Shown piece after piece: positions 1 to 64,000 of a stretch of 64,000 bases of DNA (position 1 is the first letter of the stretch; the number at the start of each line of letters is the position of its first letter). Below the pieces are notes generated by a model that made no database searches, was not told the origin of the DNA, and saw only the letters and a list, made by a program, of their open reading frames with translations. The stretch lies in assembly GCF_907164915.1 (NCBI RefSeq), contig NC_061868.1, positions 28,639,819 through 28,703,818 of the forward strand, read 5' to 3'. The translations under genes were made by a program, and so were the position numbers. The DNA comes from Impatiens glandulifera. Lineage: Eukaryota; Streptophyta; Magnoliopsida; Ericales; Balsaminaceae.

Positions 1-413
1 ATCAGAAATCATTGACTATCCATTCATATAATAATTTCTATACAAGAAATTTGCATGGTTCCACCATAAATGACTTGTGTCATTTTATAACACATCAGAT
101 TTCTACGAAAGAAATTATTGACTTCATTCAACTAATAATTTTTATACAAGAAATTTGAATGGTTTTATCGTAAATGACTAGTGTCATTTTATAACACATC
201 AGATTTCTACGAAAGAAATCATTGGCTCCATTCATCTAATAATTTATATACAAGAAATTTGAATGGTTCCATCATAAATGACCAGTGTTATTTTATATAA
301 GATTTCTACGAAAGAAATCATTGGCTCCATTCATCTAATAAAATGGTTCCACCATAAATGAATACTGTCATTTTATAACATATCAGATTTCTACAAAAAG
401 AAATCATTGGCTA
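1..413. repeat. ~100-bp tandem repeat (minisatellite)
   Basis: Four to five degenerate head-to-tail copies of an AT-rich unit are visible. The marker ATCAGATTTCTACGAAAGAA recurs at about 94, 198, 297 (altered) and 382, a spacing of 104, 100 and 85 bases. Each unit also carries ATACAAGAAATTTGAATGG and a TCATTTTATAACA block; the last unit has lost part of the middle. No coding potential is seen. The array begins before the window edge. Confidence 0.8.
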
Positions 414-492
414 AAATGGGATTCAAACTAGGAACCTTTCGCCTCTTCGCACCCTTGCGTGTGAACTTTGAATCGTTACACCAACGCGCCCT
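410..492 (-). other. tRNA-like / possible SINE head
   Basis: Read on the minus strand, the segment starts with an A-box-like GGCGCGTTGGTGTAACG and ends with a B-box-like AGTTTGAATCCC about 50 bases later, the arrangement of a tRNA-derived promoter. No cloverleaf folds convincingly and I found no tail or target duplication, so a SINE head or a degenerate tRNA relic are equally possible. Confidence 0.25.
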
Positions 493-736
493 TTCATTGT
501 TATATTACTGTTTACGACCTTTTGTCTTCTTTTCAAAAAAACTTATTTTTCTCTTATTTTTGACTTAAATTCTGTCAAACAAAATTGATAACTTAGTATC
601 ATAATCAAAAGGTAAATATATAAGACAATTTATTATGTATATATAAATAGACTATATTTTGTTAATAACCTATCACATTCTAATTAATCATCACGCTTAA
701 TTAGTCTAAGAAGGTATATATAGTATAATTAATTAT

Positions 737-1236
737 NNNNNNNNNNNNNNNNNNNNNNNNNNNNNNNNNNNNNNNNNNNNNNNNNNNNNNNNNNNNNNNN
801 NNNNNNNNNNNNNNNNNNNNNNNNNNNNNNNNNNNNNNNNNNNNNNNNNNNNNNNNNNNNNNNNNNNNNNNNNNNNNNNNNNNNNNNNNNNNNNNNNNNN
901 NNNNNNNNNNNNNNNNNNNNNNNNNNNNNNNNNNNNNNNNNNNNNNNNNNNNNNNNNNNNNNNNNNNNNNNNNNNNNNNNNNNNNNNNNNNNNNNNNNNN
1001 NNNNNNNNNNNNNNNNNNNNNNNNNNNNNNNNNNNNNNNNNNNNNNNNNNNNNNNNNNNNNNNNNNNNNNNNNNNNNNNNNNNNNNNNNNNNNNNNNNNN
1101 NNNNNNNNNNNNNNNNNNNNNNNNNNNNNNNNNNNNNNNNNNNNNNNNNNNNNNNNNNNNNNNNNNNNNNNNNNNNNNNNNNNNNNNNNNNNNNNNNNNN
1201 NNNNNNNNNNNNNNNNNNNNNNNNNNNNNNNNNNNN
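737..1236. other. assembly gap (500 N)
   Basis: Exactly 500 undetermined bases, probably a placeholder of arbitrary size. Both sides are AT-rich and repetitive, which explains the break. Nothing can be said about its content, and open frames crossing it are artefacts. Confidence 0.99.
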
Positions 1237-1560
1237 CATTCATTCATACATTCCAGATTCAACTCATACCTAAAATCTAAATCATTCAAACATAATCCAA
1301 TTCTAACCTAAAATCAAATCTAATCCAACATTATTTCATTCATACATAATTCAAACAATTCAATTCTAACCTAAAATATAATTCATTCATACATAATCCA
1401 ATTCTAACCTAAAACCAAATATAATCCAACATTATTTCATTCATACATAATTCAAAAAATTCAATTCTAACCTAAAATCTAATTCATTCATATATAATCC
1501 AAATCTAACCTAAAATTAAATCTAATTCAACATAATTCAAACCTAAAATTAATTAACTAC
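1237..1560. repeat. AT-rich tandem repeat beside the gap
   Basis: Irregular tandem copies of a short unit built from CATTCATACATAATCCAA and TTCTAACCTAAAAT, with 40-60 base spacing. The array runs into the gap at 737-1236, so its true length is unknown. No coding capacity. Confidence 0.7.
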
Positions 1561-1599
1561 TAATATTATTAATATAATTCTAACCTTATAAAAAACTTT

Positions 1600-2050
1600 A
1601 AAAACTTACCTTGTTTTAGCAGCTACAGGCGACGACGGTGGCAGCTTCGTAGATCCGACGACGAGAAAGTTGCAGCTGAAGGTGGAGGAGATGCGCCAAT
1701 CTTCAATAGACAGAGGCGCACCGATCTAGATCTTCAATAGACGGAGGAGCGACGTTGAGACATATCTGGATCTTTAATAGACGGAGGAGCGACAACGTCG
1801 TCTTGCAACCGGCGTCGTCGTATTGAAACCGGAGGCGCGGTCGGTCAAATTAAATTAGAGGGTCGCGGTCGTAGAGAGAGGGAGAGAGGGAGAGAGGGGA
1901 GAAAGGGAGAAATGAATCGGGAAGAAAGAAAGAGATTTGTTAATTAAATGAGTTATTACCGAGAGTTATATGAAAACTCTCAATTTTGATCAATTTATTA
2001 ATTCTGAGAGTTATATGAAAACTCTTGAATTTAATCAACTAATATCCGAG
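1600..2050 (-). other. GC-rich exon-like segment of unknown origin
   Basis: GC-rich island in AT-rich surroundings. On the minus strand it ends in AAAACAAG followed by GTAAGTTT, a good 5' splice donor near 1612, so it could be a leader exon. It has three copies of an AATAGACGGAGGAGCGAC-like block and a (GAGAGG)n tract near 1873-1905. Between 1945 and 2025, GAGAGTTATATGAAAACTCT occurs twice, like subterminal repeats of a DNA transposon. No protein is recognisable. Confidence 0.3.
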
Positions 2051-2059
2051 AGATATGTC

Positions 2060-2200
2060 ACTTCGGCCAAAAGCCGTCTATCACCAGTCATGTGTCTAAA
2101 GTAACCACTGTCTAGATACCATACAGATTCTTCTAAGTAGTTGACCTGTTGTACCTACAAATAAATATATTTACAGCTTTTTGATACCCACATTCACTTG
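2060..2200 (-). pseudogene. Ty1/copia protease-region fragment
   Basis: Translated on the minus strand, about 2066-2121 encodes WYLDSGYFRHMTGD, the copia aspartic-protease signature (catalytic Asp in D-S-G followed by the RHMTG block). The upstream part (2130-2200) parallels the same region of the copia element at 50285-63898, including a TACCCACATTCACTTG stretch. Only this scrap of the polyprotein remains, and it is broken by frameshifts. It is probably a relic of the same copia lineage as the two larger elements. Confidence 0.7.
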
Positions 2201-2204
2201 TCTA

Positions 2205-2690
2205 ACAAGGCTTCCCTTTAGACCAAGTCTAAAGGAGTTAGACGGCGTCTAACTGTGCTTTCCTTTACACCACGTCTAAATGAGTTAGACGGCATCTAAC
2301 TACACTTAGACCGCGTCTAACTGCGTTTCCTTTTAGACCACGTCTAAAGGAGTTAGACCGCGTCTAACTACGATTTCTTTAAACCACTTATAACTGCACT
2401 TTCCTTTTAGACCACGTCTAAAGGAGTTAAACCGCGTCTAACCGTGTTTCCCTTTAGACCGCATCTAAATGAGTTAGATCACGTTTAACTGCGCTTTCCT
2501 TTAGACCGCGTCTAAAGGAGTTAAACGACGTCTAACTGCGCTTCCCTTTAGAACGCGTCTAAAAGAGTTAGGTCGCGTTTAACTACTTCCCTTTAGACCA
2601 TGTCTAAAGGAGTTAGACCACATCTAATTGCGTTTTCCTTTAGATCACGTTTAAGGGGTTAGACGATGTCCGAATAGACAGCCTTCTTTA
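2205..2690. repeat. ~45-50 bp minisatellite of GTCTAA..TTAGAC units
   Basis: About ten degenerate units built around TTTAGACCACGTCTAAAGG and AGTTAGACCGCGTCTAACTG. Each half is itself an imperfect palindrome (GTCTAA..TTAGAC). The array abuts the copia protease relic and resembles the AGACGTCT-rich minisatellites in the copia-1 LTR at 9770-10345. It is non-coding. Confidence 0.8.
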
Positions 2691-4127
2691 AATCTATATC
2701 TGCACAACGACAAATAACATAACTTAGTTTTATTCAAACCATATCATCAAAATTATATTGTGTATATTCTTTTATGTTAATTAATTATTTATTTCTTAAT
2801 TAATTTAACCCAACATAATATTAAAAATAAAATATACTAAATTAAATTATTAAAATAAAACATAAATTAATTTAAATATTATAATTAAATAAATATTACA
2901 ATAAAATATATTACATCAAAATAAAATACATTATTCGACATTAAATATTAATTATTATGACACAAATTACATCTTTACATGTTTTAATACCTGGCCATTT
3001 ATTTTTTTATGTCTTTATTAGGTTCGAGAAACTTTAAAATAAAATTTAAAAGAGTAGAATGTGAAAAATTTTGAGCTTCTTAATAATAATTGAACATTTT
3101 TTTAATTAAGTTCTAGTTATCTACCTATTCACTAGTTACATTTAATAGTGTAATATTAACCTGTTTGTAAAATGAGTGATATAAAATTGATTGAATAAAC
3201 ATAATGATAAACAATAAAATATACTAAATTAAAACATAAATTAATTTAAAAATTATAACTATTATTTTAACTATGATAGTTAAACGTGTTTACAACATAT
3301 TAATATAAATAATAAAACGATGATTACAAGAAAAATTACAATGGCTTGAAGCATACAACATTCAATATACAGAAGAAAAAAAAAATTGAACTTGGATCCT
3401 CCTTCAAGTTAATAACATCGAAGAAATCGATGGAGTGCCTTAAGAACATTCGCGCAGGAACTCGTCCATTAATGCAGAGAGCTGATGCGATTCCGCCGGC
3501 GGTGCAAATTGCATCTGATCATCAGAACAAGGAGATGACAAAAGCCGTTTGATGCTTCGTTTATTGTATTTGATCATCTCATGAGATCACGATTCTGTGT
3601 TATGGACTTATTATCTCTCGACAAACACACATCTTAATCACACTTTCATATGTCTCTTATCTCGAGAAAAACAAACCATTCATCTCAATCGACATTTAAT
3701 TTCGTGAGTTCAAAATTTGATCAATCAAATATTTGATTTTTATTTTAATCACTCTCAATTTGTACTTAAATTTGGTGTTGAATTTAAAATATAAAGTTTG
3801 ATTGTTGTATTTATTTTTGTTAGAACTGTTGTAAGTTTTTATTTTTATTTGATAGTATTTGGAGTGTTTTTAATTTACATAAGAATTGCCGAGAAGACGA
3901 TGAAAAGCATTGGGATTATTATGAATTCAGGAAACAAATTCTTAAATTGAAACCGTTCACGTTCTCTCAACCACGATCGGATTAATCAATCATATTGATT
4001 TGTATTCTATTTATGATTCAGGTGTTGTAAGATTAATCCTTAATGGGCATCCCGGGTGGTACCAATCGACTGCGTCTCTTACACTGCTCTAATGGCTAAA
4101 TGTTGATGCCCAAGCTTGAAGTAATGT
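2691..4127. other. AT-rich spacer, no gene recognised
   Basis: Very AT-rich up to about 3340. A 68-codon frame at 3346-3552 has no recognisable domain and is probably chance. The 3600-3740 stretch shares weak similarity (a TCAATCAAATATTTGATT block and a CTCGACAAAC block) with 47570-47740. I see no promoter or RNA gene. Confidence 0.5.
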
Positions 4128-5361
4128 GCTCAAGACTCAACTAATGTCAATGAGAATTCTAGCAGATCACATAGTATTTTTGTAGCTTATGCTATCTTTT
4201 TAATTCATATATCTAGTTTAACGAGGATCACTATATCTCGACGTGGAGATGCCTCAATAGGAAAGGAAGAAGTAAGCAAATTGTGGCTGGCTGATCTAGG
4301 AGGAAGTGAACGGGTTTTGAAAACTAGAGCCACTGGTCAAACACTTGATGAAGGGAGAGCCATAAATCTTTCCCTTTCGGCTCTAGGAGATGTCGTTGCA
4401 GCTCTTAGAAGAAAGCGAGCTCATATTCCTTATAGGTAAAGAGATCTTAGGTGGACTTTTTTTTCTTTCTTTCTTTTCTTTGTTTCTCATTATGATTGAT
4501 TATTGATTTTCCTTGGCTACAGAAACAACAGGCTTACACAAATTCTAAAGGATTCTCTTGGTATTGGATCAAATTATAACCTACCCTTTTTCTTTTATAG
4601 ATTGAAAATTGTTTTCACCGGTTCCTGACTGACTACATTTTAGGTGATGGATCAAAGGTTCTCATGATAGTGCATGTAAGCCAATCAGAAGAAGATGTTG
4701 GTGAGACTACTTGTTCACTAGCTTTTGCGACTAGAGCAAGAGCTGTTGAAAAGCGAGATCTCCCTGAGGTAAAAGTAAAACGAATTGGCATATATATTTG
4801 TTTGAATAATATGACTCACGATGTATGCAAATGATTAGGACATGAAGAAACAGAAGGAGAAAAGAATAGGTGAGCTTGAACAAATGCTAAGAAACACAGA
4901 AGAACAATTAAGAAATGTGGGAATTAAAAAACAAAAAGGCTGAATTCTTGTTAAGAGAGAAAAGGAACATCTTTTCAACCATGTACTACAAACCTCTTGA
5001 AAATGATGACGAAGTAAAACAAGAAGTCATTTGTCTACTTACAACCCCAACAACAACATTGGTGGAGAAAACAGCTAAAATTAGCAAATCCAATAACTGT
5101 ATCCCACCAATTCAGAACAATACTAAGAAATCCCAAGAAGAAGTCCCGATATGGTGGGTTGATGGAAGCCCGTTTGGTTGATAGTCCAGCACCAGGAGCC
5201 ATGGAGAGTATTAATAGTAGTAATAGTACCGAATGTAATGTTAAAGAAGAATACAGGCTAGTTGCTGCTGCTGCATCGCATGGCAAAACAACAGTTACTT
5301 CATATGTGAACTTGAAAGCTCCAATTGGTCGCCACAGAAGAAGAATGTCTAACCTGATCTA
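4128..5361 (+). pseudogene. kinesin (kinesin-14-like) motor fragment, 5'-truncated
   Basis: Several exons of a plant kinesin motor are recognisable in order. Switch I ([11 protein letters not shown]) lies near 4144-4176. The switch II region ([13 protein letters not shown]) and the [20 protein letters not shown] helix lie near 4278-4435. Then RNNRLTQILKDSLG (from 4523), a GDGSKVLMIVHVS..FATRARAVE exon (4644-4768), and a coiled-coil neck starting DMKKQKEKRIGELEQ at 4839. Intron borders with GT..AG are retained at 4437/4522, 4562/4643 and 4769/4838. The nucleotide-binding P-loop half is absent upstream. The frame is lost near 4915 (AEFLLREKR continues in another frame) and again near 5160 before a C-terminal RRRMSNLI-like end. 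It cannot encode an active motor. Retained introns mean a DNA-level copy, not a retrocopy. Confidence 0.85.
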
Positions 5362-5655
5362 ATATAACATTTGGTTCATTTAGTTCGTTCCAGTTTGTTT
5401 GTTTGTTTGTTTCTTCTTATAAGGTTGTGTTGGAGGTTTCTTTCTTTTCTTACCATTGTTGTTGTACTAATTCTCTAGCTAGTACAATCAGACAATTAAT
5501 TATGTTTATATTTTCACTGTTTCTTCCTGATTTTACTCACATCAATAACTCTATGTTTTACACAACTGGTTTACTATTTACTTCAATTCATTATGGCCTT
5601 CTCTTTATCATGAATTAGGGCTTCTATTTTTTAAAATTTTTGTCCAAATATTTAT

Positions 5656-5806
5656 CATGATGGACGTGATGTTTTTGAATTCCTAGCTGATTCAGTCCAT
5701 CTAAATCCAAATTCTCGTGTTCTCGAGATTGGATGTGGTACACTGAGAGTAGGCGTGCATTTTATCAGCGCAGCACTTCCATTGTTTAGAACGAGATGAG
5801 CTTGTT
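5656..5806 (+). pseudogene. SAM-dependent methyltransferase fragment
   Basis: The frame at 5662-5756 reads RDVFEFLADSVHL..RVLEIGCGTLRVGVHFI, containing the glycine-rich SAM-binding motif I (E-I-G-C-G-T). After a one-base frameshift, 5774-5803 reads HFHCLERDEL, which continues the same family in its expected order. Everything before and after is missing. It lies only ~300 bases beyond the kinesin fragment with no related function, so the pair looks like captured or shuffled gene pieces. Confidence 0.7.
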
Positions 5807-5815
5807 AGATTCTTT

Positions 5816-7860
5816 AATCTAAATCTTTATTCTTTAGTTCTATATTCTTTAGTTCTATATTCTTTAGTACTCTATGTCGATAAATCGAGATAAACTGTAA
5901 TTGCGGAAAGAGTGGAGAACTCAAAGAACACTCAAGAAAACAAAGAAAAAACATTTTAAATTCTAGAGAGATTATAGAATGAGTGAAAAAGATATATGAG
6001 ATGTTGTGGGATAGAATGCCTATTTACATTGTTGAAATAATAAATTGTTCATTAAATCATCAATTGATCCAATGGTTGACATTGGTTGCCTCTTCATTTG
6101 CCTTAATGTTTCTTCTTAATGAAGAGTAACTGCTTGTCAAAATTAATTAAGACATTTATTTAGCAATACTCACGTTACATGGTTTTTTTTAATTGTTAAT
6201 AATAATATTAAATTATTAAACAATTAGTAATAATAAAAAAACTCATGTACGTTACACTAGAGATTAACAACATTTTGTTCATCAAGGCATTTTAAATTAA
6301 TTAATTCAAATTAATTTATACATTTGGATCAAATTTCACCCTTATATTCACGTTTGAATTTTATGTGAATTTGATTTAATTTTATTATCCACATTCTAAT
6401 TTCCATTCATTAATGGAATTTATGAATTAGTTTAAAATTCCAACACAAATTATGAGAACTTGTTTAAAATTGGGCGCAATAAATGAGATTGATAGACTTG
6501 CGTGAGGACGATTTTATCGGATAAAATGAGATTTTAATAATCTTCGAGCTGTAAAGTAAGATTCCCTTGTAATCGCAATAAAAATAATTTGTCGACAAGA
6601 TTCGCCAATACTAAAAAAAATGTCAATTTAACTTTCTTTGAAAGAAAAAAAACTAAAGCTGTAAAGGTTGAAAGCTGACAACTAATGAAGAAAAGATAAT
6701 TCATGATGATGGTTGTGGATTGAACTAACAAAGATTGAACTATCTATATCGGGTAGTTCGGAAAAAATGGAGTTTGCTAAATTGGGCTTGCTCGGCTGTC
6801 TAAATTAGATAACCAAAAAATGGAGCTGGCTAAATTGATTTGCTGAAGACAATGGCTACATGATCGTAGTTTGATGTTTTCATCGACTTATTTTGTTAAG
6901 GTGAAACTTTGTTTATACTATGTTTCTCTTTGAGGGTATGATGTAAAAATAATAATAACAATTTAATAAACTGTTAATTAGTTATATTATAACTGAAAAT
7001 TAGTTTTAATCATTGTTATTTAGTTTAATAATTATAGTTAGTTAGTTGTAAAACTCCTATAAAAAAGATATGTAATTGTTTGAATAACCACTTCAATAAT
7101 ACAATTTCCAGTTTACCTTTTTCTCTTTAAAAATTTAACAAAATCCTTCAATCCATCGACAAAATATAACAAGAATGATGAAAGAGAAATCCAAAATATC
7201 AAAATCTTCAAGAAACCAATTCTGAAATTTGACAAAAACAATTCAATACAAAAATTTAGAATTATCGGAGTGTATCTCGTTCAATCAATCATCTTCCCTT
7301 GCTAACAAACCGCTCAAAGAAAAATCTCAAAATCTAAAAAAAAAATATATATATATATATATTTTTTTTTAAATTTGAACTCTCTCAAACTCTCAAAATA
7401 ATCACCCATAAGTTCGGTTTATGCCAAATTGTCCACCCCTTTCTCCATGATCTCATCTTCCTATTTATAGTCTCTTGAAAGAGAATCTTGAACTAATTTC
7501 AATTTTATAAAATCCCACTAAGAGCAGTTTTAAAGGGAAAAAGTGAATTTTCCTTTATCCTTTTTTTATTTTCTTTCATCAGCTAACAAATTTTCGTACT
7601 TCAACACTAACAGATTCTCCAATTTGCTATCTCTCCAAGATTGCTCCCCCTCTACAAAATGACCTTAGAAATCTAACTAAACTAACCTTAGCTTCTAAGA
7701 TTCTTTTCGGTGTCAATTTTGGATTTTTCTCTTTTGGACAACAAAATTTGTAGAGGCAAATTTGTCCTTTCTAGTGGAATAGGTGTCTTGGAATCTTTTT
7801 GAAATTGATCCCCATCGAATGGTCATTCTTCTTTCTACGGAATTTAACTTCGATCGAGAA
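5816..7860. other. AT-rich spacer without recognisable genes
   Basis: No supported coding region on either strand. ATTCTTTAGTTCT occurs in tandem near 5830-5870. An A10-(AT)n-T9 self-complementary tract lies near 7338-7372 and could form a cruciform. The 7610-7860 part is pyrimidine-rich. Probably degenerate transposon sequence. Confidence 0.5.
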
Positions 7861-7863
7861 ATT

Positions 7864-8280
7864 TGACGAAATGACCCTGATAATGGGTCAAATTCAAAAA
7901 ATGACCCAACGTTGATAAAGTTTGTAAAAATGACACTTTCGGCCTACGAAATGTCCTTCTTTCCCTTAAGGTTCTTATACCCTAATCATCCGGGCATTCC
8001 TCATTTCATCTCCCCATCTTCTCTCCCTCCTTCTCCCAAAACCATAAACTCTCCAATGCAGCCACCGCCACAGGCTCTCCCCACCCCCACGACTCTCTGT
8101 TCGGATGAAGAAGAACCATTGTATTCTCAAATGGGTATGTTAATGTACATTTGCTATAGTTAGTGACCTGATTTTGTATAGTTAGAATCCAAACTTTGTT
8201 ATGAACCCTATGTTATATACTACAGTTGTAATGCCCCTATGATATTGCAATGTTCTTATTCTAGTGGATCTAACAACTGT
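7864..8280 (+). mobile_element. solo MULE-like terminus (partial)
   Basis: GACGAAATGACCCTGA near 7868 matches 16 bases of the terminal inverted repeat of the MULE at 17958. It is followed by a pyrimidine-rich leader-like stretch with ATG-initiated short frames, as in a MULE subterminal region. No matching right end or target duplication was found before the copia LTR at 9046, so the element is truncated or this is only an end fragment. Confidence 0.4.
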
Positions 8281-8392
8281 AATCACCCTCACGCATATTG
8301 CAATTAAATCATCTTCATGTGTATTTCAATCACCCTCACGCGTATTACAATCACTTTCATGCGTATTGCAATCATCCTCATGCGTAAAGATG
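8280..8392. repeat. ~22-bp tandem repeat
   Basis: Five variant copies of a unit like ATTGCAATCACCCTCACGCGT. A 62-codon open frame crosses them but is just repeat translation. Confidence 0.65.
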
Positions 8393-9045
8393 AAATTGTT
8401 GAGTTTTGGGCTCATATTTTATTCGAGTTTATATATTGTAATTGGGATTTAAGCATTTATTGGATTTAGGAGTAGTAGTTCAGTCTTTTAGCTTTTGATG
8501 TACTCCTAGACATTATAATCTAGGGTTACTTGGACCATTATTCCATGGAAAATCAATATAATCGACGACTCCCCGAGGATGTGCATTGTTGCCCGAATCT
8601 CTTTATATTTTGTGTTCTTTATTATTCTTTACCATTTTATATTTATATATCTTCTTTTATCGTGTGTTTACATTAGATTTTTTGAAAAAACGATATTAGT
8701 TGCAGAAGAATTAATCGTTGTAAAGATTTGAGCCGAAATCTTCAGTTTCTAAGGAGATGTCAACGGTCGTTAAAATATTTTTTAGTTTTGGATAACGATG
8801 TATTGAGAATAACAGAAAAGAAGACAATGTGTTTTTTGTTCTTCTTAAAGGCGCCAATGGGGGCATCGTGTATGCAGTAACACCAGGATGAAGAAGATTA
8901 TGTATATATTCTTTTAACTTATTTTAATTTGGGATATGTGGTATATTAAAATATAAAATTAAAAAATATTGGTAGGATCGGTTACAACAATAGAAGGGGT
9001 TAAATATTGTTGTGTTAATCTTGACCTTCAATTCGGTTTTAATCC
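8393..9045. other. spacer, nothing recognised
   Basis: AT-rich sequence with no supported ORF, RNA gene or complete repeat between the 22-bp array and the start of the copia-1 LTR. Confidence 0.5.
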
Positions 9046-10548
9046 TGTTAGGAACTTAAAACCTGTTTCTATTCCTCACAAATCGCCGCAAGCTCTTGAA
9101 CGGATTCAATTGTGGAATGTTCTCGCTAGATTTGAAGCGGCAGATGCAAGACGAAAAGTTTCGGAAAGTAAATAACACAAGAGTTTTATGAATGTTCGGA
9201 GATAAAACTCTAACGTCGCCCATTTTTCTATTTTCAAAAGGATTCTATTAGAAGACTTTGGTTTATATAGAGCCTATACAAACCCAGTCAGAAACCTAGG
9301 ACTTAACAGATGCTTGTTCTGAACTTCTAGCACTCACTTTATTAAACATACAACTTTTTATTTAACTTACAACAAAAATATGCTCCCAGCTTATACAATG
9401 AATGTTTTTACAGTAAGAGAGAGAATAAGAACTTAGAGCTTAGTCGAACTGGTGTGTTAGAACTTCTGAGAACTGAATAGGTCACCATTGTGCTTTGAAG
9501 CTCTTTTATAATGAAGCATAGCAACAGTCAACTTTGAGTTTTGATTTGTTAAAATATCTGGAAATATTTGTCGTACCTAAAATCCAGATATTCGGGGATC
9601 CACTATACCAGAGCTACAGTGATCCACTGCTCATAAGTTCAGGGATTTTACGTTGTACTTTGATTATCCTTTGTTGAGGTGTAGACAACGGTCAAATCTG
9701 ATTTATATATTACGTGTCGAATTTTTGTTGGTTGAAAGCTAGGTGGTAGTAGTAATAAGCTGACTAGGACGTCTGCTTAGAACAAATGATGTTGTTAACT
9801 GAGCTGATAAGTAGAGTTCTCCTTCAGACGACTACTGAAGCAAGACTTCTGCTGATAAGCTGTGTAAAAGGGTAGAGTTCTTCTTCAGACGACTGCTGAA
9901 GCAAGGCGTTAGCGCGCTTATTCAGACTACTGCTGAAGCAAGGCGTCTGAACGCGCTTCTTCAGACTACTGCAGAAGCAAGGCGTCAGAACGCGCTTCTT
10001 CAGACTACTACTGAAGCAAGGTGTCTGAACGCGCTTCTTCAGACTAACCCGTATGCTTTGACTTGAAACGTCTGTTCGCGCTTCACAGCTCTAGACGTCT
10101 GCTTGACTTGAAGCGTCTGCTCATGCTTCACAGCTCTAGACGTTTGCTTCACTTGAAGCGTCTGCTCACGCTTCACAGCTCTAGACGTCTGTTGAAGTTT
10201 TTTCTTCAGACAACCCGTCTGTTCGTTCTTCTTCTTCAGACAACCCGTCTGTTCGCGCTTCACAACTTGAGGCATCTGCTTGACTTGAAGCATCTGCTCG
10301 CGCTTCACAGCCTTAGACGTTTGAATACGTTTTCTCATTTTAAGACGTCTGTTTGCACTAAGACGTCTGTTTTCTTCTTCAGTTATACCTGCGCATAAAC
10401 AATTTCACAACTTAGTTTTATTCATTTAAAACAATCTCTTCAGCTTTGCCTGTGCATAATTAAGTTTACTTAATGTTTCGCGCATCATCAAAACAATGTA
10501 TAAACTTATATCCTAAGTTCATTTTAATCAATTTAACTAGATTTAATA
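9046..10548 (-). repeat. 3' LTR of copia-1
   Basis: Starts TGTTAGGAACTTAAAACC, compared with TGTTAGGATCTAGG in copia-2, and ends just before the polypurine tract at 10549-10562. Similarity to the copia-2 LTR is clearest from 9170 to 9500. The left edge was chosen from the TGTTAGGA match and could be off by some tens of bases. Confidence 0.6.
9770..10345. repeat. two minisatellites in the copia-1 LTR
   Basis: The first array (about 9820-10050) repeats a ~40-base unit containing CTTCAGACTACTGCTGAAGC, an inverted repeat of CTTCAG and CTGAAG. The second (about 10060-10330) repeats a ~45-base unit with GCTCTAGACGTCTGCTTGAC. Both carry the palindrome AGACGTCT or close variants. They sit where LTR U3 enhancer repeats usually lie. 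Open frames across them are repeat artefacts. Confidence 0.8.
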
Positions 10549-10802
10549 ATTTCCCCATTTTTGATGATGTTAAAACTTAGTTAGAATATCAGGTAAGTTA
10601 GCAATAATTTAAGTCTATTTCTAACAATGTCAATTCGAGGAAGATGAAATTTTATATATATATATAAAAGAAAAAATTCCCATGAACAAAAGGATGGGTC
10701 TTTCAGGTCTTTCCTAGTCTCCTCTTTCCTTTGATTGTCCTTTTTGATCTTCCCCTTGATAGCTTGTCGGCTCTTTCCCCCTTTTTAATAGTACCAGGAA
10801 GA

Positions 10803-11635
10803 TCAGAAATATGTAGTTTGCCCAGCAGGCTCATTAACAGACTTTACAGTTTCAAGACATTCAATCCTCAACTTTCTTCTCCTCTTTGGTGACTGATCAG
10901 CCAACTGTTGAACAGAGGTTGCACAACTTTTGTCTTTTGTTTTTATTATTCTGAAGAAGTAGTTATAGACCCTTTGACCGTCCATAACTTTGTTGATATT
11001 GATGCGGACTCCACATCCCACATTAACCCGGAGATGTTCGAACATCATGCTGAGATGAGCAGCATAACTAGTTTGCTTCCTTGGAGACGAAAACAACTCC
11101 ACTAGTTTATTGAAAAGGACTTTTTACCAGTTGATGGCTATTCCCTTGAATATAGCCACCACCATCTCAAAACATTCATTGGAGTATACATTATTAGAGA
11201 TTTTTACTTGGAGGGATTTAGAGATGATGTCATTGAGAAGACAAAACTCAGGTTTTAAGAATATATATTCTTCCCGTGAGTCTCAACGGGAGAGGAGATA
11301 TCTGAGAAGACTCTCTTCATCTCAGAAAGGATATCATCCAGATAGGCGTCAAACTTTGTCAACCCCTCCGTCGGAAGCTCGAAAAAATGAGCGAAAACTT
11401 CTTCAGAAATGGAGATGTATGCTCCTTTTATCGTCGCCCGAATATCTCCGTCGACTATCCTCATGACTGCAAAGAACTCACAAACCTCCAGTTCGTGAAT
11501 GATGAAAGGTCCGCCTAAAAACTTTCTCAGGCTGGAGGCTTCAAGAGATTTGAACATTTCAACCATTTCTAGAAGCGCCAAACAGAGAATGGACTCAAAG
11601 TTCACTTGTATTGTGTTTAGAACAAGGGAGGCCAT
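10803..11635 (-). pseudogene. copia-1 env-like ORF (degenerate)
   Basis: The first part (11255-11635) starts MASLVLNTIQVNFESI and contains SLEASSLRKFLGG, ELEVCEFFAV and FFELPTEGLTKF. These align with the three env-like proteins of copia-2 (for example SLIDTGLRTFL and FNLPTEGFSDF). After a frameshift near 11255 the homology continues (LKPEFCLLNDIISKSLQ..AINW) to about 11110, then to an open stretch ending at 10803. The role of this family is unknown; in SIRE-type elements the ORF after pol is called env-like. It is not functional as it stands. Confidence 0.7.
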
Positions 11636-11779
11636 TTCTAGGTTTAGAGAATAAACGAAGAAAAAGACTTAGGGTTATAGACAACTAAGAATATCAAGAG
11701 ATTTCTAGAGAGAGAGCAAATACTTGGAGATTCAGAATCACAATAGAAATAATGAATCTCTTTAGACGTGTTGGGTATT

Positions 11780-11787
11780 CTTTATAG
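11780..11787 (-). promoter_or_regulatory. TATA-like box upstream of copia-1 env-like ORF
   Basis: CTATAAAG on the minus strand, about 145 bases before the ATG at 11635. It is followed by a pyrimidine-rich leader (TGCTCTCTCTCTAG) and AAATCTCTTGAT, which recurs in the leader of the copia-2 env-like unit 2. A core promoter is inferred; no transcript evidence exists here. Confidence 0.4.
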
Positions 11788-12439
11788 AGTATGACTGACA
11801 CATGGTAGATGAAAATCATCATTAGAATAAGACGTCATTTAACATAAATTACATCTATTAAAGATCTTGCGTGTGGTAATAAACCATCAGGGATGTTGGT
11901 CACATCTTTTATCATGTCAGACACATGTCTTCATGTAATTTGTTTTCAAAAGATTTTGAAAGATAGGATAAATATTAAAATAAAATACATATTTATTTTA
12001 ATTAATCTAATTCAAAATAATTGGAGGGAAAATATTTTATTTTAAAATGTGACCATTTATTGTAAAAGAGGAATTTTAAACGACAATGTATTGATAAGAT
12101 CAAGACAGTTGTCCCACTCGGATTAAAACGAGTTTTCTTAAATACATTTAGACATCCGACTAACTATGTTGTCCGCATATCTTGAATTTAAACTTAATGA
12201 GACGTCTGTTCTGAATGCGTCTGATGACTTTCAGCAGAGCTATGTCAGCAGACGTCTTCCTAACATTTATATGCTTAAACACAATCCGTCTGATGTATAG
12301 TGCAATCAGACGACTATTCTATCAGCACGATTTAAGACATCCGTCTTAACACGTCTAGCTTATCAACTTATCAATCAATTTCTCCTAAATTTGTGCATAT
12401 AAAGTTTAAATCAATTTAAATCTAAAAGACCCAAAATAT

Positions 12440-13875
12440 TTCTAAAGTAAGAAAACTTAGTCTCGGGAAGTGACTTCGTGAAGATGTTTGTCACTTGCCG
12501 ATCTGTTTAGACGTATTCCAACCGAACATGTTTCTGAACAACATGCTCCCGAATGAAATGATGTCTGGTATTTATATGCTTCGTTCTGTAATGCAACATC
12601 GGATTGTATGTTATAACAATAGCGCTGGTGTTGTCATAGAATATTGGAGACTCGTCTTCCTAGATACCATAGTCTCTTAATTGTTGTTGAATCCATAGTA
12701 GTTGAGCACAGTAGTTTCCTACAGCAAGGTATTCTACCTCTGCTGTAGACGTGGCAACATAAGTCTGTTTCTTGCTGTTCCAAGAGATCAGACGATCACC
12801 AAGGAACTAACACATTTCACTGGTGCTCTTCCGATCAATTTTACAACCTACATAATCTGCATCAGAATAGCTAATTAAGTTGAAACTAGAATCTTTCTGA
12901 TATCACAGTCCAACACATTGAGTTTCTTTTAAATATTTTAAAATAGGCTTAACAGCTACGTAATGAGATTGTTTATGATTAGCCTGAAAACGCTCACACA
13001 CGCTGACGGCGAACAAGATGTCTAGATGACTGACTGTTAGATAAAGTAGATAACCAATTATCCCTCGATAAACTGTGATGTAAACGCTTTGACCATATTC
13101 ACATTTATCTAACTTGCTTGATGAATTCATGGGTGTCGAGGTAGTTGAGCAATTCTCCATGTTGAATTTCTTCAACAGCTCCTTGGTATAATTTGCTTGG
13201 TTGATGAAAGTTCCAACTTCAAGTTGTCGAACTTTGAGACCAAGAAAGAATGCCAGCTCACCTATCATACTCATCTTAAACTTATACTACATAAGCTTAG
13301 AGAACTTCCCACATAGTTTGGGGTTAGTTGACCAAAAAATAATATCATCCACGTAGATTTGAACAATTAAGATCTACTGTGCCTACAGTAAAATCATGAT
13401 CAAATAAAAATTTAGTTAAGATGTTATACCAAGCTCGAAGAGATTACTTAAGACCATATAACGCCTTATCTAGTTTAAAAACATGATTTGTTAGAAAATG
13501 ATCTTGAAAGTCAGGCGGCTGTTCAACATACACATCCTCATTAAGTACATCATTTAGAAAATCACTTTTAACATATATTTGAAAGACTTTAAAATTTTTA
13601 AAGGCTGCATAAGCTAGAAAAATTCTAATAGCCTCAACTCTAGCTACAGGAGTGAATGACTCCTCAATTTCAATTTCCTCTTCCTGTCTATAGCCTTGAG
13701 CTACTAGTCTAACTTTATTTCTTACAATTAAGCCATCTTCACTTAGTTTATTTCTAAAAACTCATCTCGTTCCAATCACAGTTTGATCATCTGGTCTTGT
13801 AACTAAATGTCAAACTTTATTTCTTTCAAATTGGTTTAATTCTTCTTGCATAGCATTGATCCAATCTAAATAGAG
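12440..13875 (-). pseudogene. copia-1 reverse transcriptase / RNase H
   Basis: Minus-strand translation gives degenerate copia RT and RNase H collinear with copia-2. Examples are SMIGELAFFLGLKVRQLE (13210-13274), MENCSTTSTPMNSSSKLDK, YLLYLTVSHLDILFAVSVC (near 13020) and the RNase H block around 12700-12830 (SKKQTYVATSTAEVEYLA). The YVDD catalytic region near 13340 is partly preserved. Many stops and frameshifts break it. The gene is interrupted at CAATG (13876) by the gag-protease element and resumes at 17217. Confidence 0.8.
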
Positions 13876-13880
13876 CAATG

Positions 13881-14355
13881 TGTTAGGAGTTTTAATTATG
13901 ACCGAGCCTTTCAAGTTCTTTAATTCAAGAAACGGGTTCTTGATGATGAAATTCAACACTCTAGCGCAGCGGACATAGAATTAGAGGAGAATTCGAGGTT
14001 ATGGAGAGAAGAGCCGAAGGGGAGGAGAGAAATACCACTAGATCACACCTAGCGGTCCAAGAAGGGGGAGGAGGGCCGAGAGATAACTTAAACACCAAGT
14101 TCCAAAATATTCAATTCATAGCCCCAAAAAGTGGGGTGGGCATCACCATTTAAAGAGGCTGATTTACCCAAGAGTATTCGGTTACAACAAACTTCCAACA
14201 TAACAGAATTCGGTTTCAAAGAAAGATAAAAGAGAAAGTAAACAAAACAGAATTATTCCATAAAAAACATAAACGGGCCCATATAGACACTTGGGCCGAG
14301 AGACGGATGAATAAAATATTTTAGGACCGAGGTTTTTGATGAGCAGCCCGTAACA
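13881..14355 (-). repeat. 3' LTR of the TR-GAG-like element
   Basis: 475 bp, begins TGTTAGGAGTTTTAATTATG and ends CAGCCCGTAACA. Preceded by CAATG at 13876-13880. Near-identical to 16742-17216. Confidence 0.85.
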
Positions 14356-14433
14356 TTATCCCCCCCCTTCGAAGTTCGTCGCCCTCGACGAAAAGAACAT
14401 GGACTGGTCAGCCTCTAATATGCATCTTCAACT

Positions 14434-16440
14434 TCAAAACTTTTGCTTCGGTCGGGCTTCGGCATTTTCAGCAAAGGTCGCAACATAAGACCGTATTTTC
14501 ACAAAAAACTTTCGGTAGAATCGCTTCAGTAGTGGAACTGGCCGGGTCCTTGCGGTCCTTTGCGCTGCTGGGTCGCTTGCCACTCCGCCCCTGTCTAGAA
14601 TTTCTGTGCACCCAAGGTCGAGTTTTTCAGTGTTTAGAGCTGGCCTTGGTTGCTGCAATGTCCCCAGCGCCTGGTGCAAAAATAATTTCTTCCAACTTCG
14701 ATTAAACTCCATACTTGGCTCAAAAATCCAGGCCAAGTCTTTCTCCCGAACCAGCATAACAGCAGCATCGAATGAGCCATAGCTTCTAATTAGATCATTA
14801 GGAATATCTTCCAAAGTCATTGCAGCTAGTGAAACAGTTTGGCCTTCGGACTTACTCTTTACTTGCATTTTGGCAGCAACAATATATTCATCTAAGGTCT
14901 TTTCCAGCTGGTTTCCATGCATTAAACTGGCCTGCGACCGAGGAATCCCTTTAAGGACCGTGGTTATGTCTTGCTTATCATAGGATAGGGTCAGCTTTTC
15001 AAAGTCCCAAGAAGACGGGCCTAGAGTAATCAACCATTCAATTCCCAACACAATATCATAACCGTCCATGGAAATTACCTTCATTTCTGTTTGGTATTCA
15101 TTGCCTTCCATCGACCACTTCAAGTCCTTGCAAACACTAGAAAATAAAACATTAGATCCATCAACCACTCTAACCGATTGTACCTGGGTTGCTATGCTTT
15201 TGTGGTCTATTTTCTCCAAAATCCTGCTATTGATAAAATTGTGGGTGCTGCCTGTATCGATCAAGATCACCACCGGCAGGTTCCCAACTTTGCCAAGAAT
15301 CTGGAGCGTTTGGAAGGCTTTAGACCCGGTCAAGGCATGTAAGGATATGGCTGGTTCATCCCTTGAGCCGAGCAATGAAGGTAGATCATCCAAAACAGGT
15401 TCTTGGTCAGGTTCTTGATCTTCTTGATTGGCCGAGACCATGAATAACTTGGATTTACACCTATGGTTTGGTTGCCATTTTTCATTGCAAGAATAGCATA
15501 GACCCTTCTTTCGCTTTTCATCCATTGAGGCTGAGTCTAATTGCTTAACATGGCCCTGGTTTGCATTTGAAGAGGACCCATATGACGAATTCTTGAATTC
15601 AGTATTGGTGCTCGGCCCGGCTGTGTTGATATTGGATGGCGTGGGCAGCAATGATGCTTCAGCGCTGTACAAGTTACCACTGCTCATTAAGGACCGATAT
15701 GTTGCTTCTTGGACTTTAGCCATGGCCATTGCTTCGTTTAAAGAATCTGGAAAACGCAACCTGATGCAGTTCGCAATTTCTTCCCTTAGACCGGACAAGT
15801 AACAATCAATGACGTAGTCCCTTGGCATATGTAATAACTTTTGAGAGATCGACATGTACCGGAGGTTATATTCTTGAACCGACCCAACCTGTTTTAAATT
15901 CATTAGCTGTCTCATTGGTGTATCATGTATAGATGGCCCGAATTGAGTCATAAGGTCTCTCTTGAACACGGCCCAAGATAGGGCCTCCATATGATTTCTG
16001 TTTTGAAGATATGACCCGTACCACATTCTTGCTTCTCCAGAAAAATGAATGGGGGCGATTTCTAATTTAGTGGCATCCTTCGTTTTGTCCACCCTGAAAA
16101 ATTGCTCGGCAGAAATTAGCTAGCCATCGACATCCGACCCATCAAACCGAGGAAAATCGACCTTGGTTAGCCGAGTAGGAGGAGCATAGTGTTGATCGCG
16201 GTTCTGGCCAGGGTGCGGGGGCCTAAATGGTGAAGGACCGTGGCAAGAATTATCATCATAGGGTCTGTGGCGGGGTTCTTGCACGTTTCCAGATGCCCCG
16301 CTTTCAAGGGCCGCCATTCTTTCTTCAGCAACATCAAATCTACGGTCTATGGCAGCTTGCATTGCTGCTGTTTGTTGTGACAAGTTTTCAATCAGGGCCT
16401 TGAGCGCATCCATTTCCGATTGCTGGCGAGTTTCTACCAT
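14434..16440 (-). pseudogene. gypsy-type gag-aspartic protease polyprotein with one stop
   Basis: From the ATG at 16440 the protein has a coiled N-terminus (MVETRQQSEMDALKALIENL), then the retrotransposon gag domain (KLEIAPIHFSGEARMWYGSY..RDLMTQFG). A CCHC zinc knuckle follows (CYSCNEKWQPNHRCKSK, near 15470), then the aspartic protease (VVILIDTGSTHNFIN with catalytic D-T-G, near 15240; YDIVLGIEWL near 15040). Gag packages RNA and the protease cleaves the polyprotein. A single in-frame TAG at 16120-16122 replaces the Trp expected in a DGW..AEQFF block. The C-terminus (about 14434-14640, with DPAAQRTARTRPVP) looks like the extreme end of a gypsy pol, so the whole RT-RNase H-integrase part was deleted in frame. 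It is readable apart from the one stop. Confidence 0.8.
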
Positions 16441-16470
16441 GTTGAGAATCGGCCAGCTCTGATACCTAGC

Positions 16471-16741
16471 TAAGCTAGAAAAATTCTAATAGCCTCAACT
16501 CTAGCTACATGAGTGAATGACTCCTCAATTTCAATTTCCTCTTCCTGTCTATAGCCTTGAGCTACTAGTCTAACTTTATTTCTTACAATTAAGCCATCTT
16601 CACTTAGTTTATTTCTAAAAACTCATCTCGTTCCAATCACAGTTTGATCATCTGGTCTTGTAACTAAATGTCAAACTTTATTTCTTTCAAATTGGTTTAA
16701 TTCTTCTTGCATAGCATTGATCCAATCTAAATCAAGCAATG
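16471..16741 (-). repeat. displaced 271-bp copy of copia-1 flank between LTR and primer site
   Basis: Near-identical (about three differences) to copia-1 RT sequence at 13610-13880, including the CAATG target site at 16737-16741. Together with the adjacent LTR it makes a 746-bp direct repeat (13610-14355 and 16471-17216). Confidence 0.9.
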
Positions 16742-17216
16742 TGTTAGGAGTTTTAATTATGACCGAGCCTTTCAAGTTCTTTAATTCAAGAAACGGGTTC
16801 TTGATGATGGAATTCAACACTCTAGCGCAGCGGACATAGAATTAGAGGAGAATTCGAGGTTAGGGAGAGAAGAGCCGAAGGGGAGGAGAGAAATACCACT
16901 AGATCACACCTAGTGGTCCAAGAAGGGGGAGGAGGGCCGAGAGATAACTTAAACACCAAGTTCCAAAATATTCAATTCATAGCCCCAAAAAGTGGGGTGG
17001 GCATCACCATTTAAAGAGGCTGATTTACCCAAGAGTATTCGGTTACAACAAACTTCCAACATAACAGAATTCGGTTTCAAAGAAAGATAAAAGAGAAAGT
17101 AAACAAAACAGAATTATTCCATAAAAAACATAAACGGGCCCATATAGACACTTGGGCCGAGAGACGGATGAATAAAATATTTTAGGACCGAGGTTTTTGA
17201 TGAGCAGCCCGTAACA
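16742..17216 (-). repeat. 5' LTR of the TR-GAG-like element
   Basis: 475 bp, begins TGTTAGGAG and ends CCCGTAACA, followed by target duplication CAATG at 17217-17221. A frame at 17043-17282 crossing LTR and copia is accidental. Confidence 0.85.
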
Positions 17217-17221
17217 CAATG

Positions 17222-17840
17222 CTTCATCAATTTTCTTGGGTTCAATTTGAGAAATAAATGCAGAATTTACAATTTCATCCATTAGTTGATTTCTAGTTCT
17301 AAGAGGTGCACTAGAGTTACCTATGATTAGTTCAGGTGGATAGTTTCTGTTCCATTTGAGGTTTGGTCCCAGAGGGTCAACCGTCTGATCATCTGTCTCA
17401 GCAACATCCAGATTGTCAACAGCCTGTTAAAGTTCAATCTGGTTTTCTGGTTGAGTTTCAATTGAGGCAACCGACTAATTAACAAGATCAATTGGCTGAT
17501 CAGATGTGCTGTCTCTAATGACCTGAACCTCATCGTCACTATCAGATTGAAGATTAACAGATTCCAACCTATTAGCTACATCGATGATTTCTTTCGAATT
17601 ACTTTCAACAAATTCATCAAAAACTATATGGGCAGACTCTTCAAAAGTTTATGTTTGTTTATTATAAACTCTATAAGCTTTACTTACTGAAGAATATCCT
17701 AGCATTATACCAGGATTTGTCTTAGCATCAAAGACAGTCAGATAAGTTTTGACATTGTTATGAATAAAACATTTACATCCAAAAATTATAAAATATGATA
17801 TTTTAGGAATTTTGTCATAGAAAATCTCGTAGGGTGTGTT
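17222..17840 (-). pseudogene. copia-1 integrase tail and linker to RT
   Basis: The minus strand encodes a broken GIMLGYSSVSKAYRVYNK (near 17670-17720), KISYFIIFGCKCFIHNN (near 17760-17810) and [17 protein letters not shown] (near 17217-17270). These are collinear with copia-2 (GIMLGYSAVSKAYRVYN and [17 protein letters not shown]). The joined frame across the nested insertion restores IDEAL-LDLDWI. Copia homology stops at about 17840, the truncated 5' edge. Confidence 0.8.
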
Positions 17841-17948
17841 TTAAAATCATTTTGGGTCAAGAGACCCTTGTTTTATTTAGTTTTCTTTTTTCTTATTTTA
17901 TTTACCTAACATACACATTTTACATCATTTACATGATTAAAAGCAGAA

Positions 17949-17957
17949 TGTTTAAAT
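17949..17957. repeat. MULE target-site duplication, left copy
   Basis: TGTTTAAAT, identical to 26117-26125. Nine bases is the typical length for Mutator-like elements. Confidence 0.9.
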
Positions 17958-18105
17958 GGGAAATTGGACGAAATGACCCTGAAGAAAGGCCTATTTGCGT
18001 CCGTGGTCAGGTTTAATAATATTTGATCTGGTGACCACTTAATTTTTTTTGGACAAATTTACCCTTTTCGCGTAACGCGAAGGGAGTTCGCGTTTCGCGA
18101 AGTGA
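17958..18105 (+). repeat. MULE left terminal inverted repeat
   Basis: Begins GGGAAATTGGACGAAATGAC and runs through a TTCGCGTAACGCGAAGGGAG block to TTCGCGAAGTGA. It matches the reverse complement of 25969-26116 over about 148 bases with scattered differences and small indels. Confidence 0.9.
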
Positions 18106-18334
18106 AACAGTATTGATACATATACTCAAATTTTTTCATTTCTCTCTCAAGCTTTCTTTCCTCCTGAGTTTGTCGCCGGCGGCGTAAACTCCGGCGACGG
18201 TGACCCCTAAAGCATAAATCTACAAGATAAGAAACCTAATCCCCGAATCTATGTTTATATAACAGATTTATGTTCTTATTTGTTTTTCTTAATGAAACCC
18301 TAACCCTAAATATGTTCTTTTTGGTGATATTGGT

Positions 18335-18425
18335 TAATATTGGTTCATATTGAATCATATTTGTTCATATTTGTTCATATTGGGTCATATTTGTTCATAT
18401 ATGTTCATATTTGTTCATATTGGTT
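18335..18425. repeat. ~11-bp TTCATATTTG tandem repeat
   Basis: About eight variant copies of TTCATATTTG/TTCATATTGG in the MULE leader upstream of the protease gene. Non-coding. Confidence 0.7.
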
Positions 18426-18498
18426 TATTAGTTTGTTCATCTTATTGATTGTTCTTTTGGCTGTGATGATATTTGCAGATGATATCGTTTCTGCTAGT

Positions 18499-18538
18499 TA
18501 CTTAACGCTTCGTTAAGTACTTAACGAAGCGTTAAGTA
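18499..18538. repeat. 40-bp perfect palindrome in the MULE leader
   Basis: Left arm TACTTAACGCTTCGTTAAGT (18499-18518) is followed immediately by its exact reverse complement (18519-18538), centred on AAGT|ACTT. Related direct copies of the 19-base unit TTAAGTACTTAACGCTTCG occur at 18975-19027 and 20563-20628. Confidence 0.9.
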
Positions 18539-19080
18539 CTTAGCGTTTCTGCACGCGCGCGTAGGAAGACGAAGAGGTGCGCGTATATGCACGCGCCATA
18601 CCATATATTTTAAAAAATAAAACATTTCGACATTCATTTCTTCCATTTTCCCTCTTCTATCCTCTCGATTCCTCTCTCTCTACAATCGTCTCACTGAAGA
18701 CTTTGACAAGGTCGATCTGCCCGTCCCCCTCGTGTCCTCTCTCTCTATCCGTCTCATTGATTCCCCATAAATCTCAGGTTTGTTTTTTTTGGTTGTTGCA
18801 TGTCTTTTTTTGGTTATGGGTTTTCATATTTGCATGTTAAGTTTTAGGGTTTTGGCTGTTTTAGTTTATTTGGTTAGGTTTAGCGTTTAATGTTTGTTTC
18901 TGGTTATTGATTATTGCCTTATATTTGCATGTTTGTTTCTGGTTGTTGGTTATTGTTTCTGGTTTAGGGATTCGCGAATTACTTAACGCTTCGGTAAGTA
19001 CTTAACGCTTCGTTAAGTACTTAACGTTTGTTGTGGTTTATGTATTTGTTCTTACATTTTTGTTGTTGTTCCTTTTGTAG

Positions 19081-22000
19081 ATGGCAGAAACCACCGTTCC
19101 TGATTTTCCTGGACGGATATCTTGGAAAAGCGCCCTCTGCCTGAAGAAGATTGTTATGAAGTTTGAGGAAATGGATCTTGTGGAGAAGGTGTACAATACC
19201 CAATTCAGATATATAGTCTCTGCGCCAGTGTTGCAGTTCTCAGAAACTATTGTACATCACATGTTGCTTAGGAGGGTAACCTCAAACTCCAAGGAGATAA
19301 CTTTCAATATCAATGGGCAAGAACTTGTGTTTGGTATGAAAGAGTACGCCTTGGTGACGGGCCTAAACTTCGGAAGGTTTCCTGAGGTGAACGAAGAACA
19401 ATGCCGAGGTTGTCCACCTCTGTTGGTAAAATATTTTAAAAGGAAGACGAGTGTAGTAATGCAAGAGTTGGAGACTGCTTTTTTGAAATGTAGAGATAAG
19501 GAAGATGCCTGGAAGATGGGGCTGGTATGCCTGATTTGCCAGTACCTATTTTCATTTGACCCAAGGAGGGTGGTATTTGCAAAAATCCTCCACATGGTCG
19601 AAGACGAGGAAAGTTTCCTCCGATTTCCTTGGGGGAAGGTGACCTTTAGAGCCACCCTCAAGGGTTTGAACAAGAACATGAGACATCTCAGTCACAAATA
19701 TTATAAGAAGAAGAAAAAGAGTATTGATCCTTATGCTCCTTTTGCTTATAACATTTATCGGTTTGCACTGGCATTTCAAGTGTGGACATATGAGGTCATC
19801 AAAGGTTTTGTCCCTAAATTTGCTAGAAAGAATGAGCTTAATGATCCTCTACGTCCAAGGTTGTTAGTCTATCATTCCAACAGGAAGAACACCTTGATCG
19901 AGATAAAGTCTGCCCTGGAGACAACGGATCTGACTGAGATGGAAGAGTCCTCCATGGAGAAGAGGTTATACAGTGGTGAGGACTTTGAACAAATAGATGA
20001 GTCAACTGATGAATTTTTTGAGGGATTTACAGAAGGGAAGTTAGTGAAGGAGGATTATGATGAATCGGAAAGTGAACTTGAGGATGAACATGAAGAACCT
20101 ACTTCCAAACCAAACACCCGGAAGAGAAAGGCTGTGGTTAATCTCAAAGAAGCAGTAAACCTGAAGAGGAAGCTTGCTTATAAATCTAGTCCTGCCAACA
20201 TTCCTAGTCCCCCATCCGCTACTAGTCCTGGATTACCTCCAACATCTTCTGTTGGATGTAAATGTGAAGAGCTGAAAGAGGATGTAAAAGCGCTGAAGGA
20301 GGAGCTCATCAAAGAGGTGAAGGAGGAGCTCAAAGAGATGAAAACAGCTTACGAAGAAACTCAAACACATCACAAGGCTTATATTAAAAAGTTGGTTGTT
20401 AGTATGTGCGAACAGTTATTAGCCAAATCCAACCAAAGGATGGCCACGTTAATAGGCAAATTAGATAGTATGGAGGATGAGAGGAAGAAGAAGAAGAAGA
20501 AGAAGAGCAAATTGGAAAAGAAGGGCAAGACTGAGGTAATAAAGAAACTTATCGTTTTGTTTAGTACTTAACGCTGTGTTTAATACTTAACGCTTCGTTA
20601 AGTACTTAACGCTTCGTTAAGTATTTATCTTTTATTGTTCATAACTGACCACACTGTTGTTTTATTTTTGCAGGAAGGGAATGTGGAGGAGATGAAGGAT
20701 GGGAAGGTGGAGGAGGAGAGTGAGAAGGTGGAGGATAAAACTGAGGTAAGTTTTACTTAGTGAAGTCAAATGTTGTTTCGGGAAGTAAACGCTGACCACA
20801 CTGTTGTTTTCTCTTTGCTGGATGGGAAGGTGGAGGAGATGAAGACGAATGAGATGGAGATGAAGGATGGGAAGGTGGAGGAGATGAAGACGAATGAGAT
20901 GGAGATGAAGGATGGGAAGGTGGAGGAGGAGAGTGTGAAGGTGGAGGATAAAACTGAGGTAAGTTTTACTTAGTGAAGTCAAATGTTTCGGGAAGTAAAC
21001 GTTGACCACACTGTTGTTCTATTTTTGCAGGATAGGAAGGTGGAGGATAGTGTGGTGAAGGTGGAGGAGACTGAGAATAATGTTGAGGTGGATGGTGGGG
21101 AGATTGAGACTCATGTGAAGGTGGATGGTGGTGAGATTGAGAATGATGTCAAGGTGGATGGTGGTGAGATTGAGACTGATGTGAAGGTGAAGGTGCATAT
21201 TGGGGAGATTGAGACTGATGTGAAGGTGGATGGTGGGGAGATGTTGCTCTCCGATATGATGCAAGAAATAATTGAGAAAAAGAAGGATAAGGTCAAGGTT
21301 GAGAAGAAAGCCAAGGATGGGAAGGTTAAACTCAAGGTCAAGGTTGAGAAGGATGCCACGGATGGGAAGGATGAGAACGATGGGAAGGATGGGAAGGATG
21401 GGAAGGATTCGAGGGATGGGAAGGATGAGAACGATGATGATGATTTCCAATTATACAACACTCCACCTAAAGGAGTAGTTCCCAAAAAAAGAGTGAGGAA
21501 GCAGAAGAAAGATGAAGACTACACCAACCCTTCTTTGTCAAAACAGTCAAAGACGAATGATCCATTAACTATCAATCCCCTTCAAAAATTTGATGATGAG
21601 TTGTTGGTTCAATTATAGAATTGGTTGAAAGATGTAGCCACCAATGATCAGACAAAGAGTGTGTTTACTTGCGAAGCACGAAAAAAGTTGTTTGTTAGAG
21701 TTCTAACAAAGTGCGCATGGCTTAAAGATCCTATAAGTCTTGCATTTCATATTAATTCTTTAACTTATGAATAAGGTTTTTGATATATGCTGCCTTTTCC
21801 CCCATTTTGCAGGAAGTCGACGCAGTCTGCCACTTGTTGCGCAAAAGGATTGCGCAATATCCCAAGACATATAAACATTGTAAAGTATCAATAGTGGATC
21901 TCTTATTAGCAGATATGATGAGGCGAGAGTACCCGAACTTTAAAAAAGATCCTGGAAATTTTCCAATATCAGAGGTATTTGATCAGTACTTCTGGGGTGC

Positions 22001-22472
22001 GGACCATAGACATATGCCAGAATGGCCACTAGTAGACGATATTTACGTGCCTTTGAACATTGGCAACAAGCATTGGGTATTGTGCGTCGTTCGTCTACAA
22101 GATAATCACATTGACGTTTATGACTGCGACTCGAGTATTTATAGGAATCTCGATCCATACCTGAGACCTTTGTGTGAGATGTTTCCATGAATATATGCAA
22201 TGGGAGCCAGTGATGCTGAGCTACAACGGTATCCTAATTTCAATTTCCAGAAACTGACATATAAAAGGTTGTCACACCCAGCCAAAAATGCAGTCGCCAA
22301 ATATGGGGAAGTCCTTAGAGCAGCAGAAAGTGGGGATTGTGGTGTATTTATGCTTATGCACATGGAATACTTGACTGCTGGTTTAGGTGTAGAGAAGGTG
22401 ACTTCCAATGAAATGGAGTTTTTTCGACAAAAGATGGCGGTCCGGTTATTTCATCAAATTACAGAACCTTAG
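19081..22472 (+). pseudogene. MULE-borne DUF1985 / Ulp1-like cysteine protease gene
   Basis: Exon 1 (19081-20535) starts MAETTVPDFPGRISW and holds a DUF1985-type domain (FSETIVHHMLLRRV, EYALVTGLNFGRFP, AWKMGLVCLICQYLF). Acidic, lysine-rich and coiled-coil sequence follows. Exons at 20674-20745, 20821-20958 and 21031-on encode repeats such as VDGGEIETDVKV and DGKDG. The C-terminal part (to 22472) is a C48/Ulp1-like protease: His in NKHWVLCVV (near 22070), Asp in IDVYDCDSS (near 22125), Cys in SGDCGVFMLMHMEYL (near 22335). This family removes SUMO-like modifiers; its job for the element is unknown. Defects: in-frame TAG at 21616-21618 and TGA at 22188-22190, a weak or lost donor before the last exon (GAATAAGG near 21770), and TG instead of AG at the exon-3 acceptor. 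It converges with the transposase gene. Confidence 0.85.
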
Positions 22473-22721
22473 TTTGTATTGTAATCTTTTATTGATTTTT
22501 GGATAGAACTTGACTTGTGCTTATGTATTCTGAACTTGTATTACTTTTTGGGTAGAACTTCAACTTAAGTTACATTTCATGTTAAAATATTTGTAGTTTT
22601 AATGTAGTCTGGTTGGTTGGTAGTCTGATATTTACATACCAAAGAATTGAACATATAAATCAATGTACATAAATCATACCAAGTAACTAACTTAAACTCA
22701 CTTTAACTTAAACCAAGTTTA

Positions 22722-22822
22722 ACTTAACGAAGCGTTAAGTACTTAACGAAGCGTTAAGTACTTAACGAAACGATAAGTACTTAACGAAACGATAAGTACT
22801 TAACGAAACGTTAAGTACTCCT
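22722..22822. repeat. 19-bp palindromic-unit array between the two MULE genes
   Basis: Five tandem copies of CGAAGCGTTAAGTACTTAA or CGAAACGATAAGTACTTAA, in reverse orientation to the copies at 18.5-20.6 kb. They lie in the 540-base spacer between the convergent gene ends. Confidence 0.85.
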
Positions 22823-22854
22823 TCAGTACACAGATAAACTAGATACAACAAACA

Positions 22855-23005
22855 GATTACAACTTATCCGATTAACACATATCCGAGTACAACTTATCCG
22901 AGTACAACTTATCCGATTAACACTTATCCGAGTAGAACTTATCCGAAAACATAATACAACTTATCCAAAACATAATACAACTTATCCAAAACACTTATAC
23001 AACTT
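22855..23005. repeat. ACTTATCC tandem repeat
   Basis: About ten copies of a 15-18 base unit such as CAACTTATCCGAGTA immediately downstream of the transposase stop codon. Non-coding; possibly part of the transposase 3' UTR. Confidence 0.75.
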
Positions 23006-23012
23006 ATCCCAA

Positions 23013-25818
23013 TCAATCTAAAGGCTCATATTGTTGAGATGATGGCTCGTGCTGTTGAGAAGATGAGTCATGATGCTTAGATGATGATGCTTTTGCAGTA
23101 GATGGTGCAGGCATGACTGCTTTGCATGTGGCCCTATTATGTCCTAGTCCACCACATGAGCTGCATCGTCTCGGAGCCTTACGTACCTCACCTTGAGATG
23201 ACCTACGCTTTGTTTGTGGGTGCCCTTTCTTAACCTTGACAGGTGGTTTTAGACATACGCGTTCCTTGATCATTTCGGGAATATCCCAATCGTCTTCATC
23301 ACCAGCAGGGTAACATGTCTCCGCATATGCATTCATCCAAGATTCAGTTGTGTAATACCTGTAAGAATGGAAAATAAAACGATTAAACAATTGGTTTAAT
23401 AGATTGAACATGTGAGCTGAATAATACCTTGAACAAAAGTCATAACAAACCAAATTGCGGTGACGGGCAGCAGCCATTGCATGAGTACAAGGAAGACCAG
23501 AAACTTCAAATACCCTACAAGTGCAGTTCATGTCTTTCAAATTGACTTTAAAATGAGACTGATTGTCATGCACATAAAACTCGAATCGGTTAAGCGATGA
23601 TACTGTATAGAATCTAGCCTTCTCGAATCCCTCACGTAATAACTTTTCATATGTTGGAGATAACACTTCTCGGTGGTTGGACGCTCTTTCTCTTCTCTCA
23701 TTAAACCAACCTTGTATTGTCAATCTTAAATACTCGGCCATTAAGGAAATGGGGTACTTTCTGGCTTCCCTGCTCTGACTATTAAAACTCTCATCATAAT
23801 TGCTTGTTAGTTGATTGTATCGCTTACCGGGGAAAAATGCTCTACTCCATCTTTGAAATCCAATTTCTTCCAAATAGGCAGCAATCCTATGATCTTTAAC
23901 CCTTATCTTGTCAAAAAAACGATTAAATTCGTGGATAGTGTACGCACGAGAAGCCATATCAAACTCCATATGACAATTATCAGTTTTGAATTTCGCGTTG
24001 ATATTCATCTTTATGTGATATGTGCACGCACCGTGGTATGCTTCTGGAAAAACAGCACATAAGACATTGGCGATGCTTGGGTGTCTATCGGATACGAAGA
24101 CGAGATCATCAACTAATCCAATTGCTTCTCTCAATTTTTGCATAAAATAAGTCCAAGAGTTATTATTTTCTGAATCAACAACTCCGAATGCGACAGGATA
24201 TAATTGTTCATTAGCATCTAATGCAATAGCCACCAATAGTTGACCTCCCACCTTGTGCTTAAGAAAACTGGCATCAACACACAATACGGGACGACAAAAG
24301 GCTTTGAAACACCTAATAGAGAGGCCTATGGACATGAACATATACTTGAAGTGCCCGACCTCGTCTGTTTGGATGTCTGTTATGGTACCAGGATTATGCT
24401 TCTCCAACATGTAAAGGTATGAGGGTAATTTTTCATATGAATCCTCAACCGTTCCTCGCACCGCCACTAATGCCATTTCCCTAGCCCTTCAAGCCTTATT
24501 ATAAGTCAAATTTACCCCATAAGTTGCCTGCATGTCTTCAATTATTTTCTTAGGCAAGTGATTATGGTGATGGTCCATATACTTACTCTTCACGCACTGC
24601 CCAATAACCCATGCTGGTGTTTGCATTTTTTTCTCTAGCCTCGATAGAACTGAGCATGAGTGTTGTTGGTCGAATTTCCGGATCTCAAACATCTCAGATA
24701 ATTTACCTTTCACGGCACGCAATCTCCATTTGCATTTCTCATCCAAACATTTCACATACCAAAGATGTTTTCTTGACTTCTCCACCTTGAATTCAAAATG
24801 ATTAGTCATCGCATATTTATATAGCATCAGTTGTAGTTCTTTTTTATTTTCAAACAAGGCACCGACTTCCAATACGGTTTTAGTAGTTAACGCCAACGCA
24901 AATGAGGGGTCTGTCGGTGATATGTCTGTCGATGGTGTACCAAATGATGATCTTCTTGCACTATATGGTGTACCCAATGATGATCTTCTTGCACTAGTAG
25001 GTGTACCCGTTGATGCTCTTCTCGCACTATGTGGTGTAGGTATCGATGCATGCAAGTCCTGAGTAAGTGGGATGTGAGGCAAAGAGTTATCTCCGGCTTC
25101 ATTACTTTCAACAAAGACCTCCGAGGGTAAAGCTTCTGGTACAATTTTCTGAGTTAATTGTGGGAGAATACTTTCTTGAGTTGGGTAGGTAAGTAGTGGT
25201 ATCTTTTCTTTAGTAAATTGTGACTTCTCTACTACAGACACACACAATGGTGACACAGTTCGACCCAAAATCAAGCGTGATAAATATATGTTCAGATCCT
25301 CATCATCTTCAATAAAAACGGGTTTAGGATTTGTGATATTCGGAATATCATACTTCACTTGCAGCACTAAATCATACGTAGATTTCTGCACTTGAAGTCT
25401 TTCATGGAGTTTATCAATTAATTCAGCATAATGAGTACTTTGGGGTAAATCCAATGTTTTGATTGAAGAGGCATCAAAATACCATATTCCATTAGCATCA
25501 GCTTTCCACTCTCCATTATAGAAAACGAAAACTTCGGCTGCAAGAAAAAATGGAAACGGGATAATTAATACTGTGAAATGGAAACTCTTCGCGAAACGGG
25601 AAGTACTTCGCGAAACGGGAAGTACTTCGCGAAACAGGAAGTACTTCGCGAAACGGGAAGTACTTAGCGAAACGGGAAGTACTTAGCGAAACGGGAAGTA
25701 TCATCAGATGAAACCCTAAACAACACAGTTATTCGAAAATGCATAAATGAACAACAATAAACTTGAAATACATAAATTTACCAAGTGTTACAGTGCTTGT
25801 GCTCGTCGTGGAGCTCAT
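23013..25818 (-). pseudogene. MudrA-type MULE transposase (one stop codon)
   Basis: Reconstructed as exon 1 25782-25818 (MSSTTSTSTVTL), intron 25538-25781, exon 2 from 25537 (AEVFVFYNGEWKADANG) and a 69-base intron 23359-23427. Domains in order: plant MuDR N-terminal region with SARRSS-type repeats (near 24940-25040), MuDR DNA-binding domain (KKELQLMLYKYAMTNHFEFK..CKWRLRA), and DDE transposase with Asp in LCVDASFLKH (near 24270), Asp in FVSDRHPSI (near 24085) and Glu in NYDESFNSQSRE (near 23785). A SWIM zinc finger (CTCRVF..GLPCTHAMAAARH) and a CCHC knuckle (CSSCGGLGHNRATC) follow. The enzyme would cut and move the element. An in-frame TGA at 24489-24491 replaces the conserved Trp of the AWRARE block; otherwise the ORF is intact. 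Confidence 0.92.
25575..25702. repeat. CGAAACGGGAAGTACTTCG array in transposase intron 1
   Basis: Six to seven tandem 19-20 base units (CGCGAAACGGGAAGTACTT), with the same AAGTACTT core as the other MULE repeats and the TTCGCGAAAC element of the terminal repeats. A frame at 25516-25704 is only repeat translation. Confidence 0.85.
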
Positions 25819-25968
25819 TGAGTGCCGCCGTTTAACTCTGTCGCCGGCGAGATTAGAGAGAAGGAGGAGAAAAGCGGAAGGGAAGAAAGAGAAGGGAAGA
25901 AAAGAAATGAAAAAAAGATGGCCGGATTATATTATATAGTAAGGGTATTCTGGACTTTTCACAGCGTC

Positions 25969-26116
25969 TCACTTCGCGAAACGCGAAGTCCCTTCGCGTT
26001 ACGCGAAAAGGGTAATTTCGTCCAAAAAAAATTAAGTGGTCATTAGATCAATTTCAGTTTTCTGCCGACCACGGAGGCAAATAGCCCTATTTTTAGGGTC
26101 ATTTCGTCCAATTTCC
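25969..26116 (-). repeat. MULE right terminal inverted repeat
   Basis: Reverse complement begins GGAAATTGGACGAAATGACC and parallels 17958-18105. Ends at the 9-bp target duplication 26117-26125 (TGTTTAAAT). Confidence 0.9.
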
Positions 26117-26125
26117 TGTTTAAAT

Positions 26126-27489
26126 CAAGGTAATGAGGTAATGATCATGCAAATAATTATGAATGGTAAAGACAAAGCATGCATTTAATAAATTGAAATA
26201 GACAATGCAACAAAGGGGAATCAAGAACTTACACGAACTTGGGGTTCTTGATTCTTAAAGTGGTTGTCCTAAAACTCTAAGCAAGATTCTTTAGACACAA
26301 CCACACTAGTTGGTGATCTTGCTTAGATTAGGACATAAGAGCACAAATGGACAACCTAGGGGAGTGAGAATAGAAAAATCAAGGTCTCCCTCATGATAAT
26401 CTAAGGTGGTGTTTAAATAAGGAATTCAATGAAAACTCTAGGGCCCAAGGACCATCTACAACTACCAACACGTGTTGGGGAATAATTGCCTTTTTTTTAA
26501 ATGTATAAATATTTTTAAATGAGCAATCTCCAATTGACATGTCATTAAATAAATGACATGTCAATTTTGACCAATGGGATTAAATAATCCCTTCGTTTTG
26601 GCATCATTAAAAATTCAAAAATGAAAAAGTTTTTTAGTCCTTCCTCCTTGCACACGGCTAGAGGCTTCTACGATGTTCCACCCTCTTCTTTAGGGTTAGA
26701 TCTTTGATCTCAGGTCATGGGTCAGGTCACTAGTTGGATCCCTTAGTTGGATCTGGACTTTGTCTTTGACTTGACTTTGAAAATACACCAAAATTTTGAA
26801 AATTTGACCTTCTTGAGATGAATCATGGACCTTTGATCTTTGGTGGATTCTTGGTTCGGATCTTTGATCTTGGATTTTGCCCATTGGTCCATTTTGAAAT
26901 TCCTACAAAAGAAAACTTTATTAATGATAAAAACAAATTATTAATTGAAATAGTCCTCACTAACTTACTAAAAATTAAAAATAAATCTAATTATTCATAG
27001 TTTTAAGTAAATAATCAAATTATTGCTATTCAAAAGGATTTTTTTTAAATTAATCTAATTTAATTGCAAAACTAATCTAACAATTAAAAAATAATGACAT
27101 AACTAATGAAATTATATATTGTAAAATTCGTTAGTTATATTATATATATTATTTTTGTTTTTCTAAAATAATATCCAAAGTAATTAATTAATTAAAAACA
27201 TAAAATATCCAATGATAAATCCCTAAATAATAAATTATTATCTTAATTTATTAAAAATCTGAAAATTACTATTCTTAAAATTTTATTATTTAAAAAATAG
27301 TTGTTTATAAATTATAAAAATTGGGAATGAAAAAACGAGTGTATACATAATGTTCCTCTTGGACAAAATTTGTAGAAACCACTCGATTTAGAAAAATGCA
27401 CGTCTTAGCTTTCACATAGGCATTGCGTTTTGAAAATTCTCAATTTTATAGTTTATTTAGGATAAAAGAAAACAAACCTAACAAGTCTC
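26126..27489. other. degenerate, AT-rich transposon-like sequence
   Basis: No supported gene. A 15-bp perfect inverted repeat (AATTGACATGTCATT at 26532-26546 and its complement at 26552-26566) with a 5-base loop lies in a segment resembling a gypsy LTR. TTTGATCTT/GGATC-rich short repeats run from 26690 to 26890. The 26950-27350 part is over 80% A+T. Confidence 0.5.
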
Positions 27490-27499
27490 AAGAGAGACC

Positions 27500-28025
27500 C
27501 CTTTGATTTTGAGTATCGTTCCTCGGTTTAACTACATACGTGTCTTAAGTGTCGCTCCTCAGTTTAGCGAAATACTTAGATATGAATTTAAGAATATCAC
27601 TCCTATGTTTAGAGAAATGTTCATCTTAAGTATCGCTCATCGGTTTAGCGAAATACTTAGGTGTGAAGTTAAGAACATCGCTCCTCTGTTTAGCGAAATG
27701 TTGTCTTAAGTATCGCTCCTCGGTTTAGCGAAATACTTAGACATGAATTTAAGAACATCGCTTCTCTATTTAGCAAAATGTTCGTCTTTAGTATCGCTCC
27801 TCGGTTTAGCAAAATACTTATATGTAAATTTAAGAACATCGCTCCTCTATTTAGAGAAATGTCCGTCTTAAGTATCGCTCTTTAGTTTAGCGAAATACTT
27901 AGATATGGATTAATGATCCTTAGTTTAGTGAAGTACTTGATATAAATGAATATCGCTCTTCAGTTTTGCGAAACATTTGATTTGAGTATCGCTCTTTAGT
28001 TTAGTGAAATGCTCAGATATTAATT
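27500..28025. repeat. ~81-bp higher-order tandem repeat (ATCGCTCCTCGGTTTAGCG)
   Basis: Two related ~40-base half units alternate: TATCGCTCCTCGGTTTAGCG..ATACTTAGATATG and ACATCGCTCCTCTGTTTAGC..ATGTTCGTC. About six pairs are present, decaying toward 28025. The Tork-like element inserted ~320 bases beyond. The array is likely part of the degenerate gypsy element whose pol lies at 33.8-36.2 kb. Confidence 0.85.
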
Positions 28026-28345
28026 GCATTTAAGTTAGGAGTTAGACCCTTTTAACCTACTAGGCGTTAGTGTTTTTTCAGATCTTTTCTGATGTTTCTT
28101 CACATTGAAACATCTTTAGAAATCGGTTTCATACATTCTTCCTTAGAATGTGTCATGAGGAGACCGTGTGCAATTACCATTCTTCGAGATTAATTCAATT
28201 ACTTTAGGGACTTTTCTTTCGTCGAGACGTTTCGCCCTTAGTTCTTCGACGGATTTACTTGCTCGAACTCCGTTTGGAAGTTTAAATTATGTTTAATCTT
28301 TCAACCATGCACCATGAGGTTTAGTCTCACTTCTCAGACTTAGAG

Positions 28346-28350
28346 GTTAT
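28346..28350. repeat. target duplication GTTAT (left)
   Basis: GTTAT directly before the 5' LTR; the same five bases follow the 3' LTR at 32263-32267. Confidence 0.9.
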
Positions 28351-28678
28351 TGTTGTTTTTGGAACAATTAGAATCCCACATCGAAAGATAATGGGAGTGA
28401 AAGAAGTTTCTTAGTATATAAAAGAAACTATATTCACAATTTGTATAAATCCCACATCGGAAGATGATGGGAGTTGGGGAAGTTTCTTAGTGTATAAAAG
28501 AAACTCTCCCCTCTTTGGTTTATTGCACCCAAATTTGTATCTCTTCTTCCTTATTAATTGATATCCTTAGTGCTCGGAGACGTAGGCAATATTTTGGCCG
28601 AACTCCGTTATCAAATTTTGTTAGTGTTCTTTCAGATTGTTTTCTTCTTTTGTGGTTCTGTCAGGGTTTTCCCCAACA
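28351..28678 (+). repeat. 5' LTR of the Tork-like element
   Basis: 328 bp, TGTTGTTTTTGG..TTTTCCCCAACA. It contains two AATCCCACATCG(A/G)AAGAT repeats, each followed by GTATATAAAAGAAACT, one of which is probably the TATA box. Confidence 0.92.
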
Positions 28679-28680
28679 AG

Positions 28681-28693
28681 TGGTATCAGAGCC
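28681..28693 (+). promoter_or_regulatory. primer binding site (initiator Met tRNA)
   Basis: TGGTATCAGAGCC, two bases after the 5' LTR, complementary to the 3' end of plant initiator Met tRNA. It primes minus-strand DNA synthesis. Confidence 0.9.
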
Positions 28694-28710
28694 GAAGGTT
28701 CGTCCTTGGC

Positions 28711-29480
28711 ATGGTGGAGTTTTCAAAAGGGGCGTCAACTCCTTCGTCATCCTGGACGAGGACACCGATGTCGAATTTGAAGTTTACGGTGGAGATCTTT
28801 GATGGAACTGGGCATTTCGGCATGTGGCAAGGTGAGGTTCTAGATTGTCTTTTTCAGCAGGGTCTAGATGTTGCTATTGAGGTCGGAAAGACAGATGTTA
28901 TAGAAGAAAAAGAGTGAAGTATCATGAATCGGTTGGCGTGCGGAACAATTCGGTTGTGCCTGTCCAGAGAGCAGAAGTATGCTGTGAAGAATGAAACTTC
29001 TGCACAGAAACTGTGGCAAGCATTGGAGGACAAGTTTCTGAAGAAGAGTGGTCAGAATAAGCTCCTTATTAAGAAGCGATTGTTCCGGTTTGAATACCAA
29101 TCAGGTACTACGATGAATGAGCATATAACTAAGTTTAATTAGTTAGTAGCGGATTTGTTAAATCTTGACGTTAGGTTTGAGGATGAAGATTTGGCTTTGA
29201 TGTTGCTATCGTCCCTTCCTGATGAATTTGAACACTTAGAAACAACGTTACTTCATGGAAAGGGAAATGTTTCTCTTGATGCTGTAAGTTCTGCTTTATA
29301 TAGTCATGAATTGAGAAAGCATGATAAAAGGATAAGCAAAGTAGGTACAGCAGATGAAGCATTGATGGTCAGGGGCCGTCAGTAGAGCAAATAAAAAAGG
29401 AAAGAGGAAGATCTGAAAGTAGAGTTGCCAAAGATGAATGTGCTTTCTGTCGTGAGAAAGGACATTGGAATATTAACTGC
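28711..29480 (+). pseudogene. Tork-like gag
   Basis: Starts MVEFSKGAS and continues KFTVEIFDGTGHFGMWQ. It contains KLWQALEDKFLKKSGQNKLL and LLSSLPDEFEHLETTLL (UBN2-type gag), then a CCHC knuckle CAFCREKGHWNINC at about 29441-29480. It is interrupted by a TGA at the expected Trp (about 28915), a TAG in LVADLL's leader (about 29140), stops near 29383, and a frameshift before the knuckle. Confidence 0.8.
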
Positions 29481-29486
29481 CCAAAG

Positions 29487-31844
29487 TTGAAGAAGAAAGA
29501 GAAAGATTCTGAAGATGCGAATGTTGTAGAAAACAAAGGTGATGCACATTCAGAATACTCTTTATCGATGTCACACACAACATCACATCCTGATGCGTGG
29601 ATATTGGACTCAGTCTGCACTTATCATATGACACCAGTTCGAAAGTGGTTCTTTGACTTTAAGGAGCTAGATGATGGAGTTGTTTACATGGGAGATGTTA
29701 GTACATGTAAAATAAAAGGGATAGGTTCAATCAAGCTGAGAAATGAGGACGGATCCACCAGAATTATCAGAGAGGTTCGGTACATATCGAATATGAAAAA
29801 GAATCTCATTTCTTTGGGGGCCTTGGAGTCAAAAGGCCTACAGGTGAAATTGGAAAAGGGAATTCTTAAGGTAATCTCTGGAGCGCTAGTGATGTTGAAA
29901 GCTATCAGGAAGAGTAATAATTTGTATTACTATCAAGGTAGTACAGTTAATGGGACATCATGTGTATCAACTTCCGGGAGCAGTAAGGAGTTAGAGGCAA
30001 CAAAGCTATGGCATATGCAATTGGGGCATGCTGGTGAGAAATCTATGCAAACTCTTGTCAAGCAAGGATTGCTAAAAGGTACAAAACTTTGTAAATTAGA
30101 TTTCTGTGAACATTGTATTCTGGGAAAACAAAGGCGAGTAAAATTTGGCACTGCTATCCACAACACCAAGGGTATTTTGGATTATGTGCACTCAGATGTT
30201 TGGGGACCTGCCAAGACTCCTTCTCTTGGAGGTAGACATTATTTTGTTACTTTTATTGATGATTTTTCCAGAAGAGTTTGGGTGTTTACTATGAAGAACA
30301 AAGATGAAGTGTTTGGGATTTTTCTTAAATGGAAAACTCAAGTTGAAGACGAGACAGGAAGAAAGATCAAAGTTCTCCGGACTGATAACGGTGGAGAATA
30401 CAAGAATGATCCATTCCAGAAGTTATGCCAGGAGTGTGGCACAGTTCGACACTTCACAGTCAGAAAAACACCACAGCAGAATGGAGTATCGGAACGTATG
30501 AACAGGACATTGGTGGAGAAAGTTCGATGTATGTTGTCTAATGCTGGGTTAGACAGGAAATTTTGGGCAGAAGCTATGTCATACGCTCAACATTTGGTAA
30601 ATCGCCTACCATCATCTGCACTTGGTGGCAAGACTCCATTAGAGGTATGGTCTGGAAAACCTGCAACTGATTATGATTCTTTGCATATTTTTGGTTCTGC
30701 TACATATTATCATGTAGTTGAATCAATGTTGGATCCACGAGGAAAGAATGCTCTTTTTATGGGATTTAATACGGGAGTTAAAGAATATCGCCTCTGGTGT
30801 TTGGATGCAAAGAAAACCATTATCAGTAGAGATGTTATTTTTGATGATTATTCAATGTTGAATAAGGTAACACAAGACAAAGTTGATTGTACTCCGCGAC
30901 ATGTGGAGTTTGAGCAGATAAAGATAAGCCCAATAATTAGTGACTCTCCGACGACAGACGAAGAGTTAAATGAGGAAGAGGTTCCAACCCAAGAACCTTC
31001 AGAACAACGTGAATCAATTGTTGTAAACAGGCCAAGACGAGTTACTCAAAAATCAGGTCGGTTTGTTGACATTGCGGCCTATGCACTTCTAGTCGTAGAT
31101 GATGTTCCATCCACTTTTTCAGATGTCAGTCGAAGTACTGAAAATGGAAAAATGAGAGGTGTTATGGAAGATGAGATGCAATCTATTCAGAAGAATGAGA
31201 CATGCAAGTTGAGGCATCTACGAAAAGAGAATAAGGCTATTGGTTGTAAATGGATCTTTGCTAAGAAAGAAGGATTTCCTGAAAAATTTGATGTTCGCTA
31301 CAAGGAAAAATTGGTAGTTAAAGACTACGCTCAGAAGGAAGGAGGTGATCATAATGAGGTACTTTCTCCTGTTGTTAAACACTCTTCCATTAGAATTTTG
31401 TTGGCCTTGGTAGCGCAAATGAATTTGGAGCTAGCTCAACCAGATGTGAAGACCGCATACATACACGGTTATTTGAATGAGGAAATCTACATTTATCAAC
31501 CAGACGGATTCAAAGTTGTTGATAAATAAAATTGGGTTTGGAAGTTGAACAGATCATTGTACAGGTTGAAGCAATCATCGAGACAATGGTACAAATGACT
31601 TGACAAGTTTATGATGGAGCACAAATACACAAGAAGCAGATTCAGTTCATGTGTGTATTTGCGCAAATTGCAAGATGAGTCTTACATCTATCTACTCTTG
31701 TACGTTGATGATATGTTGATAGCATCAAAGAGCCAATATGAAGTTGATAAATTGAAGGCTCAATTGGGTAGAGAGTTCGAGATGAAAGACATGGGGAAAA
31801 CCAAATCTAATTGTTTAGATTTGGTAAACACATTCCGCGTTTGA
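29487..31844 (+). pseudogene. Tork-like pol (protease, integrase, partial RT)
   Basis: An ORF of 680 codons (29487-31529) begins inside gag. Protease site: WILDSVCTYHM, where the usual D-S-G has Val for Gly. Integrase: HMQLGHAGEKSMQ..CEHCILGKQ zinc domain, then catalytic Asp in VHSDVWGP, Asp in LRTDNGGEY and Glu in PQQNGVSERMNRT. RT begins at WIFAKKEGFPEKFDVRYKEK. Stops at 31527-31529 and near 31597 split it from the YVDDMLIAS part (31611-31844). The RT end and all of RNase H are deleted. Confidence 0.9.
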
Positions 31845-31934
31845 GTCGGCGCTGAAGAGCGCCAATTGGAAGCATTGAAGAGCTACTTTTAATATTGAAG
31901 ATTAGTAATTGGATATTGTGCCAAGGTGGAGATT

Positions 31935-32262
31935 TGTTGTTTTTGGCACAATTAGAATCCCACATCGAAAGATAGTGGGAGTGAAAGAAGTTTCTTAGTA
32001 TATAAAAGAAACTATATTCACAATTTGTATAAATCCCACATCGGAAGATGATGGGAGTTGGGGAAGTTTCTTAGTGTATAAAAGAAACTCTCCCCTCTTT
32101 GGTTTATTGCACCCAAATTTGTATCTCTTCTTCCTTATTAATTGATAGCCTTAGTGCTCGGAGACGTATGCAACATTTTGGCCGAACTCCGTTATCAAAT
32201 TCTGTTAGTGTTCTTTCAGATTGTTTTCTTCTTTTGTGGTTCTGTCAGGGTTTTCCCCAACA
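31935..32262 (+). repeat. 3' LTR of the Tork-like element
   Basis: 328 bp, same length as the 5' LTR with about six differences; followed by GTTAT at 32263-32267. Confidence 0.92.
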
Positions 32263-32299
32263 GTTATCATGCTTTAGATTTTAAGGCCTTTGGGTTGTT

Positions 32300-32525
32300 T
32301 TCTATACTTAGTGTATATCTGATAGAATCGACACATTCTTGTTCTTTCTTGTTAAACTAGACAAAAGTCTAGATGAACAACAAATGGTGATTTTAAAATC
32401 TCAACCTCTGTGAGTATTTTCTTTTTTTTCGACCAATTTTCTTTATGACCGAGGTGTATCTGATAGACTCAAACACTTTGTTCTTGCTTGTCAAATAGAC
32501 GAGAGTCTAAATGAACAACATTATT
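32300..32525. repeat. two diverged ~150-bp tandem copies
   Basis: GTATATCTGATAGAATCGAC..AGTCTAGATGAACAACA (32309-32382) is repeated as GTGTATCTGATAGACTC..AGTCTAAATGAACAACA (from about 32454). Confidence 0.65.
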
Positions 32526-32889
32526 GTTTTTCATATCTCTACCAACACAGTCTTGCTTGATTGACTTTATTTTTTTCTTTTGAGGTCTTAGACTCTTGCA
32601 CTTGATCTCTATTTAAGACCAGATGCTACCTCTATTAACAACATGGTTCTGAGTTTGACATTTGTCTTTTTTGAGCTCCCTCTTAAACATCAAAAGTTTA
32701 AGTTTACGTCTGGACTCGAGGTAGATCTGTCTGTGAAGCGTCTTGATCGATTCACAACAGTTACATCGGTTCATCAAGAGACGCACGTTAGGGAGAAATG
32801 TCTTTTTCTGCATCCTCACTTGTTTCTTGTGCTCATTCGTCACTTTTCTTTACACTAGAAAGGTTCAAGGGTCTAACTCGTTTTAGTTT

Positions 32890-33800
32890 CCAAAAATACC
32901 CCTAGTATTGATGTAGGAATTTGATTGTTTTGGATATATTGTAATCCAATGTTTCCATTGGCTTGAATTTTGTGGGAATGTATTTTTGTCCAAATCATGT
33001 TTTGTTGGGATTGCACTTTGACTTGAGTTGGGGATGATATTGCTTTTTGAAACTTTGAGTCGATGTTGGGAATTTGATTTCAAATCGAATTTCATTTTGT
33101 TTTGAATAATTTTTATTTTAATAAAAATACCCCTAGTATTGAAATAAGGGTTTTGTACTTTAGATTTATTAAGACCAAGCATGTGATAAGCTGCCTACGT
33201 TTTCTCATAAAAGGAGATATCACGTCCGAACGTAGTTCCGAAATTATATCACGGATAGATTGGGACTCCAAGTTTCTAATGAGGTGCTCATTGACTTGTT
33301 GGAGTTTGTTGTGTCTTGAGTTTCTACTAGAGTGGCCATTAACTTAAGTTTGATGGGGATATCTCTTATGTTTCTGTTAGAATGACAATTGACTTAAGGC
33401 TAGGGATGTGATGATTTTCTCGTCTTTTAAAAATGCCCCTAGTGTTAACATAAGGATTTTGTTATTTTAAATTTATTAGGACTGAGCTCGTGACAAGTTG
33501 CTTACATATTCTCATAAAAGAAGAAATCATGTTCGAACGTAGTTCCAAAATTGTATAACGGATAGATCGTGACTCCAAATTTGAATTATTTATTGTATGT
33601 TGCCTAATTTGGATTCTCGTACTAGGGAGTCATGTTTTTGTTGTGATGGGGATTTAAAGAATTAATTTTCTGGGATTTTTTTTATTTTTTTATGAGTTAT
33701 TAAGTTTTATCTTTATATTGATTGAACCCATGACAGATTACATACGTACTCTCATAACAAAAAGAGATCAGGTTCGAACGTAGTTCAGTACACATTAGTC
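32890..33800. repeat. ~300-bp tandem repeat, three partial copies
   Basis: Blocks AAAATACCCCTAGTATTG and CTCATAAAAGGAGATATCAC..CGAACGTAGTTCC recur at about 33122/33200, 33425/33510 and, in part, 33750. An extra first block lies at 32893. Probably 3' UTR repeats of the Tat-type element. Confidence 0.75.
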
Positions 33801-33834
33801 TAAACTTCTTGGGGATTGTCATGAATGGATTCAT

Positions 33835-34335
33835 CACGCGTGCTCTAGACAAAGTATCTCTTGAGCATGTCAATGATGAAGGGTGTTGATAGTTCTTCAC
33901 CGTCTAAGGTGGTCAATCGTGTGGATCCATCTAAAAATACCTTATTGACAAGGTAAGGTCATTCCCATGGGGTTTGAAACTTTCCTCTAAGGTCTAGTAT
34001 CTGAAGATTCTTCTTTAGGACTAGATCACCTTTTTGTATGTTCTGAGGCTTGACTTTCTTGTTGAATACTCTGGACATTCGCCTTTAATAAGCATGCATG
34101 TGACATAACACGTTTAACATATTGTCTTCTATAAGGGATAGTTGATCGTATCGAGACTTGCACAAATCTTCTTCCACTACTTGCGTTTCGAAGAGTATTC
34201 TCAAAGTAGGAACTTCAATTTCGATAGGTTGTGTTGCATCAATTCCGTAGACTAACGCAAATGAAGTCTTTACTATTGACGTTCAAATAGTAGTTCTATA
34301 ACCTCAGAGGGCATAAGGCAACTTCTCGTTTTAAT
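33835..34335 (-). pseudogene. Tat-type integrase C-terminal region
   Basis: Minus-strand reading gives LPYALRGYRTT, FALVYGIDATQPIEIEVPTL, SRYDQLSLIEDNMLNVLCH, MSRVFNKKVKPQNIQKGDLVLKK and a GKFQTPWE..PYLVNKV block. This is the conserved end of Tat-lineage gypsy integrase, broken by several stops. Confidence 0.8.
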
Positions 34336-34439
34336 CTTTATAAGTATTCGTCATCTTCTTTATGATTGTGATGACGTTATTCTTTGTTGCTTCCACTACA
34401 CCGTTCGTCTAAGATCAATAAGGTAGTGACTTGTGGTTA

Positions 34440-34895
34440 AAGATGACAATTTAAAACTGTCATGCGGTAACTAAATCGAATTTCCCCATTTGGGGCGGTT
34501 TTTCACTAAAACCAAATGGGGATGGGGCGGGGATGGTATTTGTGTCCCCCGCCCCACCCCACCATACCCTGATTTTGCCCCAAACACTATAAACACTTTT
34601 AAATTTATAAAATCACCAATATATTAATTTATACATTATATTTTATAAAAATTGTAAGTTTATTTCTTTATAATAATATAAAATTTCAATATATTATAAT
34701 ATATTATATTAAAAATCCGTTTATATAATTTTATTGTATAATTTTTTAAAAAAAAAATATTTTATAAAATGTGCCCCACGGGGATTCCCTGAAACCGAAA
34801 GGGATGGAGATGGTATCAAAAATATCCCCGAAATAAAAACAGGGCGGGGATGGTAAATGCATTCCCCGCCCCGAACCACCACATTATCATCCCTA
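34440..34895. mobile_element. hAT-like MITE (456 bp) inside the gypsy integrase
   Basis: Terminal repeats TAAAGATGACAATTT (left) and TAGGGATGATAATGT (reverse complement of right) are flanked by 8-base duplications CTTGTGGT (34432-34439) and CTTTTGGT (34896-34903), one mismatch. Subterminal GGGGATGGGGCGGGGATGG and its inverted partner near 34840-34870 are typical of a widespread plant hAT MITE. It splits the integrase of the Tat-type element. No coding capacity. Confidence 0.75.
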
Positions 34896-34904
34896 CTTTT
34901 GGTG

Positions 34905-35300
34905 TTCGATATGGTATGCATCAGTACTTTGATTACTTCTCCTAGAAAGTGTCCATCATTGTTTGAGATCAAGGCTTGAGGAACTTCGTAACATGTGATG
35001 ATATTGTTGCATATAAACTTTGCAACGTGTGATGATTTGAGGACCTTGCACAATTGAGCTTTGTCCCACTTTGTGAAATAGTCAATGTCTACAAGGATGA
35101 ACTCGTGTCCGTTTGGGGCGTGAGAATAGATCTTCCCAAGAATATATATATTCCCCGAGTTGAAAATGGCAATGACGAGATCATGTTGTATAAAAAGATG
35201 TTGGAGTGTGGTTCTTGTTCGCGTACACTTGACATTGGTGACACTTCTTGACATAATTTACACATTATTGCTCCAGTAGTAGCCAAAGCGAAAGATCTTC
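34905..35300 (-). pseudogene. Tat-type integrase core
   Basis: Minus strand: YYWSNNV, then a zinc-region relic, then KIYSHAPNGHEFILVDIDYFTKWDKAQL (catalytic Asp region) and VPQALISNNDGHFLGEV (second Asp region altered to N-N-D). It is collinear with Tat integrases, and the MITE interrupts it on the C-terminal side. Confidence 0.8.
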
Positions 35301-35639
35301 TTAGCAAGTACTAATTCGTTCATGTGTTAGCCACGTGTTCCTACGTGTACTTCATCCATGATCTTAGATGCATGAGGTTGGACGATGCACAACATGTTTT
35401 GACCATCGAAAGATTGTCAATATAAATTTCCTACTAGTAGCACATAGTTGGTTGCATATTAACACAAAACACTCCTCTCTCTTTTCTGGAAATATTGAGG
35501 ATATTCACCATGTTCGACGTACTTATGTAGATGTTTGAACCATGCTTTAGATGCCACTTTAGTGTTGGAAATCGTTTTCTTCTCGAGACTTTCTTTTTCT
35601 TTTGACGAATCTTCAAGGGTTTGATCTTAATTCCTTATA
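35301..35639. other. decayed interior of the Tat-type element
   Basis: Lies between the integrase core and RNase H relics where their linker should be. No recognisable protein remains; short frames here are not supported. Confidence 0.5.
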
Positions 35640-36175
35640 GAATTTGAGTCATGGATGTTAACGTGGACAAAGCGTCTGCTAATCGATTTTAACTCTTTAG
35701 AGCATGCATGAACGTTATATGTTCAAACTTAGCTATCATAATGGATAAGTGTTGATGATAGGGTTTCAAGTTTTCCACTTTTACTTGTTATTCACATCTA
35801 GCTTGTGAAATGACAAAATTAGAATCTCCTACTACCTCTAAGAGCCTAACTCCTTTCTCATTAGATATCTTTAAGCTAGAGATGCATGCTTCATACTTTG
35901 CTTCATTGTTCATCACATGATACTCAAGCTTGACTGAGACTGAATTGTATGTTCCGACAGGATCTATGAGCAAAATTCTAATATTGTAACCTTATTTTCC
36001 TGAAACTCCATCGAATAGTAGCTTCCAAGTTGTAGGTTCTAAGGTCATCACGTCATCGTCTGGAAATGCTAACTCCCCATCGTCTTCAACTTCAAAAGGT
36101 TGATCCACAAGAAATTCTACTACAATGCTTCCTTTATTTGACTTTTGGATAGTGTACTCGATGTCATATTCCGAG
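35640..36175 (-). pseudogene. Tat-type RT end and RNase H
   Basis: From 36175 downward the minus strand reads ISEYDIEYTIQKSNKGSIVVEFLVDQP, a WKLLFDGVSG block, then LLIDPVGTYNSVSVKLEYHV, NNEAKYEACISSLKISNEKG and LEVVGDSNFVISQ. That is the RT-to-RNase H junction plus the D-E-D type RNase H of the Tat group. Stops interrupt it near 35990 and 35788. The homology ends where the ~215-bp repeat begins. Confidence 0.8.
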
Positions 36176-36180
36176 ATAGT

Positions 36181-36835
36181 GAAACACTTTACATGAAGAT
36201 AAAAACTATTTTATATGAATGTGTGAATTGTTTTATATGGCCATGTCAAGCGATTTACATGAAAAAATATGTATATTTCAATTGTATAAGTAGTTCAATT
36301 ATAGTTCAATTTGCTGTATATATTTCAATTTTCAACATTAAAAGTTGTATAGACAAACATTCTAAATGATTATAACAATTTTTGACCTAAAAGCAAATCA
36401 TTCACATTAGAATGAAGCGCTTTACATGAAGGTGTGAATCATTTTACATGAAGAAGTGATTCACTTTACATGAAGCAGTGATTCACTTTACATGGCCATG
36501 TCAAACGATTTACATGAAAAATTGTTGTATAAATTCCAATTTTCAAATATTAAAAACCGTATAGGTAAACATTCTAAATGATTATAACAATTTTTGACCT
36601 AAAAGAAAATATTCACAATAGAGTGAAGCACTTCAGTAAATCGCTTGACAAGGTGTGAAACGTTTTACATGAATGTGACAATCAGTTTACATGAAGAAGT
36701 GAATAACTTTACATGGCCCTGTCAAATGATTTACATGGAAATTTGTTGTATATATTTCAATTTTCAAACATTAAAAGTCGTATTTGCACATTCTAAATGA
36801 TTATATCAACTTTTAACCTAAAAATAAATCTAAAA
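36181..36835. repeat. ~215-bp tandem repeat, three copies
   Basis: The marker ATTCTAAATGATTAT recurs at 36359, 36571 and 36790 (spacing 212 and 219). Each copy also has TTTACATGGCC, TCAA(A/G)CGATTTACATG and a shorter inner repeat GTGATTCACTTTACATGAAG. It sits between the gypsy relic and the NFS2 promoter region. Confidence 0.85.
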
Positions 36836-37413
36836 AACGGTTAACACTATATTACCCAAATACACTTTTAAATATATTACTTCTAAGTTTAATAAAAATG
36901 TTCATATTAAAAAGAACTTGAATTAAAAAAAACATTGGTTTCATACATGTTATCGATTTCATTGTTCATATAATGATTTAAATATTATGAAAGAAACAAA
37001 CTACAATACTTAGAATAAATTAGGGTTTTGTCCTTAATAATACAAAATTCCGACAACGAGAGTTTTGTTTCGCTTTGCAAAAGTTGGATCGGGCTTAAAG
37101 ATACAAACAGGGAAGTAATTTTATAATGTTTTGATTCGAAAGAGCTCATTTAGTGTTGAGAGAGAGAAATACGAGGACGGAGATGATTTTGTGAAGATGT
37201 TATCGAAAATTACAGCGAGTGAGAAACTTTTTTTCAACCATTTTTTATTTTTTCTCTCCTCGATACCCTTTGTTGCCTCGATCAATCCCCTAAAACATAT
37301 TTCAAAATTTTGTTCGTTTTTGCTTTCTACAAGCGATTAGGTTATTTATTCAATGAAAATAATAAATAATAATGACCAGGTTCATTAGCTACTAAAAAAA
37401 CATTTCAAAGGCT
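36836..37413 (+). other. NFS2 upstream region
   Basis: AT-rich, no transposon signature. It should hold the NFS2 promoter and 5' UTR, but I cannot name a convincing TATA box. A 69-codon frame at 37131-37340 is unsupported. Confidence 0.4.
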
Positions 37414-37473
37414 TTGAAGAGAAAGCCAAACTCTTTCTCTCAACCCACACAAACTGGGTTCTTCAGTCTCCCG

Positions 37474-40400
37474 ATGATGGTGGCTGCGCCAGCTAATTGT
37501 CCGATGTCTTTTAGATTCATGAACCACAACCTCTCGACTCTGCGCTCCGCCCCCTTCAGATATCGCCTTGACTTGCCCTCTTCAGCTCGAATACCCTTAT
37601 CTTCTTCGCGTTCTGTGAGTGTGTCTTCTGCCGGTGCTGCTTCTCCAATTATCAACCAAGATTATCAAAATCTTGAATCCAATTCTCTCGGACACCTCAC
37701 TCGTCCTGATTTCCCCATTCTTCATCAGGTACGTACATATCTATGGCTATATCACTACCTTTCTTCTTTTCCCTCATTGGGTTAGTAAGCTATGTTCATC
37801 CTAACGCTTGCTAATAGACTTCCTGGAGAATCTTGCGAGCTTCATATTCTAAAATTTAGTGCATAGTTTCAAAAGTATTATTATTTGGGTGCCTTATAAG
37901 CAGCTAGCTGTAGAAGATTTAACCTCTCTTGTATCTGGAAGATGGATTCAAGTTATACCTTAGCCACGAGAGATACAATTACTCTATACTATTTTGTGTG
38001 AGACCGACCTTCTAAAGATTCCATCTTTCATTCGCTTAACTAAATACCTCCTTCCATGGAGTCAACTGTCTCCTTGTGGTTAAAATCAGAACGGACTAAT
38101 CATATTTCATCACAACCACTCTTTGACAAAAAAAAGAAGAGAAGGGTAATGCAGGAAGTGATTTTTAAGACTTGTGAAAAATGGTACCTTTTAGTTACCA
38201 GCTCTTCCAAACAGAATTTTGCTTGTTTGAGCAAACATTTTATACCATTTTTACCTAGAGATTAATTGAAATGAATGCATTATCTTCTTCGAACCTCATC
38301 TTGGAATAATTGACCTACTGTTAACGTAATTTTGCAGGAGGTAAATGGGTCATCGCTTGTTTATCTAGATAATGCTGCAACTTCTCAAAAGCCAATCTCT
38401 GTCTTGAATGCCTTACAAAATTATTATGAAAAGTACAATTCAAATGTGCACCGTGGGATTCATTACTTGAGGTTCCTAAAGACTTTTGCTTATCAGTTTT
38501 GAAGTGTTTATGATTGACGGTGTTAGTGCAATGATGACATTATCCTTTTTCTTGCTTTTTATAGTGCAAAAGCTACGGATGAATACGAGATGTCAAGAAA
38601 GAAGGTTGCAACTTTCATTAATGCATCTGACCCTGGAGAGATCATTTTCACCAGAAATGCTACAGAAGCCATCAATTTAGTAGCTTATACTTGGGGTGTC
38701 TCCAATTTAAAGCCGGAAGATGAGGTAACTATTGTTTTGTCTTTGAGGGCATATTCTTATAATTTCTTATGTTTCCATTTATTTCGGGTCTTGGTTTCTC
38801 CTCTTAAGAAGTTAAAATTTCTGTTGCCCAATTTTCTTTATCTCCCCTGTCCCCCCAAAAGTCTTCTGCCGAGTTTTCCTTCTAGGAGTAGAGTTTCAAT
38901 TGTTTGAAGCTGATTTGGAAGCCTTATTTCCTAGATGTTTTGACATTTCAATAATTTTGAAGATCATGACAGTTTAATCTCTCTGTGGCCAATTTTTGTG
39001 TACTTATAATGTTCATTAGCCAAATTTGTGGAGTATATTTTTTAAGAAAAGGTCATGTTCATGCTTTATTGTATCATACTATTTCTTCCCTTCACAGCGG
39101 CCAATCATAATACATTTTTTTGTTGTATAATTGAATTAGAAGGTCGATATGCATCAAGGATTGGCATGAATTTTCTTGCAGGTTATATTAACAGTAGCTG
39201 AACATCACAGTGCTATTGTTCCATGGCAAATTGTAGCTCAAAAAACTGGTGCCATCTTGAAGTTTGTTGAGTTAACTGAAAATCAAGTTCCTGATACAGA
39301 GATGTTGAGAAGATTGATTTCAAAGAGAACAAAGTTAGTGGTTGTTCATCATGTCTCCAATGTGCTGGGTAAGTGAAGCTATTTATGCAAAACTTAATGC
39401 TACTCACTCAATTATTTTGCTGGTATTCTTTCATCATAAGTAATGAATGCAAGTGTTTTGAGCTCAAATTTAAATTCACTAGTCCTTTTCTTTAGACATA
39501 TTCCTTGGTTCATGACTCTTTTGAAGCTTATTCTATATGTGAATTTTCTGCACATTAGATATTAAAAAACAAAAAACTTGTAGGATGATTTATATTTGAT
39601 TCTTAATTAAGCATAGGCTTGGATGAGCAAAACATTTGTGTTTTTGATTATTTTTAGATGTATGGATAGATCCGTTAAGGCCATATAATCATTGCTATTT
39701 ATTTGTAATTGTAATTTGTTGCCTGGTATCTATCAGTGGAAGCTCTTAAGATTTTCATGCTGGTGGGAAATTATGTTCAGATATATTATTAGTATTGTAT
39801 TTTGCAGCTTCTGTTCTTCCAATTGGTGATATTGTTGATTGGGCACATAAATTTGGGGCGAAAGTGCTAGTAGATGCTTGTCAGAGTGTTCCCCATATGG
39901 TGGTTGACGTACAAGGCCTTGGTGCTGATTTTCTGGTTGCTTCTTCTCACAAGGTTAGTTTGTTGCATAAAATTATGACAGTTTTGAGGCCTATGCTGTA
40001 ATTTCAAGTTAATAAGAGCTAAACATACTTCAGATGTGTGGGCCTACAGGTGTAGGGTTCTTATTTGGTAAAAGTGATCTATTGTCTGCCATGCCTCCTT
40101 TCTTAGGTAAATCTTCTTCTTTCTGTATCCTAGTTTCTTTGAAAATTTACAATGTTGTCCATATAAATCTTATCTACATATCTGCTCTCTCTTATTAGCA
40201 ATTAGCTCTGTGATTTGCATATGAGTTTAAGTACATCAATTGAACGAGCTCTTAATCTTGGTTTGGATTTAACAATGGGTACTACTGCAGGAGGCGGAGA
40301 AATGATATCCGATGTGTTTCTGGATCATTCAACTTATGCTGATCCTCCAAACAGGTTGGCAGTCATTTATTTTGGACAATGCAATAGTCGAGGCTAGGAT

Positions 40401-41491
40401 GAGTTGTTTGAACCTCTAGCATTCTGATGGGTGTTGTTTTCTAGGGTAGAAAGATATGAATAGTCTAATTCCTTTGACCATCATACTATGATTGTTTAGC
40501 ACTCTATGATTTCTTCTCTTATAGAGTTGGAATTGAAATTATGATTCCAATTATACTCCTCCAAACATAGACTAAGCTATTCTTGTTGGTATGTAACTTT
40601 CCATTAGCTATCAACACATACCAAATGGGGAAAATTGGAACCATTACATGATATCTTCCATTTTTTACATAGGCAGATAAGTGTAAAGGTAAAGGTAGTT
40701 TTAGTTAAACCACTAGTTGGCGCAATAAATATTAGCAGGTTTTATGTAACAAATAATGAATTGAACTTATTTACTTCTTCTCATCCTATTTTTCATCTTA
40801 AACCATATCATCTGTTGTGTAAAATTGTGATGCCTGGTAAAACTAAAAGTTGAAACTGCTGCTGCTGAGACTTTACCTTGAAATGGATCCAGATTTGAAG
40901 CTGGAACTCCTGCTATTGGGGAGGCTATTGGACTGGGAGCAGCAATAGATTATTTATCTGGGATTGGCATGCAAAAGATTCATGATTATGAGGTCAGCCT
41001 ATTTCTTGTGAAAATGATTATCCATAACCTGTTTCAATAAAAGAGCTGTTGTTCACACTATTGTCTGTAATCTATCTATCTATCCAGGTAGAGCTGGCTA
41101 ATTATCTGTATGAAAGGTTGCAAGGAATCCCTGGTGTCCATATTTATGGCCCGGCACCTTCTCAGAGCGAGGCTCGTGCAGCCCTTTGTTCATTCAACGT
41201 TGACAAAATTCATCCAACAGATATTGCCACTTTTATTGACCAGCAGGTAGTAATTAGTGTTTAGATTTTAGGAGAATTATTATTCTTATAGATTAATAAC
41301 ATATGAACATTTGGTTTTGATTTCAGCATGGGATTGCCATTAGGTCAGGGCATCACTGTGCGCAACCCCTTCATCGACGTTTGAATGTCAATGCCAGTGC
41401 ACGTGCTAGCCTCTATTTCTATAACACCAAGCAAGATGTCGATAACTTTATTGACTCTCTCAAGGACACAATCCAATTCTTTTTAGCTTAA
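37474..41491 (+). CDS. NFS2: chloroplast cysteine desulfurase (SufS/NifS-like)
   Basis: Ten exons: 37474-37728, 38338-38471, 38565-38724, 39182-39368, 39808-39953, 40034-40106, 40291-40354, 40893-40992, 41088-41246, 41327-41491. All introns are GT..AG and the sum is 1443 bases (480 residues plus stop) with phase preserved. The enzyme takes sulfur from cysteine with PLP for Fe-S cluster assembly in plastids, activated by SufE-type partners. Evidence: Ser-rich N-terminal extension of about 80 residues (transit peptide), then [76 protein letters not shown] with the PLP lysine, and [10 protein letters not shown] with the catalytic Cys in a short loop (group II). An in-frame ATG at 37414 would add 20 residues; I prefer 37474. 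AATAAA follows the stop directly. Intact. Confidence 0.95.
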
Positions 41492-43410
41492 AATAAATAA
41501 ATATCAATCCTTTTTATTTTTTTGTCTTCATTTGCAGTGTCATCCATATGTGAAAATAATAATAATTTAGTGGCCATATTAGTTGATTTCCTTGTGGCTG
41601 TGATTACTCAAACAAAATGCTAAACATTACTCTGTACTCACCTCTGTCAATTCACAATTATAGAAATGTAAATTGAAGATCTAAATGGAGGATTATGTTA
41701 TTTTTCTTTGTATTTTTCTTTTTGAAGGAGTTATACAACCTTAAAATTAATTTAATATTCAAATTAGTAAAAATTGAATATTTGACCTATATATTATCTT
41801 AAACGACTCTTTCACTTATTTTAATAGGATCTTTGAATTTTCTTTCATATATATACATTGAAAATAAAAGGTATTTAACTATTTTTTTTTACAGGTGTTT
41901 TATAATCTATAATTTAACATTTTTTATTTTTTATATCTATTTTTTTGTCTATCTTTATTTTTAAAAACTTACATTTATTATTATTATTATTATGTATTTC
42001 TTTTCTCTATCATTATTTTACTAAAATTCAAACCCACCAATTTTAAATGAAAAAGAATATAGAAGAAAGTTAACTTTGACATGAAAAATGATTTAGAGAA
42101 GAAATATATTGTAACAATAATAGTATAATTTTTTTTTAAAATATTTAAATTTTTATACTTGTATAATTAGCTTAGTATTAATAAGAAGTATTAAAATTTT
42201 ATTTGAATAATAATAATTAATTCATTTAATTTTTCACATAATTAAAGTTATTCACCCTTCAAATAAAATTTTAAAAAATTGTTACATTAATTATTAAATT
42301 TAAATTTATGTTATTATCTGTTCTTATTAGTAAGTATTTTAATTACTTTTTATTACTTAATTTTTCAGTTACATAAATAGTTTAAAATTATAAATAAAAA
42401 TTATTATTAATACATATACACATAATTATATAATTTTAAAATGTTTATTTAATTTATAATTGATAAATTTTAATAAATATTAAATAGTATTATATTAATA
42501 CATGTAAAATTATATAATTTTAAAAATTATTTAACATATGTTTAAATTTAATAATTTTGGCTGAAAAAAACATTGTTAAGAATATTTAAAAATAGTATAA
42601 ACTCATTTCACAAAAAAGAAAAAAGAAAAAAATAATTTAAAAAAAATATGTTTAAAATTCAATAACACATCTATATATATAATAATTCTTGTCTTATTAG
42701 TATAAATATATACATCTAAACAAGTTTTTGTTTTTTCTTTATTTTAGTAAGGTTTAAATAAATGTTAGATACTTTTTCTTATAAAATGATAGGTGATGAT
42801 GAATTTGAACATGATGTAGGACATTTATAATATACAATTTTCACTCTGGTAGTTCGTTGGTGCAAAGGATCTATTATATATTTTTTGACATGAATGAACC
42901 ATGCTAGGATGATATAATGAAGTGTTTTGGTTTGACAAGAATAAGTTCAAACAAAAAATCAATTGAATTGGAGAGAAGAAAATGTATGGTGTGAAAACTA
43001 ATGAAGAGATCCCATCTAACAAGTAAACCGCAATTTGCGCACACCAACAAACTACCCGAGTGAAAAATTGAAAGGAAATATTAATAAGCAGCAAACCAAA
43101 CCCTTTTTTTGCCAACAGTTTTACATTATCTTCTTTCTTGAACTCGAAACCAAAAATGAAAAAACAAACAAACCCTTTTGGCCCAGACAGTTTTAACAGT
43201 ATCATCAGCTTGAACATGAATCCTAATTTAATTTTTTTTTTTTTTCAAAACAAACCCTTTTCTGATAACACCTCCCCAATCATTCTACCAGATGTTGCAT
43301 AGTCAAACTAATTCTGTCTCAAAGGAATTGGCAGCAATTTTACAGGGGAGAAAGGTTGATGGCCAAATATCTCAAGATTAGTTTACCTGAAGAAGAAGAA
43401 AGGGAGCATG
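41492..43410. other. AT-rich spacer between convergent genes
   Basis: Over 80% A+T from about 41700 to 42780, with no coding region. It should contain both 3' UTRs. A 130-codon minus frame at 42825-43217 shows no domain and is probably part of the EIF2B3 3' region. Confidence 0.6.
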
Positions 43411-46400
43411 TCATTGGGATTGACCTTTTTCTTTCCTGGCCAGGGACTCTCCCTTGTATTCAGAACCGGCACTGACCACAAAACCTGCTCCAACCTGGAA
43501 GAAGAAGAAGAATAAGAGGTATACGTGCTACCATACATTATTTACACGGAGAGATGACACACCTGACAATCCTTCAGAGTAACACGCTCTTGGAGTGTCA
43601 CATTACTGCAAATTACAGAACCTTGGATTGTACATCCATCACCCACAGTCACATGGTTCATAATAACAGAATTCACCACCTGCAAACCCCCCCACATCAA
43701 AAAGGATAATATTCATTTAAATAACAATGTTGTGATGAAATTCATTTACACCAATTTGAAAATGCAGCCAACATTGCATAAGCTTGCTTGTTTTATAATG
43801 CTAAATTTAAAGACTTAACCATAACTATAGTCTTCTAGTGATTGATGGTCCCATTCTCCAGTTTGTCTACCATAAATCCCATCTTACCTTAACATTGGAA
43901 CCTATTCTGCAATGACGACCAATAACAGAACGCTTCACGCTACATTTGTCACCCATTTCTGATCCTTCCCCAAGCACGCATTGTGGCCCAACCTGACAAT
44001 TAAACCCCATAAATCTTGTAACCACACCCAGCAACCAACAAATTGTATTGTTTCTACTGAGGTTACAATGTCCCTTTTTGTTATGAACATTTTTTCATGA
44101 TGATCATGATCTGAAAATTTTACATTTGTAATGTTTGTGAAAAAACACAATGATCTAGAAAATCATCTAACCATCATCGTAAAGAAAATCTCTATACCAA
44201 ATGAAGCAAGTAAATACAATATAATTTGGATCATGATCCAAAAAAACAATCTTATACCTAGTGGAAAACGAAAAATCACTTTAAATTTCAACCTCTCCGA
44301 TTTTCATTTGGGAGCGTGATTGTATGACAAAATACTAGTTTCCAATAGACTCAATACGTCATTATGCTCCTTTAGAATAACACTAATCTTATTCCTAAAC
44401 AAATTTGCATTGCCACCATGCAAATTTGCCACCTTTAATAAACTAATATCATACACAACATATACAGGCAACAAAAGCTGGGTTATATGCAGAAAATATA
44501 AATGTCTTACTGTTGTCTTTGATCCAAGCTTTGCGGAAGGATCAATTACGTTATTTTGAGTTGAGAATGTATATCCCGATAAGTGACTTGCATCTCCAAT
44601 TACCTATATGAGTTAAAAGTTATAATAAGTTCCATTTGCAGAACAATGGAGTAGAACATTTGAAGAATTGGTACTCACATCTCGATTGATGTCAAAGAAA
44701 GCCTGAGTCGAATTCAGACGGGCACAATACTTGTTCTTGGCAATATATACACAACACTTATGGGTTTTTCTAGAAATAGAGGCTGCTGCCGTATTAGAAC
44801 CCAAGAAATGGAGATCATGGAAGCTTGGGGTAGATGCATTTGCTACAAGTTGGGACAACAGGACTTTGTTATTCTGAGAAGCAGCCTTCTCATTTCCATT
44901 TTCTTCGGCTGGGAGGGCTCCATTGAGGAATAAGTCAGACCTCTAATTTTACAGTAGAAATAAAGAATCAGAGGCTAGTCTTATAGAAACATTGTGGTGG
45001 TCAAGCAGTAGGAACAAGAAATCAAATAAGATGTTTTATCCAACCAACCAGTTGGCTCCTGACAAGATAAGGCAGCACATCCTGCTTTAAGCTGTGAAAG
45101 TTCTCTTTTTGATCTAGAACTTCTTGCAGGACAGATCTGTTGGCAGAGAACAAGGAAAAGAGAAGAAAGACCACTGGTTTAGATGTTGTAGAAATACATA
45201 TTTAATGTGTCAGTTGTAGATAAAGAAAATAAACTGCAAACCTCTTGAATGCATATAAATGAGCATCCATCAGATCAGAGCGGATTTCCATCTACGAGGA
45301 GGATAAATTGAAAAGCTAGAGTAAGAAAAAATAACTTCAAGAATTCAATTGAATTATTGTAAAATAGCATATATTTGGACATTTGAAAAATGTCAATGTC
45401 ATAAAGGAGATAACAGAAATCTATAATGTTAGAACTTTGAATCAGGCAGCAGGGATAAGATAAATGAAAAGAAAAGAACGCTAATAAAAAAATAGTAAAT
45501 CATCCAATTTGATATAAAGATCATATGACATGGGAGACCTACCTGGCCTACAGCACGTAAAATGCTTTTCTGAACTCGAATATCTTTCTCAACTTCAGAT
45601 CCTGCCAAGAATCATATGTAACTATGTGTTACACTTCTAATCATGAAAATATATAACTATGTGATACACTTCTAATCATTCTACTTGAGGAAAACATGGC
45701 CAAAAATCTGACCAGCTGCAATGTGCAACAGAAATTGTTTGGTAGGGTCCAGTCCTATGATATTGTTTCGTCCAGGTTTTTTAGCTTTGTCTTTTCCACT
45801 AGAGGATCCAGACTCTGATGGACCAGTAACAGGTGAAAGGCATAGCATTGAAGTTACTGCAGCATCATGCCGCCTGTGTATGGCTGCAACTTCCCCAGGA
45901 GAAACATCACAAACAAGGTCACCACTTACAACCTATAGAGACAACACACTAACAATTCACTTTCTCTTAATAGCAAGGAAATGTCACAAAGTATGAGAAT
46001 CCAGACCAAAATGTCATGTGAAGTGAGATGGCGAGCAATTGCCCTTAAAGCACCAGCTGTTCCAACATCCTCAGGTACTGATGCAACCTGCATGATTAGA
46101 ACATCATTTAGACTCCACTGCAACCTTTTGATAATTATTGGATACAAATTACAATATAAAAAACAAAGAAAGCATAAGGAGTAAGAGATATATAAGAAGA
46201 AAAGCATTTATCTTGCAAGCAAATAAATAAGATGATCAACTCTTTTGCTCCCAAAATTTTGTGTTTTTCGTGTCATCTAGTGTATGCAGATTTCTCTTTG
46301 GCTAGTGGAAATGTAGAAAAAAACTTGTGGGTCTTTTATTTTTGTTTCCTTAGATGTTTGCCTGAGTGTCACAAACTCACAATACACGATTTCAAACAAG

Positions 46401-47032
46401 CTACAAATATGCGCATCCAATAGGAAAAAAAGACCACATAAAAATCCAATGCTACTGAGAATCCAGAACTTATTTCACTTGAAATGAAAGTAGTAAGAGC
46501 TGAACAATCAAATGCATGACTTATAATGTTTCCAATTGAGCTATCTCTTTCAGAAAACTCAGATCCAAACTGTCATAAAGATCAACATAAGCAACTAACA
46601 GAATTTTCATAACATCAACACTTACTTTATTACCTCAACATGGAGACGGTCAACATAAGCACTCGAAATCCATCCACCAACTAAACGAGCTTCGTGATCG
46701 CCTTCAACCACCTATACAATCAATGTCAATTTACACAAGTCATCAAAAACTAAAATCCGGTAGAATAGAACTTCATTTTCTAATACAGAAACTCTGGAGA
46801 GACGTACAACAATAAGATTCTTCAAATTATTTGTTTCCAAAAGATCCAAAACGAAAGATAGGACAGGACGATTCGCCACAGGAAGAAGAGCTTTCGGAAC
46901 CTCCTGAAATAGAACACGAATTAAATGGAGGAACAGAAATTGTTAGTGGTGTGTAAAGTAGCAAACCTTAGAAACGAGAGGAACGAGATTCTTTGAGGTT
47001 CCACCAGCCAATACTACGACCTGGAAATCCAT
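43411..47032 (-). CDS. EIF2B3: translation initiation factor eIF2B subunit gamma
   Basis: Thirteen exons from the right: 46967-47032, 46808-46903, 46634-46711, 46007-46087, 45713-45932, 45543-45601, 45242-45291, 45049-45136, 44679-44942, 44511-44603, 43888-43992, 43563-43679, 43411-43494. Introns are GT..AG, frame is kept, about 466 residues. It is part of the eIF2B complex that recharges eIF2 with GTP in the cytosol. The N-terminal nucleotidyltransferase-like domain is MDFQVVVLAGGTSKNLVPL..KALLPVANRPVL, with EDVGTAGALRAIA and VVSGDLVCDV. The C-terminal half has left-handed beta-helix hexapeptides (LGSKTTVGPQCVLGEG, SVIGRHCRIGSNVKIVNSVIM-type blocks split by introns), ending SLARKEKGQSQ. In-frame ATGs at 47044 and 47041 precede the chosen start; MDFQVVV fits the family. 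Intact. Confidence 0.95.
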
Positions 47033-47044
47033 GTTCTGCATCAT

Positions 47045-49290
47045 GAATAGAGAAAGAGAGAACTCGGTAATGCAAAGGCACGAAGCCTAGGTCCTACAAA
47101 GGGAGGGGAAATGCGGAGCCGAGGTTTCAGAATTCAGGGCTTCTTAGTTCTCACCCATTCTGCTGCTATGTCTGCTAAATTAGACTGGAGAGGATTACTC
47201 TTCTACCCTTCTCTTTAGCCATAAATGGATATCCTTCTACTTGTTAGGTTTATAGGCAATTTTTCTTTTTCTTTTTTTGGGTAAAATTTTCAAATAAAAC
47301 ATGTATATTGGTTTGTTTTTTCAAATTATTCACATTTATTATTATTTGATGGAAAATTAATTAAACTAGGAAAATTTTTGTACGATGCACACGGATAAGG
47401 ATAAAAATAAAATAGATTAAAAAATTTATAATAATATTTATTCAATGTTTAAAATTATTAAAATAAAAAATATAACGCTCTCATTCCACATTTTATTTAC
47501 TTCGATAAAATAACTTATTTTCTCACATGTTTCATCACATATTTTTTCCGAATGAAATCTCTCATTTCGTGACTTTACACTTTCACTTTGTCAATCAAAT
47601 ATTTGATTTATATTTTTTAATAATTAGCATTGTGACCTCACACTTTGGTCAATTAAATATTTGATTCATATTTCTTTAACCACTTTCTAATGATACCGGT
47701 CAATTATCCCTCGACAAACCACATCTCAATCACATTTGGTTAAATGTTGTACTTGTTTTGTTAGGTTGCAAGTTTGAAACCTACAAATAACATTTTTAAA
47801 TTTATTTTTAACCGCTTTAAGTTTATGGGCGGGTCAACCCACAATCCGACCCAAGTATCCATTTACTCTCACATAAATATTCAAATTAACCACAGCTCTC
47901 GACCTGGCAATCCGGACACTTTAAAAATTAAGCATCATTATATATATATAGATGATGATTTAGATAGCAAATTGCATAAATGATTTACAAAAATTAAAAC
48001 TCTCGTTATAAATTATTCAACGATTATACGATTGGTTGAGAATTTCTATAAAGAATAACTCATTTGAGTTCTTGAACGATGACGGTTGCAGTAGAGAAAA
48101 CCGAACGAACCAATGAAACTGTGTTGGAAGAATCTCTATTAAAGATTCTGAGCGGCAGTTAAAATTATCATTAACGGAGGAGGGTTGGTAAACAACGCCG
48201 AAAAAAGTCTTGTCAAATTAAAATGGACCATTTACATATATGGATGAAATAGTGAGAAATACATACAAATCATGTGAGATACGTGTAAAAGGTCATCTAT
48301 ATGAAATATCAAATCAACTTTTTATTGAAAAAATGAAAAATAATTTTAGGTCCGATTATTTCGTTTTCTTTTTCTGCTAAGAAAGTGACGGACACGGATT
48401 CGAGAAATGATCACCAACACAATCGAAATGTATGAGCAGTAAACGACCCACCGACGATTAAAAGTATTATTCGAACTATAAAAATCTGAGACAAAAAAAC
48501 TGATCCGATTAAATAGGATGTCGGACCGAACAAAACGACATATCTAAGTGATGGAAAGAAAAACAAGGTACCTCCGAGAGGGACCAAGCATATCAATTTC
48601 TCTAAAATTTAAATTATAGAGGGGAGAAAGACAATAAGAAAAACTCAGCTTTGATTAATATTATTGACCTATCAACTTAATTTTTTTAGCATATCTAGTT
48701 TCTTCTATGTATTGTAATGAATCAATAAAATAATCTTGTACCTGTTTGGAAACTCAATTCCACTTCATTTGGTGTTTTCAAACAGGTCTTATAATTAATT
48801 TTATAAATTTAATTATATTTAAATTTAAATAATTTTTTTTAATTAAAAATATATATAATTAAAATTGAACGATACTAAATTAAATTATTAAAATAAAATA
48901 AAAAATTAGCTTAAATATTACACTACACCGTTTAAAATAAAATAAAAAAGTTTGGTACTGAAACAAGTTAAACGAAAAATTTGATATTTGAAAAAAGAAA
49001 CGGTCAAATTGGGAATTCCTTTTCTTATTTTGGGTCAATTTAAATTTCGGTCATTTTTTTAAAACTAATTGGAAATTCTTAATATTATTGTTAATATTTA
49101 TCCAACCTTCAGCTTTTTCAAAACAAAGGATTTCATGGTATTATTTTGACCTTTAACTAGAAAAATAAAATCTTGACTATTAAAGAAAAATATTTTTATT
49201 ACGTTTTCAATTAATATACACGTCCAAAAGGTATATCACCCAAAATATGCATAGACTTTTATCCTAAAAATGCCTATATCTATATAAAAA
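47045..49290. other. EIF2B3 upstream region and AT-rich spacer
   Basis: The first ~200 bases should carry the EIF2B3 5' UTR and promoter (pyrimidine-rich on the minus strand). Farther on, TCAATCAAATATTTGATT (47590) and TCAATTAAATATTTGATT (47650) are near-duplicates, and the block resembles 3690-3740. No gene or full transposon is recognisable; small frames at 47774-47983 and 48411-48596 are unsupported. Confidence 0.45.
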
Positions 49291-50279
49291 AAAAAAGGTT
49301 TACAACCTTAATTACTTTCAGAAGTACATTATAGGACGTCGGTACTTCTATAAATTAAATACAAAGATTGTCGATGAGAAACAACAACTTCTTACAAACC
49401 GAACGATGTTGCGAGAGTTTGACCTATAATACATAGGATTTATCCTTCTCTTTGTCAATGAGCCGTCCAATAGGACGTAGGCATTGTGGAGATGATGAGA
49501 AATTCCTGACTGAGTTGATTCATCCCGGTTTATGGTGGTGTTAATCCCCTCCACTTTAGTGAGTAATACTCTCATATGATTCACCATATGAACAAAATCT
49601 TGGTTACTTTGTCCAAACATGTTGTTTGACGTGCCTAAACAACAAAACTTTGTTACAAAGTTATTATGTGACTACTTTATATGTGTATGCATTTATAGAC
49701 AAGTGAACATCTATGAGTATATTTCATTTTCAAAACAAAAACATTTTGTTAACTGTTTTATACGTATAATCGCAAACAATGTCTATGTACGATGTATATG
49801 TTAGACAATGTCGCTTTTATCCCTTGGATCGATTACTTCCATGAGTCTGAATGGAATCATAGGATCTACGGACTAATTTATATCATGAGGTTCATCAACT
49901 TCAAAGTAAATAAGAATTTCATGATACAAACAAAATGTAACCCCTCGAAAAACCCTTCGGTCCCATTACGGAAAAAGTTCGAGGTCCGAGAAGTTCAACC
50001 TCGGGTTGCATTTTAGGAATTTTATTTTCAAATAAAATATTATTTAAAAGATGTCACTTATTCCTGATAACTTTTTGAAATTAATTAAAAATAATTAATT
50101 TCGAGGGGTTTAATTTTAAATAATTCGGAGATTTTATAATAGTCAAATCACAGTTTGATTTTTAGAAAATCCTTTAGTTTAAATTAATTAAACATAATTA
50201 ATTTTAAAGATTATTTATTTTGAAACAGAGTCATCAATTAATTTTTTTGAAAAATCAATAAAAGTTGGCATATATATAC
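49291..50279. other. unrecognised relic and gypsy LTR-like sequence
   Basis: A 90-codon minus frame (49348-49620, MFGQSNQDFVHMVNHM..) has no family I can name. From 49937 the sequence (GTAACCCCTCGAAAAACCC..GAGGTCCGAG) looks like part of a gypsy LTR, and the flank beyond copia-2 at 63899 may be its continuation. Confidence 0.35.
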
Positions 50280-50284
50280 AAAAG

Positions 50285-51584
50285 TGTTAGGATCTAGGTC
50301 GCCGCTAGAGGACCGGAGTTGGGCCGGTTAGCGGGTCTCACTTTAAGGGTGGTGGTTAATCCGGTTAGAGATTAACATCGGGGTTTTAATACTACACAAA
50401 CTGTCACAAACCCTTGAACTAGGTTCAAGCGCGGAAGAGGTTTGTTTCAGGTTGAAGCAGCACACTTGTATGATAGGCAGAACCGGTTTCGGATGATGAA
50501 GGTTTGAAGATTGATGGGTCGGTTTTTGTAACCTGGCGGTCCGGTTTGAATAGAGTTAAATAGATTAGAGCGGTGTTGGTCGGTTAGAAAATGGAACCGG
50601 CAGAAAGTAATTAACAAGACAGATTTTATGGATGTTCGGAGATGAAGCTCCTACGTCACCTCTTCCTCTCGAAACCGCAAGAAGGATATTCACTAAGGAA
50701 TACAAGTACAATCCGATCGAGACTTATTTCCTGCTCGATAACACTCTTACAATTTACACCGAAATTGTAAAATACACACTTCAACTCTAGCACTTAGGCT
50801 TTCTCTAGAGATAGAACACACTGTTTTCACTTGTAAATTAAATGCTCGCTATATTGCTCGTGTCTCGCTGTGTGTCCCTCTCAGAATCTCTTGTTGTCCC
50901 GCATTTACTCTTCTTCAACTGCTCCTTTTATAGGTGAAATATGCCAACGGTCATATTTCACTTTCTTGAGTCTGATTGGCTGAGCAGAGGTTCAGTGATT
51001 CAGACTCTGCGGTCATCTGTTCAAACCTGGCGGTCAACTCTGCATACTTTGCAGTCTGTTCTTCCGGTGTGTAGGACAAACCTGCTAGGTTTGTCTTTTA
51101 CTCAATGTGGTAACTGTTGGTTAGACAGTTGTCTGTACTTGGAAGATTGCCTCTGATTTATCCTGAAAGTGGAAAGATCTTGTAGGACTATTTTCTGCAG
51201 CCTGCAGACTTTCCTCAGACTTGTATGGATATGGAAGTATTCAGTCTGTTCATTTGGTATCATCTTCAACAGATACCCGAATTGTCTTCTTGTACTGGCC
51301 GGTCATTCGACTTAACCGGATGGCTTCCGGTGTGAGTGGTTTAACCAGACAGCTTCCGGTTATTCCTTTTCCTTGTGGCTGATCGGCTGTCTGGTGTTTC
51401 CGGTTTTAAGCTTTGGCCGATCCTTTCTTTGTGCGGTTATATTCCGAATGTCCTGGTCGGTTTAATAGCTTAACCGGTTAGTCTTCTTAGCCGGTTCATT
51501 TGTTTGACCGGTCCGGTTCCTTGTTCCTGCATGTAAGGTTTTATTTATGTTAAGTTTTATGAACCGGTCTAATTTTATCTAACA
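50285..51584 (-). repeat. 3' LTR of copia-2
   Basis: 1300 bp, TGTTAGGATCTAGGTCGCCG..TTTTATCTAACA. Rich in CCGGTT/AACCGG motifs. Pairs with 62599-63898. The 71-codon frame at 50941-51156, and its copy in the other LTR, is not a known protein. Confidence 0.93.
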
Positions 51585-51600
51585 ATTTCTCCCTTTTTGA
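51585..51600 (-). promoter_or_regulatory. polypurine tract of copia-2
   Basis: Minus strand CAAAAAGGGAGAAAT directly before the 3' LTR, the plus-strand primer site. A second copy of the block (ATTTCTCCCTTTTTGATT) lies near 51780. Confidence 0.75.
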
Positions 51601-51853
51601 TTATTTTATTTAAAATTATCAAAACTATGTAAGTTTGCAAACGTAAGCCGGTTCTTTTGTTTGACCGGATTTTTGAAACTAACTTGGAAGAATTTTCGAA
51701 AAAAATTTGGAAAATTTTTGAGAAAAGCTTCGGAAAAATTTTGATAAAAATTTCGGAATATTTTATCTTTTATCTTATCAATTTCTCCCTTTTTGATTAT
51801 TTTATTTAAAATTATCAAAACAATGCAAGTATAGGCTGTTTTCAAAAATAGCT

Positions 51854-54460
51854 TTATATATATACGAAGGAAAAACCGAAAAGGGAAAATATTATATAAA
51901 CACTAAAATAAACATAGTTAAAGTAGAGTGAGCCCCTATTCTGAGACGGAGAAGTTGAAGCTGGCCACATATCCTTGGTCCGCTTTTTCTTATCCAGTCT
52001 TGAGACTCGCTGTCTTGTAGGCCGCCGCTCTAGGTTCTCTTCATCTTCTTCTTCGGTGTGAGTAGCCTGGTCTGGTTGACTTTCTATAACCGTGTCAGTG
52101 ATCTCATCCAGCAGCCTGGCTACTTGGGCCTTCTTTGATGTTTTTCTTTTCCGTTTTGCCGGAACCGAAGAGGAAGGGGCCGCCGTTTTCTTCTTCTTGT
52201 GAGCGTCTGCAAAGTCTTCAAGTCTTTGTCTTTCATTATTTAGCCGCTGTGCATCTTTGGCCGCTTGAACCGCTATGGACTTTGCAAGGTCCGGATACTT
52301 AGCCGCTGTCCTTCGTTCTCGCTCGGCTCTTTCTTCTTCAGTAAGTTGCGGTGGCTCCTTTTCTCTTCTCGTTTCTTCGTCCAGCGCATCTTGGACTTCC
52401 TTAGCCGCTCGGGCATTTGCCTCCACAACCGCTGCATCCGCATTCATCTTAGCCTTGAGTAATTCATCAACTTGTGCGGTGAGCGCCTTGAGGTCGGTCT
52501 CGAGTTTGTCGTTGCGGTCTTCAAGACCCGCATTCTTCTTTTCCAGTTTTGAGACCCTGTCAAGTATCGAGCCGACCAGATCCTCAGTGACCTCTGTTAG
52601 TCGTTGATCGGTTTGCCTTTCAAGCCGATCCAAGTCATCCTTTATTCCTGAGGTCTTTTCTTCCAAGGCCTCGGTTCGCTGAAGATGATTGTCGCGCATA
52701 TCCGTTTCGTCCCGGTAATCAGCTTCGATTTGTGAGATCCGGTCATCTGCCCTTACCAGATTATTTCTTGTATTGTTGGCGAACCGAAGTGCTAGGCTCA
52801 CGGTTCTCTTCATCTTCTCCTCTAATGGGTGAACCGTTGAGTCTGCAAACTCTTGAAGGAGGAACTTAACCCTTTCTTCTGTAATGCCCGGTTCGGAGAC
52901 TCCAGGTTGCTCGGTGAAAGGAGCTTCTATCCTTTCGTCGGTTTCGTTTATCACCGGATCCGCCCGAGGAGGTGTTGCACCATGATTTTGACCGTCGTCG
53001 GTCTCAGAAGCTAGAGTGTGCGGTCTTTCTCGATGTCTGCACACCGCTTCCAGCCGCTCTATTTCTTCATCGAATTCTCCTCTCGCTTTCTCAAGTTTTT
53101 CTAACACCAGGAGCTGTAAGTTAGCCTCCGATGTTCCCTCGACGTACCTTTCCTTAATCTTCCGGATCCGTCCGGTTAGCTTCTGTAGCCGGGCTCGCGG
53201 TCTTATGATGGTGGTTCGGCCCAAGGCTTGGTGAATAGTTTCGGCGTTTGTGAGGCTCATGACTGTTTCCTCTATTTCCTTCAGCCTTCGGAAACACTCT
53301 TCGTTGGTTAGGCCCGATAATATATGTTTGTAAAGTCTGTTGAATCGGTGCTCGTGCCATTCCCGGTATAATTCGCTGACCGCTTCAGCTCGCAATTCAA
53401 TGTCCTCCAGGATCCGACGCGCTACAAAATCGGCATTCTTCTGGTCGTCCTCCTCTTCACTTCCTTCTTCACCGGCCTCGGCGTGCTCAGAACTTGCCGC
53501 ACCGGTGTTATCAGGACTTGTACCCTCCTCCTCTTCTTCATTCGGTCTTTCTTCATCGGTTTTCTGTGAGTCGGTTCGTTCAGATGAGGAAGCCGATTCG
53601 TCCTCATCCCTTGTTTGTGATGGTGGTTCTGAGAATACTATCTTCTCATTGCCCTTGCCTCCGGTCTTTTCTTTCGCCGGGGCCGATTTCTTTGCGGATT
53701 TCTTCTGTCGGCCACTTGTGGAACCGGGGGCCGGCTGCTTCCTCTCCAGGAAGTGTTTGGATCTGATTAACCTTCCTGATGGGATAATGACACCAGGACC
53801 GGTGTTGATGTTGTGGTGGATCAAGATTTTTCCAAGGGGGATGGCGTATCCCCATGACCAGGTTGAATCCGATTTCACCATATCTTTCAAATTGTTGAAT
53901 ATTTCCTTCGCCCAGTTCACCTTCGTGCCTTCTATCAAACCGACTAGCATCCCGATTTTGGCCTTGGTGAGGCTGTTGTAATTTCCACCTCTCGCCTGAA
54001 CCGCCTTTGTGAAGATGTCACAAAGCGGTATGTACTCTGGTCGTAGTGTCGCTTTGTTACCGGATACTTTTACTGGTTCCTTGGTTGCTGAGAGTATCTG
54101 GCATGCTGCCTCGAACGTTGTTAGTTCTAGCTCCGACGCTGCATCTTAGTCGTCTGTTGGAAGGCGTAGACTCTCTGCAACCGATTCTTCGGTTATCTCG
54201 AATTCAGTACCGCTGACAGTCGCGGTAATTTTGTCGCCAGATAGAGTTGCGGTTTTGAAGAATTCTTCAACCGCTTCTCTATATAGAACATGGAGACCGC
54301 CGAGAAAATACTCAAGACCGGCTTCGGTTACCTGGTCAATAACTCCTTTTGCTGCAGGCGTCCCCTTTTGTCGGATTTCCTCGAAATCCACCTGAGTCAT
54401 GTGTTTGAACAAAACCGAATTGCGCCCCATCTTAGATGATTGAGAGAGTTTGAAAAACAC
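51854..54460 (-). pseudogene. copia-2 env-like unit 3 (long, coiled-coil, one stop)
   Basis: Frame of 869 codons with one TAA at 54146-54148. The N-terminal domain has VTEAGLEYFLGGLH, EAVEEFFKTATLSGD and ESVAESLRLPTDD, paralogous to units 1 and 2, and continues NWAKEIFNNLKDMV near 53915. After it come a basic stretch (SGRQKKSAKKSAPAKEK), an acidic segment, a long charged coiled-coil region (about 53200-52200, with LEEKTSGIKDDLDRLERQ), a KKxKR-rich block, and a hydrophobic C-terminal tail (YVYFSVYIIFSLFGFSFVYI) that could be a membrane segment. Function is unknown; 'env-like' is a positional label and I see no fusion-protein signature. The start may be 54460 or the second ATG at 54430. Confidence 0.75.
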
Positions 54461-54545
54461 GAGAGTAAATAACCGCTGAGAGAATTTGAGAGCTTAGAGA
54501 GAGAAAGTTGTTTCGCGTGAGAGTGAAATGAAGTGGCCAAGAGCC

Positions 54546-54553
54546 CCTTTTAT
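54546..54553 (-). promoter_or_regulatory. TATA-like box upstream of env-like unit 3
   Basis: ATAAAAGG on the minus strand, 86-116 bases before the candidate ATGs, followed by a CT-rich leader (TTTCTCTCTCTAAGCTCTC). A core promoter is inferred. Confidence 0.4.
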
Positions 54554-55054
54554 GGGTGCGGTTTGGAAACCCAACCGTCCCATCAACATTTGGCGGGAGT
54601 TTTCCCTCCAAGCCGAAAAGGCGGCAAACCGTGGGCGGGAAGCCAAAAAGGCGGTAATCGAAGAGGCGCCAATCTGTGGGCGGTAAACCAAGAGCGGGAG
54701 ATTTGGGCAGGGAATTTCCCTCCAAAATTTTCGCTTTCGACTTTGATGACGCAATCTCCTTTTGAAATCGATTGATGCTGCGGTTTTGTTAACCGGAGAG
54801 TTATCGAGAGTTAACCGGTTATATTGAATAAGCAGAATTTTGCAATCTTTTGAGTTTAAACGGTTTTCTTTGAGACCGGATAGGAGCACGGTTATTTTGA
54901 CAATGTTAACCGGATACTTAGATAGATATTCAAAATATTCAGATGACCCGGTCATTTAAACTTAAATAGAATTGTATTGAAAAAACATTACAAAATAGAG
55001 ACCGAAAGATAGATCGGTGTGAAGATAGACATACATAAGATGGAAAGATACAAC
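54554..55054. other. spacer between env-like units 2 and 3
   Basis: The 54600-54730 part repeats GGGCGG(T/G)AA(A/G)CC-like motifs rich in GGCGG. Minus frames here do not match the env-like family. Probably an upstream regulatory region of unit 3 plus the unit 2 3' end. Confidence 0.4.
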
Positions 55055-55759
55055 TTATGTAATAACCACTTTAGAAAACCTTTCTTCCACCGCATCCATG
55101 TCAAGGATGTTCGAAGGGGATGCCGGTGTGCCCGGTCCAAACTCTGGCCGGTACTTGAGAATTAGCTTACTTATGTGAGGGGAATAACCGAGACCTTTCT
55201 TGGTTAGCACCATGTCTTTCAGGTTTTGAAAAATGACCGTTGACCAGTTGATGGCCGTTTTGCTAACCATGTGAGTCATTATGTTGTATGTGTTCTTAGA
55301 GTACCGCTGATTTGGAGATTGACAAAGGATAGACCGGGTCACAATCTCAAGAAGAAGTTGGGCGTGACGACCGAGTCGGGTTTTTAACCCATAGTTTTCC
55401 ACCGGAACAATGGTTCCAGAGAAGAATAGAGCATGTTCATATGCCGCACTTCCCTCCTGGGTTGGAAAGTCAGAAAACCCTTCTGTGGGTAAGTTGAACA
55501 TGGAGGCAAATTCGGCTTCATCAAGCCAGAAAGTGTGGTCTCTCACCGTAGAGACGATGTAGTTACCTCTGATGCAAGCACTTCTAAAGAACGTCTTGAC
55601 ATCCTCAATCAGTATGGGACCGGATTCTTCGAGAAAGGTTCGAAGGCCGGTGTCAATGAGAGATTCAAACATGATTTCCTTTGCATGATTTCCGTCCCAA
55701 TGTTCCATGCATGATTCGAAATCGACGCTCAAAAAGTTTCCTAAGGTTCGGCTCGGCAT
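55055..55759 (-). CDS. copia-2 env-like unit 2 (short)
   Basis: Uninterrupted 234 residues starting MPSRTLGNFLSVDFES. Shared features with units 1 and 3 are SLIDTGLRTFLEE, EDVKTFFRSACIRGN, EAEFASMFNLPTEGFSDF, LLLEIVTRSILCQ, and TAINWSTVIFQNLKDMV. It ends soon after the NW block (..ERFSKVVIT), so it has only the N-terminal domain and no coiled-coil tail. I do not know its function. It is the only one of the three with a clean frame. Confidence 0.7.
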   Translation of the reverse strand: MPSRTLGNFLSVDFESCMEHWDGNHAKEIMFESLIDTGLRTFLEESGPILIEDVKTFFRSACIRGNYIVSTVRDHTFWLDEAEFASMFNLPTEGFSDFPTQEGSAAYEHALFFSGTIVPVENYGLKTRLGRHAQLLLEIVTRSILCQSPNQRYSKNTYNIMTHMVSKTAINWSTVIFQNLKDMVLTKKGLGYSPHISKLILKYRPEFGPGTPASPSNILDMDAVEERFSKVVIT

Positions 55760-55847
55760 GATTACGGTTTTGCTGAGAGATAGAGATCAAGAGATTTCAA
55801 GAGAATTTTGTGGTTTAGAATGTGTTGAGTTGATTAGAGGATGGCCC

Positions 55848-55855
55848 TTTATATA
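55848..55855 (-). promoter_or_regulatory. TATA box upstream of env-like unit 2
   Basis: TATATAAA on the minus strand inside GACCCTATATAAAGGGCC, 89 bases before the ATG at 55759. The leader has TTCTCTTGAAATCTCTTGAT, which is partly shared with copia-1. The best TATA match of the four. Confidence 0.5.
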
Positions 55856-55859
55856 GGGT

Positions 55860-56216
55860 CGGTTTTGGAGGGAAAATATTATCATTGAATGTCAGTTTTG
55901 TCTCATTAGAGAATAGAATCTTTATGTTTCCAAGGTTCATTGGGAAGAGGCTGATTGCGAAGCTCGAGGTAAGTGTTAGTTGAAAAGTAACCAAGTTGGT
56001 TGGATAATAATTATTTAGGTGGTTGGGGGTTACCTCATTAATTAAATATTACTTTTTCATTAATGCACCAATATAATGAAAAGTAGTCAAAAGAAACCGA
56101 GAATAACATAGATAAGGCCGAAGTAAACATAAAGAAAGCCGAGATGGTCACAGTGATGTTGGATAAAGATACACCCGGTGCGTGCAGCAAAATGACCGGG
56201 TGTAGAAAGGAGTAAC
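55860..56216. other. spacer between env-like units 1 and 2
   Basis: No supported ORF; frames at 56038-56296 are accidental. Holds the likely 5' region of unit 2. Confidence 0.4.
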
Positions 56217-56978
56217 TTAGTGTCCGTTGGAGTTGACGACACCGTTGGGGTTGTTGCGGCGGTTCCTCCTCCTCCAAGCCCTTTCAAACCGCTCATAAAA
56301 GGAGTCAGTTATTTCCTTTGTTAGCACTTGAGCTTGGTTTAGACCTTCGCCTGGACAGGTCGGTACTCCAAGCTCAACAAGTAGGCAGCTTAGTTGGGGA
56401 ACGAGGCCGACTATTCGAACGCCAATCATCCAGATTAGGACGTCGAAGAGTACCCTTGACTAGTTCACCGGTGTACCGGTGGTGATAGCAGCCATCATAT
56501 TGAAAGTCGTTGTACAGTAGGTGTTCGTCACATCTCTCCCTAAGATGCTTCGACCTATTACGTCATTGAGGAGCTGATATTCAGCTTTCAAGAGTGATTT
56601 CGTACCTTGGTCATCAATAGGTTCATCAGACCGTGCAAAGGTTAGAGAGATCTCGGCCTTCAAGTCGGCCGGAACATTAAGATCTGTTAAGCCTTGCTTT
56701 GGCAGGCTGAAACACCTCGCAAAATCATTCTCGGTGAAGTCAAAGACTATACCTCCCACTTTTGATTGGATATGAGTATCGAAGTGGGGAGTGCCTCTGA
56801 ACACCCTAGCATTATACAAGAATTCCAGGACTGATTCAGAGTATATAGTCTGCTTGTCATCCAGGAAGTATCGAAGACCAGTGTCTTCCAGGGATTTGAT
56901 CACTTTGTAGACCTCATAGTGTTCGGTGCTCAAGGCAGATTGGAAGTCGACTTGAAAGATGTTAGGAAACTGAGACAT
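56217..56978 (-). pseudogene. copia-2 env-like unit 1 (one stop)
   Basis: Starts MSQFPNIFQVDFQSALS and carries SLEDTGLRYFLDDK, ESVLEFLYNARVFRG, ENDFARCFSLPKQGLTDL and LLNDVIGRSILG. A TAG at 56460-56462 sits where the paralogues have the Trp of the INW block; the same frame continues FDVLIWMIGVRIVGLVP to a basic end (RFERAWRRRNRRNNP) at 56217. About 254 codons in all, N-terminal domain plus a short basic tail. Confidence 0.7.
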
Positions 56979-57039
56979 TTTTGCCTTAGTGAGAGAATGA
57001 TCTTTTGTCTTGTGAGTGTTTTGGTTAATGTTTGCTTCT

Positions 57040-57047
57040 CTTAAATA
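57040..57047 (-). promoter_or_regulatory. TATA-like box upstream of env-like unit 1
   Basis: TATTTAAG on the minus strand, 62 bases before the ATG at 56978, followed by an A/C-rich leader. A weaker match than unit 2. Confidence 0.35.
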
Positions 57048-57489
57048 CTAGTTGGGGGAGTATCCTATTATCCAGGTATTACATGTGATAATGTCTAATA
57101 ACTGCAGGATAAAAGGTATTGCATGAAACAGGCATGTTTGCAGTCTAGGGTGTTGGTCATAGACCTAGACCATGAAAGATATCAGATCTTCACGTCTTTT
57201 TAGGTGCGACCATTTTACTTTGAAAAGGCAATGTTTCAGAACAGATATCTGTAAACACTGATAGTTATTCCACTTTTGTTTGAATTTCAAATATTCTAAG
57301 ATGACCTATTTCCAAACCGGTCAGTTATCAGTTGTTCATCCCGATGCGGTTATTTGGTGCAAACACTAAATAACCGGTCGGTTTACTCTGTTTGATAAAC
57401 TGGGCAGTTCTTCCATAGATACCGAGAAAATTCGAAGTCCAACAATTGAGGAGGAACTACCGGTTTTGTCTGTCTGAACTGATTTTCCT
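57048..57489. other. spacer between RNase H and env-like unit 1
   Basis: No ORF supported. The pol stop is at 57490 and the next gene starts at 56978, so 440 bases are available for a promoter or splice acceptor. Confidence 0.4.
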
Positions 57490-60400
57490 TTAAGCATCCT
57501 TAGGAAGGATCTGACTAATGTCGGTTAAACCGAGAGTAAGTCTAAATTGAGAGAACTTAGCTTCCTGTAGAGGCTTTGTGAAGATATCGGCTACTTGTTG
57601 ATCTGTCGGTACGTATTCTAGCCGGATATGCTTCAGCATGACATGTTCCTGGATGAAGTGGTGCTTTATGTCAATGTGCTTGGTTCTGGAGTGGAGAACC
57701 GGATTATAGGTGATTGCTATGGCACTCGTGTTGTCACAGAAGATCGGAGACTCTTCGGCTATGACACCGAAGTCCGTCAGTTGTTGTTGGATCCAAAGGG
57801 GTTGTGAGCAGCAGCTTCCAGCCGCTAGGTATTCAGCTTCTGCAGTTGATGTGGCCACCGATGTCTGTTTCTTGCTATGCCATGAAACAAGCCGGTCACC
57901 TAGGAACTGACATGTTCCGCTGGTGCTTTTTCTGTCAATCTTACAACCTACATAGTCTGCATCTGAATAACTCGTTATGTTAAAGGACGAGTCCTTTGGA
58001 TACCACAGGCCGACATCAGGTGTTCCCTTTAGGTACTTCAATATTCTCTTTACGGCTGTGTAGTGGGATTGTTTTGGATTGGCTTGGAATCTTCCACACA
58101 CACCGACTGCAAATAGAATGTCCGGTCTACTCGCTGTCAGGTATAGGAGAGAACCGATGATGCCCCGATAAGCGATCTGGTCTACCGATTGACCCTCATC
58201 ATCCTTGTCCAATTTATACGATGAGCTCATTGGAGTAGCCGTTGAGGAACATGTATCCATCCCAAACTTCTTTAGAAGCTCCTTGGTGTACTTGAGTTAA
58301 CTTATGAAAGTTCCTTCTTCGAGTTGTTTAACCTGAAGACCTAGGAAGAAACTTAATTCTCCCATCATACTCATTTCAAACTTGTTAGTCATCAGGGTTG
58401 AAAATTTATCACACAGCTTAGGATCGGTTGAACCGAAGATGATATCATCTACATAGATTTGAACAAGTAAGATATGCCCTTTTTTCTCAAACCTGAAAAG
58501 TGTTTTGTCCACCGAACCGATGGTGAAGTTATGTTCTATCAAAAATGCAGTTAGTGTGTCATACCAGGCTCTAGGTGCTTGCTTTAGACCGTATAAAGCT
58601 TTGTTGAGCCGGTATACATGGTTTGGAAATTCAGCACTTTTGAAGTCGGGTGGTTGTTCGACATACACCTCTTCACGTAGGTCACCATTCAAAAATGCAC
58701 TCTTAACATCCATTTGAAAAACCTTAAAGTTTTTGAAAGTAGCAAAGGCTAGAAATATTCTAATGGATTCAATCCTAGCTACAGGGGCAAATGATTCTTC
58801 AAAATCAATGCTTTCTTCCTGTTTGTAACCTTGCGCCACTAATCTGGCTTTGTTCCTCGTGACCAAACCGTCTTCATTGAGTTTGTTTCTAAATACCCAT
58901 CTTGTTCCTATGACCGGTTGATCTTTCGGTCTAGGGACTAGGTACCAGACTTTATTACTCTCAAACTGGTTTAGCTCTTCTTGCATTCGCAAAATCCAAT
59001 CCGGATCTGACAATGCTTCATCTATTCTTTTCGGCTCAATCTGGGATATGAAAGCGGAATTAAAATATTCTTCCAGAAGTTGACGCCTAGTTCGAACAGG
59101 TTCTGAAGGGTCACCTATAATTTTCTCAGGAGGATGTTTGGTGTTTCTTTTGAAGTTCGGTTCAGGGATGTCTACCAGATTACCGTTTATTTGATCAATT
59201 CTAGACATGTCGGTAGGCTAAACAGGATTGTCAGACCGACCGACTTCCTCGGATTGGACCGAAGTGTCAGCTTCCTGTTGTGGGACAGCTTGATCCGGCT
59301 GGGTTTCAATATTACCCATTTGGTCATGGACAAACCGCCTGAAGACCGGTGTCTCATCTTCACTATCAGAGTGGATATTGTTGTTTTCCAATCTGTTGTG
59401 TATATCAAAGCATGATGCAATATTACTTTCAACCGATTCATCGAAAACCACGTGAAGTGATTCCTCCATGGTTAAAGTTCTATTATTGTACACTCTATAT
59501 GCCTTACTCACTGCTGAGTAGCCTAACATGATCCCAGTATCGATTTTTGCATCAAATGCAGAAAGATATGTTTTACCATTTATATGAATGTAGCATTTAC
59601 AACCGAAAACCTTGAGGTATTTAAGATTGGGAACCCTGTTAAAATAAACCTCATATGGTGTTTTGTTATGAAACTTGTTAATCAGAGACCGATTTTGTGT
59701 GTAACATGCAGTATTGATAGCCTCAGCCCAAAATTTCTAGGCAATACCCGAATCAGCTATCATGGACCGTGCGACTTCCTTGAGAGTTCGGTTTCTTCTT
59801 TCGGTCAGGCCATTTTGTTGAGGAGTCCTAGCACTAGACAACTCGTGTCTAATACCGGATTCATCAAGAAATGCGGTTAAGGTACTATTGGTAAATTCGG
59901 TACCTCTATCACTTCTAATGCTATTGATGCGAGTTGATTTTTCATTTTGCAAACGTTTAAGCAGTGTGATCAAGTTTGATGCGGTTTCACGTTTAGATGG
60001 CAAAAATATTACCCATGTAAATCTAGAATAATCATCAATAACTACCATGGTGTAAAGCATACCTCCTAGGCTAACGACCTGAATCGGTCCAAATAAATCC
60101 ATGTGAAGGAGATCTAAGCATCGGCTAGATTGGATATTTCCTTTACTCTTAAAGGTTGACTTGGTCTGTTTACCCATTTGACATGCTGAACAAACCTTAT
60201 CCTTGTTAAATACTATGTCAGGAATACCTTCAACTAGCTTTTTGCCGCGAATGTAGTTTAAGGTTTTCATGTTTAGATGGTTTAGTCTCTTATGCCACAA
60301 CCAGGTTTGATCAGTCTTAGTTATCATGCATATAGGGTGTTCTACCTTAGTTTTCCAGTCTACCTTGTAAATATTTCCTAGCCTATTTCCGGTTAGCAGT

Positions 60401-60765
60401 ATAATGCCTTGAGAGTTCTTAACTAAGCATGCATGTTTAAGAAATTATACCGTGTATCCAGCATCACACATTTGACTAATGCTTAGCAAGTTAAAACGTA
60501 GGTTTTCAACTAGAAGTACGTTATCAATAGTTAAGTTACCATGGACAATCTTACCCTTTCCCACAGTTCTACCTTTTGAGTTATCACCGAAGGTGATTAA
60601 TGCACCGGTTTCTATTCTGATGTCGGTTAGCAGGTTGTTGTTCCCGGTCATAAGCCTGGAGCAACCACTATCCAAGTACCATTCAGAATTTCCTAGCCGT
60701 TTCATTATATCCTGCAAAATGTACATATTTACAACTATTTGGTACCCACATTCACTTGGGTCCAC
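57490..60765 (-). pseudogene. copia-2 pol: protease, integrase, RT, RNase H
   Basis: A single frame from 60765 to 57490 with four in-frame stops (60445, 59737, 59218, 58297). Protease: WYLDSGCSRLMTG (near 60660). Integrase: HKRLNHLNMKTL..CSACQMGKQ zinc domain, catalytic Asp in LHMDLFGP, Asp in IRSDRGTEF, Glu in [53 protein letters not shown] and YVDDIIFGS. RNase H: YSDADYVGCKIDRKSTSG..TAEAEYLAAG and DNTSAIAI..HSRTKHIDIKHHF. Two of the stops (59737, 58297) sit at likely Gln codons. All catalytic residues remain. Confidence 0.9.
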
Positions 60766-62559
60766 ATGCGATTAGTCCCTTGGGTATCCAAACCTTGACA
60801 AACCGGACAACCTTCTTTGCTAAGGTTTTAACCGTTCTTTTGGCACTCGGTCTTGGATATCTCGGTTTTTCTACAAAAGTCTTAAATGAGGGTGATATTT
60901 GGTTTGACCTATGCGGTTGAGGATTGGCTTTCTTATTTTTGAGAAGGTCGGCTTTTCTTTTCTCAGGATCAAGCCACTTCTCAGAGTCGGTTGGACCAAC
61001 ATAGTTGTACTTTAGTTTTTCTTCCGTATAATATGCGGTCAATTCTTCTTCAGCGGTCAAGGAGCTTTTGATGAATCTTATAAGAGGAAGGTTACTCCTT
61101 GTAAACCTTACTTTCTCTACGGGTTTTTGGTCTTTGGAGCTATCCTTTGTGTATCCTAAGCCGAACATGCAAAAAGGGTGTCTGTAATGACTACACATTT
61201 TCTTTACCATGTCACTAGATCTCTTATATGCAGCCATCTTATACTGGAGTCGGGCATTTTCTTCCTCGGTTAGTTCTCTAGCTGGTTCATTGGGTTGTTC
61301 GGTCCTAATTGGTGGTTCAGGTTCTAATTCGGTTTCTATGTTAGGGATTTCATCAGGTTCCATGACCTCTGGTTCGGTTATAACGGGTACTTCTGGTTCT
61401 GTCGGAATGGGTACTATAGGGTCGTTTCTAAGGTTGAGTTTCTTAGGTAACATAGCTAGTAGGTTCTTATACTCTTCTACCATGTCATTCAATGCATTAT
61501 ATAACTCATCTTTAGTAAATTCTTCACAGGGAGAGTCAAATACATGTTCCTCATTTGCCATGAGACATGTGAGTTCATCATCACTGTCACTGTGAGCCCA
61601 TAGACTTCCTCCATCATCGGCTATCAGTGCTTTCTGAACCTCACTTCCTTCACCGGTTTGTTGATAGTTGTTTCGGTTATCTTGGTTATCCGGTTTCCGG
61701 TTATCCCTCCTCGGTTTTCTGCATTCCCACTTAAAATGTCCCAAACAGTTACAGTTATAGCACCTTACATTGGATTTATCACCATAGTTGTAGTTTGTCG
61801 GTTGGCTTCTTTTCATGAACCTCCCAAACTTCTGTGCAAGCATTTCCATGGAATCCTCAGTGAACTGTTCGGCGGTTCTGATCGGTGCAGGTGCAGGAGC
61901 AACCGGTTCTGTGGATGTGATCAGTGCTCTGGTTGAGGTTGAAGCCGAAACTTCTTCTTCAGTTCTAGATCTCATTTCAAACTCATATGCCTTAAGATCT
62001 TCGAATACATCATGCAGCTTCATCTTGTTTAGGCAGTTTGATTCCCTCATCACCATTGTCTTTATGTCCCATGCACTTGGAATAGATCTTAAAGCTTTCA
62101 TGATAACTTCCTTGTTGTCATACCTCTTGCCAAGAGTTGCTAACTCATCTAGAACACCAGTGAACCGGTCACTGTACTCTTTCATTGTTTCTCCCGGTTT
62201 CATCTTGATGCTTTCAAATTTCTGAGTAGCCACCATTATCTTGTTTCCTTTGTTCTTTCATTTCCCTCAAAGATCTGAATAACCGTGTCCCATGTCTCCT
62301 TTGCGGTTTTGCAGTCTCTGATTTTGCAGTATGTATTTCTATCCACACTGTTGGAGATCCGGTTTCTAGCATGGTTGTCCAGGTTATTTCTTCTCCTGTC
62401 TTCACCTGTCCATTCCTTTCTGTCCTTATCGATGATTATCGGTCCTTCGGCCAGAATGGACTCCATCTCATCATCCAAAGTGATTAAGTGTAGGTGCATG
62501 CGTGCCTTCCAGTTGGCAAAATCATCACCTTCTAGCATTGGAGGCCTATCGAAAGACAT
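60752..62559 (-). pseudogene. copia-2 gag (frameshifted)
   Basis: Starts MSFDRPPMLEGDDFANWKAR at 62559 (gag N-terminal motif) and shifts frame near 62236. It then continues VATQKFESIKMKPGETMKEY..MKALRSIPSAWDIK (UBN2-type gag) and a CCHC knuckle VRCYNCNCLGHFKWECRKP near 61745. The ~330-residue C-terminal extension is Glu/Pro-rich (PIPTEPEVPVITEPEV) and basic, as in long SIRE gags. The protease lies in another frame from 60765. Confidence 0.88.
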
Positions 62560-62584
62560 GCTTGCTTGAGTATTGAAACTAACT

Positions 62585-62596
62585 GCTCTGATACCA
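62585..62596 (-). promoter_or_regulatory. primer binding site of copia-2
   Basis: TGGTATCAGAGC on the minus strand, two bases after the 5' LTR end at 62599; complementary to initiator Met tRNA. Confidence 0.9.
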
Positions 62597-62598
62597 AT

Positions 62599-63898
62599 TG
62601 TTAGGATCTAGGTCGCCGCTGGAGGACCGGGGTTGGGCCGGTTAGCGGGTCTCACTTTAAGGGTGGTGGTTAATCCGGTTAGAGATTAACACCGGGGTTT
62701 CAATACTACACAAACTGTCACAAACCCTTGAACTAGGTTCAAGCGCGGAAGAGGTTTGTTTCAGGTTGAAGCAGCACACTTGTATGATAGGCAGAACCGG
62801 TTTCGGATGATGAAGGTTTGAAGATTGATGGGTCGGTTTTTGTAACCTGGCGGTCCGGTTTGAATAGAGTTAAATAGATTAGAGCGGTGTTGGTCGGTTA
62901 GAAAATGGAACCGGCAGAAAGTAATTAACAAAACAGATTTTATGGATGTTCGGAGATGAAGCTCCTACGTCACCCCTTCCTCTCGAAACCGCGAGAAGGA
63001 TATTCACTAAGGAATACAAGTACAATCCGATCGAGACTTATTTCCTGCTCGATAACACTCTTACAATTTACACCGAAATTGTAAAATACACACTTCAACT
63101 CTAGCACTTAGGCTTTCTCTAGAGATAGAACACACTGTTTTCACTTGTAAATTAAATGCTCGTTGTATTGCTCGTGTCTCGCTGTGTGTCCCTCTCAGAA
63201 TCTCTTGTTGTCCCGCATTTACTCTTCTTCAACTGCTCCTTTTATAGGTGAAATATGCCAACGGTCATATTTCACTTTCTTGAGTCTGATTGGCTGAGCA
63301 GAGGTTCAGTGATTCAGACTCTGCGGTCATCTGTTCAGACCTGGCGGTCAACTCTGCATACTTTGCAGTCTGTTCTTCCGGTGTGTAGGACAAACCTGCT
63401 AGGTTTGTCTTTTACTCAATGTGGTAACTGTTGGTTAGACTATTGTCTGTACTTGGAAGATTGCCTCTGATTTATCCTGAAAGTGGAAAGATCTTGTAGG
63501 ACTATTTTCTGCAGCCTGCAGACTTTCCTCAGACTTGTATGGATATGGAAGTGTTCAGTCTGTTCCTTTGGTATCATCTTCAACAGATACCCGAATTGTC
63601 TTCTTGTACTGGTCGGTCATTCGACTTAACCGGATGGCTTCCGGTGTGAGTGGTTTAACCGGACAGCTTCCGATTATTCCTTTTCCTTGTGGCTGATCGA
63701 CTGTCTGGTGTTTCCGGTTTTAAGCTTTGGCCGATCCTTTCTTTGTGCGGTTATATTTCGAATGTCCTGGTCGGTTTAATAGCTTGACCGGTTAGTCTTC
63801 TTAGCCGGTTCATTTGTTTGACCGGTCCGGTTCCTTGTTCCTGCATGAAAGGTTTTATTTATGTTAAGTTCTGTGAACCGGTCTAATTTTATCTAACA
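62599..63898 (-). repeat. 5' LTR of copia-2
   Basis: 1300 bp, same length as 50285-51584, about 20 differences by eye. Followed by AAAAAGTATT. Confidence 0.93.
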
Positions 63899-64000
63899 AA
63901 AAGTATTGACTAGAGTTTTTCTTTTAATTTGTAGTTTGGTGATACTCGAAAAGGGCTTTCGCGCAGTGTCAGACTTGAGATTTCGAGGCCTGAGGCAAGC
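63899..64000. other. right flank of copia-2
   Basis: Contains AAAAGGGCTTTCGCGC and TTCGAGGCCTGAGGC, possibly the continuation of the gypsy-LTR-like sequence at 49937-50279 that copia-2 interrupted. Too short to classify. Confidence 0.3.

Follow-up and report, generated by a model that had tools for sequence, protein, structure and literature searches.

A copia retrotransposon of Impatiens glandulifera with three paralogous genes downstream of pol, each preceded by a TATA-type site

A 13.6-kb copia retrotransposon lies on the minus strand of a 64-kb stretch of Impatiens glandulifera DNA (NC_061868.1), referred to here as the window; all features given below with coordinate ranges are on that strand. 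Its 5' LTR (62596-63899), with a TATA box of its own (CTATAAAAGG) inside, and its 3' LTR (50282-51585) are 98.16% identical over 1304 bp (K2P 0.0187), a 5-bp target duplication (CTTTT) flanks both element ends, and directly after the 5' LTR stands a primer-site-like sequence, TGGTATCAGAGC, which we take to be of the tRNA-Met type. The gag region comprises two open pieces (60752-62559) with the copia-type domain Retrotran_gag_2 (E 2.5e-10) and a weak zinc-knuckle match, while pol comprises several open pieces (57490-60765) with the Pfam reverse transcriptase domain RVT_2 (E 1.1e-68) and an RNase H end (RH) assigned by eye and position. With LTRs, target duplication, RVT_2, and Retrotran_gag_2 all present, the element is a Ty1/copia LTR retrotransposon. 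The exact polypurine-tract pattern occurs at two places, both after the last of three extra genes, in a block whose upstream copy (AAAGGGAGAAATTG; 51768-51830) is 93.7% identical to the terminal copy (51573-51634), which extends into the 3' LTR. The octamer AGGGGGAG has three matches in the window and none within 50282-63899, and the variant AAAGGGAG is found at the polypurine tract instead. Multiple tracts and extra sense ORFs between pol and the 3' LTR are Sirevirus traits, and on these features we presume the element to be SIRE-like.

The three sense units are accessory gene 1 (U1; 56217-56978; 253 aa in intact copies), accessory gene 2 (U2; 55055-55759; 234 aa), and accessory gene 3 (U3; 51854-54430; ~900 aa), the last made up of the shared core followed by an acidic/Ser-rich and coiled-coil-like part with basic clusters. 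A preliminary description of the window had listed three ORFs here (56978-56217, 55759-55055, and 54460-51854), of which U2 is indeed intact, whereas U1 and U3 each carry an in-frame stop (56460-56462 and 54146-54148, respectively) that leaves the window copy partly broken. The domain that it saw in all three is borne out: BLASTP gave 33% identity between U1 and U2 (E 7e-22), matches of U2 to two pieces of U3 (E 4e-9 and 1e-9), and a match of U1 to the first of these pieces (E 2e-9), and profile-profile comparison of 12-copy alignments gave probabilities of 99.4% for U1-U2 (219 columns), 98.8% for U1-U3 (218 columns), and 98.7% for U2-U3 (197 columns). Judged from these comparisons, U1, U2, and U3 are paralogues.

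The layout recurs across the genome. Of 63 other matches, upstream DNA was taken for 40 copies, and RH, U1, U2, and U3 were found together in 36 of these (RH 36, U1 37, U2 39); U2 alone has at least 150 scored genome matches at 84% identity or more, from 18,360 first-look candidates. The order pol-U1-U2-U3 was also found in all three diverged elements (L069, L070, and L071; chosen for their open frames, not at random), in which RH is 75-88% identical and the units 33-55%. L070 and L071 share 77% DNA identity and are hence counted as one clade. In a tree of 16 rows, for which the tree tool warned of long branches, the units cluster by position (support 100/99 for U3, 94/96 for U2, and 63/59 for U1, whose weak group is due to L069), with two changes, the minimum. 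Since the order is shared with two further clades and the units group by position, the triplication predates these clades.

An alignment of 32 rows (31 copies and the window copy) was the basis of the selection, row-by-row TATA, and U1-allele results below; nine of the 40 copies were left out as truncated or rearranged (L010, L018, L019, L024, L028, L032, L033, L042, and L048). In L018 and L024, U2 looked unusual, which proved to be due to a frame break and an internal loss. Stop-free, in-frame rows number 15 for U1, 11 for U2, 18 for the U3 core, and 13 for RH. The dN/dS ratio, a check proposed with the preliminary description, is 0.08 for U1, 0.22 for U2, and 0.19 for the U3 core, against 0.24 for RH at the pol end, 0.56-0.75 for six linker frames, and 0.98-1.52 for three shifted frames. 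Each of the three units is under purifying selection, and decay of U1 and U2 is ruled out by these ratios. The set of three is thus genuine, ancient, and maintained by selection. The proposal of a multi-gene accessory cassette that arose by duplication inside a SIRE/Maximus-like copia element stands, and the outcome named as its refutation, other family members with one unit only, did not occur.

The idea that U1 and U2 were reduced to a core domain fares less well. A second, diverged and broken copia element at ~11-18 kb of the same window has one unit only (10805-11635, its end read by eye; TATAAAG 151 nt before the ATG), and this one single-unit relative, read by eye, likewise consists of the core and a short tail. 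U1 and U2 are constrained. Because of this relative, a core-only ancestor with later gain of the long tail by U3 is no less likely. Neither this second element nor the TATA sites and the diverged elements of like layout figured in the preliminary description.

A terminal hydrophobic segment had been described at the end of U3 (~51935-51857). In the window copy the U3 frame is shifted, and its last ~25 codons are 3' flank; in the 27 other copies whose U3 ends were read, the frame ends in a short acidic peptide before the hydrophobic stretch in 25, a few residues later in one, and earlier in one. The segment is therefore a frame-shift artefact, and U3 pieces of two other clades show no such segment. 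Membrane segments were assessed by hydropathy alone, and the highest 19-residue values in the family are 0.63 for U2 and 0.73 for the coding part of U3; a stretch of the U1 core reaches 1.5-2.1, so U1 may contact membranes. For a possible coiled coil in U3 there is one sub-threshold Pfam match, to XRCC4_CC (E 0.0014). Because U3 of the other family members lacks a transmembrane segment, the label "env-like" is not supported.

A TATA-type site stands upstream of each unit. U1 is preceded by TATTTAA (57041-57047), 69 nt before its ATG, where TATWWAA is found in 29 of 32 rows; U2 by TATATAAAG (55847-55855), 96 nt before the ATG, with TATAWAW at this place in 30 rows and the box kept although the leader behind it varies between rows; and U3 by a TATA-like site (54548-54554), 124 nt before the ATG, which reads CATAAAA in the window copy and TATAWAW in 30 rows, TATAAAA being the best site in 26. 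Over the ~4.5 kb of the 32 rows, TATAWAW is common to at least eight rows at three places only, each before a unit ATG, and at no place on the opposite strand. Looser motifs are also seen at 56048 and 54285 (21 rows each), neither just before a unit. Conserved sites are no more numerous than in column shuffles (observed 2 vs a shuffle mean of 0.92 for at least 24 rows, and 3 vs 3.19 for at least eight); their placement alone is unusual, not their number.

In five elements, with a motif set and a distance range (-36 to -160) chosen after seeing the sequences, a TATA-type site was found 66-151 nt upstream of 12 of 13 unit starts, compared with 1.57 expected from dinucleotide shuffles; strict TATAWAW precedes eight of the 13, and the sites of L070 and L071 are not independent. 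For U1 of L070, which lacks a start codon, the distance was measured to the homologous place. All nine units of three other elements are preceded by such sites, among them those of L069, whose DNA matches the region described here in U2 only. A TATA box at promoter distance, a trait of pol II promoters, is thus present before the units, from which we infer a putative separate promoter for each and short mRNAs starting at these boxes.

U1 comes in two classes, with TATATAA in 12 of 15 rows of class 1 and TATTTAA in 15 of 17 rows of class 2. The distance between the classes is raised from ~57260 to 55760 and is at background on both sides, which delimits a block (55760-57260) that comprises the putative promoter of U1, its ORF, and the linker as far as the U2 ATG. 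By this pattern, U1 and its putative promoter form distinct alleles that are swapped as a block.

PF20167 (Transposase_32) is matched by 12/12 U1, 10/12 U2, and 12/12 U3 rows and is the best match in 12/12 intact U1, with scores below the curated cut-off of 45 bits (26.5, 19.2, and 18.3 bits for the first rows of U1, U2, and U3, respectively); PF03078 is absent among the Pfam matches of the units. Among 150 scored PF20167 places of the genome, most of them not assigned to an element, 43 pass the cut-off, one of these only together with its neighbours. The units thus appear to be weak relatives of Transposase_32, whose kin include Athila ORF1. A protein database search with U2 gave 111 candidates, none at E 0.001, and a PDB profile search gave no match at E 1. 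The AlphaFold model of U2 (6 rows) is poor (pLDDT 44.7), so any function of the units is only a guess.

Sireviruses are described as copia elements of 8.5-14.4 kb, with LTRs of ~1.3 kb on average, an extra sense gene after pol, an LTR TATA box, and more than one polypurine tract close to the 3' LTR (PMC2829016; PMC6317226). The present element resembles SIRE1/Maximus (eORF-3'F) in size, LTR length, extra sense gene, LTR TATA box, and multiple polypurine tracts, the last averaging four in published Sireviruses (PMC2829016) and numbering two here. It differs in that SIRE1/Maximus has one extra gene, whereas here there are three paralogues, each with a TATA box, and a U3 without membrane segment, and in that the polypurine tract of SIRE1/Maximus reads AGGGGGAG and that found here AAAGGGAG. 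For SIRE1 itself, stop-codon suppression is the reported mechanism (PMC2829016). Athila ORF1 (PF03078) and Transposase_32 (PF20167) of Ty3/gypsy elements may, by the sub-threshold Pfam matches, belong to the same domain superfamily, and an ORF(+) of sunflower Athila 14 is reported with partial PF20167 similarity and a predicted nuclear signal (PMC11728184); the Athila proteins are however found in gypsy elements, and the units here in a copia element, in three copies, each with a promoter-like site. Gene23 of maize Grande (Ty3/gypsy) is set apart by its description as antisense and single. Complex retroviruses likewise have a number of small genes downstream of pol, before the 3' LTR, a likeness in position that is an analogy only. 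In the open-access literature we recognised no report of a copia element with three paralogous extra genes and their own TATA boxes, which is weak evidence of absence.

We think it fairly likely that this is a SIRE/Maximus-like copia element with three paralogous accessory genes, each a separate transcription unit with a TATA core promoter and a leader, encoding partner proteins. Short mRNAs would start at the U1, U2, and U3 TATA boxes, besides the genomic RNA from the LTR, and would yield two core-only proteins (U1 and U2) and a core-plus-long-tail protein (U3), the tail of which carries basic, nuclear-signal-like clusters. The three products may be soluble, partly nuclear partners, perhaps in one heteromeric complex, serving a step beyond the gag-pol products such as trafficking (nuclear or of particles) or release from silencing, and would not be envelope proteins in the membrane sense. 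More tentatively, and at rather less than even chance, the units could be three old promoter-gene modules, block-exchangeable between lineages and encoding subunits of one hetero-oligomeric factor (e.g., for anti-silencing or nuclear entry) made independently of the LTR promoter, a layout like that of complex retroviruses, built differently.

Alternative splicing from the LTR promoter could instead express all three genes, with the TATA boxes incidental or mere boosters. We consider this unlikely while giving it some weight: this route is cited for other plant env-like genes, being reported in Bagy2 and a prediction in Athila (PMC2829016; PMC7264820), and acceptor-like pyrimidine-AG sites do occur shortly before the ATGs in some rows; however, at their commonest places these sites are found in 21 (U1), 14 (U2), and 13 (U3) of 32 rows, vs 29, 30, and 30 for the TATA sites, which also precede every unit of the three other elements. 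Capture of host genes together with their promoters, with selection now acting on the units chiefly in a host role, seems very improbable. Each unit does have the look of a self-contained gene, promoter and leader included, and a host homologue may lie among the PF20167 matches, most of which are not assigned to an element; however, the units follow a copia RNase H in 36/40 copies and 3/3 diverged elements, and U2 alone has at least 150 scored matches at 84% identity or more.

The classic env-like reading, which would make U3 a membrane glycoprotein serving passage between cells and U1 and U2 its degenerate copies, draws on the position after pol, the coiled-coil-like tail of U3, the hydrophobic stretch noticed at its end, and the moderately hydrophobic U1 core. 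It is very doubtful, and we rejected U3 as an env-like membrane protein: that stretch lies outside the protein in 25/27 other copies, which largely refutes the reading for U3, and is lacking in U3 pieces of two other clades; the hydropathy maxima of U2 and of the U3 coding part are 0.63 and 0.73; and purifying selection acts on both U1 and U2. Least credible is an accidental triplet that was amplified passively with one successful lineage. Partial breakage of the window copy and many others would suit it, but a one-off rearrangement is refuted by triplets in 36/40 copies and in two further clades, by grouping by position, and by purifying selection on all three units.

For the preferred reading of separately transcribed accessory genes, the history of the question is relevant. 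An internal promoter for Sirevirus env-like genes was proposed by Peterson-Burch and Voytas (2002), with none found, and the authors of PMC2829016 state that their own search yielded no conclusive one (PMC2829016). Whether such extra ORFs are functional at all has also been asked, as those of SIRE elements form 19 groups that resemble one another little or not at all (PMC6317226). The old idea that the extra genes are switched on separately now has a concrete test case, in which promoter use and function are directly testable owing to three paralogues, their TATA boxes, dN/dS at or below that of the pol end, and at least 150 copies of U2. With the supposed membrane segment of U3 gone, "env-like" would seem a misnomer for the group, and a soluble or nuclear role is suggested. 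If the domain is shared with Athila-type proteins, it would tie accessory genes of copia elements to those of gypsy elements.

A Ty1/copia element occupies 50282-63899 on the minus strand of the window, with a CTTTT target duplication on either side and a pair of 1304-bp LTRs that are 98.16% identical (K2P 0.0187), which at 1.3e-8 substitutions per site per year corresponds to insertion about 0.7 million years ago. Its gag (62559-60752) and pol (ending at 57490) are followed, between pol and the 3' LTR and likewise on the minus strand, by three accessory units, U1 (56978-56217), U2 (55759-55055), and U3 (54430-51854), of which U2 alone has a complete reading frame here, a single in-frame stop interrupting U1 and another U3. 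A polypurine-tract block of ~62 bp is present twice immediately before the 3' LTR (51573-51634 and 51768-51830). Because the exact Sirevirus polypurine octamer is absent from the element and a doubled variant is present instead, we call it SIRE/Maximus-like and claim no membership of the genus.

A second minus-strand copia in the window (11000-17800) is diverged and broken, with an RNase H 71% identical, and carries one Transposase_32-like unit (~11635-10805; core-only with a short tail, read by eye), which serves here as a single-unit relative. Within it, a 746-bp direct repeat (13610-14355 and 16471-17216, 99.2% identical) surrounds an ORF (14434-16092) that by eye is a gag-protease without reverse transcriptase, and 13610-17216 has the appearance of a non-autonomous LTR element nested there. 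At 28350-32262, 329-bp direct repeats (98% identical) around a copia-like pol ORF (29487-31529) probably mark a third, short copia element; two ORFs at 23013-25454 resemble, by eye, MULE (Mutator-like) transposase, and 733-1239 is a run of unknown residues (masked or withheld bases).

That the three units share a domain, as the preliminary description had proposed, was borne out by profile-profile comparison of all unit pairs (probability 98.7-99.4% over 197-219 columns). U1 and U2 are 33% identical (E 7e-22), the U2-U3 and U1-U3 comparisons gave E 4e-9 to 1e-9, and judged by such similarity the units are true paralogues. In intact same-genome copies, PF20167 (Transposase_32), described as related to Athila ORF1 (PF03078) (PMC11728184), matched U1 in 12/12, U2 in 10/12, and U3 cores in 12/12, with scores below the curated cut-off for the first row of each unit. 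The shared domain gave no catalytic hint, and the structure model of U2 was poor (pLDDT 44.7).

The arrangement recurs across the genome, as expected of the multi-gene cassette suggested earlier. U3 matches were scored at 63 other places (from 10801 candidates), and 5.5 kb upstream was taken for 40 of them; 36/40 have RNase H (the end of pol), U1, U2, and U3 in this order, the single parts being found in 36 (RNase H), 37 (U1), and 39 (U2). A PF20167 family search scored 150 places from 3707 candidates, 43 above the cut-off, while the same search in 14 control genomes gave no places. Three PF20167 places chosen for long or open frames (L069, L070, and L071) all proved, from the surrounding DNA, to be other copia elements with pol-U1-U2-U3, their RNase H 75-88% and their units 33-55% identical to those of the window element; since L070 and L071 share 77% DNA identity, we take the three to stand for two further clades, not three. 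In a 16-row tree the units cluster by position across elements with the minimum possible number of changes (support U3 100/99, U2 94/96, and U1 just 63/59), although with a long-branch warning from the tree tool and a long L069 row in the U1 group, and because of this grouping by position the triplication most likely predates these clades.

Selection was assessed on 32 rows (the window copy and 31 others, 9/40 rearranged or truncated copies being excluded), decayed copies included (stop-free and in frame: U1 15, U2 11, U3 core 18, and RNase H 13). Mean pairwise dN/dS was 0.08 (U1), 0.22 (U2), 0.19 (U3 core), and 0.24 (RNase H end of pol), versus 0.56-0.75 in six linker frames and 0.98-1.52 in three shifted unit frames; each of the three unit proteins is under purifying selection. 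U1 exists as distinct alleles in two classes (15 and 17 rows, the window in the second) that differ by a mean of ~18% in U1, versus 10% within classes. The excess spans roughly 57260-55760, beginning ahead of the U1 TATA box and ending at the U2 start codon, with between/within ratios near background in RNase H (1.08), U2 (1.04), and U3 (1.06), and the TATA form also differs by class (TATATAA in 12/15 of the first, TATTTAA in 15/17 of the second). We read this as a promoter-gene block that recombined between related elements. Two second-class family copies, L034 and L038 (2/32 rows), carry an apparent third U1 allele across this block, at a distance of ~0.15-0.2 from either main class.

TATA-type sites precede all three units in the family. 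The usual distances from the start are 66-72 nt for U1 (TATTTAA or TATATAA), 81-102 nt for U2 (TATATAA), where the box is conserved although the leader behind it varies, and 121-126 nt for U3 (TATAAAA). TATAWAW is common to at least 8 of 32 rows at these three places only (12, 30, and 30 rows; 29 at U1 once TATWWAA is allowed) and at no place on the opposite strand; TATWWAA adds a further place at 56048 and a looser motif one at 54285 (21 rows each). Column shuffles yield equally many conserved TATA sites by chance; the unusual point is placement, all three standing before ATGs. Across the three diverged elements, 9/9 units have a TATA-type site 66-121 nt before the start (measured to the homologous place in L070 U1, which lacks a start codon), and the single-unit copia has one at 151 nt. 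Over five elements, 12/13 units have such a site at -36 to -160, where dinucleotide shuffles give 1.57, for a motif set picked after seeing the data (strict TATAWAW qualifies 8/13) and with L070 and L071 not independent; the one unit lacking a site is the window copy's U3 (CATAAAA). As the DNA match of L069 to the window region is restricted to U2, its boxes are more than adjacent sequence that has stayed unmutated. Ahead of the ATGs there are splice-acceptor-like sites as well, less constant than the TATA sites.

For U3 an envelope-like reading, with the terminal hydrophobic segment of the first description, did not hold up: the segment is 3' flank in a shifted frame, not protein of the family. 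When the frame was followed from a conserved anchor in 27 other copies, 25 stopped after a basic cluster and a short acidic peptide, one slightly later and one earlier, and the U3 pieces read in the two other clades had no hydrophobic segment at their ends (the L071 piece being fragmented). Sirevirus ENV-like genes are described as having little in common except transmembrane and coiled-coil domains (PMC3414828), whereas U3 of this family is without a transmembrane domain. The basic clusters of U3 resemble nuclear signals. On the opposite side, U1 may contact a membrane, because a stretch of its core has a hydropathy of 1.5-2.1.

An extra sense ORF after pol is reported in 74% of SIRE elements (PMC6317226), for which an internal promoter was, in the account of PMC2829016, proposed and not found; in Grande, an accessory gene is driven by a promoter of its own (PMC7264820) and is antisense, in contrast to the sense units here. 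Searches of the open-access literature turned up no account of a cassette of three paralogues, which is weak evidence of absence. The element family carries three paralogous genes whose order is kept in several clades, whose proteins are under purifying selection, and each of which has a conserved TATA box. Each unit would probably be transcribed from its own promoter, apart from the genomic RNA. More tentatively, the three proteins may be soluble partners, possibly in one complex with U3 as scaffold, that would act within the nucleus or on the particle, for example in silencing escape or nuclear entry.
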